A DNA stretch of 64,000 bases, taken from Siphonodentalium dalli (taxonomy: Eukaryota; Mollusca; Scaphopoda; Gadilida; Siphonodentaliidae). The notes under the pieces were generated by a model. It was not told the DNA's origin, searched no databases, and saw only the letters and a program-made list of their open reading frames with translations. Both the position numbers and the translations under genes were made by a program. Below, one piece after another: positions 1 to 64,000 of this stretch. Positions within the stretch are counted from its first letter, which is position 1. Each line of letters opens with the position of its first letter. The stretch lies in contig CP136063.1 in the NCBI GenBank assembly GCA_032622095.1, positions 75,679,980 to 75,743,979 of the forward strand. Direction: 5' to 3'.

Positions 1-764
1 GCTAATAATATGATCTTGTGGGCGTTACCATTTCTGATTATGGTTTTCTTGTTATCATTGTGCCGCTCAGCCAATGACAAATCAGGTGTTTATCTTCTTA
101 CTCTTGGTTATAAAAGACTGATATCTGAAGAGGGGACTTTTATAAAAGCACCAGACTTGTTGTCATACCCTCTCATTTGTCACATTTCATCTCTCATATC
201 ACTATTATTTGCAAATTCTTATCTATACTATAGCTTGTAAGATGCATATATAGTAGGAATAGCCATGATTTACAGTAAATAAGAGATAATGTGACATGAC
301 ACATATCGTGTTAGAATTCATACACTGCATAACTTTCAATGTTGGGTGATGTTATTTAAAGTCATTAATTATATATGAGGGACTTCAATTTGAGTTATCA
401 TGTCGCGATTGCATGGCGACTTTTTATCGTTGATAAATGAAGTTAATTTCATCCAACCCGATTCATCGCGTGCATGCCTAGACAACATGAAAACAGATAT
501 CAATGGATATTTTGACCAGAAAAACAACTCTGGTCTGTCCGAATATGGTATGTAATGAAGTGCTGGCTGAAAACTCCGCCATCCAAATTTGAATACACGA
601 TCTGGCTTATCTGTGCCACAACACATACAAACTACGTGGATATTTAGTGAAGTGTTTTGTGGCAATTAACAAAATGCACATCAAAAGCCACGCAATTTCC
701 AAATGGTCAACAAAACGAATATGTGACTGCGTGAACACCTCGCCGACTCGACGCAGTGCACATA
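1..764. other. No recognisable gene
   Basis: I see only short chance open frames without conserved motifs, splice context or repeats I can group. The stretch is AT-rich. Confidence 0.5.
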
Positions 765-1162
765 TTAAGGGGGAGGTCAAGATTTAGTGAACAATTTTGA
801 ATGGGGATTTCCGTGAAAATCTCCGGAGCAAAAGTTACAGAGTTGCATATACATCTGAGTGTGACTTGATGTGGTATTGGAAACAACAGGCGGTCCGCTT
901 GGTAAATTATAAAAATGTTCAATAAGTATCTATTTTTTCTGGAATTATTTCACCTACATTTGAAAAATAAATATAAATTCAAAAATAAATACACCAACTT
1001 TATAATGGAACAACTCCGAACAAGTTCCAAGTGGATCCGCCAGATAAATACCTGTTGTTTTCAAGACGAAATCAAGTCTCAATCAGAAGTATGTGCAACT
1101 TTTGCTCCGCATATATGCATGGAAATCCCCATTCAAAATTGGTCACTTGACCGCCCCCTTAA
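765..1162. mobile_element. TTAA-flanked inverted-repeat element (MITE, family T5)
   Basis: The two halves are inverted copies. The left arm (about 765-905) runs TTAAGGGGGAGGTCAAG and then through a block containing GAATGGGGATTTCC and GGAGCAAAAGTT. The right arm (about 1010-1162) is its diverged reverse complement, ending CTTGACCGCCCCCTTAA. The arms are about 145 bp and the spacer about 100 bp. TTAA at both outer edges fits the target duplication of piggyBac or Kolobok transposons. No transposase is encoded. A similar start (TTAAAGGGGG) occurs near 32000. Confidence 0.7.
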
Positions 1163-2013
1163 TGAATTTTGTTTTCGCAGAATCGGGATTTTGTTTTGTT
1201 TTAATGTATGAGCACGGCCGAATCCCGATGAGTTTGAACCGCGGTGACACCGCATTGTACGTCGTGACTTGTGACCGACAATCAACGAACGCTCATCGAT
1301 CGCTCTTATCGCGAGAAGAGCAAGCTCTCATTCCTTATATCGACTTATGTGCGTTTTATGGTAGGATGTTAAGATATGATGATCGTATACCCAATATAAT
1401 GTGTGCAAGTTATTATTGTATCGGGGAGCCTCTCCAACAGTAACTTTATTGACTGTAAGCATACTGTGTGATATCGCGACGCGGTGCAAAAAAAGAAGAA
1501 GAACAGGCGTGGGCATTCGCGATGAAATGTCGACAGGACTTTGAGAGTGAACATTCCGTGGAATTGTTAATGTTATAGGTGCAACAAACATATTTCTTAG
1601 TTCTTGTGTTAGATTATGGATGTTATTTGACGATATATCTTGGTGAATTTTCATCTATCTTTTTGGAGTGTTCTGTAAATCTTGAAACATATATATCAAA
1701 TTTTACATTTCTTCTTTATGAGAAGATCGAAATCAGCTTTCACGCTAACATCTTAGTATACCACATCCGCGTAGAAGTTTGGATGACCTTTTTCCGCGTG
1801 AAAAGTGTCATGTAACCCGGGGAAATTAATGTATGATATACACACATGGACAAAATTATACATATAGGCAATATAATGAATTTGTGAAATAATATAAGTG
1901 GCGGATGATTATGGATTAAATATACTAAGACACTCTTTAAAGACCAAAAATAGCCGATGCATGACATTGTGCATTTGTTGTTCGAAACTACTTTTTGAAT
2001 ACAGGATTTAGTG
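1163..2013. other. No gene seen; upstream flank of candidate exon
   Basis: Between the MITE and the candidate promoter there is no convincing coding sequence. A CG-richer patch lies at about 1210-1330. A short purine run (about 1489-1504) gives nothing recognisable. Confidence 0.4.
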
Positions 2014-2021
2014 TGACGTCA
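2014..2021 (+). promoter_or_regulatory. CRE palindrome TGACGTCA in putative core promoter
   Basis: A perfect cAMP-response element TGACGTCA lies 43 bp upstream of the candidate ATG, followed by a GC-rich patch (GACCGGGGCGCCGAC). The ATG sits in AACAATGGCGGC, which also fits the YY1 initiator motif. CRE plus YY1 near the start without a TATA box is common in animal housekeeping promoters. The motifs are seen directly; promoter activity is inferred. Confidence 0.5.
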
Positions 2022-2063
2022 TTTTCTTGAAAAGAGACCGGGGCGCCGACATTCGAAGGAACA

Positions 2064-2156
2064 ATGGCGGCTTCTGGTCGAGCCGTGAGATCAAACTCAA
2101 AGACGACGGGGATGAATGCTGACACACCGGATGTGTTAAATATGATCAGAGAAAAG
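2064..2156 (+). CDS. Candidate first coding exon of an unidentified gene
   Basis: The exon encodes 31 codons beginning MAASGRAVRSNSKTTG and ending DTPDVLNMIREK. It stops exactly before a good splice donor, AAAAG|GTAGGTGTT, giving a phase-0 intron. The ATG is in a strong initiation context (AACAATGGCGG) and there is a CRE just upstream. The Ala/Ser/Arg start followed by a more structured end is typical of a cytosolic protein's first exon. I do not recognise the family. No partner exon could be identified downstream, so the intron would have to be very long or the rest lies outside the window. It could also be a chance combination. RNA-seq reads crossing 2156/2157 would settle it. Confidence 0.45.
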
Positions 2157-2292
2157 GTAGGTGTTTACTAATGTAATATTACACAGGTGGGCTAAAGGGT
2201 CTCCATTGATTTCAACATATATTGTTTGAACATATATCACTTAAAAGTGTTTTAAAAGATAAATGTTTCTTGTGTTCTAAAAATAAATGGAG

Positions 2293-2441
2293 GATCTACA
2301 ATGAGTCCCCTGTTTATAGCGGAATTTACAAAACGAGTACAGTAAATTAGGTCTGGACTGAGCCTTTGGCGAGGGATCAGACCTATTTTACTGGACGAGT
2401 GTTGTAATTTTCGCTATAAACTGGGGACGAGTTGTAGAATC
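2293..2441. repeat. Palindromic repeat inside the putative first intron
   Basis: Left arm ATCTACAATGAGTCCCC and the following 55 bases are an imperfect reverse complement of 2375-2441, which ends GGGGACGAGTTGTAGAAT. The centre holds GGTCTGGACTGAGCC. It is probably a small fold-back element. Confidence 0.6.
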
Positions 2442-2841
2442 TAGTTATTACATGATCCAAAACACCGACAAAACATACTTAAATCAACAAATGGGACGCG
2501 AAACTAACATCGGCTTCTATAAGACATGCGATGACGTTTCACGTAACTACTCGTTGTTTGCCCGCGTAAAGAAATAGTCCCAGATAAATAAAGACTCTTT
2601 GACGTATTTAATGGTGTATATTTAATGACATAACTTTTCAAACTCTTCATTCATTATAGTTTGTTGGACAAATATTGGAAGCCATCCTATTTTGAGACGT
2701 ATAGTGTACGGAATGTAAACAGGCGACAAACCGGAAGTCAAAGGTCACCTGGTACTATTTCCTGTTATTAAATGAACGTTTAATATCACAATTTGTAGAA
2801 TGGGTTTATTTATGTAATAAATATGTAAATATAATATCCTA
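2442..2841. other. Intron-like sequence, nothing recognised
   Basis: AT-rich with no open frame or repeat that I can group. Confidence 0.4.
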
Positions 2842-3135
2842 TCTGATGTGCCCGACTTCGTTCGGGCTATTTAGTGATTTCTTTGTGATCGCCTCCGTCT
2901 GGGCAGATTATACAGCGTCTGGACTTGACAACGTTGAACAATACTGAGCGAACAACGCTGAAAAGTATTAGGAGAAAGTAAAAAAAAGCTGTTGTTCGAT
3001 CGGTCCAGAAACATGCCTATATGAGCGAGGTCAAGGTCAAGGACACGGTCGCACGTGAAATTGGTCCCGCCCATATTGTTCCCGGGATCAAAGTATACCA
3101 AATTTTAGTCGGATCGGTTGAGCAATATTTTGTTG
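2842..3135 (+). repeat. Dispersed repeat O1 (first copy)
   Basis: It starts GATGTGCCCGACTTCGTTCG and continues through CTATTTAGTGATTTC, a GGTCAAGGTCAAGGACACG block and CCCGCCCATATTGTTCCCG. The same order of blocks recurs at 18940-19197, 19192-19485 and 19497-19690, and inverted at 37752-38122. This copy lacks the CATA-rich tail. The layout resembles non-autonomous elements with a microsatellite tail; the class is uncertain. Confidence 0.65.
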
Positions 3136-3224
3136 TAATTAATCGATTCTGATAACAACAGAAGAAATGTTATTGTTGTTGGAATCTGATGATATATGGG
3201 GACCGTCTGATCGGATTGAGTACA

Positions 3225-3440
3225 TTTAATAATGTATCTCATAGTATACACAGGTGATGGTCCAAGCACGATATTGCATGTTTTACGGGAATTTGTTGAG
3301 CCGATTTTTATATTCATCGCATACAATCATGGAATTTCTCCTGGGTAATCAATTCGACGTTTATTGCGATATCGACTCGCAGAAATCATGCAATCTCGAC
3401 CTGGGACCACCACATACGGTGAAATAGATTATTAAGGAAC
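3225..3440. repeat. Dispersed repeat V, two inverted copies
   Basis: A block with TTAATAATGTATCTCA, a GGTCC core, CATATTGCATG-like bases and GAGCCGATTT is mirrored by the reverse complement at 3340-3440. Single related copies lie at 20392-20545 and 32250-32405. Coding is not apparent. Confidence 0.5.
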
Positions 3441-3602
3441 AAGTGTAAAGAAAGAAATATATTCCCTGCCTTGTTTGTTCAATTTTATAATATTCCTCGT
3501 CAGTGCAGAACATTAAAATGTATACGGTTGGATTCTGAAAAAAGAACACACCAATATATATCTTCAAGTAAATGATTCTAAAGCACCGCGAGAACTGTAT
3601 TT

Positions 3603-3886
3603 TACGGAAGCGTATTCGGGACATGGTAGAAAAAAAATAAAGTCAAAATTTTGACTTTTTATCTCAAATTGTTGACTTTATAAACTCAAAATTTTGACTT
3701 TTTATCTCGAAATTTTACTTTCAAACTCAAAATTTTGACTTTTTATCTCGAAATTTCGACTTTCTAAGTCAAAATTTTGACTTTTTATCTCGAAATTTTG
3801 ACTTTGTAAACTCAATATTTTGACTTTGTAAGTCAAAATTTTGACTTTATTTTTTTCTTCTACCATGTCCCGAATACGCTTCCGTA
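3603..3886. mobile_element. TIR element with GTATTT duplication and AAAATTTTGACTT array
   Basis: Near-perfect terminal inverted repeats of about 50 bp (TACGGAAGCGTATTCGGGAC and on through CATGGTAGAAAAAAAATAAAG) bound the element. Flanks are GTATTT at 3597-3602 and GTATTT at 3887-3892, a clean duplication. The interior (3642-3850) is a degenerate tandem array of a self-complementary AAGTCAAAATTTTGACTT motif separated by TTTATCTCG. There is no coding capacity. It is a MITE-like element whose whole body can fold. Confidence 0.85.
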
Positions 3887-3892
3887 GTATTT

Positions 3893-4221
3893 GCATGTAA
3901 TTTCTCTATATAGTCTGTCAGACACAGATAGGCAGAAGTCAAAGCTGTACACTAAACCCAAATGCCAAATATATTGTATATATAAGATTTCTTTATAATC
4001 CACGCATATCTATCATGTGATGTCAAGTATTGTGCAGTCAATTGATATTCGAATTATGGCAGACTCACAAAGCGACGCATTCAACGTGATATTTATGCAA
4101 AAGATCAGACGTATCTAAATTCAAAGAGTATAGATCTATCGGGATTAGCCAGATCCTGTCTTCGTTTGATATCACGAATCGTTGTTTTGTATCGAGCAGG
4201 GACATGGCGCAGGGACATGGT
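3893..4221. other. Unassigned spacer
   Basis: No gene or repeat is recognised. Confidence 0.4.
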
Positions 4222-4324
4222 GACATGGGGTGTACATCCCCCAACTTTGTTCGATATTTTCAACAGTTGGAAATTTCATGGCTGACTTGACATTAAATGC
4301 ATACAATTTCAGAACGAAAGTATG

Positions 4325-5287
4325 TTAAATGCCCACTTAATTTTCGAGTCACCGATTATTTTTTTTTACAGTGCCTTGAAATACGGTTTTAATAACAATC
4401 TATGGCATAAAATATGATTAAAATACTAAAATTCGTCTGTGGTGTCTCAGAAGGTGCCCATAGAGTAATAAAAAATAGCTGAAATCATAAAATTATTTCC
4501 CCTGTTATGGCTCCCAGAATGCAACAGAATAGTTCAAACTATAGTTTAGTTTCAATGGAATGGGAATAACTCTATATCTAAATATATCAAGTTATTCCCC
4601 TTCCATTGAAAATAACAGACTTTGTGCAGAAACTTCAGCACAGAACAGACGTCGGTTTCTCAACAAAAACATGTTCACAGTTTATTACATCGAATATATT
4701 GAAAATACAAAGTTTTGGAACTTCCTCTTTCAAATGGTATATAATATGGCATATATGATCTGGGGGTTCGAATATTAAAGGTACGGGAGGCCTTGGTGGT
4801 GGGTATGCTGTGAAAATATTTCCACCGGTCAAAAACCGCAACAAACAGAAAGAATATTAAAATGTAGACAGACTTTGTCCGTATACAAATAAGAAATATC
4901 GCATAAACAGTATGTTATTGTCATATGTTTGACAATTTCTATGTAAACAGAAGCATAAAAAGTTACTTTCCTGGTGTTTGTTTATATTATGATGGTAAAC
5001 ATAAAGAGCGTTCTTTGTTGCTGAATTCCTGATATGGAACTAATAAAGAGCGTTTATATCATTTGTGTGTGATTAGCCAGTGACACTGTGCTGTCTTCTG
5101 TAACACAATCAGGCTATTGCTTAGGTAGAATATAGTAGGTCTTTGTGATAGCATGCTGTTTACACGATGGTCATGGTATATATGAACGAAACTATATGCG
5201 TTTTAATTTTTTCTGTTAACGGTGATTGGAATAAATATGAATATTTTCGACAACTAAGGCCTCCCGTGCCTTTAAGTGGGCCTTTAA
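4325..5287 (+). mobile_element. TTAA element family T2, copy 1 (contains nested T1 copy)
   Basis: Bounded by TTAA at 4325-4328 and 5284-5287. The inner ends are GCCCACTTAATTTTCGAGTC on the left and the inverse of TTCGAATATTAAGTGGGCC on the right. The body carries AATAACAATCTATGGCATAA, CTCAGAAGGTGCCCATAGAG and CAGACGTCGGTTTCTCAAC blocks, all found inverted in 48171-49142. It is interrupted at 4775-5275. No transposase is seen; AG/CT-like ends plus TTAA suggest Kolobok rather than piggyBac. Confidence 0.75.
4775..5275 (+). mobile_element. TTAA element family T1, copy 1
   Basis: About 500 bp with TIRs AGGTACGGGAGGCC / GGCCTCCCGTGCCT between TTAA duplications. Internal marks are GAAAATATTTCCACC near the left end, two ATAAAGAGCGTT boxes separated by about 50 bp, and GAATATTTTCGACAACTAAG at the right. 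Six copies occur in this window (4775, 13675, 28357, 29282, 44013, 48289). All are non-coding, so they need a transposase supplied elsewhere. Confidence 0.9.
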
Positions 5288-5360
5288 CATTCTTCCGATA
5301 GTTGATTATCCATGAAATCTCCAACTGTTGAAACTATGGTGTACAGCACCTGGTGTCTGG

Positions 5361-5787
5361 ACCTTCCTCAGGGATATATATAATAATACCCACAAAATAA
5401 TAATAATAGAATATTTCGGAGGCTCTTATCCAAAGATCTAACAATTAAATTAAATATAACATTCTATTTTAAAACACTTGAAAACTTACATTTTTTTTTA
5501 AACTTTCATTTACAAAAGATGGATGAAAAAAAATAGGGTCGGAGAGAAACATGTTTTAGGGGAGGGCACCCTGAAAAACAACGTCTAAAACTGAAAGTAA
5601 TGGTAATTGTAATGCAAAAATAGTAAATAATTGTAATAGTAATGCATTACTTTACATAGTAATGGGCCCATCCCGTTGATTTTCCCACTATATAGTATCA
5701 GGGTGGAAATTACCTCTGCTTTTATCACTATAAGATCCCTGCAAATGAATAATAAATCATTCCAATGTAGAATTTTATAACTGGATG
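5361..5787. other. No gene seen
   Basis: AT-rich with ATA runs and poly-T. Nothing is recognised. Confidence 0.4.
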
Positions 5788-5969
5788 GAGAGAGACATAG
5801 AGAATACCTACAGTTTTTGTTGAATGCCTGAAACAACTCACTCGTGTCTGGAAAGAAATGTCGAATTTTCACTCGCGGCTTGCAGCCGTTCGTGAAAATT
5901 CAATATCTCTCTCAAGGCACTCGTGAGATATTTAGGTATTCAACTGTAGGCATTCTCTATGTCTCTCTC
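5788..5969. repeat. Large palindrome (fold-back repeat T)
   Basis: AGAGACATAGAGAATACCTACAG at the left is repeated inverted at the right (CTGTAGGCATTCTCTATGTCTCT). The core is GAATTTTCACTCGCGGCT-TGC-AGCCGTTCGTGAAAATTC. Half copies occur at about 6219-6300 and 6810-6898. A related palindrome with core TTTCCACTCGTGGCT lies at 10999-11153. Confidence 0.75.
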
Positions 5970-6351
5970 GCTCATGACATAATTTTCCGTATCCACTCAA
6001 AAATACTAGACAACCTCTGTGTATTTTAGGGCATTATAATTCCGGTTGACAATTTCTTGATTTATAAATACTTCGTATACCATAAAAAGATTCACCATCA
6101 GCGTGTTCATCTGCAATGAATTAAGTGATACAGGCTCTCTTTATTGTTGACATATCGGGTTAAGACACACAAGTAACGCTATTTATAATTACATGTGGAA
6201 ATAAGCCGGTGTAAAACATAGAGCATACCTACAATGTTTGTTTGATACCTAAATATCTCAATAGTGTCTATGGAGAAATATCGAATTTTCACGAGCGGCT
6301 ACAAAAAGTAAAAATGCCGCATAACTTAGCAACTTTGAGATTTAATAATGT

Positions 6352-6790
6352 GCCGTTCCTGGCCAATTGTACGCTTTGTTCGCAACATTGGTGTCTAAAT
6401 GGTGCAATATTAATAAAGGGAAGATGCTAACCTTTCGAATGATGTATATGTATTTTTACATAGCGTAAAACGCGAGAAATGTGAGCTTATATCTCTGTTC
6501 CTGATTCCCGGTACTCGGATTTTTTCGTTTTTAGCTAATTTCTTATTCAACGCTCGCCGTTCCTGGCCATGTGTACGCTTTGTTCGCAATATTAGTGTCT
6601 AAATGTTGCACTATTAATGAAGGGGCTATGCTAACCTTTCGAATGATGTATAATATGTATCGTTACATAGAGCAAAACGCGAGAAATGTGAGCTTATATC
6701 TCTGTTCCTCGTTCCTGTTACTCGAAATAGTCATTCTGTTACTCGGAACTCGTTCCTGTTCCTCGTCCCGTTCCTGTTACTCGAAATAGT
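6352..6790 (+). repeat. Direct duplication, about 204-bp period (repeat S)
   Basis: GCCGTTCCTGGCCA...CGCTTTGTTCGCAA...AAAACGCGAGAAATGTGAGC...CTCTGTTCCT occurs at 6352 and again at 6556. The second copy ends in GTTCCTGTTACTCG repeats. A third fragment lies at 18700-18835. Not coding. Confidence 0.7.
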
Positions 6791-6898
6791 CAATCCCTAT
6801 AATAACAAGAATACCTTCGGTTTTTTGTTTGAATACCTGAAACATCTCATTCGTGCATGTTTGGAATGAAATAACGAATTTTCACTCGCGCGGCTACT

Positions 6899-7560
6899 TC
6901 CTACAAATCATAAGTGTATAATTAGCTAGATAAATCAACAAGACTTGTTCAAAGAAATTAAACACGGAATCTAAACTGACAAGTCTCAGTCGAAATATAA
7001 AAACTCCCATGTCACGGCTGGGTCACAACTGCATGGTGCGTGATAAGTTGCGGCTAGCCAATCAAAAACGCCGACACCCCTGACGACACTTGCGTGATCA
7101 ATCGGTAATTGGATGTTGATAAGCTACAGTGAAATAACGACATCGTATTTCACTTTGGCTTCTGAGGGATCAATACGATTTACGTTTCGATAATTTCCCC
7201 CTATTTTATGGGCAAGCATATAATGAAAAATAACCTTCGCTTTGTTTATACTCTGACGAGTCTTGTGTACTAACTACTAAGGAGTAAACCAACAACATAC
7301 AAAAATGGTCAACTGACCGAATAAAACAATGTATGGTGGCAACAACAACAACAACAACAACAACAACAACTGTGAGGGATTAGGTGCAGAACGATCGGAG
7401 ATGTGACCAGAGCACAGATGAAATTAGTAATAGAAACCTTTTGGCATCGATGAGGAAGTTCTTTATATGGTAATAGGAAATCCGACTAGCTGACTGATAA
7501 TTACAATAATGAAAGTGCCAATGACACTGTATATCAACTTGGGGAGTTAATAAGTTTATG
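6899..7560. other. Unassigned; contains a (CAA)n run
   Basis: A perfect AAC trinucleotide run of ten units lies at 7341-7370. The rest shows no gene or classed repeat. Confidence 0.5.
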
Positions 7561-7599
7561 CTGAGCCGTCACGAGAATGATAAAGAAGGAAAGGCAAAA

Positions 7600-8540
7600 C
7601 GATTCAGTAAAGGGATTGCATTTGTCCGATAAATCTGGGCTGCAGTGTGTGCCGATGGATTCAAATGTGAAATCCAAGATGGCTGCCGGCGGCCATATGT
7701 TTTAATGAATTTCAGAAAAAAATGGACAGCTCCCACTTCCAGGTCACCCCAAAGAACCATGTGAAGTTTGGATGATGGGTGAGGGTTGTGGCACGTAGTG
7801 TGTGCCGAAGGATTTAGTCACGAACAGTAAAATCCAAGATGGCCGCTGGCGACCAATTTTTGTTTTTAAATTTCGGGAAAAATCGATTGCTCCCATCTAG
7901 AGGTTACCCTGAAGTTCCTCATGAAGTTGGCGATGATCGGATGAGGGTTGTGGTCTGTAGGTTGTGCCAAAGGATTTAGCCATGCAAAGAGTAAAATACA
8001 AAATGGCTGTCGGCATCCATGTTTTTCATCAAAAAATCATTAAAATTCGATAGCTCCCATATAGAGGTGATCCTTATCATGCCTGTAATTTTTCAAAACA
8101 TTTCTTCGATATATGCGGGCTGCAAGGTGTTCCGATGGATTCAAATTTGAAATCCAAGATGGCTGCTGGCGGCCATGCTTTTACGAATTTCAGATATAAT
8201 TTCATGGCGATGGCCCCTATTTAAAGGTCATCCCGAAGACCCATATGAAGTTTGGTGGCGATCAGATGAGGAATATTGTCTGTAGTGTGTGCCAAAGGAT
8301 TTAGTCATGCAAATAGTAATATCAAAGATGGCTGCCGGCTGCCACACTTTTAATCAAAAATAGTTCAAATTCAATAGCCCCCACCTATATGTGGTCATAT
8401 ACACGCCTGTACATTTTCAAAAGATTTGTCCAATAAATGCGGGCTGTAGGGTGTGCTGATGGATTTAAATTTGAAATCCAATATGGCTGCGGGCGGCCAT
8501 GTTTTAACGAACGTCGGAAAAGATGGCTCCCACACTGAGA
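7600..8540 (+). repeat. Tandem array P of about 160-bp units with CCAAGATGGC cores
   Basis: Six degenerate units have AAGATGGCTGC-like cores at about 7676, 7836, 8001, 8156, 8326 and 8480. The units alternate between two versions upstream of the core (GGGCTGCAGTGTGTGCCGATGG and GTAGTGTGTGCCGAAGGATT). Related units lie at 38875-39400 and 40005-40115. There is no reading frame. Confidence 0.75.
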
Positions 8541-9000
8541 AAGGTTGGGTGATACATCCAAACCCGATTAATACATGTTGGTGGTTTCTTCTCTGATCAC
8601 GGTAAATTCCACCGTAATGGCCGCTTTTGAGAATTTAGACCAATTTCACGGATGATTCCTCCGTAATATCTCTTGGATGTTTCTGGCAGTGTATGTAGCA
8701 TAAAAATTCCAACAATGTATTCCTTCTCTGTGACTCGACTGAACTTTTCTGCCATTTTTATTTCTAAAACCAGGACGTCATCGCTATATTTAAATGTGCT
8801 TGGCTCGATCGCTGAAAGTCGAATTTAACAAAGACGAATTCATCGTGAAAGTCACGGTGCAAGTTAGTAAAACAAAAATTATCAAACTTTATCCTAATAG
8901 AAAATAACCGCACTATATGCCTGTGTAATTTGATATCACGCAATTAGGGTGGATACACACATGCATGTAATGTCTGTATGTAAAATACATGTATTTTACA
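8541..9000. other. Unassigned; ends in a shared repeat fragment
   Basis: About 8942-8985 (GGTGGATACACACATGCATG) reappears inverted at 10258-10285. No gene is seen. Confidence 0.4.
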
Positions 9001-10690
9001 TGGCCACACCAATAATTGACAAAATTAATCACCTGCGCGCGAGAGATCAATTTCACCAGTGAGTAGTTATAAGCCATTATCAAACAAACTGCCATCAAGA
9101 AATTTCAGGCCAGTCATAAACATGTCTTCTTTCATGGATGCCGAAATGAGTATTCTTATCTGATATATGTTGCTGTTTTTCACGAGTTATAATTCATTTC
9201 GAAAAGTGGATTAGTGCCGGTCGATTTCTTGGAAACAGGGTCATCCAAAACAAAAATAAAATATGCAGAATTATTTTATAGGATGATACCGGCTTGTTGA
9301 GATTTCTCTGATAATTTGAGTGCGAGCTCACGTGATAACATTAATTCAATTGGGATTGCAAATATTCATTATAGCGCCAAAAAATAATGCAGGTACAGCG
9401 TTGAAATTAAAAATAGTGACCCCCCCATTTATATATATGTTTCTCAAGCCAAAGGTTGAACAAGCTCCTAACTGTCACAAGCTTGAATTATAACATTTTC
9501 GAACATAATCCATGATTGGGGGAGGGGCTGGTTCTCGAAAGCTTCCAATAACTAAGGGAGTTAATTGAATGTATCAGCCGGGATTATCTGGGCAATAATT
9601 ACAATATATTGTTTTACTTATATATTCCATAGTTGTAAATTTTGCGTATACATGTATAACTGTATAACACAAGAGAGGAAATGTGACGTAGTTGGGAACT
9701 CGTAGCTAGGCAACCATTTCGCCGAATGAAGACAAACAGCAACACCATGCATTCAAATTTAAAGCTGTATAATATGTTCATAATTATATGAATATCATAA
9801 ATTGCTGCATATTAGATTAATCACTCATAGAAAACAGACACGACAGACATGACTACGATATTTATAAAGCAGGGTGTCAGGACTCAGGGTACTGCATGCA
9901 CACCCCCGTCGAGGAAATATGCAATGGTGAATTCGGTAGCTTCTGGGATAACCAGTATTGCTCCCCGTGCATGTTGGGGTCATAGCCCCCTGCGTTGGGG
10001 AAGAGGCCATCACTGGTATTAACATCAATAGAAGACTGACAATGATTTAAACAGAACGTCGACCATTTGAGTTGTCGCGCGAATAATTATTTTAAGCGGC
10101 CTGACGACTTTGTCCCAGTCAACGGCTCTTCAGCGGTTCATAGTTTAACTCACTGTGGTCAAAAACAGTCGCAATGATTGGGTTGTCAGCGGACACATAT
10201 TACACGGTGTGTATATATGATCCATGTAACACGCCAAATACACGATATTTACAGAGATTACATGCATGTGTGTATCCACCCTTACGTGCATAGTATTCAC
10301 AGGCATGTATATTATACAACGCTGGAAACGAATCATATTCACACACATTTCCGAACAAATTCGTTGATGCAGCGCTGACAAAAATGTGTTTTGTTTCTTA
10401 TATTTTCGGTAAACTTGAGATATCATTTCAAATTGTTCAATCAGTGACCGCGTAAAACTTGCACCTCTAACTATATATATGATCAAAATACCAATTATTT
10501 TAGTCCCAGTGTGGACCATGGGAAGAACGTCTAGAGATGTTATCACTCACTCGTGTATGGTACTACATAAGTTTGATGATTAAAACGAAAAGAAAGCAAT
10601 GCATAATTTAAAAAAAATATATATATCGTTTCATATTATAAAGATAACGCAATTTATTATATACTTGCCCATGAATTATAAGGTTTTAGC
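9001..10690. other. No gene recognised
   Basis: Short frames exist on both strands but none shows a conserved motif or exon structure. Confidence 0.4.
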
Positions 10691-10715
10691 AGTGAGATAT
10701 AAGTGATATCCCACT

Positions 10716-10737
10716 AGTGAGATATCGATATCTCACT
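10716..10737. repeat. 22-bp perfect palindrome
   Basis: The half-site is AGTGAGATATC and the other half is its exact reverse complement. A weaker copy precedes it at 10691-10711. Confidence 0.6.
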
Positions 10738-10809
10738 GGTATTATTGCGGCGTATGGATCATCATGTGTGTAATCAGGTTATACTTCATAGTGAATGATT
10801 TCCTGCACA

Positions 10810-11153
10810 CATCATGTACTGACATTCATTGGGGGCCATCGGCAAGTAACGAAAGTATATAATAAATACACAATCTATACTTTTTGAGTGTTTTAAATAT
10901 GGGACTATTTTTTGGGCGTAGTGTGTCAGTTTTAAATTTCTGATGTATTGACATTCGTTGTGGGTCATAGGCAAGTAACTAAAGTATATAATAAACAGAA
11001 TATCCACATTTTTTCAGTGGATATGGTTTAAATCTCATTCATGATGACAAAACATTTGAATTTCCACTCGTGGCTAAAGCCACTCGTGGAAATTCAATGT
11101 TTTGTCATCACTTATGAGATATAACCCATAACCACTGAAAAAGTGTGGATATC
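10810..11153. repeat. Direct repeat followed by palindrome
   Basis: GACATTCATTGGGGGCCATC...AAGTAACGAAAGTATATAATAAA (10812) repeats at 10940. From 10999 to 11153 ATATCCACA-TTTTTTCAGTGG is mirrored by CCACTGAAAAAGTGTGGATAT, with core TTTCCACTCGTGGCT-AA-AGCCACTCGTGGAAA. Confidence 0.7.
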
Positions 11154-11811
11154 CTCTATATATTACCTTTCAATGGCAGTCGCTCATTAGAACCGTTTCC
11201 GATTCAATAATTTTAATGAATACAAATGCCGCATGCATGCAGAGATTGCTTGGGGTCAGATTGTTTGTGACCGAAGTTGTATATTTTATGACTTAAATTC
11301 ATCTTTCTGGGACATATCATGCTCGTAGAAAGGCATACACGTAGTTCAGTATTTATCGACCAACATGTATTTCGAAACCGGGCAAAATTCAAAAGCGAAT
11401 ATTATTAGGTGCATTTTGGAGTGCAAACCGCCACGTGTCATTTATTCATATTGAAATATGAGACTTGTATCCGCTTTCAAAGAAGATCGTCGCCCACAGA
11501 AGTATCGGGTTCCTTTGGAGGAAGCGAAACCTCAAGTGCAGCATGCTCGTGATAGCCACCCACACACGAGACAAAAGCATGCAATCTGACATTTAAATAT
11601 TTAAATTCCAACCCTCATGATACGACCTATATTGGAACTGGGTGCGGTGAGACACTTCAAATGATATTGGCACCCACACCACCCCCGAGGCTTTCCAGTG
11701 CCACATAATGGTTGTTAAAGTGCGATATCCATTATCATAAGTGGATTTTGTGGGACAAATTCCCAACTTCGTTTTCACCTCCTTAAATTGAGTTAGAATT
11801 GTACATCTAGA
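11154..11811. other. No gene recognised
   Basis: Nothing can be supported here. Confidence 0.4.
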
Positions 11812-11935
11812 ATGTAAGAAACGTGATAAAAATTGTTATAGATTGTAAGAAAAAATTATAAAAATGATAAAATTGTTAAAGAGTGTGAGAAAAAATTATA
11901 AAAATTGTTCAAGAATGTAAGAAGAAATGATAAAA
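11812..11935. repeat. AT-rich degenerate tandem
   Basis: Units of about 40 bp: TGTAAGAAAAAATTATAAAAA, GTGTGAGAAAAAATTATAAAA and similar. The same wording (ATTGTTAAAGAATGTAAGAA) occurs inside the hairpin-bearing TTAA elements, so this may be a derivative of one. Confidence 0.5.
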
Positions 11936-11973
11936 CGTCTGCTTATCAATCGAACAGCGAAGATACATTTAGC

Positions 11974-12760
11974 TTATGGGATGCCAAATTCAAATTTAAT
12001 AGCTAATTATGCTAAAGAATAATTGCCTCACTCACAACTTCATTACGATTAAGCGTAATGCCATTACGCTTAAGCATAATAGGTGTTCATAGCCTTACTA
12101 CCTCACATATAATGGTATCATCTAAGGTATGTCAATATTTACTAGCATTAGTAATTGGCTGCACCCATTTCAGCTTCAGTGGAGTTTTGAGATATGGAAT
12201 TTGAATTACGCTTTACGTAATGGCATTACACTTAAGAGTAATAGCGTAATTCAGATTTCCATTACGCTGAAGTCTGGAAATCTGAATTACGCTTAATGAA
12301 GCCTTAATCATAATGGCATTACGCTTAACCCTTTACCCAACAGAACGGCCCTGTGCCAATGCATTCTCTTATATATGCGAGTCGACCATAGGTCGCCTCG
12401 CATATATAAGAGAATGCATTGGCTTAACACATTAAGAATTATAAAATTGTTAAAGAATGTAAGAAAAAATGGTAAAAAGTGTTAAAAAAAGAGTGGGTAA
12501 TGCATTCTCTTATATATGCGAGGCGACCAATGGTCGACTCGCATATATAAGAGAATGCATTGGCACAGGGCATAAATGTAACCATCGCAATGTGGTCAAT
12601 GAGCCGGTTCCAATGATATCCATATTTGTATGGTTTTATTGAGACAGACCCAAGATAATTTAGGCTGTTGCGGCTTTATTTGGCCGTTTTTGGCCGGTTT
12701 GTTGGGTAAAGGGTTAAGCGTAATGGCTATCAAATGTGAATATGGCCTCCCATAGTAGCT
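11974..12760. mobile_element. Palindrome-array element Q, split by a T3 insertion
   Basis: Ends are inverted: left GCTTATGGGATGCCAAATTC, right GTGAATATGGCCTCCCATAGTAGC. The body (12040-12330) repeats the 20-bp palindrome CATTACGCTTAAGCGTAATG in several degraded copies. The same kind of ends frame element R at 52817-53317. A T3 element interrupts it at 12325-12717, exactly at the TTAA centre of one palindrome. Confidence 0.7.
12325..12717 (+). mobile_element. TTAA element family T3, copy 1 (double hairpin)
   Basis: The ends are TTAA-CCCTTTACCCAACA...TGTTGGGTAAAGGG-TTAA, a textbook piggyBac-style terminus. Inside are two 67-bp near-perfect hairpins at 12356-12422 and 12497-12563. Each has arms CCAATGCATTCTCTTATATA, and they are reverse complements of each other. 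The subterminal right part contains GCCGGTTCCAATGATATCC and GGCCGTTTTTGGCCGGTTTG. No transposase. Other copies: 30141, 33725 and 49683. Confidence 0.9.
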
Positions 12761-13255
12761 TGTTCGCATGAACCTTGTCTGTACATATGTGCATTATTTC
12801 AGAGCTTACCTCTTCCTTTGCGAACTATGCTTTGTGAATATATAAAATATATGGGAGTGGTTCATTACATAGGTCGATAAATACGTCATATACTAATGTG
12901 GGATGCATATACCACAGCAAGACACATTCAAGTCAAAGTCATGTGTCGATGATTGCTCAGCATGAATGATAAATAAAGAGCGTTTCTTGTTAGTCTATTC
13001 CTGATATGGCAAAAATAAAGAGCGTTTATCTAATTTTGTGAACAAATTTAAAACAGCTCGAAATAATTACTGTGACATTTTATGACACAAGTATACACAT
13101 ATATTCCATACTAGTTTAGAATTACATTCAGACATGGATGTGTGTACAGGGGATCGTATCTACATGAAAGTTATGAAACTTGTTGGAGCCCTCTCCCCTG
13201 GAAGCAGCTGCTAGTGATTATAAAGATGGTGTTGTTACGGGAATCTATATTAAAT
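12761..13255. other. Unassigned; contains a T1 fragment
   Basis: At 12968-13040 two ATAAAGAGCGTTT boxes with CCTGATATGGC between them match the middle of T1 elements. The rest shows nothing. Confidence 0.5.
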
Positions 13256-13370
13256 TTAAGTGATGTGAAGCACGCCGGTAGGATGATCAAATAGAAATTG
13301 AGAATAATCTTGCTCAAAGTAGTTATTTTTTATAAGAATATTAATCCAAATTGACAAAACACACCATTAT
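13256..13370 (+). mobile_element. Repeat T7, copy 1 (starts at TTAA)
   Basis: TTAAGTGATGTGAAGCACGCCGG, then GAGAATAATCTTGCTCAAAG and CCAAATTGACAAAACAC. Copies start at TTAA at 16164 and 28927, and a diverged start occurs at 35262. The right end was not located. Confidence 0.65.
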
Positions 13371-13674
13371 TCTGATATTCTCGATGGCAACTTTTTTTGT
13401 GTTCATGTTATTTCCAAATGGGTTTTTCTCAAAATCTGCCAGGAATTTCTGTGTGAAATTTGGTACGAGCAATTATTGTGTCACACTATTTAAGAACCAT
13501 CGAAACGGGCCTGGACTCCAGAGAGTAAATACTTCCGTTAACCCTTGTAAATATGTTCATTGATGTTTCTTATATGTATTTGCATTGCTTGTGTTATGTA
13601 TTTATATACTTATATCTTCATTATATATGGAGGATAAATAAAGATATATATATCTCAAGATCACGAGAGGAGAC
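13371..13674. other. No gene recognised
   Basis: It may include the remainder of the T7 copy. Confidence 0.3.
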
Positions 13675-14175
13675 TTAAAGGTACGGTTGGCCTTGGCGGT
13701 GGGTATCCTGTGAAAATATTTCCACCCGTTAAAAACCGCCGCAAACAGGAGGAACAACAAAATGTAGACATACTTTGTCCGTATACAAATAAGAAATATC
13801 GCATAAACAGTATGTTATTGTCATATGTTTGACCATTGTTATGTAAACAAAAGGTTAAAAAGTTACTTTTCTGGTGTTTGTTTATATTATGATGGTAAAC
13901 ATAAAGAGCGTTCTTTGTTGGTGAATTCCTGATATGGAACGAATAAAGCGCGTTTATGCCAATTGTGTGTGATTAGCCAGCAGCATTGTGCTGTCTTCTG
14001 TAACACAATCAGGCTCTTGCTTATGTAAAATATAGTAAATCTTTATGATAACATGCTGTTTACGCGATGGTCATGGTATATATGAACGAAACTGTATGCG
14101 TTTTAATGTTTTTCTGTTTGCGGTGATTGGAACAAATATGAATATTTTCGACAACTAAGGCCTCACGTGCCTTTA
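13675..14175 (+). mobile_element. TTAA element family T1, copy 2
   Basis: Full-length, TTAA at both ends. TIRs AGGTACGGTTGGCC and GGCCTCACGTGCCT. The same internal order as the copy at 4775. Confidence 0.9.
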
Positions 14176-15703
14176 ATTATTCTTGATTCATGATATTTAA
14201 TTATTATTTTCATTTATAAAAAGGCAACTACCCAAAGTATTCTTCTATTTTTGAGAATTTTCATGTCATTCCTGTCGATCAATGAACAATTGGGCTGAGA
14301 TGATGAATGGATCATGGGTTCATAACCAGGTTAAAGACATCCCAAAACGTAACATAATTGCAATTTCTTCCAATGTGGCCGAAAATAATGAGGTTTTTTT
14401 CACTATAATATTGCAAAATGACATGACACAAATCAGCATTTTTATCATAACACATGGACCATTTTGGCGCATAAAACGTTGTGCCAGCTTAAATGGATCT
14501 ATAAAACAATATTTTGAAAAAATGTTGTTTTCAATTTTACACTTTGTTCCGTTCATCATATCTGGAAAATTATTGCGTATTTTTACAATATTAGTTTACC
14601 TTGAGCTAATATGATATTCCGATATGTTGAGAGTGACCTTGAATCTTCATTAAAATGTTTGTTGTGTCATAAATTCACCATCTAAAATGTGGTGGTATCT
14701 ACTAGGTTTTGCCAAACCACGAGCACACTCGAAAAATAGGGAACTTATTTTTTTAGTTCACAGCTACTAACGTCTGGGAATATATAACCACTATCCATTT
14801 ACATATATACGTACTTTATGGGTAAAACTAACCTTATTACATCACCGATTTAAAAGACAATTTCCCAGAAAAGAGTTATTAGAAGCACTGATAAAAAAAA
14901 CTAGAAATTTATCCAGAAATGGATGACTCTAAAGTGTTAAATAATAGAATTTCTGAGTAATTTTGGGTTTTGCACAAGGATAAACACCCGATTATGCATA
15001 CAATTGGCAACCTAAGATACTGCATATAAAAATAAAAACCATTTCAGAAAGAATTAAACATCTATTTCTTTAGAGAGTATGGATTTCCGATGTTTCTCAA
15101 ATCTATTTTTAGTGCCGCATGCGATTTCCTCATTGCAGTGAATAATTATTCTCAATTAAAGCGATAAAAACACAATTAAACGCACAATACACAGCGAAAA
15201 TATTCTACAACCTCTATAATTCATGCAGGTATAGATCGGTACACGATAGTTAATCCAAATTTATTGTTATGGCCGTTGTATTGTTGTGTCAATTTCTGAA
15301 AACAAAAACATGTCGAAACCTCGTTTCGGGTTTAGTCCGATGGATGACTGTGAAGTCTTCAACATATTTAAAAATAATATTTGACGGCTAATTATACTAT
15401 ATTTATAAGAAATTAGAATATATTGCATACTATTTCTTCTTTGTGCTGTTTTTCAACTTTTAAAGAAAGTTTCAGTTAGAAAATCTCTATTCATAAAGTA
15501 AGATTATATACAAGCCCATTTTTACCAAATGCTCCAGTATCACAGTCTATGTTCCTGTGGATGCACTTGATATCTTAGGAAATCTATGAACCGAAGCGTA
15601 CGCATGATATTTTATGATCAAATATACCCTAAAGGTCACATTATCGAACGAGATCCTTACAATATAAGAGCAAAATAGACGAGATCTAACATCAGCTAAT
15701 TTC
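14176..15703. other. No gene recognised
   Basis: The stretch is AT-rich. An open frame at 14282-14614 has no recognisable domain and unremarkable composition. Confidence 0.4.
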
Positions 15704-15798
15704 ATTACCAACCTGGCTTCCCATTACCAACCTGGCTTCCCATTATCAACCTGGCTTCCCATTACCAACCTGGCTTCCCATTACCAACCTGGCTTCCC
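15704..15798 (+). repeat. 19-bp minisatellite, five units
   Basis: ATTACCAACCTGGCTTCCC in five head-to-tail copies with one C-to-T change in unit 3. Such low divergence suggests recent expansion. Confidence 0.95.
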
Positions 15799-15971
15799 AT
15801 ACCAGAATATAGTTTAAAAAAAGCAAATGGCTACATACTGGTGTTTAAACAATGGAGTGTGCCTTGCATTCGATGGATTTATGGCTTAAACATGAGTTAT
15901 TTTGAAAAATGATGGTCCCTCTCCTCATCCTGAAAAGCTAGCCTATAGGATGTCAACATAATTTGTTTGCT

Positions 15972-16082
15972 TCACCATCGCCATCGTCATCGTCATCATC
16001 ATCTTCTTCATCATCGTCACCGTCATCGCCACCACCATTGTCATAATCATCATCATCATCATCATTATTATCTTCATCATTA
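15972..16082. repeat. Interrupted ATC/ACC trinucleotide microsatellite
   Basis: CATCGTCATCATCATC-type repeats with CGC and TTC interruptions. Confidence 0.9.
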
Positions 16083-16163
16083 GCACAAAACTACGAAATC
16101 TATGTTTGGCACAACTTTTCCCGTGGACCGGGGTCTGGGAGAAGAAGAATGAAATTTGGCATA

Positions 16164-16275
16164 TTAAAGTGGTGTGAAACACTCCGGTGTGGTGATCAAA
16201 TATAAATGGAGAATAATCTTGTTCAAAGTAGTTATTTTTACAAATATTATATCCAATTGACAACAAACGGACCGA
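16164..16275 (+). mobile_element. Repeat T7, copy 2
   Basis: TTAAAGTGGTGTGAAACACTCCGG, then GAGAATAATCTTGTTCAAAG. About 85-90 percent alike by eye to the copies at 13256 and 28927. Confidence 0.65.
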
Positions 16276-16332
16276 GCAAGTCCATAATATGTCTTTAAAT
16301 GTGATAGGCAAATAACTAAAGCATATCGTGGT

Positions 16333-16886
16333 CAGGTTCCGCGCTGGACCGAATTTACTTTTGTCAAATAATTTGCCAAATGAAAATATATTTTGCCAAA
16401 TTATATTAATTAGAATTTGCCAAATGCTATCCCTGATAGTATCATCTTCTACAACATTAATTATTACGACTTTTGATATCGATAGGAAAGCAGTTAGTTC
16501 ATAATTAATTATACTCACATCTCTATTGTGGTTTATCATATAACAATAAGCCAATCACAGAACAATACAATGGTAGAAGGGTTGCTTCATCAGAAGTGCA
16601 CATCACAGGAGGATTAGTAATCAATCCAACCATCAGTACTAATGCTATGAGATTAACTGCATCTTACTAGAGGTGTTAATTTTCCCTAAACCTTATAAAA
16701 ACCACTAATATAATTATGTTGTAAGAGTTTCCTTAAATGAACGATAATGATTGACCAATATTTTTTCAAATTGTTTGAGGATTTGGAAAGTAACTTGCCA
16801 AGACTTTTGCCAAATGAAAATATTTTTTGCCAAATGTGAATTATTTTTGCCAATGGGAAATTTGGCAAGTGGCAGCGCGAATCCTG
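16333..16886. mobile_element. hAT-like MITE with perfect 8-bp duplication
   Basis: The flanks are identical: ATCGTGGT at 16325-16332 and at 16887-16894. TIRs are CAGGTTCCGCGCTG and CAGCGCGAATCCTG. Both sub-terminal regions carry TTTGCCAAATGAAAATAT motifs in inverted orientation (16370-16400 and 16800-16850). An 8-bp duplication with a CAGG terminus is the hAT superfamily signature. No transposase. Confidence 0.9.
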
Positions 16887-16894
16887 ATCGTGGT

Positions 16895-17431
16895 GAAATG
16901 ACGACACCGACGGACAGTCGCAGACGTTGTAAAGAAGTGTCATTATTTCCTATTTGATTACATAATATGGTATTCAAATTTGAAAGCATCGACAGAGCGT
17001 GCAGCGTCCCTGAAGTCATACGTCATAACGACAATAACAGATTAGAGACTTTGCATTTTCCCGCTCCCAGATTTCTCACGTTCCCATTATAGCTAGAGTC
17101 CCAAGAGTACTATTGTAATCACATTTATTCAACAAGTAATAGATCGCGCCCCAGGCCCCGTCCCAATCCTTAGTCATAGATAGATTGGTGTTTTAAATTA
17201 TGCAGAAAGTCACTTATATCGTAGAGACGCAAAAATGATACCACATGTTCCATGAGCCGATATATTGTGATGTACTTTTAGTAGAAACACTGAGTTCACA
17301 TGGATGGCTAGCACCGATAACACAAGACTCCTGTACAAAAATGTAATAAGTTTATCGACTAATTTGTATTTTTACGGGCTCATTCTAAAAATGTTTTCAA
17401 TATTTCAAACAATCGAGTCACAACAAATACG
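16895..17431. other. No gene recognised
   Basis: Nothing is supported. Confidence 0.4.
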
Positions 17432-17469
17432 ACAACAACAACAACAACAAAAACAACAACAACAACAAC
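17432..17469. repeat. (ACA)n microsatellite
   Basis: CAA/ACA run with one AAA interruption. Confidence 0.9.
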
Positions 17470-17520
17470 GTAAACACCACTTCCCGGTTTGCTCAATGAA
17501 AGTGTCGCCCGTCGCACTCT

Positions 17521-17594
17521 ATTTGTTGGCGGAACGCGATACCTCTAGTGCGGGACTGTGTCCCACACGAGAGGTATCGCTCCGCCAACAAATC
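17521..17594. repeat. 74-bp hairpin
   Basis: ATTTGTTGGCGGAACGCGAT and on through ACCTCT is mirrored by GAGGTATCGCTCCGCCAACA. The central loop is about 25 nt (AGTGCGGGACTGTGTCCCACACGA), itself pairing GGGAC/GTCCC. It would give a stable hairpin in RNA or DNA. Confidence 0.8.
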
Positions 17595-17662
17595 TTGTGC
17601 GATAATTTCGTAAAAATCCAGACACTCATGTGGCTCTATCTATATCTCTTCCGTATGTCCTA

Positions 17663-18045
17663 CATGGGTCATGACTCTTGACCAGGGTGGAATCAGCACC
17701 GGGAATAATGATCAATTGATCAATTTGCATCTTGTTTTATCATTTGCCATTTAAACTCGGACCACTGAGTGACGACTGACGTAATACTGACAGTCCACAT
17801 TCCACAGTTGCGAAAACTTCTTTAAAAAAAATATAGCTTTTCCGACTATAAAATTACGGTTATATAAATAAATATTTATGTATATAAATTATCACTACTG
17901 TGTTCAGACCTAGTTTAACTAAAAAGGAAGATTTGTTTCAGTCTCAGTGGTCCGAAGTTAAACTGCAAATGGTAAAACAAGATGCAAATTTATCAATTGT
18001 TGTTATATTGCTGGTGATTCCACCGTGATCAAGAGTGATGACTTA
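17663..18045. mobile_element. Inverted-repeat element with arms of about 110 bp
   Basis: Left arm 17663-17772 (GTCATGACTCTTGACCAGGG ... CGGACCACTGAG) matches the reverse complement of 17938-18045. The arms include AATTTGCATCTTGTTTTA. The unique spacer is about 165 bp. No TSD could be fixed. Confidence 0.75.
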
Positions 18046-18699
18046 TGCAGAAGAGGTGGAAGAGATAACAACAAAACATACCTTGTTAACATTAGGCCTG
18101 ACCAAACTTGAAAGTGTATTCCAGTAGTTTGGCGCTCGACACATGTGGGGTGTTTGACAGATTCAAAAGTGACATTTTAAAGGTGTTACACCAACACCTT
18201 TACGTGTTTAACCAACACATTCAAGTGTGTTCCAGACACTTAATTATGAAAAGTGTCCTAATTCATTTTCCAACGTCTATATATAGTGTTAAATTTGCCT
18301 GGGTGCTGTTCGTACTATAACTGTACACAATCTTGGAAAGTGTTATATAACATTTAAGTTTTAAGAGTACACACCACATGGCATACATCCTATAGTGTGG
18401 GCATACATTAAGTAGAACTGGACAGTGATAATTCTTGTTCACATCAATAAGTTCGTATTAACACTTCTATTGAAGTCTTCCTCATTTCATCGAGATCTGG
18501 TAGTCAACCTATATATGGCTGAGATATCCGCTTGAGCGGACGAGAAAACAAAAAACATTTCATTACCATATGAACACAGAAATATGTCTTCAAGGTAAAT
18601 ATTGTTAGGCCAATTCATTGAAACAGGGTTGTCGCAAAAAAAAAATTCATGAAGCTCCAGACACTTCTATCAAAACCCATTATAATGTGTATTGTCTAA
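18046..18699. other. No gene; short motif clusters
   Basis: AAGTGT-type motifs and a small palindrome AAAGGTGTTACACCAACACC lie at 18180-18260. A block AGTGTGGGCATACATTAAG near 18397 recurs at about 43506. Confidence 0.4.
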
Positions 18700-18835
18700 T
18701 AGCGTAAAACGCGAGAAATTTGAACTCATATATCTGTTCCTTATTCCTATTACTCCAAATAGTCATTCTGTTCCACGGAAGTTGTTCCTGTTTCTCGTTC
18801 CGTTCCTGTTACTCCGAATAGTTAATCCCAGAATA
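18700..18835 (+). repeat. Repeat S, third copy
   Basis: Shares AGCGTAAAACGCGAGAAAT and the GTTCCTGTTACTC tail with 6464-6790. Confidence 0.65.
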
Positions 18836-18939
18836 AACCTGTTTGTAACACGTTCCACTCCCCAAGTCCATATAGCTCCAGTGGAACCGCCATTTTTAAG
18901 CACTAACTTACGACCGGACAAAAATACGAACAAAAACTA

Positions 18940-19690
18940 GCTGATGTGCCCAACTTCGTCCGAGCTATTTAGAGAATCGGTCCAGAAACATGCCTATATA
19001 AGCGTATATGAGCGAGGTCAAGGTCAAGGGCACGGTTCCACGTGAAATTGGACCCAACCATATTGTTCCCGTGATCAAAGTAGGTCTACATACCAAATTT
19101 GAGTCGGATCGGTCGAGCAGTTTTCGAGTCTATAACACACATTCATACACACACATGTATACAGACAGAAGTTCCAAAATATATAGAAGACTAGCTGCAT
19201 GATGTGCCCGACTTCGTCCGGGCTATTTAGGGATTTCTTTGTGATCGCCTCCGTCTGGGCAGAATATACAGCGTCGGTCCAGAAATATATATGAGCGTAT
19301 ATGAGCGGCGAGCTCAATGTCAAGGACACGGTCGCGCGTGAAATGGGATCCGCCCATATTGTTCCCGGGATCAAAGTAGGCAGTTTTCGAGTTTATAACA
19401 CACAAGTATACATACATACACACGTACATACATACATTCATACATACACACATACACACATACATGTACATACAAAATATATAGGCCTACATACCGAAAC
19501 ATACAGAAACATGCCTATATGAGCGTATATGAGCCAGGCCAAGGTCAAGGACACGGTCGCACGTGAAATTGGACCCGCCCATATTGTTCCCGGCCTACTT
19601 ACCAAATTTGAGTTGGATCGGCCAAGCAGTTTTCGAGTCTATAACACACGCATACATACATACACACACATATACAGACAACGACAAAGA
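18940..19690 (+). repeat. Three tandem O1 repeats with CATA-rich tails
   Basis: GATGTGCCCAACTTCGTCCG starts copy one (18940) and GATGTGCCCGACTTCGTCCG starts copy two (19201). Copy three (about 19497) lacks the head. Each has GCCTATATGAGCG, GGTCAAGGTCAAGG, CCATATTGTTCCCG and GCAGTTTTCGAGTCTATAAC, then a CATACATACACA microsatellite tail. Head-to-tail stacking suggests insertion of one copy into the tail of another. Confidence 0.8.
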
Positions 19691-19737
19691 GTCATTTACG
19701 CACGGCGTGTCGTGCATATCGCGTGATACACGCCTTG

Positions 19738-19914
19738 TACAGTAATGCCCTAATTAATCGACTCCTTTAACCACAGCAGAATTATGGGTAACTTTTCAGG
19801 ATTTAGTCGGAAATATGGCTTGTTGCCATTCATCGGAAAGCTCTCGTAAATCCTGAAAAGTTACCCTTAGTTCTGATGTGGTTAAAGGAGTCGATCAATT
19901 AGGGCATTACTGTA
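19738..19914. mobile_element. mariner-like MITE F, copy 1
   Basis: TA-CAGTAATGCCCTAATTAATCGACTCC at the left is repeated inverted at the right, ending GGGCATTACTG-TA. The arms are about 68 bp with a short core (ATGGCTTGTTGCCATTCATC). TA flanks and a CAGT terminus fit Tc1/mariner. The second copy, at 31153, keeps a longer core. Confidence 0.75.
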
Positions 19915-21063
19915 TAATGCCCCCATATAACACGTGACTTGGTCGTCTCGTTATTACCGTAATTATGGTCTAAAATAAGAACTTCGTGATATGTGTCCAC
20001 GCATAGTTAGGAATGGAGACTGGTTTCTGTCATATAATATGTATATCAGAACAGCTGTATAGGTGCGAGTAAACTGTTTGGTGGAAAGGTGACATACGTC
20101 ATTCGAGTCGTATTTCCAAATTATTCCTAATGGTAATTGATTGTTAGTAAAGGCAAGCGTGGTTAACATCCAAAATTATCGAGTCCACACCTCGTTTTAA
20201 TAATGTTGTGATAATGTGTAATTTACGCCTAATAAACTTGGGTCGTGACTGTAGAGCATGTAATGAATTCCTACTGTGGCTACTCCAGTACAGATGCATC
20301 ATATTTAACCATATAAAAAGCTGGGAACTATTTGAAGTTGATTGTACTTAAAAAAACAATAACACAGGTACTATATTTCTTAGTTAGGACATGTTCCTCA
20401 ATAATGTATTTCACAAAAGGTGGAGAGGCCAGAACCATGATTTGGGCACCCTTTATGACCACCCGGTGGAAATGTTATATTCATAGCTAATGCAAAGCAA
20501 AATCGGCTCATTTAAGTCGCCGAAATCATGTGCATTCGTGTGTAAGTTTATGTTCACAGGGTTCGTATCGTCCGATGAGGGAATAACATTAATATTGCTG
20601 TCATTTAAGTTTATTGAAGATGTCCACCCGTATCACATGCATGTTTGATTCGACGGTTTCTTTTCGGCCGAGGTCGACGCAGAACTCTCAGACACATGAT
20701 GTACACATTACCTGGCTGAATATCACCAGATACATATGACAATGTTACATTTTCTTCGGGCGGTTTTTTGTATTGAGACCGAATTTGCTCAAGAATATTA
20801 CTTGTGTTTCCTGACCAATTTATTGGCGAGGATTGACCGACAGGACGACCCTAATAGCATCATAGCACATTAGCAGGACCGCTTGGCCAGGTGTGTATAG
20901 CAGTAGACATTATCTCTCGCTGTCTGTGTTACCAAGCCTAGTCAACTGATCCTGCTATAGTTTGTGGGGCTGTTGATTTAGCTTTAATTTGACCACGCCA
21001 ACTAGAGACATATAACCCACATGGACTTATTCTTGCGACACTGCCACTTGCCAACGACGAATA
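19915..21063. other. Mostly unassigned; V repeat at 20392-20545
   Basis: The V copy has CTCAATAATGTATTTCAC and CGAAATCATGTGCATT. An open minus-strand frame of about 70 codons (20611-20822) includes a donor-like CCAG|GTAATG. I do not recognise it and see no matching acceptor. Confidence 0.4.
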
Positions 21064-21213
21064 TTAACACTTTCATGACGGGTACAGCGCTGGTGCACCA
21101 TTATAGATCATGTGCCAGCCCAATACATTATCTTATATATGTGTGAGGCTCCCTACCAGTGGAACATGCTCTTTGGTGTTGCACCAGCACTGCTCCCACC
21201 ACGAAAGGGTTAA
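21064..21213 (+). mobile_element. Short TTAA element T8
   Basis: Outer ends are TTAACACTTTCATGACGGGT and CACCACGAAAGGG-TTAA. Inner arms are AGCGCTGGTGCACCA and TGGTGTTGCACCAGCACTGC. It contains a fragment of the T3 hairpin arm (TCTTATATATGTGTGAGGC). Confidence 0.65.
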
Positions 21214-21546
21214 AGATGTCCTCTTAGATTTAATAACATAAATTACTATTTCTTCGGCATCGGCAGCTGGCATCAGGGGGGGGGGGACAATATTTTATTT
21301 GAGTTGAGGAACTCGCAGACTTATTAAGTTTCGATTTTTAACATCTATTTACGTTCTTCATTTGGAATTCTATATTTGGTGATGCCTGGTTAGAATTGGA
21401 TTTCCACAGCACGTGTCATCATAAAAGGTAAATCATCATCTTCATTCGATTGTTATCCGCATGGTATAATAACTTGGCTATTTTCATGAAAAGAACATAA
21501 TTACTGCTAATTGCTCAGAAGATTGTTTCTGACGATAATTATCGTC
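21214..21546. other. No gene recognised
   Basis: It includes a G run at about 21278-21287. Confidence 0.4.
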
Positions 21547-21890
21547 GCATGTCCGTATTTCCGCGCATGTCCGTATATATATATTTCCGCGCATGTCCGT
21601 ATATATATATTTCCGCGCATGTCCGTCTATATATATTTCTGCGCATGTCCGTATATATTTCCGCGCATGTCCGTATATATATTTCCGCGCATGTACGTAT
21701 ATATTTCCGCGCATGTCCGTATATATTTCCGCGCATGTCCGTATATATTTCCGCGCATGTCCGTATATATATTTCCGAGCATGTCCGTATATATTTCCGC
21801 GCATGTCCGTATATATTTCCGCGCATGTCCGTATATATTTCCGCGCATGTCCGCATATATTTCCGCGCATGTCCGGGCATCTTTTGGGCA
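21547..21890 (+). repeat. Minisatellite, 15 units of GCATGTCCG(TA)nTTTCCGC
   Basis: Units start at 21547, 21565, 21591, 21617, 21643, 21665, 21689, 21711, 21733, 21755, 21779, 21801, 21823, 21845 and 21867. Unit lengths are 18, 26, 26, 26, 22, 24, 22, 22, 22, 24, 22, 22, 22, 22, changing by 2 bp because of TA steps within the unit. The repeat has no stop codon in most frames, so long spurious open frames run on both strands. Confidence 0.95.
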
Positions 21891-22718
21891 CTCGCAAGTT
21901 TCCACGTTATGTTTTGCAGACATTTTGTCGTAAAAAATGACATGGTGCCAGATTATGAACGGAAACATGCATATAAAATGTACCCCTACCACAGCTATAA
22001 CTACGTGAGAAGTAAAATATATGTAGTTCCACCCGCATGTAGCGATGCTACAGAAATTTGCATGTAAATAGCAAGCAATTTAATATCTCACAGGAATCAA
22101 TCATACAGGTGTTTGAAGGCAAATGGCAGTAGCCCCGTTACGCGCGGAACTACAGAAATGTTATTTCCCATTTTATTAGCTTCGATAAAGATGCATTTTA
22201 TATGAATGTTTCCGTTCATATTCATGCACCACATGTGTTTTTTTTACCACGAAAATTCACGAAATGCCTGCAAAACATACCATTCTGTGCGCGCACCCTT
22301 AACCGTATACACCACTTTTGTCGCCTAAAATGACATGGTCGACTTAGACGTTGTATAAAATAGATGAAACATATTAACTAATGTATTCGCACTAACAACA
22401 TGGCACTGTGTGGTTGACGGGGCAGCACTTTTTTTTTATTGCGGCTGCCTCCCTCGAGCCGTATAATTCATAAGATTGTTCGTGGTAAGGGCCATTTACT
22501 GGCACAATTAGCGAGTTGTTGGTGAAATATTCACGAATTTATCGACGGCTGTGATCCCAAGGGTAAAATAAGCGACGGTGATCGGTCCTTTATAGTATGT
22601 TCTGTTTAATACAAATAGCCTATACGCTATCATAATACGGAGCAATTCCCAATGTTGACGATGAAAATAGTGATATAATGGTTTCGTGGACAGAATTGGA
22701 TCGGTTGCGAAATGAACA
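21891..22718. other. No gene recognised
   Basis: No motif is supported. It may include the decayed 5' end of the following gene. Confidence 0.4.
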
Positions 22719-23218
22719 ATGCACTTTCCTTTGAGTGAATTCGTTCTTGCAATCAATTGGAGGCATGAACTGTTTAGTTATCCAAGTATTCAACCAGAAC
22801 AAAAGATAAAGGCACTACCAGCTAACTTTGATCATCGACGCTTTAGTAAAGTCGTTGAAGCTGAATTTGGGAATCAACCCGGAAGAAATTGGATAGAAGC
22901 TTTTGGTGTCATTTAACGCGAAAAAGCTTCAGGAACAACATATCCAAAATCCGCAAAAATCCACTCATGGGAATATTTAGGATCCAAGATCACTGCACTG
23001 GATTTAAGTCATATAACTTTTCTCCTGTTGAAACCTAACGGTGCCAACGTACACAGGGGACCTGTTAGTATATCCACATGTTGCTTAGTATGCCCCCCCT
23101 GGTGTTGGACGTTTTGTTTATAGCACACTCTTCAACGTGGGCGGCACGATCTGACAGATTATTTTAATGAGTCGAAATAACTACCGACGTACCTCTCAAT
23201 AAACAACTGAGATCTGGT
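22719..23218 (+). pseudogene. Possible N-terminal part of the decayed multicopy-family gene
   Basis: A 65-codon open stretch ends in RNWIEAFGVI and, after one stop codon, reads on in the same frame as REKASGTT. This is followed by SKITALDLSHITFLL in a shifted frame. The composition is protein-like (FDHRRFSKVVEAEFGNQPG), and the strand and position fit the gene that starts more clearly at 23219. I am not sure that it belongs to that gene. It could be a separate fragment. No start codon or promoter can be assigned. Confidence 0.4.
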
Positions 23219-23536
23219 GTGTCGCCATTTGATTTCACGACAGACTGTATTTTCTCCGGTACGCCTGCCACTATAGATCATCGACATCCAGACAAACCAG
23301 GGGAGAGGCAAATAACAACCCTCCCAATCCGGGACAATATCCTAAAATTATGTGACAAAGTGGGACCAAATGGGCATCTGAGGTACATGATCGGTTGTGT
23401 GGTTGCATAGACCCGACATCAGCAGAATATTCTACCACCTACGCTGTTAATCTGATTTCTAGAAGGGTAAAGGAAATCCAACATTGACCGATAAGGCTAA
23501 AAGTGGTAGGAAATCAGACCAGGGAATCCAGCAATA
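23219..23536 (+). pseudogene. Decayed gene of an uncharacterised multicopy family, segment 1
   Basis: The open stretch has DHRHPDKPGE, then TTLPIRDNILKLCDKVGPNG. After frame changes it gives SDF.KGKGNPTLTDKAKSG and GRKSDQGIQQY. From memory, this order (a Cys-containing head, an IRDNIL-like helix, then a GR.xDQGMQ-like block before a helical region) matches the start of long, uncharacterised proteins predicted in many copies in cnidarian and mollusc genomes. At least three frameshifts or stops are present, so it is not functional. It is cut at 23536 by a 2.2-kb element and continues at 25724. Confidence 0.65.
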
Positions 23537-25723
23537 TAGTTTGGTCGATAAAAGGTTTGACCTAGAAAAAATTTGGACTAAGTTGGTTTTTATTCCATTT
23601 TGAAGAGGAATATTTCCTCTACAACATATCCAAAATCCGCTAAAATCCGCTTTGAGCAAACTTTTTAACAGAGATTTTAAAAAATGCTCATTTTTCGACC
23701 TTGCGAAGTACGTTTTTCTACAATATCCCTCATCGGCGACACCAGAACGCATTAATCCTCCATCCGATATATACCAGTTTGTGTAAACGAGTATAGGGGG
23801 CGAATAGAGTGACAAGGACAGAAAACAATGCAATCGCGGCGATGAAATGGCTGTCAAAATGGCCGCAACTACAATCCATGCTACGATGATAGCAACATAT
23901 TGGATAACCCCCTATACGCGAAAATACACATTTGTAATTTACAATAATGTTGTTATATATCTTTAAAGGTACACATATAATTAAAACAGATCTATCTGAA
24001 TGATTTATCGATCACTGCTACGCACGTTAACCCAATGATTTACATTCGGGTTTTCTTATTAGAATACACCCAACAGTCGGACCAAAAACAGTTATTTTGG
24101 GCATGCAACACACGAAGTAATATTTTGTCACACAGTGCGTGGTAGTTTCCTTTTGGAATGATGATTAATTATTGAATGTAAAGCACAAACTGAAGAGCCC
24201 ACCCTATCTGTGTAAATACTAGTTATATTTCCAGAATTTTCAACACTCTCCGTGACAATAAACCATACACGTATGTCGTAATGCTGATTATACTGTCAAG
24301 AAACACTTATCTCTTCAACAGAATAGTACCATATCTCACTAGATCGAAGAGACTGTACGTCGTACATTTTATTTAGTACTAATTTTCATGGTGCTCCCAA
24401 ACCGGTTTCTTAGTAGACAATTATGTTCAAATTACTTCAATCGGCACTTTACAACATGAATATGTACCCCGCAATACACACTATTAGTTGTCAGTACCTT
24501 GTTGTTTGAAATTATGTTACCATTGCCACCCACATACTTGCGCTAAATATCAGGTCATCAGCGTTTACAGTTATTAGATCTGCGTTTACCATTCACTCAA
24601 TGTTGCTATTTATGGTTTTGTATGCAGCAGATATGTGTACCATTAGGGAGAATGGGTAAACGCGGCGATGCGGTTGCATAAAAGGTCGTACGTCTCGCGT
24701 ATATGTGGCCTTAGTGCATTTAAGTGCACATAATTTCCAGGTATAAAGACAGTCTCTGCCATAGAGTATGTAGGCAAATTGGGTTATGTTGAGAATTTAT
24801 TGAAGATAGTCTATTTCAATCCTTTGTATTTTGATAAATTGCGTTCATGGTATACCACCATGTATTTGTGTGATAAAAATGAAATATTCGTGTTTAATCA
24901 CTTGACCGGAGGCAACTATGACTACTATTTTAAGACACAGACAATAGGATCTACACATTTTACCTAGTACCATATGAATAGCTCTCATACTGTTCTATAG
25001 TAGTGAATTTTGACAGACTGTGTGTTGTAGATTCAAAAATAAATGATTATCGGTCACATTCGTGAGACTGTTTTCATTACATATATTTCTGCTGCTAGAA
25101 AAGGTCACACAATGAGTACATCCCTATTAGATCACATTTAACTGTTTTAATACACATATATTACACGATTCAAGATAAACAATACAGATAAAACTGCGTT
25201 ATTCTTGGCGCCCAAAAAGTTCACATTCAATCGTTGTATGAGACCTGGCTTTCGGTTGCTCTCTCGCGTGATACATTAGAGAGAATTCTTACATACTATT
25301 ATCAATAGCTCCCCTTATACTCAGAGCTCATTCTCCCTCGTATAATTCGACGGCCTGTTCGTTCTTGTATAACCAGCTATTCAATTTTCCGCAAATTGTA
25401 AATTTCTTTCGATTTTGTCCATTTTGGCGGCCATTTTGGACAGACATTCGACCGATATGGTTTACGACTAAGGATTGTTGTGTGGATTTTATTTTATTAC
25501 TAATTTGGTATTTGTTGGCGCACCTACCACCGAAATTCAGGATTGTTCTATACCAACTGCCATCATGGACGCCATCTTGTATTACAGAAAATGCTCAAAG
25601 CGGATTTTAGCGGATTTTGGATATGTTATAGAGGATATAGTCCTCTTCAAAATGGAATAGAAACCAACTTAGTCCAAATTTGTTCTAGGTTGACCCTAAA
25701 CTTTTAGTTTATCGACCAGACTA
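23537..25723. mobile_element. 2.2-kb TIR element inserted in the decayed gene
   Basis: The left end TAGTTTGGTCGATAAA (23537) and right end TTTATCGACCAGACTA (to 25723) are inverted. The TIRs extend about 120 bp (23537-23658 and 25593-25723) and include TTTGGACTAAGTTGGTTT and ATATCCAAAATCCGCTAAAA. The flanks are ATA on both sides, consistent with a TA (Tc1/mariner) or 3-bp duplication. The interior has no convincing transposase; short frames at 24779-24967 and 25365-25660 are unrecognised. It separates two parts of one gene, so it is younger than the gene copy. Confidence 0.8.
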
Positions 25724-28356
25724 ATAGATGAGGTGGCTTGTAGTTGGCATGAAACCGAAGCTGGTGCAGAATTATATACTATAATCATGACACAATGATT
25801 GAGTATGCGGGTGATTAGCATGTGTATAGTATAAAATGGCTCAAAGAGAAACTACAGGACCACTACGGGGAGTATATATATTTTCGCCGAAGTTGTATAG
25901 TGTGTTTTCGGAACAAGGCAAAGTTTATCATAAAAAAGTACTGTGATAAGAGAGATAGTATTGAACAGGAAACTGAAAGGATAATGTTGACAGCAGCAAT
26001 GATATTACGAGTAGAAACTAATTCACACCCAACCAGTGAATATATATCTTCCATTGATCGGGGTCGATAGCGGATTTCACATTATATCATATAATTTATA
26101 TGCACACGCTGTTAAATGTTCTGATTCCATCCGATTTGAAGATTGGACGGCAATCTCACACGACTTCCCCGTCGAGTAAATTTTAAGATAAATAGCATTG
26201 GACACTCAATAATTAAATCTGCTAGACCGCGATCTGTTATAACACCAACACTCTTTGGTGTGGATGTAGAGATGGATCACGTGTTTGGTTCCAAATGGTT
26301 GGTGAATGAGTTATCTTGGCTGGGGTACTACATGAAGTAGAAAGATACAAATAGTCTGTCATACAAACCGAACGTCCTGGCGATATTCTAGCCTACTATT
26401 TTCTCGGAACATTTACGATATGGGTGTACAAAAGATCAAACACAGCTTAGCCCCAGTCCACGTACTATTAACAGGTGCCAGGTAACATCTTGGTGAGATA
26501 GTTGGAGGTAAAGGAGTCCAGATATGCCATTATGTTTTATTCTTCATTGTCTTACAAACCTTTGCTTTAACTGATCACTCCACACACACATTGCCCCCAG
26601 ACCTCAACACTGATCTATTTTGGCATTCGGGGTGGTTTGTGAACCAAAGAATCGGGCAAATTTGTCGGCTTCATCCAAAATATTATGACTGATGACCAGA
26701 AGTGCCCAACACAGTCTGATGTTCTGTTTTTGCCGATTATGTATTTGGATCCTTCCGATGAGGACTGTATATATTCAACTCTCATTTATGTTGAGGGTCA
26801 AGCGACCAAACTAAACATCCCGACGCCATGTATAACATTTGATCAGCCGTTGTGGATAAAGGCCGTGCATATTATAATGACCAAGTCCACGGCCATATGG
26901 CTTTCATACCATTATGAGTTTCATTTGGAGTATCGGCTCACTAATGAAGGTTTCGGGTTTGGAAGATGCTCTGGAGAATGTGTATGGTCATAAAGCAGTT
27001 ATACGTGATTTCTGGGAAGGCAATATCAAGTGCAATGCGTGGACATTTCTTAACTGATGCTGCTCTTACTAATAAGCTGATATCAGGCATTGTACCATCT
27101 ATCTATCAAGTATAAGTCCGGCGAGCCCATGGGGTGGCCGAGTAGTGCAGAATAAGAAAGTGCTCAATGCTTCACCAGATGCTACAGAAACTGTTAATCA
27201 GTCTGACGAAAACCCCAATTCCTAGAATCGAGAAGGTTGAGATGAACGCAATAAGTGATTTATACAAAGACATTGAAAGTATAGTAATTCATGCAACTGC
27301 TGTGTCTGAGTCTCAACCAAGAAGATATCAATCGTTGCTTATTGAGAAATCTCCGACAGCAAAGTTATGGGTTCAGTATATGGAATATGTGCAAACGTTT
27401 CATTAGAGCAAAGAGGACAGGAAATTAGAGTCTGCATCTCGCTACTGTGAGGCAAATGCTCAATCTATTTGTCGCAACCGGTCACGCCAAATGCCAAGAG
27501 CTGTCGACTTTATCTCCAGCAAATGTTGGATCTACATAATAAGCACCCTTGGCTCTACAATTGTTTCGCCAAAAATGGGTTTCATGCTGTACGTAGGAGA
27601 AATAGATTATGGGCAGTATTGTCAACATATCTCACAATAGAACAAGTCCGTACTACTATAAGTATGCGTTCTACCAAAAAGCAGAGGAGGGCTTACATGA
27701 GGTAGAGGAATGTCCGAATATGTCCGAATGTAGTTGATATATACCATGCATAGGTGTGCCGAGATTCATAATACCTTGACATAATTAACCAAACTTAGAC
27801 ACACCACCACGCTGAGTTCGGCGCATGTAGGAGCAAACGTGACTCTGATGATCTTATAAGCATACAAACGTTGGTTTGACGAACATGAGCCTATTGATTT
27901 GAGTGAAGTAAACTACGATCCGTGTCGTCTGGGTTAACATATAGTGATATGAACGGTGTTAACTGTATTGATTCTGAACATGTCGGTTGCGAGATCCACA
28001 CCAACCTCCACAGCATGAGTATCACAGATGCCTCAATCGAGAGGAAGGATCAAATAAAATCTGTTGACCATTTGTATCCTAGGATCAGAGTCGAGAATCA
28101 TCGAATGTAATTTAACCCAACTGTGCTATTCTCATGATTAATGGCAATTGCACAACGCGAGGAAGACATGGCTAATTTTGTTTTCATACGAACGTCATGA
28201 CAACAATACCAACATCACTATCCAGGGATCATGCGACGAGGAAACCTATAAAAGCCCAAACTAGCTAAAGCGTTGACTGATTCTGTCCCGGGTTGTGATT
28301 TGCCGGAGCAAGCCATCTCTATTATCGATGGTGATGTTCTTCTTCAGAGGATGCGG
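25724..28356 (+). pseudogene. Decayed gene of the multicopy family, segment 2 (main body)
   Basis: Protein-like blocks follow the expected order with frameshifts between them: DEVACSWHETEAGAELYT (25727), IKWLKEKLQDHYGEYIYF (25822), RPRSVITPTLFG with MDHVFGSKWLVNELSWLGY (about 26220-26330), PDLNTDLFWHSGWF (about 26600), and PTPCITFDQPLWIKAVHI (26685-26993). Then come GSGLEDALENVYGHKAV (about 26950), SPTAKLWVQYMEYVQ (27167-27406), AKSCRLYLQQMLDLHNKHPW (27469), KRWFDEHEPIDLSEV (about 27870), SITDASIERKDQIKSVDHLY (27922-28110) and IIDGDVLLQRM (about 28325). I recognise these from memory as one co-linear family of unknown function. Numerous stops and shifts show it is dead. Insertion of a T1 element at a TTAA ends the segment. 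Confidence 0.8.
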
Positions 28357-28882
28357 TTAAAGATACGGGAGGCGTTGGCGGTGGGCATGCTGTTAAAATA
28401 TTCACCTCGGTAAAAAACCGTCATAAACAGAAACAAATAGTAAAACATAGATATACTTTGTTCTTATACAATCAAAAATATGGCATAAACAGTATGTTAT
28501 TGTCAAATGTTTTTCCTTTATGTAAACAAAAGCAAAAAAACGTTACAGCACCTGGCTTTTGTTTAGATCCGGATATGGTGAACATAAAGATATATATTTG
28601 TTACTGTTTTCCGGATATGGAAATAATAAAGAGCGTTTCTATGATTAGTGTGTGATTAACCAATATAATTGCGCTGTGTTATGTAAATAGAAGCAAAGCT
28701 TCTGTAACACGAGCAGGTTCTTGTTTACGTACACCATCGTACGTCTTGGCGACAATATCCTATTTACGCGCTGATTATGTTTGGCGTATGAACAAAACTA
28801 TATATATCTTAATATTCCTTCCGTTGATGGCGATTTGAACAAATATGAATATTTCTGCAACGAACGCCGCCCGTCCCTTTAA
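28357..28882 (+). mobile_element. TTAA element family T1, copy 3 (long subfamily) in the decayed gene
   Basis: TTAA at 28357-28360 and 28879-28882. Ends AGATACGGGAGGCG / CGCCGCCCGTCCCT. It is about 25 bp longer than the copies at 4775 and 13675, and shares extra bases (GTTTAGATCCGGATATGG, TTACTGTTTTCCGGATATGG) with the copy at 48289, defining a subfamily. Confidence 0.9.
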
Positions 28883-28930
28883 GTGGCAAAAAATATGCAC
28901 ATGCCGAGAAGTATCTAACCAATATGTTAA
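28883..28930 (+). pseudogene. Decayed gene, short island between two TTAA insertions
   Basis: Sixteen codons read KWQKICTCREVSNQYVK, the next part of the same protein, trapped between element T1 (ends 28882) and the T7/T1 block (starts 28927). The island keeps the reading frame that is taken up again at 29790. Confidence 0.75.
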
Positions 28931-29285
28931 AGTGATGTGAAACACTCCGGTAGAGTCACCAAATAGAAGTGGAGAATAATCTTGCTCAAAGTAGTAATTT
29001 TTACAGATATTATATCCAAATTGACAACACAGGCATTCATTCTTATATGTTAATTAAATGCAGTGACGCTCGGTGGCGAAATTGTTTTCGTTAGTTTATC
29101 ACCGATAGATGCGTCCCGAATCGAGTAGTAAATATTTACAATTGACGATGTTTTCGGACGATAGTACGGTTGATTTGCTTAAAATTTTCAGCTATGTGAG
29201 TAGAATGTTCCATTCATCAAGTTGGCATAGCGCCTGAATACTTATCAGTTTCATGCACCTGAACAAGTACATAATATATCTTTAA
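28927..29285 (+). mobile_element. Repeat T7, copy 3, inserted in the decayed gene
   Basis: Starts TTAAAGTGATGTGAAACACTCC at a TTAA and runs to the TTAA shared with the next element. Only the first 110 bp match the other T7 copies. The remainder (about 29040-29281) is unmatched here. Because gene sequence resumes at 29790, all of it must be inserted. Confidence 0.65.
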
Positions 29286-29789
29286 AGGCACGGTTGGCCT
29301 TAGTTGTCGAAAATATTCACATTTGTTCCAAACACCGTAAACAGACAAACATTAAAACGCATATACATGTAGTTTCGTTCATATATACCATGACCATCGC
29401 GTAAACAGCATGTTATCATAAAGACTTACTATATTTTACATAAGCAAGAGCCTGATTGTGTTACAGAAGACAACACAGTGTCACTGGCTAATCACACACA
29501 AATGATATAAACGCTCTTTATTAGTTCCATATCAGGAATTCAGCAACAATGAACGCTCTTTATGTTTACCATCATAATATAAACAAACACCAGAAAAGTA
29601 ACTTTTTATGCTTTTGTTTACATAACAATGGTCAAACAAATGACAATAACATACTGTTTATGCGATATTTCTTATTTGTATACGGACAAAGTATGTCTAT
29701 ATTTTGACGTTCTTTCTGTTTGTGGCGGTTTTTGATGGGTGGAAATATTTTCACAGGATACCCACCGCCAAGGCCAACCGTACCTTTAA
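29282..29789 (-). mobile_element. TTAA element family T1, copy 4
   Basis: Minus-orientation copy: AGGCACGGTTGGCC at the left, GGCCAACCGTACCT at the right, TTAA at 29282-29285 and 29786-29789. It lies directly against T7, so the two share a TTAA. Confidence 0.9.
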
Positions 29790-30140
29790 GTATGTGCGAA
29801 CGAAAAATGGAGTTGGGTGAATTGTATTCGATGGCTACGGATATGGTCCGTCGACCAAAGACCACGAACACCTAAGGGAAACTGGGAAAACATGTGCAGA
29901 TAACCAACTCAAAGACCACACGGATGCCCATGTGAATCAAGAGACCTTTCTCTAAAACGAGAACATTAAGAGTCAGTTTATTGATTTGTCGAGTCAACTA
30001 CTCAGCGCCGATGGACAAACAGTACACAATAGTACACAGGAGACGCGGACACATTCACATTGGTAGTTGCCTCTGTCATTGAATACGCATCCCATTCGAA
30101 ACAAGTGAGTGCGGTTGCAAATGACACCGATATACTGCGT
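29790..30140 (+). pseudogene. Decayed gene, segment with PIN/XPG-like nuclease motifs
   Basis: One frame reads YVRTKNGVG, a stop, then IVFDGYGYGPSTKDHEHL, HVNQETFL and FIDLSSQLLSADGQTV. In the next frame it gives GDADTFTLVVASVIEYASHS and VSAVANDTDILR. The acidic positions in SADGQ, GDADT and ANDTDIL are arranged as in the PIN/XPG/FEN nuclease fold, where carboxylates bind two metal ions. That assignment is my inference from spacing and motif shape. There are two or three lesions in 350 bp. A T3 element cuts the segment immediately after the DTDIL strand. Confidence 0.75.
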
Positions 30141-30525
30141 TTAACCCTTTACCCAACAGAATGGCCCTGTGCCAATGCATTCTCTTATATATGCGAGTCG
30201 ACCATATATAAGAGAATGCATTGGCTTAACACATTAAAAATTATAAAATTGTTAAAGAATGTAAGAAAAAATGGTAAAAAGTGTTAAAAAAGATTTTTTT
30301 TAGGCCAATGCATTCTCTTATATATGCGAGGCGACCTATGGTCGACTCGCATATATAAGAGAATGCATTGGCACAGGGCATAACTGTAACTATCACAATG
30401 TGGTCAAGGAGCCGGTTCCAATGATATCCATATTTGTATGGTTCTATTGAGACAGACCGAAGATATTTTAGGCTGTTGAAGCTTTATTTGGCCGGTTTTG
30501 GCCGGTTTGTTGGGTAAAGGGTTAA
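30141..30525 (+). mobile_element. TTAA element family T3, copy 2, in the decayed gene
   Basis: TTAA-CCCTTTACCCAACA ... TGTTGGGTAAAGGG-TTAA. The first hairpin has lost its central loop (30166-30226) while the second (30305-30371) is whole. It otherwise matches the copy at 12325. Confidence 0.9.
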
Positions 30526-31152
30526 AGAGTACTCCACAGAATGTCAATGGATGTAATAATATACATAAAATGTCTTAGCTATTTGTGTATATTTGGACAT
30601 CAAATATGGCAGACGTGGACGGACATGTAAAAGAGGCAATACGCTATGGACAATTGGCGATATCGTGAATAAGGCGGGTTATGCCACAACAAAAACATTC
30701 TGTCTCTGCTTGCGTGGTTAGGTTGCGACACCACTTCTGCCATTATGTCGGCATGGTAAAACCGGTCTTACCAAGACATACCAAGAATATGCTGACTTAC
30801 AACTATGTTTTATAGTACATGCATTGATCCCTGTTTACCAATCTTGCCCGTATACGCATATTCCCAATTCGCGTCGTATCGCCTTGCATTTCAGCAATTG
30901 GTATGGGCATTGTCGCTATGACATCTGTTCGGGTGCAAACCCAATGATTGTAATCGTGCGCACGTCGACGCCACCGATTTCCAGACAGGGAACTATGTCT
31001 GACTTAATCACGGATTATTTCGATGGTAACTCAATAAACGATATTGGTTTTGTGCCAAGCTGATAACCTCGTTGACACATATTTGGTGTGCGGCAGACGG
31101 AAACAAGATTCCTTGGTGTGATATAAGTTTGACACATTCGTGTATGCACAGC
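30526..31152 (+). pseudogene. Decayed gene, C-terminal segment
   Basis: After the T3 element the frame gives LWTIGDIVNKAGYATTKTF and, one frame over, LAWLGCDTTSAI. This matches the GCD-type strand that follows the DTDIL motif in the family and in XPG-like nucleases (compare GCDY in FEN1). Further on, a weak YLVCGRRKQDSL (about 31080) may correspond to the helical tail. The usual proline-rich tail block is not found. The segment ends at the mariner-like MITE at 31153. Several frameshifts are present. Confidence 0.65.
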
Positions 31153-31342
31153 TACAGTAATGCCCTAATTAATCGACTCCATAAGGATTTAGTCGGAAAT
31201 ATGGCTTGTTGCCATTCATCGGAAAGCTCTCACTGAGAGCTTTCCGATGAATGGCAAAAGGCCATATTTCCGACTAAATCCTGAAAAATTACCCATAATT
31301 CTGCTGTGGTTATGGAGTCGATTAATTAGAGCATGACTGTAT
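31153..31342. mobile_element. mariner-like MITE F, copy 2
   Basis: TACAGTAATGCCCTAATTAA...TTAATTAGAGCATGACTGTA. This copy retains the central inverted core AAGCTCTC-ACT-GAGAGCTT. The flanking TAATGCCC bases repeat those at the copy at 19738. Confidence 0.75.
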
Positions 31343-31406
31343 AATGCCCTGCTATTAGCGGAACCGGCTGACTCAGAATGACATTGGTGCGTAGCAAAGA
31401 GTGCTA
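31343..31406. other. Short unassigned spacer between MITEs
   Basis: Not attributable to the decayed gene by eye. Confidence 0.3.
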
Positions 31407-31706
31407 TTAACCCTTGCTATACTAAATACTCATTGACGAGTAGTTCCCTTAGAAAATGTTCAGATTCCAAGTCAACATTTCCCACGAATGAATATGAATC
31501 ATTCTGCTTTTATATAGGAGATATAGCACAGTAGCAATGTTATATTTATTGCCTCCGAAACATGCCGAGCCGAGCTGGCCCTTGTATTATCTGTTTTTCT
31601 GTCTGTCGTCTGCTTTTATTACCCGAACACCATTCTAAATAAATAGTAGACCATTCCAATATATTATAATTGAGTGGGATAATCCATTTAGTAAAAAAAG
31701 GGTTAA
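31407..31706 (+). mobile_element. TTAA element family T4, copy 1
   Basis: TTAACCCTTGCTATACTAAA at the left; ATCCATTTAGTAAAAAAAGGG-TTAA at the right. Internal GTCGTCTGCTTTTATTACC and AATTGAGTGGGATAATCC. Other copies at 36740 and 43737. Ends TTAA-CCCTT are piggyBac-like. Confidence 0.8.
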
Positions 31707-31981
31707 AGTGACCCAGTGGCGGGAGCTGCGCTGGTGCAGCATTAAAGATAATGTGCCAGTGCATTCTCTTATATATGCTAGGCTAACATAGGGAGCCTCG
31801 CATATATTAGAGAATGCACTGGCTTACAAGGTCAAGGTAAATATATTGTTAGTCCCATGTATTTTCGTATATATGCGAGGCTGCCTATGAGAGACTCGCA
31901 TATATAAGAGAATGCATTGGCACAGGATCTTCAATGCTGCACCAGCTAAATTTCAGGAAGTTCCATTCATGGAAGGGTTAT
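31703..31981 (+). mobile_element. Hairpin-bearing element T9, abutting T4
   Basis: It shares the TTAA at 31703-31706. Arms GCGCTGGTGCAGCAT and ATGCTGCACCAGC; right terminus GGAAGGGTTA. It contains two T3-type hairpins (31757-31823 and 31853-31919). Hence T8, T9 and T3 share a hairpin module with different outer ends. Confidence 0.65.
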
Positions 31982-31999
31982 GGTTAGGTTTCAAATTAA

Positions 32000-32110
32000 A
32001 GGGGGTGGTCCAATCCGTATCTTGTTGGATTATAGCATAACGCGACCGTCTGGCCGACTAAGACGCGGTTGGTTCGAACCTCAGCTTTGGAATTAAACAA
32101 ATTAGACTTC
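32000..32110 (+). other. tRNA-like promoter block (possible SINE)
   Basis: A B-box-like GGTTCGAACC lies at about 32080 and a stem CGTCT/AGACG encloses GGCCGACTA. Upstream TAGCATAACGCG resembles an A-box. No acceptor stem could be closed, so it is not a functional tRNA. A decayed tRNA-derived SINE is possible. Confidence 0.25.
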
Positions 32111-32711
32111 AGTTTTATTGCATGGGATTTGTAGTATTTTTTCGCAATTGAATACAAATCATGCCATTAATATACTCTTGTCATATTCCACCAGTTACAA
32201 ACCTGGTAACTATTTATAACATCGAGCAAAATATCAAATATTATGTACTTAGTCAATACACATTCCCTCATAATGTATTCCACAGCACGCGAAGGGCTCA
32301 GTTCAAGATTGCATGATTTAAGCGACTTTTGTGAGCCAATTTCGCAATAATTCATGAATTGATTGACCCGGTGGAAATTGTATGATCGTAAACGATTCGA
32401 ATCAAAATTGGTCCACATAGGCTCCTAAATCATGTCATCTCCAGCTGGATCGACCTTCGCCTACATGTCACGTGAAAGCCAATATTAAGAATAGATATTA
32501 ACTAGGATTTATATCGCCGGAGTTATTTTATCGATGTTATAAAGTCCCCCGTCAAATATTTAAAATATTTTACATATGTATCTTATGCATAGTTTCATAA
32601 ATCGAGCCCCAAAATTAAGCCGAGTATACGTAGTATTTAGCTTTTATTACACACATATTTGTACGACATGAGGACAATGATCTATATGCCTGTCTCAAGC
32701 GTGAAACAAGG
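32111..32711. other. V repeat and unassigned sequence
   Basis: 32250-32405 is a V repeat (CCTCATAATGTATTCCAC, CAAGATTGCATGATTTAAGC, GACCCGGTGGAAATTG). No gene is seen. Confidence 0.45.
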
Positions 32712-33243
32712 AATCATCATCATCATCATCATCATCACCATCATTATCATCACCACCATCATCATCATCGTTATCATCATCATCGTTATCATCATCATCA
32801 TCATCATAATCATCATCATCATCATCATCATCACCACCACCATCACCACCACCATCATCATCACCATCATCATCATCATCATTACCATCATCATCATCAT
32901 CATCATAATCATCATCATCATCACCATCATCACTATCATCACCACCACCACCATCACCACCACCATCACCATCATCATCACCATCATCATCACCACCACC
33001 ATCTCCCCATCATCATCACCATCATCATCACTATAATCATCACCATCATCATCACCATCATCACCATCATCGTCACCACCATCATCGTCACCACCACCAT
33101 CACCACCATCATCGTCACCACCATCATCGTCAACATCAACATCATCATCATCACCACCAACATCACCACAACCATCATCGTCACCACCATCACCACCACC
33201 ATCACCACCATCATCGACACCACCACCGTCGTCACCACCACCA
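32712..33243. repeat. 530-bp CAT/CAC trinucleotide microsatellite
   Basis: ATC units with interspersed ACC, GTC and TAT units; the CAC content rises toward the right end. It produces long Ile/Thr, Met/Val and His/Ser polymers in translation that are not genes. Confidence 0.98.
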
Positions 33244-33259
33244 GTTCACCATCGGAATA

Positions 33260-33720
33260 GTTATTGTTAGTTAACCGGGATTGGCGTTGGTGTCATCAGT
33301 TATGGTCACGATGATGTCCTGGACGTGCATGGGGTTAACTTCAATCTCTGGAAAGTCACACACGTTGTCCGTTACTACGGCAACTAGAAACTTCCCACCA
33401 AATTAGCATCCAATTTGACAAAATGGTCCATTTATTTAGTGGCAAAAAGCCAGCCGGTCATTTATGTTTTTCTCACTGGCTGGAAGCAAAACGAGGAAAT
33501 CTAAACCGTATATACGCCACTGCAGGTATTTGATAACATCCATCAGCCCATCATCAGCCGTATAATCAAATATGATGACTGCGTGGCAAATTTCCAACCG
33601 AAGGCGGTAGGATGATAAGGCATCCGTATACAAATCAGGAACTCGGGTAACGTGGCTATAGATGGTCTCATATCGGGGATGTCCACCTTGGTATTTCGCA
33701 CATTTCCTATTCAGGGACGT
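33260..33720 (-). pseudogene. Unidentified decayed coding stretch
   Basis: On the minus strand three frames carry protein-like text in order: PDMRPSIATLPEFLICIRMP (33640-33700), then LEICHAVIIFDYTADDGLMD and GLDFLVLLPASEKNINDRLA (33436-33633), then KFLVAVVTDNVCDFPEIEVN and HVQDIIVTITDDTN (33275-33400). Codon-like composition and continuity across frames suggest a former exon or transposon ORF broken by two frameshifts. I do not recognise the family. An alternating strand/helix (alpha/beta) pattern is possible but unproven. Confidence 0.4.
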
Positions 33721-33724
33721 TTTA

Positions 33725-34123
33725 TTAACCCTTTACCCAACAAACCGGCCAAAACCGGCCAAATAAAGCTTCAACAGCCTAAAATATCTTCGGTCTGTCT
33801 CAATAGAACCATACAAATATGGATATCATTGGAACCGGCTCCTTGACTCATTGTGATAGTTACAGTTATGCCCTGTGCCAATGCATTCTCTTATATATGC
33901 GAGTCGACCATAGGTCGCCTCGCATATATAAGAGAATGCATTGGCCTAAAAAAAATCTTTTTTTAACACTTTTTACCATTTTTTCTTACATTCTTTAACA
34001 ATTTTATAATTTTTAATGTGTTAATCCAATGCATTCTCTTATATATGCGAGGCGACCTATGGTCGACTCGCATATATAAGAGAATGCATTGGCACAGGGC
34101 CCTTCTGTTGGGTAAAGGGTTAA
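33725..34123 (-). mobile_element. TTAA element family T3, copy 3
   Basis: TTAA-CCCTTTACCCAACA at the left and TGTTGGGTAAAGGG-TTAA at the right, internal order reversed relative to the copy at 12325. Both hairpins are intact (33878-33945 and 34026-34092). Confidence 0.9.
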
Positions 34124-36739
34124 TAGCAGTCATTGGGTTGAACCTTTCTAACTGGTACCTCAGATTTTCCAACTAGCTGTTGGAAAGTTTTAGCCAGACA
34201 CCTCCTAAGATTGACAATTCACCAACTGATAGCCATTTCAGTCCAAATTTGACGGAGAGTATATAATATATGCTGCTTCTGGTCAAAGAACACCATACAT
34301 TTCACATTAAATACTGGATCGCAAATCAAGCTATATAATCAGAACAATATGAACCTATTTCGAGTCTAAAAATTCAACTGATGTGGTGTCGTGGATGACA
34401 TTTCCAACTATTGAAATGTTAGTATCTATATAAGTGGAGGAGCCCTTTATATAAGGTCATGAACCCGCATTTCGCCTAAACAACAGCCATTCATTTCAGG
34501 TCATTGGATTAATTTTTTTTATTTGTAAAGCAGGGACTTTTACCACGTGTTTACATCCGTCCTTTTCTATATATGCAAGTTGGACTCTTAGTTGCTAGAT
34601 GGTCTCCCTTGGGGTGTCCGCCTTGTAGACTTCGCTGAACGTATAGGACAATATTCTAAACTTACACTACACATATTGGTTGGAAGCTCAAACATTCGGA
34701 AAAAATTCAACCTGTTTTCACTCTGAAATTTTCAAAATCGTTGACTCAGGCATTAACAGTCGTAAAAGTTGAAAGTTTTGACCCAAGTTGAACAAACCAT
34801 CTACTGCCACATCCCTGTGGTTGTGCCACTGAGAATTTGAAAGTGAGCCCCCTCCCCACGGATTCCTATCTATAGCTACGTCCCTGCATGTATGGAACGG
34901 CTCGATAGCTTTATTTTAGTGCACATGTTACACTTGATTTTTTGATATATTATTGTTGATTTGTTGTAAACTAATTATTGTGTGAATAAAACATCTACAT
35001 GTACCTTCGATATCTTCCCATATATCGTAGAGATATACACGTTCATCAAGAGGGGCCTAGTTCTCCTGGGAAAATGGCACGGCTGCTACGCGACAAGGCA
35101 ATAAATTACTGGGGAATCAGGGGAGGCTATGTAAATTTTATGGCCGATAACATCTGTCCGTCTCGACGTTTATTGATGTGAAGCCATAACGTCATATATC
35201 AATTTTCAATCGGAATGGGCTTCCATTAACCCCGAAATACAGAAGGGCACATGCATCATCATTAAAGTGGTATGAAGCATGCATTCCACTGAAGTGTTAC
35301 GAATGGAATAACAAATGACTGTGCCAAAATAAGTATTTTCATAAATTTAGTATCCTAAATAGTCAGAAAACAGCATGATTGTTACAAACCAATGTAACGC
35401 GCTTGATTCGCTCGATACACCCTTCTGTTCATCACCAGCACATATCATCTTTCTCAGTCTGAGTAAACTCATACCTAAATATTTCAAATATTGAGTCGAC
35501 GTTCACCCAGACTGCATCTTTCTGTATGTCCATTTTATTTGTTCATTAGGATCTATGATGACGATCGCATGAATCGCACACTCTCCATCATTTATAAGCG
35601 AAGGCAAATTTTTTCTCCACCTGGATATACATCACTCATTATACTTATAATTCTTTCCACTCAATCATCAAGCAGATATATTTTTTTAAATTTTGACTCT
35701 GTTCTTATTGGAAAAAGCATGTTCATCTATTTATCGAAAATAATAATAAAAAAGAGTTCGGGAATCAATCGTAGCTTACTTTCATAATTATGATAAGTAA
35801 ATCTACACAACACAAGCGTTGTTTTTAAAAATATTTTTGAACAATTTTGAACATACGAACATAGTAAATACATGTATATGTATTAATAAGCAGACAACGT
35901 ACTCTTTTCGCTCTGTCTTGCACTCTTTACAGACATACCATCCTCCATACATTATTTACATTCAATCCTGACTGAGGCCACGTTCACAAACCTGTGTACC
36001 CTCTCAGGGAAATACTTAGAAATTGACTTAATTGTCAATTGATTGCTAATTATGGAGTGTAAACTACGTGTATGATTTTCAGTCACTGCCGTCTAATATA
36101 TATTTGGGCGATTCCGAAGTCTGGAAATACTGATACATGTGCTCATGGAATGTAAAACAATTTTAAGAGTCAACCGTGTAATCGGTATTTGTGTTTAGTA
36201 TTACAATGATATGTTCTAATGTTAAAAGAATATACAGTAAGAATCCAAGATTTATCATTCATATGTGCATAAATTAGCTTCTGTTTGACGAATCGTGTGG
36301 AAATTTGGCGGGCAAATTGTCGAAGTGTGTGAACCTAGCCTTAGTCCGATGGGTGAAGATAGGCTGTTGTCGGTGGTGAACAATCTATATAGTGTCTCTA
36401 ACAGAGTACAGGAACAGGTTATCCGGGTAGTATATATACACAAGGGAAGTAATAATTAATTATGTGCTCTGGTCACAAGCATTTCTGTCTCGTGAGATTG
36501 ACATGTCAACATGGAAGTAACGAAACGCACATCGATCTCAATGGTTGACTGAAGCGTGATAATCGCGTTATGTTATAATTTTCTCTTATAATCGACGCAC
36601 CGTGACGAGACGCCTGTGTGCAACACATACGTCACTGAACCCACGGGATTCGTGCAGATAGTTGACATCGACTCAGAACTCCAGCATCATGCTCGCCGCC
36701 ATCATAACTCATTGATGGTTAGTCCAAGTTATCTTCAAC
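34124..36739. other. No gene recognised; T7-like start at 35262
   Basis: TTAAAGTGGTATGAAGCA at 35262 resembles T7. The rest shows no motif, exon structure or classed repeat. Confidence 0.4.
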
Positions 36740-36991
36740 TTAACCCTTTCTATACTAAATGAATTCCCACAGCCTGTTACAAAAGTATATGTTGGAACGG
36801 TCTATTATTCAATTGGATGGTTGTTCAGGTAATAAAAGCAGACGACAGGCAGAAAAAAAAAGAAGATAATATAAGAGCAGAATGATTCATATGCATAGTG
36901 GGAACTGTCCAGATAATAAGTTCAACAAACGAACTATAACATTTCGCAAGGAAACCACCCGTCAATGAGTATTTAGTATAGAAAGGGTTAA
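36740..36991 (+). mobile_element. TTAA element family T4, copy 2
   Basis: TTAACCCTTTCTATACTAAA ... TTTAGTATAGAAAGGG-TTAA: near-perfect 17-bp ends. Internal AATAAAAGCAGACGACAGGC is inverted relative to the copy at 31407. The right TTAA is followed by AGGGGGACTGTACAC, perhaps the start of another TTAA element. Confidence 0.85.
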
Positions 36992-37751
36992 AGGGGGACT
37001 GTACACTAAATCCGACCATTTATGGGACCATCTACTATTATACTCAACAGAATATATGCAACAAATGAATCAATATGAGCCATGGATGAGTGCAAAATAC
37101 TCTCATATGCTCTATGAACGATGCACACAACATCATGGTAACTATAATGAAAATGAATTTATGACTCAAATGTTGATTGTATTGTTCATATGGTAAATAA
37201 GTTTATTTTGCACTCATCGATGGCCCAAATTATCGTTGCACTAACGAAAATAGCCACACACACACACAAAACAAAGAGGCGAACTGGCGGACTAAATTTT
37301 TCGTTGCCAGCCAGAGCGCGCAATACGGTCGTATACGGCTGTGAAGCGTCTCAGCCAACGCCGTATACGTGTATGCATTTTTTGCATTTTCAGCTTATTT
37401 TTTTTTAAAGATATGGATTTGTTAAAAAGGCACAAAGCTCAAGATATTTTCATGTGATATCAAATATCTTCAACTCGTTATGTTGGGATATAATATTTTA
37501 TGAAACTCGTTGAATTACCCAGACGTTTCAGTGGAAAAGTATCAACTTAAAAGTTCGAATAATAGTGTTAAGCCGTTGGGGAATATGAGATTACTGATTC
37601 TGGACGTACGTGAACTTGCAGTTACTGCGCTGTGTGTAGCTAGGAGATATTCTTGCAATATATTAACACAAGAAAACTAAGATGCATGCATCAGGTCGGC
37701 CGTGAACTATCTACAATATAATTGTTGTAGCTATCGACTATACATTTTGGA
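36992..37751. other. No gene recognised
   Basis: An open frame at 37190-37408 has no domain. A CGTATACGGC/GCCGTATACG pair lies near 37331-37370. Confidence 0.4.
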
Positions 37752-38122
37752 ACACCTGCCTGTATGTATGTGTGTGTGCATGAATGCATGTGTGTATGTG
37801 TTATAGACTCTAACACTGCTCGACTGATCCGACTCGGATTTGGTATTTAACGTGTCAACTTGACCTCGCTCATAGGCATGTTTCTGGACCTTGACCGATC
37901 CGACTAAAAACTTGTGTGTAGGACTACTTCGATCCCGGGAGCAATATGGACGGGTCCAATTTCACGTGGGACCATGTTCTCGAACGTGTTGATATAGGCA
38001 TGTTTCTGGACCAATTGAACAATAGTTTGGCCAGACGCTGTATATACTGGGTACTGTCCAGATGGAGGCGATCACAAAAAAATCCCTAAATAGTCCGAAC
38101 GAAGTCGAGTACATCAGCTAGT
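37752..38122 (-). repeat. Dispersed repeat O1, inverted copy
   Basis: A TGTATGTATG tail comes first, then the reverse complements of the GCAGTTTTCGAG, GGTCAAGGTCAAGG and GCCCGACTTCGTCC blocks seen at 18940. Confidence 0.7.
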
Positions 38123-38625
38123 TTAATCTATATTTTGGACATTTGTCTGTCTGTTTCTCTGTTAGCTATGGCCGGGAAAACTGCCGGACAGATTTGACGA
38201 AATTTGATACATAGGGGAAATTATTTCCAGGGAGTATTTTGGACGGGTCAAATCTTGATCCCGACCTGACTTTGACATTCAAAAAGATCAATTCAAGGTC
38301 AAATCTGGTAAAACGGAAGTATTTCAACGAAATTTAATACCTACTGTTACTTTTGTCCCAGGAGTGTTTCGAGTGGGTCAAATCATGACCCTGACCTGAT
38401 CTTAACATTCAAAATTGTCAATTGAAGGTCAAATCGGGTAAAGCCGGGCGGATTTCGACGGGTACTTTTGTCGTGACTTTTGTCCTGGGAGTGTTTTGGA
38501 CGGGTCAAATCGTGACCAGACATGACGTTCACCTTTAAAATGGTCAATTCAAGGTTAAATCGCGCAATTCTCCGAAAATCAGAGGGGAACATCCCGGACG
38601 AAGTCGGGTCCACCAGCTACTATTA
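38123..38625 (+). repeat. Repeat O2 with three internal units of about 128 bp
   Basis: GGAGTRTTTTGGACGGGTCA cores at 38231, 38361 and 38488, each followed by GACCTGA and TCAATTCAAGGTCAAAT. It ends CGGACGAAGTCGGGTCCACC-AGCTA. Ends of this kind are common on short non-autonomous elements in invertebrates. The class is uncertain. Confidence 0.65.
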
Positions 38626-38874
38626 TATATTTCTAGATTTAGTTACAAACTAAATACCTGTATATTGTACAAAGAAATGTTTGACAAATATATCTGTATC
38701 AATATTACTATACGGGTCATTAAAATAGATACGACGAAACAAATTTTGAAGGGTGCATGTATCAGGTAAATTTTTATATTTCAAATGATGACAGGAATGC
38801 GGAAAGTTGAAGTACCTACGTAATACTGGCTATCCGAATGAAGATATATACATGTATATAAAACCAAAATAGAA
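38626..38874. other. Unassigned
   Basis: Nothing is supported. Confidence 0.3.
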
Positions 38875-39400
38875 GATGATTGCTGGCGACAATGTTTTCC
38901 AAACAAATTCAAACCATTCGATAGCTCCCATCTAGTTGTCAGCCCGAAGATCAATATGAAGTTTGGTGACTATCAGATGAGGGATATGTCTGTACAGTTG
39001 CTAAACAATTTAGTCATGCAAAAGAGGATCAAACAGTAAGATACCAAATTGCTGCCTGTGGTAATGTTTTTTAATGAAATTCGGGAAAATTAGATTACTC
39101 TCATCCTGGTTATCCAGAAGATCATTGTGGAATCTGGTGACGATCGGACAAGGGGTGTCGTCTGTAGGATCAACCAAATTATTTAGCCATATAAATAGTA
39201 AAACTCAAGATCACCGCTGGCAGTGATGTCTTCACAAGGACAGTTTGAGAACAAAATATGGCTCACATCTAGCGGTGACCCAAAATATCCACATGAGAAA
39301 AAGTTCTCCAATAAAAGCTGGCTGCAGGGTGCGCCAATTGATTCAAATTCGAAATTTAGCAGGGTGTACTGCTTGCGGCCATGTTTTCCCCGCAAATTTG
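38875..39400 (+). repeat. P-type tandem array, degraded
   Basis: Three units share GATAGCTCCCATCTAG, GAAGTTTGGTGA and AACAATTTAGTCATGCAA with 7600-8540. Confidence 0.65.
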
Positions 39401-40119
39401 ATAGACTGATGGACAAAACCACTGAATCCGTTGAATCAATATACATGTATACATGGATTAATTTATATGCATTGTTTTACACAGTACTGGTATATAAAGG
39501 TACTGAAAATAACAATATTACTAGTATACACAAAATAAACCATATAACATGGCTATGGGTTCTAATATCCGAATATGACAGCTGAGAACGTGGTGTGAAT
39601 TGAAGAGTGGTGGTGTCTCAAGTATAACTAACCCTCCACGTTAGTAACATGCCATTAAATGTCATAAGTATAATCTAGCTTGAGGACAGAAGTTATCCAT
39701 AAAACCCCCCTTAATTCAACCAGGCCCTCGCGCGATGTATGGTCGATCACATGATGATCTAGGGGGATTAGAATTGTTGTATAAAAACAGCACTGCATGT
39801 AAATATAAAATAAAATAGTGCTACATCTTATTACAGATTATTGCCATATATAATCAGTGACTATACAGACAGTCTGACAAAATAAATTTCAGTGACACTC
39901 TATCCGAAGAGGGGAATAATTCCATCTGTTACAGTCAATGGAGCAATTATGAATCTGGACAGGTGAAATTTCTAAGTAATACTAGATATCGACATGACGC
40001 GATAGCATATAACGTAAATGCAATATGGCCGCTGGCGACCATTTTTTCCTATAAAATTTAAAAAATATTTGATAAGTTTGGTGATGATCGGATGAGTGAA
40101 GTGGACTGTTTAGTAATGC
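39401..40119. other. Unassigned; P fragment at 40005-40115
   Basis: CAATATGGCCGCTGGCGACC and GTTTGGTGATGATCGGATGA at 40020-40100 are P-type. No gene is seen. Confidence 0.4.
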
Positions 40120-40417
40120 TTAAAAAGATTCTTACCTTAATATTTTTATGTTCACTTTATAAACTTCACTGAGTAATCTTTGTCATGTATTGAGTTTGAT
40201 ATCTTTTGTTAACAGTTTATAAATCATGTATGTCTCATGTTTGTTATTTTAATTTATGTGTTTATTATCATTAAATAAAGTTGCATTCCTTAAAAAGATT
40301 CTTACCTCAATGTTTTTATGTTCTCTTTATAAACACCACTGAGTCATCTTTGTCATGTATTGAATTTGATATCTTTTGTTAACAGTTTATAAATTATGTA
40401 TGTCTCGTGTTCGTTAT
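40120..40417 (+). repeat. 170-bp direct duplication with a poly(A)-signal-like motif
   Basis: TAAAAAGATTCTTACCT...GTTTATAAA...CATGTATTGA...TTAACAGTTTATAAAT occurs at 40121 and 40291. Between the copies ATTAAATAAAGTTGCATTCC looks like a 3' UTR end. Confidence 0.75.
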
Positions 40418-42884
40418 TATATTATATACACTTTATAGTGTGTTTCAGCTGGTTTCAAAACGAAAAAAAAAATTAATAAAATCAACAAATTTGTAAATTT
40501 AAAAACAATTCAAACGTTGTTGTATTCCATGTCCCAGCCCGGACATATACACCAAATTTCAATAATATTCATTGAGAAACAACGGACCAAACGCCATATA
40601 GCACCCCGTATACATCTTTTATTCCGAGCTGGCCTTTTATTCCGAGTTGGCACACGTCGATTGGGGCGAGTTAGCCATGGGGCGAGTACGCCGATTCCGA
40701 CACCTTCTCTATTTGCAGCAGGTATACGTTTACGCTGATTTACGCGTAATTTAGTTTACAAAGTTCCCCAATTGGTATCGTAAATAGACCCACCTTATTG
40801 ACAGAGAATGCCTCTGTTATTGATTATCAAGTTGCTATACATTAAAAACGACAAATTCACATGCTCGTTCAAGCGCAGTAGTCTATTTTCCCCATGTTAA
40901 AGGACATCCACAAATACTAAATAACGCTAACCTACTGCGAATGTTTGACACGACAACTGTTAACATATTTGGGCTGAATTCATCTGACGCGGTATTATTC
41001 CTCAAAATAAACAACAAAACCATCGTTACTTGGAAATGTAGTTTGGGCTAACATTTACATAAATCCTCCACAACATTTATCCCGACACACATGTCAGATG
41101 AAAAACAGCCATGAAGTAAACGGCCAAATTGGCCGAAATAAGACGGGCGACAAAACAATGTAACCAGTGACACGTGACAGGACTTGTGCCAATCATAAAT
41201 GGGTAAAATAGGGATGAGGGTAACAAAATCCTTTTGAATAGTCTCTCGGTGTCCACATTATAGTGCCCATGCGTGTATATGTATACCTCAACGAGATCTC
41301 TCCTCAGCCGGCTGTATTTCATAGACATCACGTTAAGCTCGATTATAGTCTGTCTCTATAGTTTAGATGCCTCCCCGAGGAAGTTTGGCCGTTATCGTTT
41401 GAGCCCACTCAATGGCTCTATACATCTGCACCGATGTCAGCGACCCGATGGAGATTTGGCGGTTGTTGTTAGAGTTAGAGCAAACAGTATACGAAATGTC
41501 AGGAAACCTATAGAGAGTTAGTGACGTGTGTTCTCTGGTTGGAGTATGTCATCAAAAGTTCAAAAGACCTATAAGCAATTACCACGAGTTCGGTGCACTG
41601 TGTACAACCAGGGTCACCAACTCCAGAAATGACTTGTATGCTTTATACCAAGGATGACAACAGAAATGACCATACTTAAGAGAATAATCTTCATTTCACA
41701 ATGTCATTACGCTGTATAAACACAATTGGGCCGAATAACAAACGTAGAAGCAATTTATTTCACCCAAAGGTAATATACAGCAAAGGGAAATGTAGCTGTT
41801 GGCGTGTCAGCCAAATTGTATGTGTTTCGGTTTACCATTATGAGTAAACGTTAGCCCAAATTTAATGGCTGTTAAATTACCATTTGGGTTTGTTGCTTAT
41901 TCTATAGTAACCATACCGAATCGAATCGCATCAAACCAGCCCAAATATATTGACAGGTGTCAATTATATGTAAGCCAAGACCGAGACCGTGTCAGAATAA
42001 AAGGTGTAATCTGGTGTTATGTCGCGTTTTCTCCATTGTTTCTCAATGTTAGGATACGGAATACCAAAACGTTTTGAATTTTTCGTTCTGAAATGTGTGA
42101 TCGGCACAAATGTGGCTATACATTAATTGCACTGTGTGTTCACACGACAATGAAGATAATTAATAACAATGACATCTCATATGAAAATATCAACCATTTA
42201 ATTTTGTGTTGGAAATAACGATGAATATTAGGAACTTCACAGTGACGTTGGGAAATACCAATAGCAGAGTGATATAGAAATCGAAAGAACTTTTTCGCTG
42301 ACCGTTTGTTTGTTTGTTTTATATACATAATCCTGGACGAGAATCTGAAAAGACGATGTCATATAAAACGTATACTATATTTATGACATTGAATAGACTA
42401 CATTTATATCGCAATGAATCAGTTTTAGTTTGATCGTTCCGAAAGACATCATTAAAAAAATATATAGAAAATTCTGTAAAAACATCACCATCAAGAAGAA
42501 CAAGGAGAAACACATCAAATTTCTTCTTATATTAATTATTGATAGTTCTCCAATAACGAAATTTCCAATGTTGAAACCATTATTCTTTAAACAAAACAGT
42601 TGTCTCTAAACGAGTAATATATGTATACATTTACAAGAAATAATGATGCACATGTACAAGGGTATAGCAAATGCGCCTAGTACCACCCACCCTATCCCGC
42701 TCTTGACCATAACCTATTATTTCTGGATTGAACACATGCATTAACTGTTGCTTATAAAAAATACTGGCCTTCTGCGAAGTTAGCTAAGTGCTAGAAGCAG
42801 CTTCGAGAATGTGAACATACATGTAAAACTTGACTTAAAAATGACAACTTTATCAATAAGATTGGGGCTACTGCCTGATGGCAC
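40418..42884. other. No gene recognised
   Basis: Open frames here are short and motif-free. Confidence 0.4.
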
Positions 42885-43245
42885 TTCTGGCGCACGCGGA
42901 AACGACAAAATGTGCGCCATTTAGTCGCGCACCGAAAGCGGCAGAAGAGCCAAAATGTCCCAGTGTCTGCGACATGTCGCTTTCGGCGCCCGTCAAAACA
43001 TGCGAAATCTGAAAGCGACACAAGCACTAAAACTTGCGATGTGCGACACAAAATGTCGCATGATTTATCGCGTTCGGTGCGCGTCAAAAAATGGGACATT
43101 TCGCATGTTTTTGAGCGCACCGAAAGCGACAAAACATATATATTATTTCGCACATTTTGTCGCTTCTGTCACTTTCGGCGCACGACTAATGGGGCATATT
43201 TTGTCATTTCTGTTGCTATCGGCAGGTGTCAGGAGCGCAATTAGG
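42885..43245. repeat. CG-rich array of GCGCACCGAAAGCGACAAAA-like inverted motifs
   Basis: GCACCGAAAGCG / CGCTTTCGGCGC and the block ACAAAATGTGCG / CGCACATTTTGT recur in both orientations at least six times. CpG is far denser than in the surroundings. Possibly the body of a fold-back element. Confidence 0.6.
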
Positions 43246-43736
43246 AAGCGGCCCTAATAGTATTCCATAATGGGAACACCACATGCAGTGAAAGATTACT
43301 CGTCAATTGGACACATCTATCGCTTTATGTGCTGCGTTCAAAGTACTCATTTATCCGTGACCGTCACCGATTCAGCCGTAATTTCCGGTCGCAAACGTTT
43401 CGCAAACTCGCTATTGCGAAATAGAAGTCTCATCTCAAGTGAAACAAGAGCTGGGCTGTCGACCGGTGCGTACCCCATGTCACCATGTGACATACCGCCT
43501 AGTTAAGTGTGGGCATACATTAAGTAGACGTCACAAGACGGTAACCATTATCGATCACATCAACGGATCCCTTTTTAAAGCTGTTTTTGTATTGAATACT
43601 TGTTTTCTTTCACACCCTAGACAATTTAACACAGACAGCCCATGTGAGATAGCCATGTTATATTTTTCCTATCTCACACACCACGCTACTGCTGTTTCAC
43701 CCCACCCACGTGGCTGATTTACATACTTGTATGTAA
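43246..43736. other. No gene recognised
   Basis: It contains AGTGTGGGCATACATTAAG (about 43506), shared with about 18397. Confidence 0.4.
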
Positions 43737-43769
43737 TTAACCCATTCTATACTAAAGCGTCATTGATGA

Positions 43770-43828
<59 letters not shown>

Positions 43829-44004
43829 TCCCACATGAGAAGTTCAGATAATAAGTTCAACAATCGTTTGTTGAACTTATTATCTAAATATTTACCTCAA
43901 TAAATACCTACCTACACTTGTATTTATCTGCCGTCTGCTTTTATCACCTCAACATCCCCCCAAATGAATAATTTGACTGGAGAATCCATTTATTAAAGGG
44001 ATAA
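43737..44004 (+). mobile_element. TTAA element family T4, copy 3, with expanded (AT)n
   Basis: Starts TTAACCCATTCTATACTAAA and ends ATCCATTTATTAAAGGG-ATAA (the final TTAA is mutated). A 54-bp pure TA run at 43771-43824 has expanded inside it. The next element begins 9 bp later. Confidence 0.8.
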
Positions 44005-44012
44005 ACGCCGGA

Positions 44013-44513
44013 TTAAAGGCACGTGAGGCCTTAGTTGTCGAAAATATTCATATTTGTTCCGATCACGTAAACAGAAAAACATTAAAACGCATACAGTTTC
44101 GTTCATATATACCATGACCATCGCGTAAACAGCATGTTATCATAAAGATTTACTATATTTTACCTAAACAAGAGCCTGATTGTGTTACAGAAGACAGCAC
44201 AATGCTGCTGGCTAATCACACACAAATGACATAAACGCTCTTTATTCGTTCCATATCAGGAATTCACCAACAAAGAACGCTCTTTATGTTTACCATCATA
44301 ATATAAACAAACACCAGAAAAGTAACTTTTTATGCTTTTGTTTACATAACAATGGTCAAAGATATGACAATAACATACTGTTTATGCGATATTTCTTATT
44401 TTTATACGGACAAAGTCTGTCTGCATTTTGTTGTTCTTTCTGTTTGTGGCGGTTTTTGACGGGTGGAAATATTTTAACAGGATACCCACCGCCAAGGCCA
44501 ACCGTACCTTTAA
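44013..44513 (-). mobile_element. TTAA element family T1, copy 5
   Basis: AGGCACGTGAGGCC left, GGCCAACCGTACCT right, TTAA at both ends; inverted relative to 13675. Confidence 0.9.
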
Positions 44514-45956
44514 AGCAATGGCGACCAACAGTTACTTCATGCATGTTTTAAATACCGGGAACCTTCAACATGAGACCATCTACAAATGCAGAGTTGCATA
44601 ACAAGTGCACTATAAACCATTAGAGGATGCAAACATTTTTCAAACGTTTCGTAATCAATATATGGCCGCTTCACAAATGACGAAAAAAATAGTTACATTT
44701 TCGATAAACTAATATGATAATATACAAGGCATATATTGATCTACCCCAATGTTAAGGATCGTGTAAAACTCCATATACCTATATTCATATGCTTGATTAA
44801 TCTTGCAGATCGTTTTGGGTGCGTGTAAACATCGACAATTTGCCTATAAATAGAGCCTATCGTTTGGACATCGGCCTTCGACAATAAAGGCCTATCACAT
44901 AATGTGTATATAGTGAATGTTATACAATGCATGTCGCTTCAATTAAGCCGATAATTAAGGATGTCACAATCAGACCGAAGATCCGCCCGATAGAGGCGCA
45001 TCTATAAGTAGAAACATGACTAGCAATGAGGGGTTATAAGGACACGGACCAAGTAGACCGAATATGAATATCACATGTTATAGCAATTGAAGCGTGTCTG
45101 TGTTTAAAGCTCTAGTCCAGTGAGGTGAACTCAATTATCCAGAGACATGACACGTGCATTCTTGTCCGGATTCTGGCCAGCAAAGACATATTGACGTTTT
45201 GAAACATGACATCGTAACCTATTTAATTATAATAACTGTTTATAAATAAATAAATAAATACATAAATAAATAAATAAATACTTCAATAGTTCATTATCAC
45301 ATATCGCGGCAGTTGTGAAGTAACAAATGTTCTTTTCATCGCGTTGGTCCATTGCTGATTCCGCGCTTTTATGCAACTGGCACTGTCGGACGTCACGTGA
45401 TTTGTTTCCCGATAAAGTGTAAATAATTTAAACTGGTGAATGAATGGGGGAATGGATTTTTGTGAGCGGGAAATTTATTTAACTAGCTGCTGTAGTTCTG
45501 GGTTTTTCCAGATCAAATTTGTATGTGGGATAGCCCTGTCGTACACTTGGAGATTTATTTTAAAAAGTAAACACATGACCTATGATTTTTCTTGCATTTT
45601 CGTGATCAACTGGTGTCAATCTAGCTGGGTAAACATCACTGGTATGGCATGCAGGCTTCAATTCAGTGAATTTGGCCGAAACGTTAACACTGTCGCCTAT
45701 GGGAAACCATTTAGTTCAGTGATTCCATATACACCATCGGAGCTCGGTTCTGTACGTCCAGATGGGTCGTTATTATCGCTGCAATAAATCGTCGGACTCT
45801 TTAAACTAACACTCCTTCCTGCATGTAAACACAGAAATCTTCGCCTTTCCAATGGCATTGACACTTTCCGTGACAAACAGAGATGGACTGGTTGTAAAGA
45901 CTTCATATATATACACGTTTCTCGGAATTCATGCCAAGCGATGGTGTTGTGATGTG
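44514..45956. other. No gene; (AAAT)n at 45244-45285
   Basis: The AAAT tetranucleotide run has one C interruption. An open frame at 45440-45787 carries no recognisable domain. Confidence 0.45.
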
Positions 45957-46009
45957 GCCATGTCGATTTCACTAGCCATGTCGATTTCACTAGCCATGTC
46001 GATTTCGCA
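45957..46009 (+). repeat. 18-bp tandem, three units
   Basis: GCCATGTCGATTTCACTA repeated, the third unit diverged at its end. Confidence 0.85.
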
Positions 46010-46399
46010 TTCTAACGTATAAACGCTATATTGGTATATATACCGAAATCATCCACGATACTCACTAATATCGCATTTCGCTTCAGATGTATGGTAAGAA
46101 CATATTGAGCAATATGTGCCAAATTAAAGACTGGTAGAAAACCCCAAATCAGAATGAGGTTTTTGTGTTGGTAGAAAAATGATTCATCGTGAACTGGGAT
46201 GTGGATATGAAAAATCTCGGCAAGCCTCGTTTCCGACCCAAATATCTGCCCCTCTGATGAGGTTTCTCCATCCCACATACCAGATCACGATAGATAATAT
46301 TAATCTCCCCCAAGTCCATCGATCTGTGATAACATGTAACTGAGACATGTGTACGGATCGGACAAATAATAAGCATTTCCAGATACATGTAAATGAAGG

Positions 46400-46860
46400 A
46401 TAAGAGTTACTGTAGAATATGAAATGCAAACAACACCGGTGGACACTTCATTGAAGGCGCTTGTGATAGTTAACATACACGTGCCAAATTTCATCAAGAT
46501 ACTATAACTCATAGCTGAAATAATAGCTGGCAAAACATCAATATGTCAAGATAAACAAAAATGAATAACTCTAGAATGAATAATGTGAACAACACCACTT
46601 CGTTGAATGTCCTTATGATGATGAACAGCCATACCAAATTTCATCAAAGTCCTTTAACCCATGGCTGAGATACCCAGGTATAAATATCGAAAATATCAAC
46701 ATTTCCAGATAAACAAAGATGAATACTTCTAAAACGAAAACCCGAACAAAACGGTTGAACGCTCCTCTGAATTTCCTCGTATATAGTGCTGAACATCCAA
46801 TACCAAATTTCTTTGAGATTCGACAACTGTGGTTGAGTTATCTACTTGAAAAGACAAACG
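46400..46860 (-). repeat. Degenerate tandem array, about 160-bp period
   Basis: CCAAATTTCATCAAGAT-type motifs at 46483, 46633 and 46802, with AACACC...TTGAA and GATAAACAAAGATGAATA blocks between. Confidence 0.65.
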
Positions 46861-48170
46861 AAAGCGTGTGTAAGTGGATATGGATAGTGGTTTAGGAGCT
46901 CAGGTGCGTCCTCATTAACGAGCTCAAACGAGTCATCAAAAAGTGCATCAACGGCAGAGTTTTAATGGCTACTTTGAATATTGATATTAGCATACGACAT
47001 ATAAAACACATATTATCTCTGTAAACTGTTGTTGTTAATTTGATGTGTATATGTCTATGTGTTATGTAAACTCTTCAGTACTGGAGAAAAATAAAAATTA
47101 TTTGCAGATATTTTTTTATGATCGTCCAGAGTTAATGAGCTTAAGCCCTAATTCCTTGTCCTTGAATACAAGGACAGTGTGGACATACATTTTGTCCAAA
47201 CGTTTGTGGTTTTTAGAAAGTTGTGTTATAATGATTTATAGACCCCAAACAACTGCAGTCAATATGGCATTTACAAAAAGGTTTACGGGTTTAAGCTCTT
47301 AAACCCAAAAAGCTCCTATACCTCATTTAAACCAAAGTCTAAACTCCATAAACCCCCTTCGTTGGCGCGGACGGACGGATGGATGGCCGGACGCATGTAA
47401 TCCAGTAAACCCTCCATTTCCATATGAAGGTATCATATCCTCAGATCAAAACCAATTCCTCTAACTAAAAATCTAACGTTTACCGACGAAAGTGAAGATA
47501 GCCGCGCGATTCGCACGACGCAACCGATTCAGTATATTCCTCCAACGTAGTAACCCAGTGAGTTTAGAGTTACTCCGCTTGTGATGATAAGTAATCGAAA
47601 AGGCAGGACATGGCGCGCACTCGGATTGCTTTTCCAAAATTTAATGTGAAGACCGAATCGATAGTGGACAGTGGAACCAACTGATATATATCTAAGACTC
47701 TGACAAATCATTCCATGCCATAGAGTTTGGATATTAGAATACCAAGTACTTTTCAGTTTATTGTGATCAACGGAATATGAATAACGCGATAAATTACAAA
47801 TGGAAATTATGTGGAAATTCAATAGACTCGTTTCCTTAATTATGTGGGAATTCAATAAACTCGTTTCCTTCCGATTTCCGGCGTTACATGATATACAGAC
47901 GAAGGTTTTGTTTTGAATATCGTAAATATGACCTCTCTGATTTGGCACCATATTAACATATTTTTTTTGACGGCCATAATATCGACATATTAACAGAGAA
48001 CGTTTTAACAAGCTTTGCATTTCATCAGCCAAGCAAAACTTCAAATGGTCGTCTCATATAAAGAGCGTCCATGCGTTTGTCGCCCAAAAGCTGTTGATAA
48101 TAAAGAGGGTTCATGATTTTGTGTTATTGTGGTCTTTTTCGACGAAGTACTTGTGAGTGACTTTGTGGAT
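46861..48170. other. No gene; T1-like fragment near 48058-48125
   Basis: ATAAAGAGCGTCC and AATAAAGAGGGTTC resemble the T1 middle. Nothing else is recognised. Confidence 0.4.
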
Positions 48171-49142
48171 TTCAAAGGCCCACTTAATTTTCGAATCCCC
48201 AGATCACATTATATAAAATATATGACATAGTATATACCATTTTATATACAAAGCTCCAATACAGTGTATTTTCAACTTATTCGATGTATTAAAGGCACGG
48301 GTGGTGTTCGTTGTAGAAATATTCATATTAGTTCAAATCGCCATCAACGGCAGGAATATTAAAATATATATAGTTTTGTTCATATGCCAATCATAATCAG
48401 CGCGTAAATAGTATATTGTCGTCAAGACGTGCGATGGTGTACGTAAACCAGAACCTTCTCGTGTTACAGAAGTTTTTCTTCTGTTTACATAACACAGCGC
48501 AATTATATTGGTTAATCACACACACATGATATAAACGTTCTTTATTAGTTCCATATCAGGAAAACAGTAACAAATAACGCTGTCTATATTTACCATATCC
48601 GGATCTAAACAAAAGCCATGAAATGTATCGCTTTTTGATTTTGTTTACATTACAAAGGAAAAACATTTGACAATACCACGCTGTTTATGCTATATTTCTG
48701 ATTGGTATAAGAACAAGGTCTGTCTATATTTTACTATTCTTTCTGTTTATGACGGTTTTTGACGGAGCTGAATATTTTAACAGCATACCCACCGCCAACA
48801 CCGCCCGTATCTTTAAACTGTGAACGTGTTGTTTTTGTTGAGAAACCGACGTCTGTTCTGAAGTTTCTACACACAAAGTATTATTATTTTCAATTATTTC
48901 CATTGAAAATAAACTATAGTTTAAATTCTGTTGCATTCTAGAAGCCATAATGGGGGAAATGATTTTATGATTTCAGCTATTTTCTATTACTCTATGGATA
49001 TCTTCGGAGACACAGACGTTGCAAGTGCTGATGAATTATATTATTTTAACCATTGTGTTATGGCATAGATTTTTATTAAAACCGTATATCAAGGCAATAT
49101 AAAACAATAATCGGTGACTCGAAAATTAAATGGGCCTTCAAA
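48171..49142 (-). mobile_element. TTAA-type element family T2, copy 2 (contains nested T1)
   Basis: GGCCCACTTAATTTTCGAAT left; GACTCGAAAATTAAATGGGCC right. The flanking tetranucleotides read TCAA on both sides, as if TTAA had been TCAA or had mutated. The body matches 4325-5287 inverted. Confidence 0.75.
48289..48816 (-). mobile_element. TTAA element family T1, copy 6 (long subfamily), nested in T2
   Basis: AGGCACGGGTGGTG left, CACCGCCCGTATCT right; TTAA at 48289-48292 and 48813-48816. It shares the long-subfamily blocks with 28357. Confidence 0.9.
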
Positions 49143-49330
49143 GTTATGTTTCGTGTTCTTTTGTCTGGTAAGTGAAAATTGCACAGAAATTTATGGATTA
49201 TGCGACATCAAATCGGACCATGGATGATTTGTTTTGTTTTGCACGAGATATACATTTTCACATGTGCGTTATGACACTATGTGTTTAACCCATGCTATTG
49301 CAATTGTCCGCAAAGGAGATACATTTAGCA
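49143..49330. other. Unassigned
   Basis: Nothing is supported. Confidence 0.3.
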
Positions 49331-50177
49331 CGGCGGGGAATCACGTGTTTCGAGGTTGGTGAGTACCACGCATACAAAATGGCCGACACACGAAATCATA
49401 ATATACGAGGAACTGACACAACACACAGGATTTTGATTATTACCAGCAAATGCTTGTTTATTTTCAGTGGGTTTTCTATAACATTACTGACCAAAGTTGA
49501 CAGTCGGAGGTGCGTGGAATACTCCAGTCCATACATCTTGGAATATCCTTCGACTGACAACTTTGGTCAGAATGTTGGAGGAAACAATTGTGAATTTTGA
49601 CACAAATGAGGTATCAGCTTGTTTGAGAAATAGTATAGCATCTGCTCGTAGCTGACAAAATGCCATGTAATATGTCACATCTTTAACCCTTTACCCAACA
49701 AACCGGCCAAAACCGGCCAAATAAAGCTTCAACAGCCTAAAATATCTTCGGTCTGTCTCAATAGAACCATACAAATATGGGTATCATTGGAACCGGCTCC
49801 TTGACCACATTGTGATAGTTACAGTTATGCCCTGTGCCAATGCATTCTCTTATATATGCGAGTCGACCATAGGTCGCCTCGCATATATAAGAGAATGCAT
49901 TGGCCTAAACAAAAATCTTTTTTTAACACTTTTTACCATTTTTTCTTACATTCTTTAACAATTTTATAATTTTTAATGTGTTAAGCCAATGCATTCTCTT
50001 ATATATGCGAGGCGACCTATGGTCGACTCGCATATATAAGAGAATGCATTGGCACAGGGCCGTTCTGTTGGGTAAAGGGTTAACTACCTTTTTCCTCGTT
50101 TCTGGTCGCTTTTTCGATCGCCTCGGCCATTTTGATGCGTGCTACTCATCAACTCGAAACCACGTGATTCCCCACCG
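49331..50177. mobile_element. Inverted-repeat element W, host of a T3 insertion
   Basis: CGGCGGGGAATCACGTGTTT...CATACAAAATGGCCGA (49331-49388) is mirrored at 50120-50177 by TCGGCCATTTTGATGCGTGC...CACGTGATTCCCCACCG. Inside lie a hairpin (49486-49572: CTGACCAAAGTTGACAGTCG and its inverse) and the T3 copy. No coding. Confidence 0.7.
49683..50083 (-). mobile_element. TTAA element family T3, copy 4
   Basis: Intact TTAA ends and both hairpins (49838-49905 and 49986-50052). Nearly identical to 33725-34123, hence probably recent. Confidence 0.9.
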
Positions 50178-50333
50178 TTTTTAGAATGATTCTAAATCTG
50201 TTCATTTGCCATTTGCTCGATACCAAGGTCTGAGTTTACAGAGAACTGTAGAGTTATTCGCCTTAGACAGAGGACTGATGACGATGCACACTATATTCAC
50301 TGGCGCACCATAATGTTACTGAAACCCGCCGGG

Positions 50334-50694
50334 TTAAGTGGTCCTGCTATAACAATATGGTGCTGGACAGCTGGTGGGTCCTGCTAAATTCCTATGACGC
50401 TGATAGGGAAAAGTGCACTCTTATAACCGATGTGTAGAAAGGATTACACATAAAATGTGTAAACCCGATTAATACGCACATCAACATGTAATTTTACATA
50501 TACCATATAGGTCGGGATACTGAACTAGCATTTTTGTCTACGATCTTTGTGTGTCAGAATCGACATTATTATTGTGTAAAAAATTAATAATGATTTTGTA
50601 GAGGGCCACACATTTTGTGCAGAAAGCCTACACTTAAGAGAGGTGATGCGCTTAAAAGGTAGCATTAATTTTCTCTGTTAGCAGGACAACTTAA
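50334..50694. mobile_element. TTAA-flanked element T6
   Basis: TTAAGTGGTCCTGCTATAAC left; GTTAGCAGGACAAC-TTAA right. TIR of about 13 bp. Similar TAGCAGGACC / GATCCTGCTA ends occur at 20870-20955. Interior non-coding. Confidence 0.6.
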
Positions 50695-50879
50695 CTAGGG
50701 GTGAAAACATGCAGTTGGGGGACAAAATATTAAATAAGAGGTCGCAGACCAAACGTCCTCCGAATCGAGGTGGACGTTTGGGACGTTGGCCTTTTTAAGA
50801 ACAAAGAATTCAAATTCTGGCAAAATTTGACTCAAACTAGACGATGACCTGCATGTTATCAAAGATGAGCCACACATCA

Positions 50880-51345
50880 AGTATCAAGAGATTCTTTTGA
50901 AGAATGCTCAATTTATCATTGAGACATGAATAGAATAAAACAGAACTTGGTCTGAATATTCCCAAATGAGAACCACGTGCCAAATACATGCATCAAGAAG
51001 TTCCGTTGAATATTGCTCAAGTTACAATGCGGAAAACCCGAGCACAGTTATTTTTAATGGGCATAACACCGTTAAAATAATCGGAACGTCACCAAATTCG
51101 AAATTGGCCTGCGTCTGATAAAATGTAAACCAAGTATCAAATATAAAACAAATTAATGTTCAATATTGCTCAAGTTACTATGCGGACAACACGAAAACAG
51201 CCCTTTATAAGTCGAATAAGAGGCATAACTCCGTAAAAATCATCGGACGGTGACCACATTCGAACTTGCGTCAAATGTGAACCACGTACCAACTATCGAG
51301 AAATTCTGTTGAATATTGCTCAAGTTATCATGCAGACAATGACGA
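50880..51345 (+). repeat. Degenerate tandem array, about 150-bp period
   Basis: AATATTGCTCAAGTTACAAT-type cores at about 51009, 51162 and 51311 (weaker at 50900), each followed by GCGGACAAC. Confidence 0.65.
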
Positions 51346-51676
51346 ACAGACGCACGCATGCACAAAGGCATGCATGGACGGAGATGTTGATGATAATAGT
51401 CCTCAGAAATTGTCCGGGGAACAATCAGACCTATCGTGAATAATTTTAAGCATTTGTGTCGATATTTTGCGGTAAACCTTCCTTACGAATTGTACTTTGT
51501 AAACATTTAGACTTTTGATGATCGCTGTCTTGTTTCGTTGTTTGATGTATACTTTCCGGATGTGCAGAGATAACATATTGTCCCTCGTGTTGTTATACGA
51601 TATTTATCGGCAACAAAACGCAACCCAATGCTGGTTCAAAATCGACATTGAACATATCGTTTGGGTAAAGTAGGTT
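51346..51676. other. No gene recognised
   Basis: Nothing is supported. Confidence 0.4.
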
Positions 51677-51799
51677 AGTCCGAGGTTTCTATAGTTCGAG
51701 GGTTCATTAGTCTGAGGGTTCAATAGTCCGATGGTTCGATAGTCAGACGGTTCAATGGTCCGAGGGGTCGATAGTCCGAGGATTCGATAGTCCAATCGT
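51677..51799 (+). repeat. 16-bp minisatellite, about 7.5 units
   Basis: AGTCCGAGGGTTCAAT consensus, each unit with one to four changes. Confidence 0.85.
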
Positions 51800-51866
51800 C
51801 ACGTGATTAGAATGTGTCATGCACAATTACGAATGGACGGACACGACTTGTAATCCGGTGATAACG

Positions 51867-52020
51867 GTAGTGACCTCTACGGACACAGAACGGATTACGC
51901 ACGCATCAACGGACAACGGCATGTAGAACCCTGAGTCAGTTCGTGAACCCGGTAGTGACCGTTATGCGCAAAGAAACGATTTACACGCGGACAACGGTAT
52001 AGTTCGAACCCTGAGCCCAG
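51867..52020 (+). repeat. Tandem duplication of about 80 bp
   Basis: CGGTAGTGACC...GGACAACGG...GAACCCTGAG occurs twice (51867 and 51951). Confidence 0.6.
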
Positions 52021-52816
52021 TCAGCCAATCAACACCGAGAAAAGCCGACCGAGCCCACATTCTAGCGACACACACAAGCACGACAATCGTGACGGTGGTA
52101 ATTCTCGAATAGGCAAGGTGATAATCACGCTGTTCATACGTGAACTCAAACACCGGGTGAGAAGACTCGCACAACGGGACAATGTTACGAATTTTTGTCG
52201 ACACATCTCAGAAAGTCGGTAAGTATTAAACAAATGAAACTTATCTTGCCTTCCAGATTCGTTTGGGACGTTTGGGAGATAATCATCTATCAAATGCATT
52301 CTTCCATTTACCTAAATTATGTGTCATATTTGTGAAAATCATATTCGAAATACTAGTTTCATTCATTTCTCTCTCTTTTACGATTTTCGTCGTTTATGGA
52401 GGTATGGAGGCATTTCTAGTCGCTCTCAGAGAATATTTAGTATATTATTAGATAGATCAACAACTTGGCTTTCTCACAAGTGAAAACCAGTTGTTTTGAC
52501 AAGATAAAACGTGGGGAAATAGATTGTGTTTTGAAACTCGGTATTCTCGACCGGTTTTGAAGACCACGATCTTCGGGTGACCGAATTGTGTTTGCACCAA
52601 GTATACCGGGTAAATGCTGATAGAAAATACTATTGACACACATAAAATGTATAACATGTTTGTTGAGATCGAAATATGGGTCATTATTAAAATAATTTCA
52701 ACTACAGACGATGCACATATATATAAATTGACACAAATGAGTGAGTTAGTTGCCATTATTGCACTAATTTATGCATTAAGAGAGAACAAAACGAAAGTTC
52801 GATTTTCTGTCTATGC
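52021..52816. other. No gene recognised
   Basis: Nothing is supported. Confidence 0.4.
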
Positions 52817-53317
52817 ACTATGGGAGGCCAATTTCACATTTATTAATAATTGCGCTTCAGCGCAATTCAGCCTGATTCATATCAATTGCGCTTCAGCGCA
52901 ATTTAATTGCGCTGAATCGCAATTATTGTTACAAGCTTACACCCCTGAACTGGGGGTTAACCTGATATGGGAAAATAATTGCGCTTCAGCGCAATTAATT
53001 TTGTATTGGATTTATTTATTAACTCGGGGTTAGCCATATATGGGGAAAATAATTGCGCTTCAGCGCAATTGAATTGCGCTTCTGTGCAATTAATTCTGTA
53101 TTGGATTTATTTATTAATTTACTGGGGGGTTTAGCCATATATGGAAAATTAATTGCGCTTAAGCGCAATTAATTGTGTATTGCGCTTCAGCGCAATTGAA
53201 TTGCTCTGGATCGCAATGGATTGCGCTGAAGCGCTATGGATTGCACTGAAGCGCAATTGAATTGCGCTGAAGCACAATTATTAATAAATTGTGAATTTGG
53301 CCTCCCATAATGCACCA
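52817..53317. mobile_element. Palindrome-array element R
   Basis: Inverted ends: CACTATGGGAGGCCAATTTC and the mirror GAATTTGGCCTCCCATAATG. About a dozen copies of the palindrome AATTGCGCTTCAGCGCAATT at 52848, 52884, 52905, 52977, 53051, 53072, 53151, 53178, 53199, 53219, 53239 and 53260. The core reads CTTCAG mostly on the left and CTGAAG on the right, so the array is itself inverted. A spacer of about 90 bp (GTATTGGATTTATTTATTAA ... GTTAGCCATATATGG) repeats between units. Confidence 0.85.
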
Positions 53318-53448
53318 TGGTATGACGCATGTGTGTGGACTGACACAAACATACATGTATATGTGCTACTATACTTTATCAAACAACATACATATGTGGA
53401 AGTTGTTATTATGACACATCATGTCTGAAAGTTGTATTGCCTCAACCA

Positions 53449-53525
53449 TTGTATTTATTGTATTACATTGTATTTATTGTATTACATTGTATTTATTGTA
53501 TTACATTTATTGTATTACATTTATG
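53449..53525 (+). repeat. 20-bp minisatellite
   Basis: TTGTATTTATTGTATTACAT units, the last ones shortened. Confidence 0.9.
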
Positions 53526-53879
53526 CAGGTACCATTTGACTGAGTATCTCTATATGTGTCTAAGTCTATACCGGAATGATTTTTGTCTCCAGAAAATGTC
53601 CTTGTACTATGACTTATTTGCATATTTTGTGTTTGGATGCTAATGGTGGGTAATTATTTTAGCCCTCGTGTGCATGTGGGTACCTGAATTGTGTGATTTG
53701 GTTACACGTATACATACGGTATAACAATACTTCGTATTCTATTTCAGATAGATGTAGGTCGAGCCATATAGATGTCGCCATTGTTCGATCTTCAGCACCC
53801 TATAACCCACTATCGACCACAAGTGTGCCACAGACCCTGACAAGGTGTTGTTACTTGTAGTATCACCTCAATGAACATA

Positions 53880-54270
53880 ACGGAAATACTGGTTATTTGG
53901 AGAGGAAACACCCTGGATTAATTCCAGAAGTGTTAAAGATGTGGAAGCAGCGTTTGGTTGTCCATGGCGATAATGGATTAGTTATCGAGGAATGCCTCAG
54001 TACATGGCGAAGTTCTTCTCGGAAAGTCCGGACACCTATCGAAAACACGGCAATTCACATGGAGACTGCCCCTAGCCTTGTGTACCATTTATATTACAAA
54101 CTGGCATAATTCGACAACGAGGACATGTTCATTGCGTTTCTTCAGTAGGTCAGTAGTAGCAGGCCGCTTCCCATTGGATGAACACCATAGCATACAGTGT
54201 ACCTGTTATTCCTGGCCATCGTTAGATGGTTCGAATGTTAAAATACTTCCCAAATGCGATATAATCCTGC
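53880..54270 (+). pseudogene. Unidentified decayed coding stretch
   Basis: One frame reads HPGLIPEVLKMWKQRLVVHG. A shift then gives PQYMAKFFSESPDTYRKHGN, a stop, and PCVPFILQTGIIRQRGHVHC. A later ASHWMNTIAYSVPVIPGHR follows two stops. The continuity suggests a broken ORF from a transposon or gene. I cannot name it. It lies 900 bp upstream of the LINE and could be part of an older element. Confidence 0.35.
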
Positions 54271-55150
54271 AAAGATACTATTCTCGCAAATAGGCTTCAG
54301 GCTTTTTCACGGAAAATTCATCAGGTTCATGTCAGACAGAGTTCGAGGTCTGGATTAAAAATTAAGCAAATCGTGTTCAATAATAGCAAATGTCCACTCA
54401 TCTCGTGATCGAATGTGTTCCGTATTTGTTGGATGTGTTTTGAACACAAGTTAGGCTTTTCAGTTCGCATATATCATGAGTATTCATTTAACAGAACATA
54501 ACATCGCGAAATAAACCTATGCGCGTGATTCCCAAACCCGATGTGCGTGGTTCAAACACATTAAGCTAACCCGCGTTGTGTGAGTTCCCACCGAGCACCA
54601 ACCCCCGGGATAGTTATCTCGGGATTTCTTGGGATAACCTGTTTCAAAGATTGAGCTGTTCATGGGCATATCGTGGGATATATTTGTGTTGTACGATGAG
54701 TGTGATAGGTTGCATCAAGGTCAACAGATGACTGCGTGAAGATCCATTCAAATAGAACATTTAGACAAGCTTGGGAAATATTTGTTACATATCGCACCAT
54801 TATAAATGCCGACGTTTTCGCTATTGTTTACTTGAAACATAATCTATCTGCAAAATAATAGCTCGCAAACAATCTGAAAAGTTGAAATGTGTATGAGTAA
54901 ATATGGCAATGTTTCACCTATACTGTCTGTCACCGTGATCCGATGTGCGACGTCTCCACCCGGTGTGTGACTTCACGTATGCCCAGCGTGATAATAGGCA
55001 CAAGTAATTGACCCTACCGCAATGAAGTACAAGTCGAATTGAAGAAAAATCCAGCGAATTCTGGTGGTAAGTCCACCAAATTTGAAACACGTCGTTCCTT
55101 GTTGTCAGACATATCGGCGTGTGATGTCTAACCTGCTATAATTCGGTCTG
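54271..55150. other. No gene recognised
   Basis: It may include the LINE 5' region. Confidence 0.4.
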
Positions 55151-55765
55151 GCAATTTATGGCAGTCGTGGTTATCGCCGCTGGGCAGTAGCGTGAATTAC
55201 CGTGGACTGAAAATCTCTGACCCAAATGTACAGTTGTATCAAGTGTCGGGTGCACGCTATGAAGAGTTCAATGACTTACTGGAGCAGGCAGCGAGCGATA
55301 AACGTGTCCATACTGACAGGGTAAATTATGTTGTTAGGGACCAACCACATTATTCACACGCGCGAAGGCTACCATAATGATTAGTGTCATAGGCGAAGCT
55401 TTGCCGCAGATACTGAAACTATTTCCAAACGCTGAACTGAGGTTATGCAGTGTGCCTCCCAGAAAAGGGAAAAGCGCACGAGTTCAAGATCAGAACAGTG
55501 CCGTTATATTAGATATGAACACATTGAATACATTTGCGGAAAGAAACCAAAAATGAAATTTGTTGACAGTTCTGCTGTATTTTGGATTGGTGACGGTGTA
55601 ACGAAGGCACTGTTCGATGAAAATGACAGAAACGGTCTTCATTTCAGCCCCGAGGGCCGTGATAAGTTGAGTGTAGCTTTAGTGGAAGCTTCGAATGCGT
55701 CGAAGCGTGGGCGACAGGAAACACCGTCCCCTGTCCAGAACAAGGCACACAAAACTGGGACATGA
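55150..55765 (+). pseudogene. LINE ORF1 remnant, SGNH/esterase-type domain
   Basis: The frame around 55180 gives LGSSVNYRGLKISDP, a block-I-like GSS with the nucleophile Ser, followed by YQVSGARYEEFNDLL. After a shift come LPQILKLFPNAELRLCSVPP and ILDMNTLNTFAERNQK. After another shift FWIGDGVTKALFDENDRNGL continues into HFSPEGRDKL, the block-V region with the catalytic His. SGNH-type esterase domains are typical of ORF1p in CR1/L2-like LINEs. The C-terminus is basic and Pro/Gln-rich, ending at TGA 55765. At least two frameshifts, so it is dead. ORF2 follows about 85 bp later on the same strand. Confidence 0.75.
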
Positions 55766-55849
55766 ACTGCATGTGGTGACAATGTCATGCGGTCAAAAAT
55801 GTTAATAAAGCTGTAGCTCATGTATCGGTCACTAACGAAGTTGTTGACA

Positions 55850-57149
55850 ATGAACGTGGTGGTGATGATGACGATGATAATGGTGGTGGTGGTGGTTGGT
55901 GACAATTATGATGGTGCTGATGATGATGCTGGTAATGACTACGACAATGATAATGGCAATAGCGATGACGATGATAATGTTGATGGACATGATGATGATT
56001 CTCAACACAATGTTGGTTTTAAAATATTATCTCTTAATGTTTATGGCTTGTATCAAAGGCTGAACTATCCCGAATTCCAATCTTTATTAGATCAGTAATA
56101 CGTGCTCTGTCTTTGTGAAACGAAGACATACATGGAGGACGACATATCTATACCGGGTTTCGAAATTATATCCAAGAGGAGCAGACGTAGAGGTGAAGGT
56201 AATCGGTCAGGCGGAATATTCATAGTCGTAAAACCTTCGAAACATTTGGTAGTCAAACAAATTAATCTTAGTTCAGAACAACAATATCAGTTTTACCACA
56301 ACAAATCCGCTGTCAAAACTTATACATAGCGGCGGTCTACGTTATGTACAACACACAAACACTATAGATACGCAGATAATCAGTGGTCCGATAACGTGTT
56401 ACAGGATATTCTAACCATCAGAGGATCGGGTCATGAGGTTCTACTATTGGGCGATTTTAATGCAAGGACGAGCACACTGAACGACAATACTGATGATGAT
56501 GAATGGACAGACGTTGACTATCTTGGCAATTATATATGTGTACCTGACAATTTTGATAAGCCCATTTCAGTTATTGAAATTCCAGAAAGTTGTTCAACAG
56601 ATAAAGGGAAACCAACTCGTATGGATACCGACTTATCGACTTTTGTAAGGGTGGTAGTATTAATATCATGAATGGAAGGTCAGGTAACTATCACGGAATA
56701 GGCAAATGCATATGTCGAGAAGTTAGTGTTATTGATTATGCAATTGGGACTAGAATGCTATTCCCACTTGTTACTGATTTTGATATACTCGATTTCAGAC
56801 GTGCACTGTGGTCTGACCATTACGCTTGATTTATCTTATAGCGAGCAGACATATACTCAACCAACTAATGGGATCCCCTTGGGACCAAAGATTCGAAGAT
56901 GGAGGCACGACAAATATAGTGATTATATCGCCGCGGTGCAAGAAGCTATACCTGAACTGAATGACTTGTTTAATTCTGTTCACTCTGTGAATTCGTCCCA
57001 AGATATTGACTTATTGACCAGGGGAGTCTCCGATGTTTTAGCAAAGGCTGGCGAGAAGACGTTTTCAATTACAAATAGGACTAAACAGAAGCATCATAAG
57101 ACAGGATATAAGGGAACAATGTGGTTTGACGCAGAGTGTAGACGTAAAA
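55850..57149 (+). pseudogene. LINE ORF2 remnant, AP-like endonuclease domain
   Basis: It starts ATG at 55850 with an unusual Asp/Asn-rich leader made by GAT-type repeats (to 55990), then FKILSLNVYGLYQRLNYPEF. After a stop, LCLCETKTYMEDDI is the Glu-containing endonuclease motif and SGGIFIVV follows. LLLGDFNAR (about 56440) is the catalytic Asp/Asn motif. FDILDFRRALWSDHYA (about 56790-56825) carries the terminal SDH. The frame then runs to WFDAECRRK at 57149, where a 5.3-kb element is inserted. Several stops are present. Domain order and motifs are those of exonuclease/endonuclease/phosphatase-type LINE endonucleases. Confidence 0.85.
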
Positions 57150-58171
57150 TAGACCGGCCCCCAGATGAGGGTAGTGTCACACGAAAGGGTAGAAATTTTG
57201 ACGCTATCTCCAATTATCTTTGTCCCATGGGGGTTCCAAAACACTGAGGTATCCAGGCCGGAACATGTGGAAAATATATATTTTTTGACCTTTTTGGTGT
57301 TTTTGACCTGCAAATTTCAGTATAATCAGGAAAACCAATAAAATAAGACAAATGTTGAATAAAATATACTTGAATATAAGATATTTATTCTATCTTGGTT
57401 GCTTAAAATTTATGATCTGCAAAACGTTATATTATCCAACAAATTTTGTGAACAATTCATGAAAATGCCAAAAATATGCATAAATTGCAGTGCTTTTTCA
57501 AAAAAGTTTTCCAGAAGATTTCCTATAAAATTTTCAGTTTTCGGTATCAAGCTCTGAGTGGTGCATCAAACTTTTCAGCATTATATACCTGATTTAATAA
57601 TATCAAAATCACAAGCAATGATATCCAAAAAGCCGAGATATTTCCAAAAACTTAACCCACCCCCCTAAAATTGATTTTCTATCTGAAAATACCTGTCAAG
57701 TCAGAATAGCCCGTTTTCGTTCCGTTTTGTTAACCAATTCAGAGTCTTATTATATATCATGGAATTTACATGTATCTGAGGAGGTTTATGTTATGGTATA
57801 GTCTATTTTTGTTTAATTTTTTGATTTGTTGGGGGTAAATTATCTAACATTTTGATTATTGTAAGTGAAAAATTCCCATGACTGTCAGTTTTATGGATAC
57901 AGCTGCACAACATGCACCACAATAAGCATAAATTCTTCCCCAATATCAGACATGGAATGCTATAATCATGTACCAGACTAGAATTAAGAAATAAAGTAAA
58001 ACTTAACCCTACCACAAGATAGTGTTCTCAATGCTCTCAATGTTATGCTATACGAAACTCGAAAGGTTGTTCATACTTAAGTGGATAGAATTCATATCAT
58101 AAATTGCAATAGTTCTGCCCACGGATTATGCAATCTCATCTTCATTGTCAATTTCATCAAATTTGATGGTA

Positions 58172-58626
58172 TCAGTCAATAGAATTTCTGTGCAACACCT
58201 TACGGAAGAATGGTTCAAACAACTCAGGCTGGCTATCGGCCGTCCATCCATGAAGTGCTACACCGGGAGTGGTTGATTTGGCAACGGTTGCAAGTCTCCA
58301 CTGTTTTGTTATCATGTTTGCTCGTTTTGAGTGTAGAATTAAAGATTCATCACATGGCAGAAGTGCAGAAAGATCAAGTAGCTTCTGCTGATTCTCGAAC
58401 TTCTGTGGGAAAATTATCCGCCTAGCTTGATTCACTTTTCTCGAACGTTGAACATATAAGGCACATGCGTGTCACTGTCCAAAACCCAATTCGTTCCTAA
58501 ATATGCCATGACTTCCATATATTTTGATCGTCTTTCCAGCAACGTGCAGACAAGTTTTTTTTCCTTTTTGGAAGGTATCATTACCCGTGAAGGAATGGAA
58601 CCCAATAAGTGCATTATTCTGTACAT
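58172..58626 (-). pseudogene. Left-arm copy of a multicopy-family C-terminus
   Basis: Minus strand: KYMEVMAYLGTNWVLDSDTH, then (shifted) KFENQQKLLDLSALLPCDES and LILHSKRANMITKQWRLATV, and ALHGWTADSQPELFEPFF. The block LPC..SLILHS.RAN...QW...GW corresponds, from memory, to the tail after the GCDT nuclease motif in the same superfamily as the decayed gene at 23-31 kb, though from another branch. The upstream part of the protein is absent. Confidence 0.55.
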
Positions 58627-58799
58627 TTCACGTGAATCACCTGCCCATTAGCATCAAAATTGATTAACTATTATCAGGGGGAAATCATTTAACGTTTTCT
58701 CCAACGTGCAAAACGGCATCAAGATGGATAACTCTCTGACATGACCTCTCTATCGATTAATATGTCGTTGAGTTATTGTGGAAAGCAATAGCAACCCAA

Positions 58800-60360
58800 G
58801 GTACACATGTATAACCAACCCAGTAACATACAGTCACTCCATATATACACATAAACACCACACAAATGACAAGATAGTCACCCACTCTGTGTACACATAC
58901 ACCTGACCCATGACCATATAGTCACTCCCTGTATACATATTCACCACTTTCATGACCATAAGTCAATCCTTGTATACCTATTCATCTCACCATTGGCCCT
59001 ACGGTCAATCCCCGTATACATACTCGCCATATACACCCCATCCATGACCATAGAGTCACTACATGTATACATATGCAATGCATCTCACCATTGGCCATAT
59101 AGCCACTCGCTTCATATATGTACCCCTCACACATGACCATATATATCCACACTTGTGTATACATGTACACCCCACACATGCCCATACAGCCATGAGTCAT
59201 CATGCAGGCACACTAGGTATACTCATACACTTGACCCATGACCATATAGTCACACCCTGTGTACCTATATTCAACACATTCATCATCATACAGTCAATCG
59301 TTGTATACAAATTCACCTCACCATTGGTTATACGTCACTGACTGGATACATGTTCACCAAACCCATGGCAAAATAGCCATGCAAGATATACATATACCCC
59401 CCAACCATGACCATAGAATCACTCCAGGTAAATATATGCACCTCACTAATGGCGATATAGCCACTCACTTTATACACATATCTCTCCATAACCATACAGC
59501 CACACTTATGTATACCCGTACACCATACACATGACCATACAACCACGCAGGCACACCAGGTATACTCATACACCTTACCCATGACCATATAGTCACTCTC
59601 TGTATACCTATTCACCGCATTCATGATCATAGTCACTCCTTGTATACCTGTTCACCTCACCATTGGCCATACAGTCACTCCCTGGAAACATATTCATCTC
59701 ACTATTGGCCATAGAGTCACTCACTGTATATATATTTGCCACGTCAATAGTCATATAGCCACTCGATATATGGATATACATCCACACACTCGTCAATGAC
59801 CATTCAGCATACACCAGGTACACATATACACATTATGACTACTGTCATTCCAAGTACACCTATACGCATTACAAATAGCTGCACATCTATTTATCCATTC
59901 AACCCACCAATGATCATACAGACAACACATGTATACATATACACCTATCTATGACAATACAGCCACACAAGGTACATCTGTACATCTCACCCATGAACTT
60001 ACAGTCACTCCATATATACATAAACACACATATGACCATGTAGGTACTCTCGTTATTTACATACATGTAAACCACAGCAATGCCCATTGAGCCACATTGT
60101 GTACACCTGTACTGGGTAATCATAACCATACAACCATACAGTCACTCCCTGTATATATATTCACCTCACACATGACCATACTCTCACTCCTTGCATACAT
60201 ATACATCTCACCATAGCCACCCCATGCATGACCATATAGCTAATCATGTACACCTATTCACATCATTCATGACCATAAAATAACTCCCTTCATACATATT
60301 CACCTCACCTATGACCACACGGTAACTCCCTTGTTGCCATATTGACCTCCAGCCTGTATC
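58800..60360 (+). repeat. Satellite array in the loop, about 45-50-bp units
   Basis: Degenerate units such as CATGACCATATAGTCACTCC plus CTGTATACATATTCACCTC. About 30 units with alternating variants (CATTGGCCATATAGCCACTC). Unit divergence is high, so the array is old or evolving fast. Confidence 0.85.
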
Positions 60361-60943
60361 ATGTTGATCAATGTTTATCCTAATAGGCCAGAATAGCCAC
60401 AAATTATGATTCATTTCAGTTCCATTTCAAAGTTCTGCCCATTTATTAAAAAATATATAGCCAGTATCCAAAAAGAGGTTTTCGGGAAAAAAAACAAATA
60501 AGGCAACTGTAAAATTAATTTGTAATACCCCATAAGGAAATGGGACAACCAGAATAGAACGTTTAGTTGTCAGTTGATTAGCTAACATGTAAAATAACCA
60601 AGTGAGTCACAATTTGCTACATTTTCGGAAACGCAGAGAATAATGTTCGGGATATATGTAAAAAATGGTTGCCATTTTGAGTAACATTTTTCATACCAAA
60701 CAAAGTTACATTTTACTTGAAATATTTTGTGCCGTTGTTTATGTCAAGTTTGTGAGAAAAAATCCAATATTTCTGGTAATGTCAGTGGTGACAATAGTAA
60801 AAATTAACTAAGGTGCATCAGACATGTTAGTGTTCAATGTATAGAAGGCAGAATAGCCAACTTTATACATCAACCACAACTTGGAAGCGATTGCGGGACA
60901 CGCTGGGTCAATATCTACCATTTCCACATTTTGGCAGCCAAAT
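60361..60943. other. Loop sequence, unassigned
   Basis: AT-rich; an open frame begins at 60837 and continues into the right arm. Confidence 0.4.
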
Positions 60944-61405
60944 ATACAGAAGAATGCAGTTGTTGGATTCCATTCATTCACAGGTAATTACCTTTCATCG
61001 TTGTTCCAAAAAGGAAAAAACACTACTGGAAGTTGCTGGAAAGACCATCAAGATATATGGAAGTCATGGCTTATTTAGGAATGAACTGGGTTTTGGACAG
61101 TGACACGCTTAATACAATCAAGGAGTTAGCATGCGCCTTTTACATGTATGGTCCACAATCGAGAAAAGTGAAGTAAGCTAGGTGGGTAAAGTCCCAGAAG
61201 AAGTTCGAGAATCAGCAAAAGGTAGATGATCTTTCTGCACTTCCACCATGTGAGGAATCTTTAATTCTACATTCAAAACGAGCCAACATGATAGCAAAAC
61301 AGTGGATACTTGCAACCGTTGCCAAATCAACCACTCACGGTGTAGAACTTCATGGATGGACGGCCGATAGCCAGCCTGAGTTGTTTGAACCATTCTTCTC
61401 GTAAG
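60944..61405 (+). pseudogene. Right-arm copy of the multicopy-family C-terminus
   Basis: Plus strand: KKEKTLLEVAGKTIKIYGSH with GLFRNELGFGQ. The next frame gives LNTIKELACAFYMYGPQSRK, then WVKSQKKFENQQKVDDLSAL, PPCEESLILHSKRANMIAKQ and VELHGWTADSQPELFEPFFS, ending at TAA 61402-61404. It is the better preserved of the two arms (a complete tail with one or two shifts) and carries KELACAFYMYG, a block lost on the left. About 1.05 kb of 3' non-coding sequence follows to the element end. Confidence 0.6.
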
Positions 61406-62466
61406 ATGTTGCACAGAAATTCTATTGACTGATACAATCACATTTGATGAAATTGACAGTGACAGTGAAGATGAGATTACACAATCCGTGGGCAGAACTA
61501 TTGCAATTTATGATATGAATTCTATCAACTAGTATGAGCAACCTTTCGAGTTTAGTATAGCATAACATTGAAAGCATTGAGAACTCTATCTTGGGGTAGG
61601 GTTAGGTTTTACTTTATTTCTCAATTCTGGTCTGGTACATGATTATAGCATTTCATGTCTGATATTGGGGAAGAATTTATGCATATTGTGGTGCATGTTG
61701 TGCAGCTGTATCCATAAAACTGACAGTCATGGGAATTTTTCAAAAAAAATTCACTTAAATATAATACAAATGATAGCTAATTTACCCCCCACAAAATCAA
61801 ATATTTAAACAAACTAGACTCTACCATAACATAAACCTCCCCAGATACATGCTAATTCCATGATATATAATAAGACTCTGAATGGGTTAACAAAACAGAA
61901 CGAAAACGGGCTATTCTGACTTGACAGGTATTTTCAGATAGAAAATCAGTTTTAGGGGGTGGGTTAAGTTTTTTGAAACATCTCGGATTGTTGAATATCA
62001 TTGCTTGTGATGTTGATATTAATAAATCAGGTATATAATGCTGAAAATTTTGATGCACCAATGAGAGCTTTATACTAAAAAATGAAAATTTTATGGGAAA
62101 TCTTCTGGAATTTGTTTTGAAAAAGCACTGCAATTTATGCATTTGTTTTGCTTTTTCGTGAATTTTTCACAAAATTTGTTGGATAATATAACTTTTCGCT
62201 CATCATAAATGTTAATCAACCCAGATAGAATAAATATCTAATATTAAAGTATATTTTATTCAACATTTGTCTTATTTTATTGGTTTTCCTGATTATACTG
62301 AAATTTGCAGGTCAAAACACCAAAAAGGTCCAAAAAAAATATTTTCCACATGTTCCGGTCTGGATACCTCAGTGTTTTGGAACCCACATGGGACAAGGAT
62401 AATTGGAGATAGCATCAAAATTTCTACCCTTTCGTGAGACACTACCCTCATCTGGGGGCCGGTCTA

Positions 62467-62830
62467 AAAGGGAGAATTTAATAAGACTAAATAACTTAAA
62501 GTCGGATACAAATAAGCGTCACCTAAAAATAGCCAGCAAGTCGTGCAAAAAACTATGGAAATAAAAATAAACACTATGCGAGATAATTGTGCAGCAGAGC
62601 TTCGTACACTGTCGCGCAATGAACCTTTACTTCCGAATTCTTGAAAACTTTTAGAAAGTACTCTGATATAAATGAGCAACGCGATTGTATTAATATGGAA
62701 ACATTCTACGATCATTTTAAGGAGTTGAACGAACATAATGATGATACTGATCACAGATTTAATAGGTCAAATGGAGGAATGATCTGGCTGTGACGAAATG
62801 AATGCCCCTATTGATGATGGTGATGCTTAT
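62467..62830 (+). pseudogene. LINE ORF2 remnant, downstream of the insertion
   Basis: The frame resumes as ENLIRLNNLKSDTNKRHLKI and ASKSCKKLWK, the basic linker between endonuclease and reverse transcriptase in LINE ORF2. Later blocks read FYDHFKELNEHNDDTDH and DEMNAPIDDGDA, as expected just before the reverse transcriptase. No reverse-transcriptase motif (such as YXDD) follows, so the element is truncated at about 62830. Confidence 0.65.
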
Positions 62831-64000
62831 ATTTTAGTTGTATTTTGTGTTGTTGTGTTATCGAATTCTCATGTTGTGTCTGAGCAATAAACCATTACAT
62901 GTCTCTGGAAACTGCACCATTCCATTCGGATGTGTAGGCATCGCACACCTTCGATTTTACAATGTTTTTCCAGGTATCCTTACTGGAAAGTATCCTGTGT
63001 CAAGATATAGTCCACCAAGAAGGACATCAAATGTCTCTGAGAGTAGAATCAACTCTTGCACATAATATAGTTTATACAGGAACATGATATTTTTTGGTAT
63101 GGACTTCTATTTATATTTCCTGAATGTGCAATGGGAAAATAAAATTTGTTTACACTAATTCCCCCACAACTTTTACCGCAAATCTTCAGTCATGATGAAG
63201 AGGTCCCATGTACTGTTTTCTTATTTAGATAGATGAAAGTGACATTTACAGTGAGTTATTGTTGTGTTACCAGTTTCCAGGTAACATCTAAATGTACTTA
63301 CTGTCCAATAGTTTGAGCAATCGTATGTTAGCAATTAGCCTTTTAGATTATATCGCTTTAAAGGACACACCCGTGAATTAGTTGCGGCGGATTAAGAAGG
63401 AGCCACAAAAAATATCAATGTTATCAACTTGAAGGAAATAATCACTATCCCTTATTACCAATGTATTCTATAGTACTATAACAACAACTCTTTACCCTCA
63501 AAATACGAGAGATATTTTCTAACACTGTAAGAAAGTGGTTTAAAAAACCCAGATGTTTTTAGTAGGTTAATAGAGAGTTTGACAGGAAATATTTGCAAAA
63601 ACCACACTGAATTATCTAGACTGTGTACCCGAATAGGGTATGCGCGCGGAGTCAACCATCTGAAATCATGACTGTCTGTATGAAAATAAATCAGTGTTTT
63701 AGTATTTTGGCAGCCATTGGCATAACTATTTTTGTTATAGAAAAAATCACCATAAAACCACATAATGTCTGAAAAGATAAATCAGTATTGAGAGTTTATA
63801 TATAAATGTCTATAAGATAATAGAGAACGTGGTTGAATAATAATTATGTTGTTTTGGTTCTTCACACGATAACAAAATAATTCTGCAAATGGCTGCCAAA
63901 AAAACTGAAATATGCAATGAAAAATGTTTGATTAATTTCTTGCAAACGGTCATGATGGTAGACTGAGCGCATATCCTAACTGGGTTCATAGTCTAGATAA
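62831..64000. other. No gene recognised
   Basis: Frames at 62838-63065 and 63476-63763 lack recognisable domains. The region is AT-rich. Confidence 0.4.

What the first reader, a model, noticed from the sequence alone, without database searches (positions are those of the whole stretch)
57150..62466. Inverted-repeat element whose arms carry the tail of the same kind of protein
Each 1.5-kb arm encodes LPPC..SLILHSKRAN..AKQW...GW followed by about 1 kb of non-coding sequence up to the element end. This tail resembles that of the family decayed at 23-31 kb. If so, the family is a transposon cargo or its transposition protein, and this is a fold-back derivative made from two 3' ends. It could be an undescribed transposon type with a PIN/XPG-like nuclease.
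Basis: partly seen in the sequence, partly recalled or inferred. Interest (0 to 1): 0.8.

Follow-up and report, generated by a model that had tools for sequence, protein, structure and literature searches.

The report
Fold-back jumping element with nuclease remnants
A 5.3-kb inverted-repeat stretch is one copy of a jumping element that is widespread in this genome and is built from two copies of the tail end of a larger transposon carrying a DNA-repair-type nuclease; its build is unusual, but it most likely belongs to a transposon group already known (AcademX).

Summary
Arms 57150-58628 and 62466-60940 are 87.8% identical, share 23-nt ends and are flanked by AAA. Each carries a decayed C-terminal protein tail about 1.06 kb from the end. 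The exact 23-nt end occurs 425 times in the 2.23-Gb genome, control 0. Exact 3-bp duplications flank 13 of 18 fold-back copies, and paralogous empty sites exist.

Locus L037 holds a 7.86-kb element with the same ends, a 3-bp duplication and ~880-bp terminal repeats; the window arm matches its 3' end nearly throughout but its 5' end for only ~870 bp. Its C-terminal ORF is predicted to fold like XPG/FEN1/EXO1/XRN nucleases.

'Undescribed transposon type' is not supported: 3-4 bp duplications plus a nuclease is what a held paper reports for AcademX. Limits: no DDE fold could be shown, no AcademX reference sequence was available, and no intact transposase of the parent family was found: L037 lacks the putative DDE stretch and L038 has broken frames. 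New here is a fold-back family of this kind with a foreign minisatellite centre.

The parts
57150..58628 (.). Left arm (type A), 1,479 bp: about 870 bp of terminal inverted repeat plus about 610 bp from the inner 3' part of the parent element
   Evidence: 87.8% to the right arm; arm 1-864 and 966-1479 map to the L037 3' end, 1-868 also to its 5' end; A clade, support 100/99
60940..62466 (.). Right arm (type B), 1,527 bp, inverted
   Evidence: B clade, support 100/99
57150..57172 (+). Left 23-nt end, TAGACCGGCCCCCAGATGAGGGT
   Evidence: 199 forward and 226 reverse exact occurrences in the genome, control 0
62444..62466 (-). Right 23-nt end, same sequence on the - strand
57147..57149 (.). Target-site duplication AAA, left copy
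62467..62469 (.). Target-site duplication AAA, right copy
58205..58465 (-). Decayed C-terminal tail of the XPG-like nuclease protein in the left arm
60941..61398 (+). Decayed C-terminal part of the same protein in the right arm, from ..NIQKNAVVGFHSFTG.. to ..GWTADSQPELFEPFF (frames broken)
58629..60939 (.). Centre of the element, also present in other full-size copies; its two non-repetitive parts tested (58691-58800, 60332-60939) have no match in the coding loci L030-L039 or the rest of the window
58800..60331 (.). Degenerate 42-bp tandem repeat inside the centre
56726..57149 (+). Repetitive coding sequence that was the insertion target; the frame continues from 62470 once one AAA is removed (..WFDAECRRK/RENLIRLNN..). 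It looks like a non-LTR retrotransposon by eye; Pfam support is weak (Exo_endo_phos, E 0.09, below cut-off, for 56396-56671)
   Evidence: 18 genomic places span the junction uninterrupted
22844..30798 (+). Decayed copy of a related but different coding family (L032 subfamily), 5' end preserved, interrupted; not part of the fold-back

Best explanation
The feature is one copy of a dispersed non-autonomous fold-back DNA transposon family. Each arm is the 3' end of a larger coding element: about 870 bp of terminal inverted repeat plus about 600 bp holding the last part of an XPG-family nuclease reading frame. The two arms are joined head to head around a foreign minisatellite centre. Because fold-back copies and the coding element L037 share the same 23-nt ends and 3-bp duplications, the transposase of the coding element most likely recognised the ends and moved both in trans. 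That coding element is most likely of the AcademX kind: a large protein with a cysteine-containing N-terminus, a putative DDE transposase core and a C-terminal XPG-like nuclease. Shown: arms, ends, duplications, empty sites, family, derivation from 3' ends, nuclease fold by prediction, coding relatives with the same insertion habit. Inferred: the DDE core, trans-mobilisation, the AcademX label, and the founding event (joining of 3' ends of two diverged parent copies rather than a simple snap-back of one).
Against: The DDE core was not demonstrated: its model has pLDDT 38.1, no Pfam match of note and only an E = 2.5 hit in the PDB sequences. No AcademX reference sequence could be compared. The nuclease profile found nothing in the PDB sequences, and Foldseek gave no PDB hit below E 0.001 (best 3.4e-3, Rat1). 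The arms are on average 83.6% identical to the L037 3' end, so L037 is a relative of the parent, not the parent itself. 5 of 18 fold-back copies lack matching 3-bp flanks. The 20 loci were taken from the best-scoring hits, so they lean towards copies like the window's left arm.
Confidence: 0.82

Rival explanations
1. The coding elements form an undescribed superfamily in which an XPG/XRN-like nuclease, not a DDE core, does the cutting; the fold-back is a derivative of it.
For: No Pfam or PDB sequence match of note for the middle region; its structure model failed; the nuclease part is the only domain with a recognisable fold here.
Against: Insertion habit (3-bp duplication) and nuclease match the printed description of AcademX. 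Candidate catalytic residues are mostly conserved: first D in 7 of 8 proteins (N in L032), second D (TFD) in 7 of 8 (G in L038), E in 7 of 8 (D in L036); three of the 8 (L030, L033, L034) are near-identical.
Confidence: 0.1
2. The fold-back family is moved by another transposase with 3-bp duplications (for example Harbinger or Zator) and merely carries captured AcademX-type DNA.
For: 3-bp duplications are not unique to AcademX (PMC10045372 passage: Zator; PMC12730594 passage: Harbinger).
Against: The terminal bases of the fold-back and of the coding L037 element are the same and the likeness runs on for ~870 bp at both ends, and L037 has the same kind of duplication.
Confidence: 0.05
3. A host gene end duplicated in inverted orientation (palindromic segmental duplication).
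For: The arms contain gene-like sequence.
Against: 425 exact ends over the genome, 3-bp duplications, insertion into a repeat that exists uninterrupted at 18 other places.
Confidence: 0.01

Closest known systems
AcademX lineage of the Academ superfamily of DNA transposons (founding papers by Kapitonov, Jurka and Kojima recalled, not held; a passage seen in PMC10045372)
   Same: 3-bp target duplications, terminal inverted repeats, an XPG-type nuclease in the coding relatives, a large single protein
   Different: The window element is non-coding and fold-back; DDE core and direct sequence kinship to a reference AcademX element were not shown
Fold-back elements, e.g. Tetris of Drosophila virilis (PMC4079207, passages)
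   Same: Long inverted arms, non-autonomous, tandem repeats, rearranged copies, no intact autonomous partner found
   Different: In Tetris the tandem repeats are in the arms, here the long array is in the centre; here the arms carry transposon coding remnants; the passage says most fold-backs seem to belong to Mutator, and here the coding relative has an XPG-like nuclease and 3-bp duplications
AcademH lineage
   Same: Same superfamily as AcademX by literature
   Different: AcademH makes 9 or 10 bp duplications and encodes a helicase (PMC10045372 passage); here 3 bp and a nuclease
XPG/FEN1/EXO1/XRN nucleases
   Same: Predicted fold and invariant acidic positions
   Different: Part of a transposon protein, 7-15% identity in the rows shown; activity untested

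Membership tests
AcademX | 3 or 4 bp target-site duplications | tested here: met
   13 of 18 fold-back copies exactly 3 bp, 5 none; L037 ATG; L030 TAT, L031 TGG; L032 TAA
AcademX | Encodes an XPG-type nuclease | tested here: met
   In the coding relatives: invariants, fold matches; the fold-back itself holds only the decayed C-terminal part
AcademX | DDE transposase core of the Academ type | tested here: inconclusive
   Model pLDDT 38.1; no Pfam match of note; candidate D, D, E each kept in 7 of 8 proteins
AcademX | Sequence kinship to a reference AcademX element | not testable with these tools
   No Repbase or Dfam at hand; the Kojima 2020 papers are not held
AcademH | 9 or 10 bp duplications | tested here: not met
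   no copy of 18 matches at 4 or 5 bp
AcademH | Helicase | tested here: inconclusive
   No helicase Pfam match in the L030, L031, L032, L036, L037 or L039 frames given
Fold-back element | Long inverted arms around a centre without a transposase, mobile as a unit | tested here: met
Fold-back element | Long tandem sub-repeat arrays within the arms (a feature of some fold-backs) | tested here: not met
   The long array lies in the centre; in the arms only arrays of 15-28 bases were found

The most novel reading that the evidence does not exclude
The coding elements behind this family are not AcademX but an undescribed superfamily in which an XRN/XPG-like 5' nuclease domain is itself the cutting enzyme that makes 3-bp staggered insertions, and the many fold-back copies are substrates selected for cruciform ends that such a structure-specific nuclease prefers.
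Probability: 0.06. Interest if true: 0.85.

Novelty: new variant of a known kind. Interest (0 to 1): 0.4.

Why it matters
The source of a fold-back element is often unknown (as the Tetris paper says of Tetris). Here a coding relative, the exact ends, the insertion signature and a retained piece of its protein are all visible, so the origin of a fold-back can be traced. It also shows a large genome rich in transposons with an XPG-family nuclease that Pfam does not recognise, with long intact frames that could be used to ask what a structure-specific nuclease does in DNA transposition.

Tried and rejected
Structure of the putative DDE region (alignment A2, 6 rows): pLDDT 38.1, not used further and not sent to a fold search. 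Pfam, NCBIfam and PDB sequence searches of the coding proteins gave nothing at a meaningful score. A simple snap-back of one 3' end: not favoured, because all 13 B edges compared stop at parent position 758 or 768, while of 13 A edges six run in to 685, L028 to 595 and L029 to 737 (five stop at 765), and the inner parts of the arms are distinct by type while the outer 870 bp are not. Against this, a weak tblastn match takes the B side of L014 in to residue 208 (42% identity), and four loci (L015, L023, L028, L029) have mosaic or unclear arms, so it is not firm. Origin of the centre: not found in the coding loci; an inverted arrangement of the same module stands alone in L016:1-3941, so it may come from another fold-back. 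Fold-back plus Academ in print: the page showed no such paper (109 papers held 3 of the 4 terms, 10 listed; 'academ' there also matches 'academic').

Full report
1. Observation. Arms 57150-58628 and 62466-60940 align over 1,538 columns at 87.8%. Both begin TAGACCGGCCCCCAGATGAGGGT and are flanked by AAA. Each arm carries a decayed protein tail (58465-58205 on -, 61084-61398 on +), 1,055 and 1,068 bases from the ends. The 2.3-kb centre is dominated by a degenerate 42-bp tandem repeat (58800-60331).

2. Insertion site. Removing the element and one AAA joins the flanks into one reading frame. The joined flanks match the genome at 27 places (25 candidates, all scored): 18 of these span the junction without interruption at 76-88% identity, 2 are the window's own flanks and 7 are partial. 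These are paralogous empty sites. The target looks like a non-LTR retrotransposon by eye; Pfam gives only a sub-threshold endonuclease match (E 0.09).

3. The family. The window is part of an unnamed assembly (G000, 2.23 Gb in 9 contigs). The outer 401 bp gave 959 first-look candidates; the 40 scored were 94-100% identical. The exact 23-nt end occurs 199 times forward and 226 times reverse, control 0; these include ends of any coding copies. Among the 100 places listed there, 21 pairs face each other 1,072-10,675 bp apart, 17 of them between 4.2 and 6.3 kb. I fetched 20 loci from the best-scoring hits and one more (L029). With the window that makes 22: 11 carry two long arms with a clear call and all 11 have one A-type and one B-type arm (window, L009, L010, L013, L014, L016, L017, L018, L019, L022, L026); 4 (L015, L023, L028, L029) are mosaic or unclear; 7 had only one arm of 600 bp or more scored in the stretch. 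A tree of 20 arms (11 A, 9 B) puts A and B in separate groups (100/99 each), with the ends of L037 and L038 outside. One founder with two distinguishable arms fits these copies.

4. Insertion signature. Of 18 fold-back copies with both flanks read, 13 have an exact 3-bp duplication and none a 4-bp one; mismatched left/right pairings agree in 7 of 306; no permutation of 100,000 reached 13. Five show none (L014, L015, L023, C1:212127764, C9:103384922). L011, L016, L019, L020, L021, L024, L027 and L029 were left out because one end was missing, truncated or outside the stretch.

5. The source. A search with a composite tail query scored 150 of 2,593 candidates; C4:181379755 had by far the longest open frame, 436 aa without stops, the next being 240 aa. 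Its locus, L037, contains an element of 7,855 bp with the same 23-nt ends, an ATG duplication and TIRs of about 880 bp at 85.7%. The window's left arm maps onto the 3' end as 1-864 and 966-1479, but onto the 5' end only as 1-868. The fold-back is therefore two 3' ends. At residue ~204 of its N-terminal ORF, L037 lacks 1.38 kb that L038 (C3:165987400-165996399) has. L038 is 87-88% identical to the L037 N-terminal ORF, but its frames are broken; one more place, C9:129729058, matches 105 residues at 85% (97 of 952 candidates scored). For the missing stretch itself, the next best-scoring matches after L038 are 48-49% identical, with short pieces up to 63% (137 of 514 scored). Within these limits, coding copies of the parent family are few and damaged, while its ends number in the hundreds.

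7. Relation to the 23-31 kb family. The window copy at 22844-30798 belongs to the L032 subfamily (81% over an 80-aa piece; blastn pieces 77-92%). It is a different family from the fold-back's parent; the two are related through the protein.

8. How the fold-back arose and works. Inner edges differ: all 13 B edges stop at parent position 758 or 768; of 13 A edges six reach 685, L028 595, L029 737 and five stop at 765. Inner parts (arm 871-1479) of A and B differ by about 10% within a copy against about 4% within a type, but the outer 870 bp show little such contrast (9 copies). This suits joining of 3' ends from two diverged parent copies with homogenised terminal repeats, better than a fresh snap-back; confidence about 0.5, given the mosaic arms and the L014 exception. 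The tested parts of the centre are absent from the coding loci, and a related inverted module stands alone in L016:1-3941. Mobilisation in trans by the parent transposase is inferred from shared ends and duplications.

9. Known kinds. A passage of PMC10045372 states that AcademH makes 9 or 10 bp and AcademX 3 or 4 bp duplications, and links this to helicase and nuclease. A passage of PMC10294476 reports Academ elements expanded in bivalves, mean length 5,565 bp. Passages of PMC4079207 describe the fold-back Tetris, without a known autonomous partner. The Kojima 2020 papers and Yuan and Wessler 2011 were not held. I saw passages and search listings only, no whole papers. In the listed pages of the searches made I saw no fold-back AcademX element.

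10. Verdict. Real and well explained: a fold-back, non-autonomous derivative, most likely of AcademX, with its 3'-end origin shown. It is a new variant of a known kind rather than a new transposon type.

Noticed in passing
L016:1-3941: A second fold-back-like structure (arms 1-853 and 3084-3941, 88.5%) with the same minisatellite and spacer module but without the AcademX-type arms; cut off by the start of the stretch. The centre of the window element may come from it.
   Followed up: partly
L029:852-1370: A ~500-bp stretch interrupts an arm; by eye its translation resembles that of the ~500-bp repeat family in the window at 29282-29789.
   Followed up: no
window 4775-5275, 13675-14177, 29282-29789, 44012-44513: A short repeat family, copies 91-96% identical, in both orientations, MITE-like.
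   Followed up: no
window 12325-12717, 30141-30528, 33725-34123, 49683-50083: A ~400-bp repeat family, copies 90-99% identical.
   Followed up: no
model m986127e24338 against viral structures: The nuclease model also matches a Ranid herpesvirus 4 protein (E 4e-5), giant-virus XRN nucleases and, weakly, a wsv139-like nimavirus protein (E 0.011).
   Followed up: no
window 32634-33260: Long microsatellite tract read as poly-histidine in one frame.
   Followed up: no
L037 reverse complement, about 5860-6153: The end of the second ORF looks like a non-LTR retrotransposon C-terminus inserted into the coding element; by eye only.
   Followed up: no
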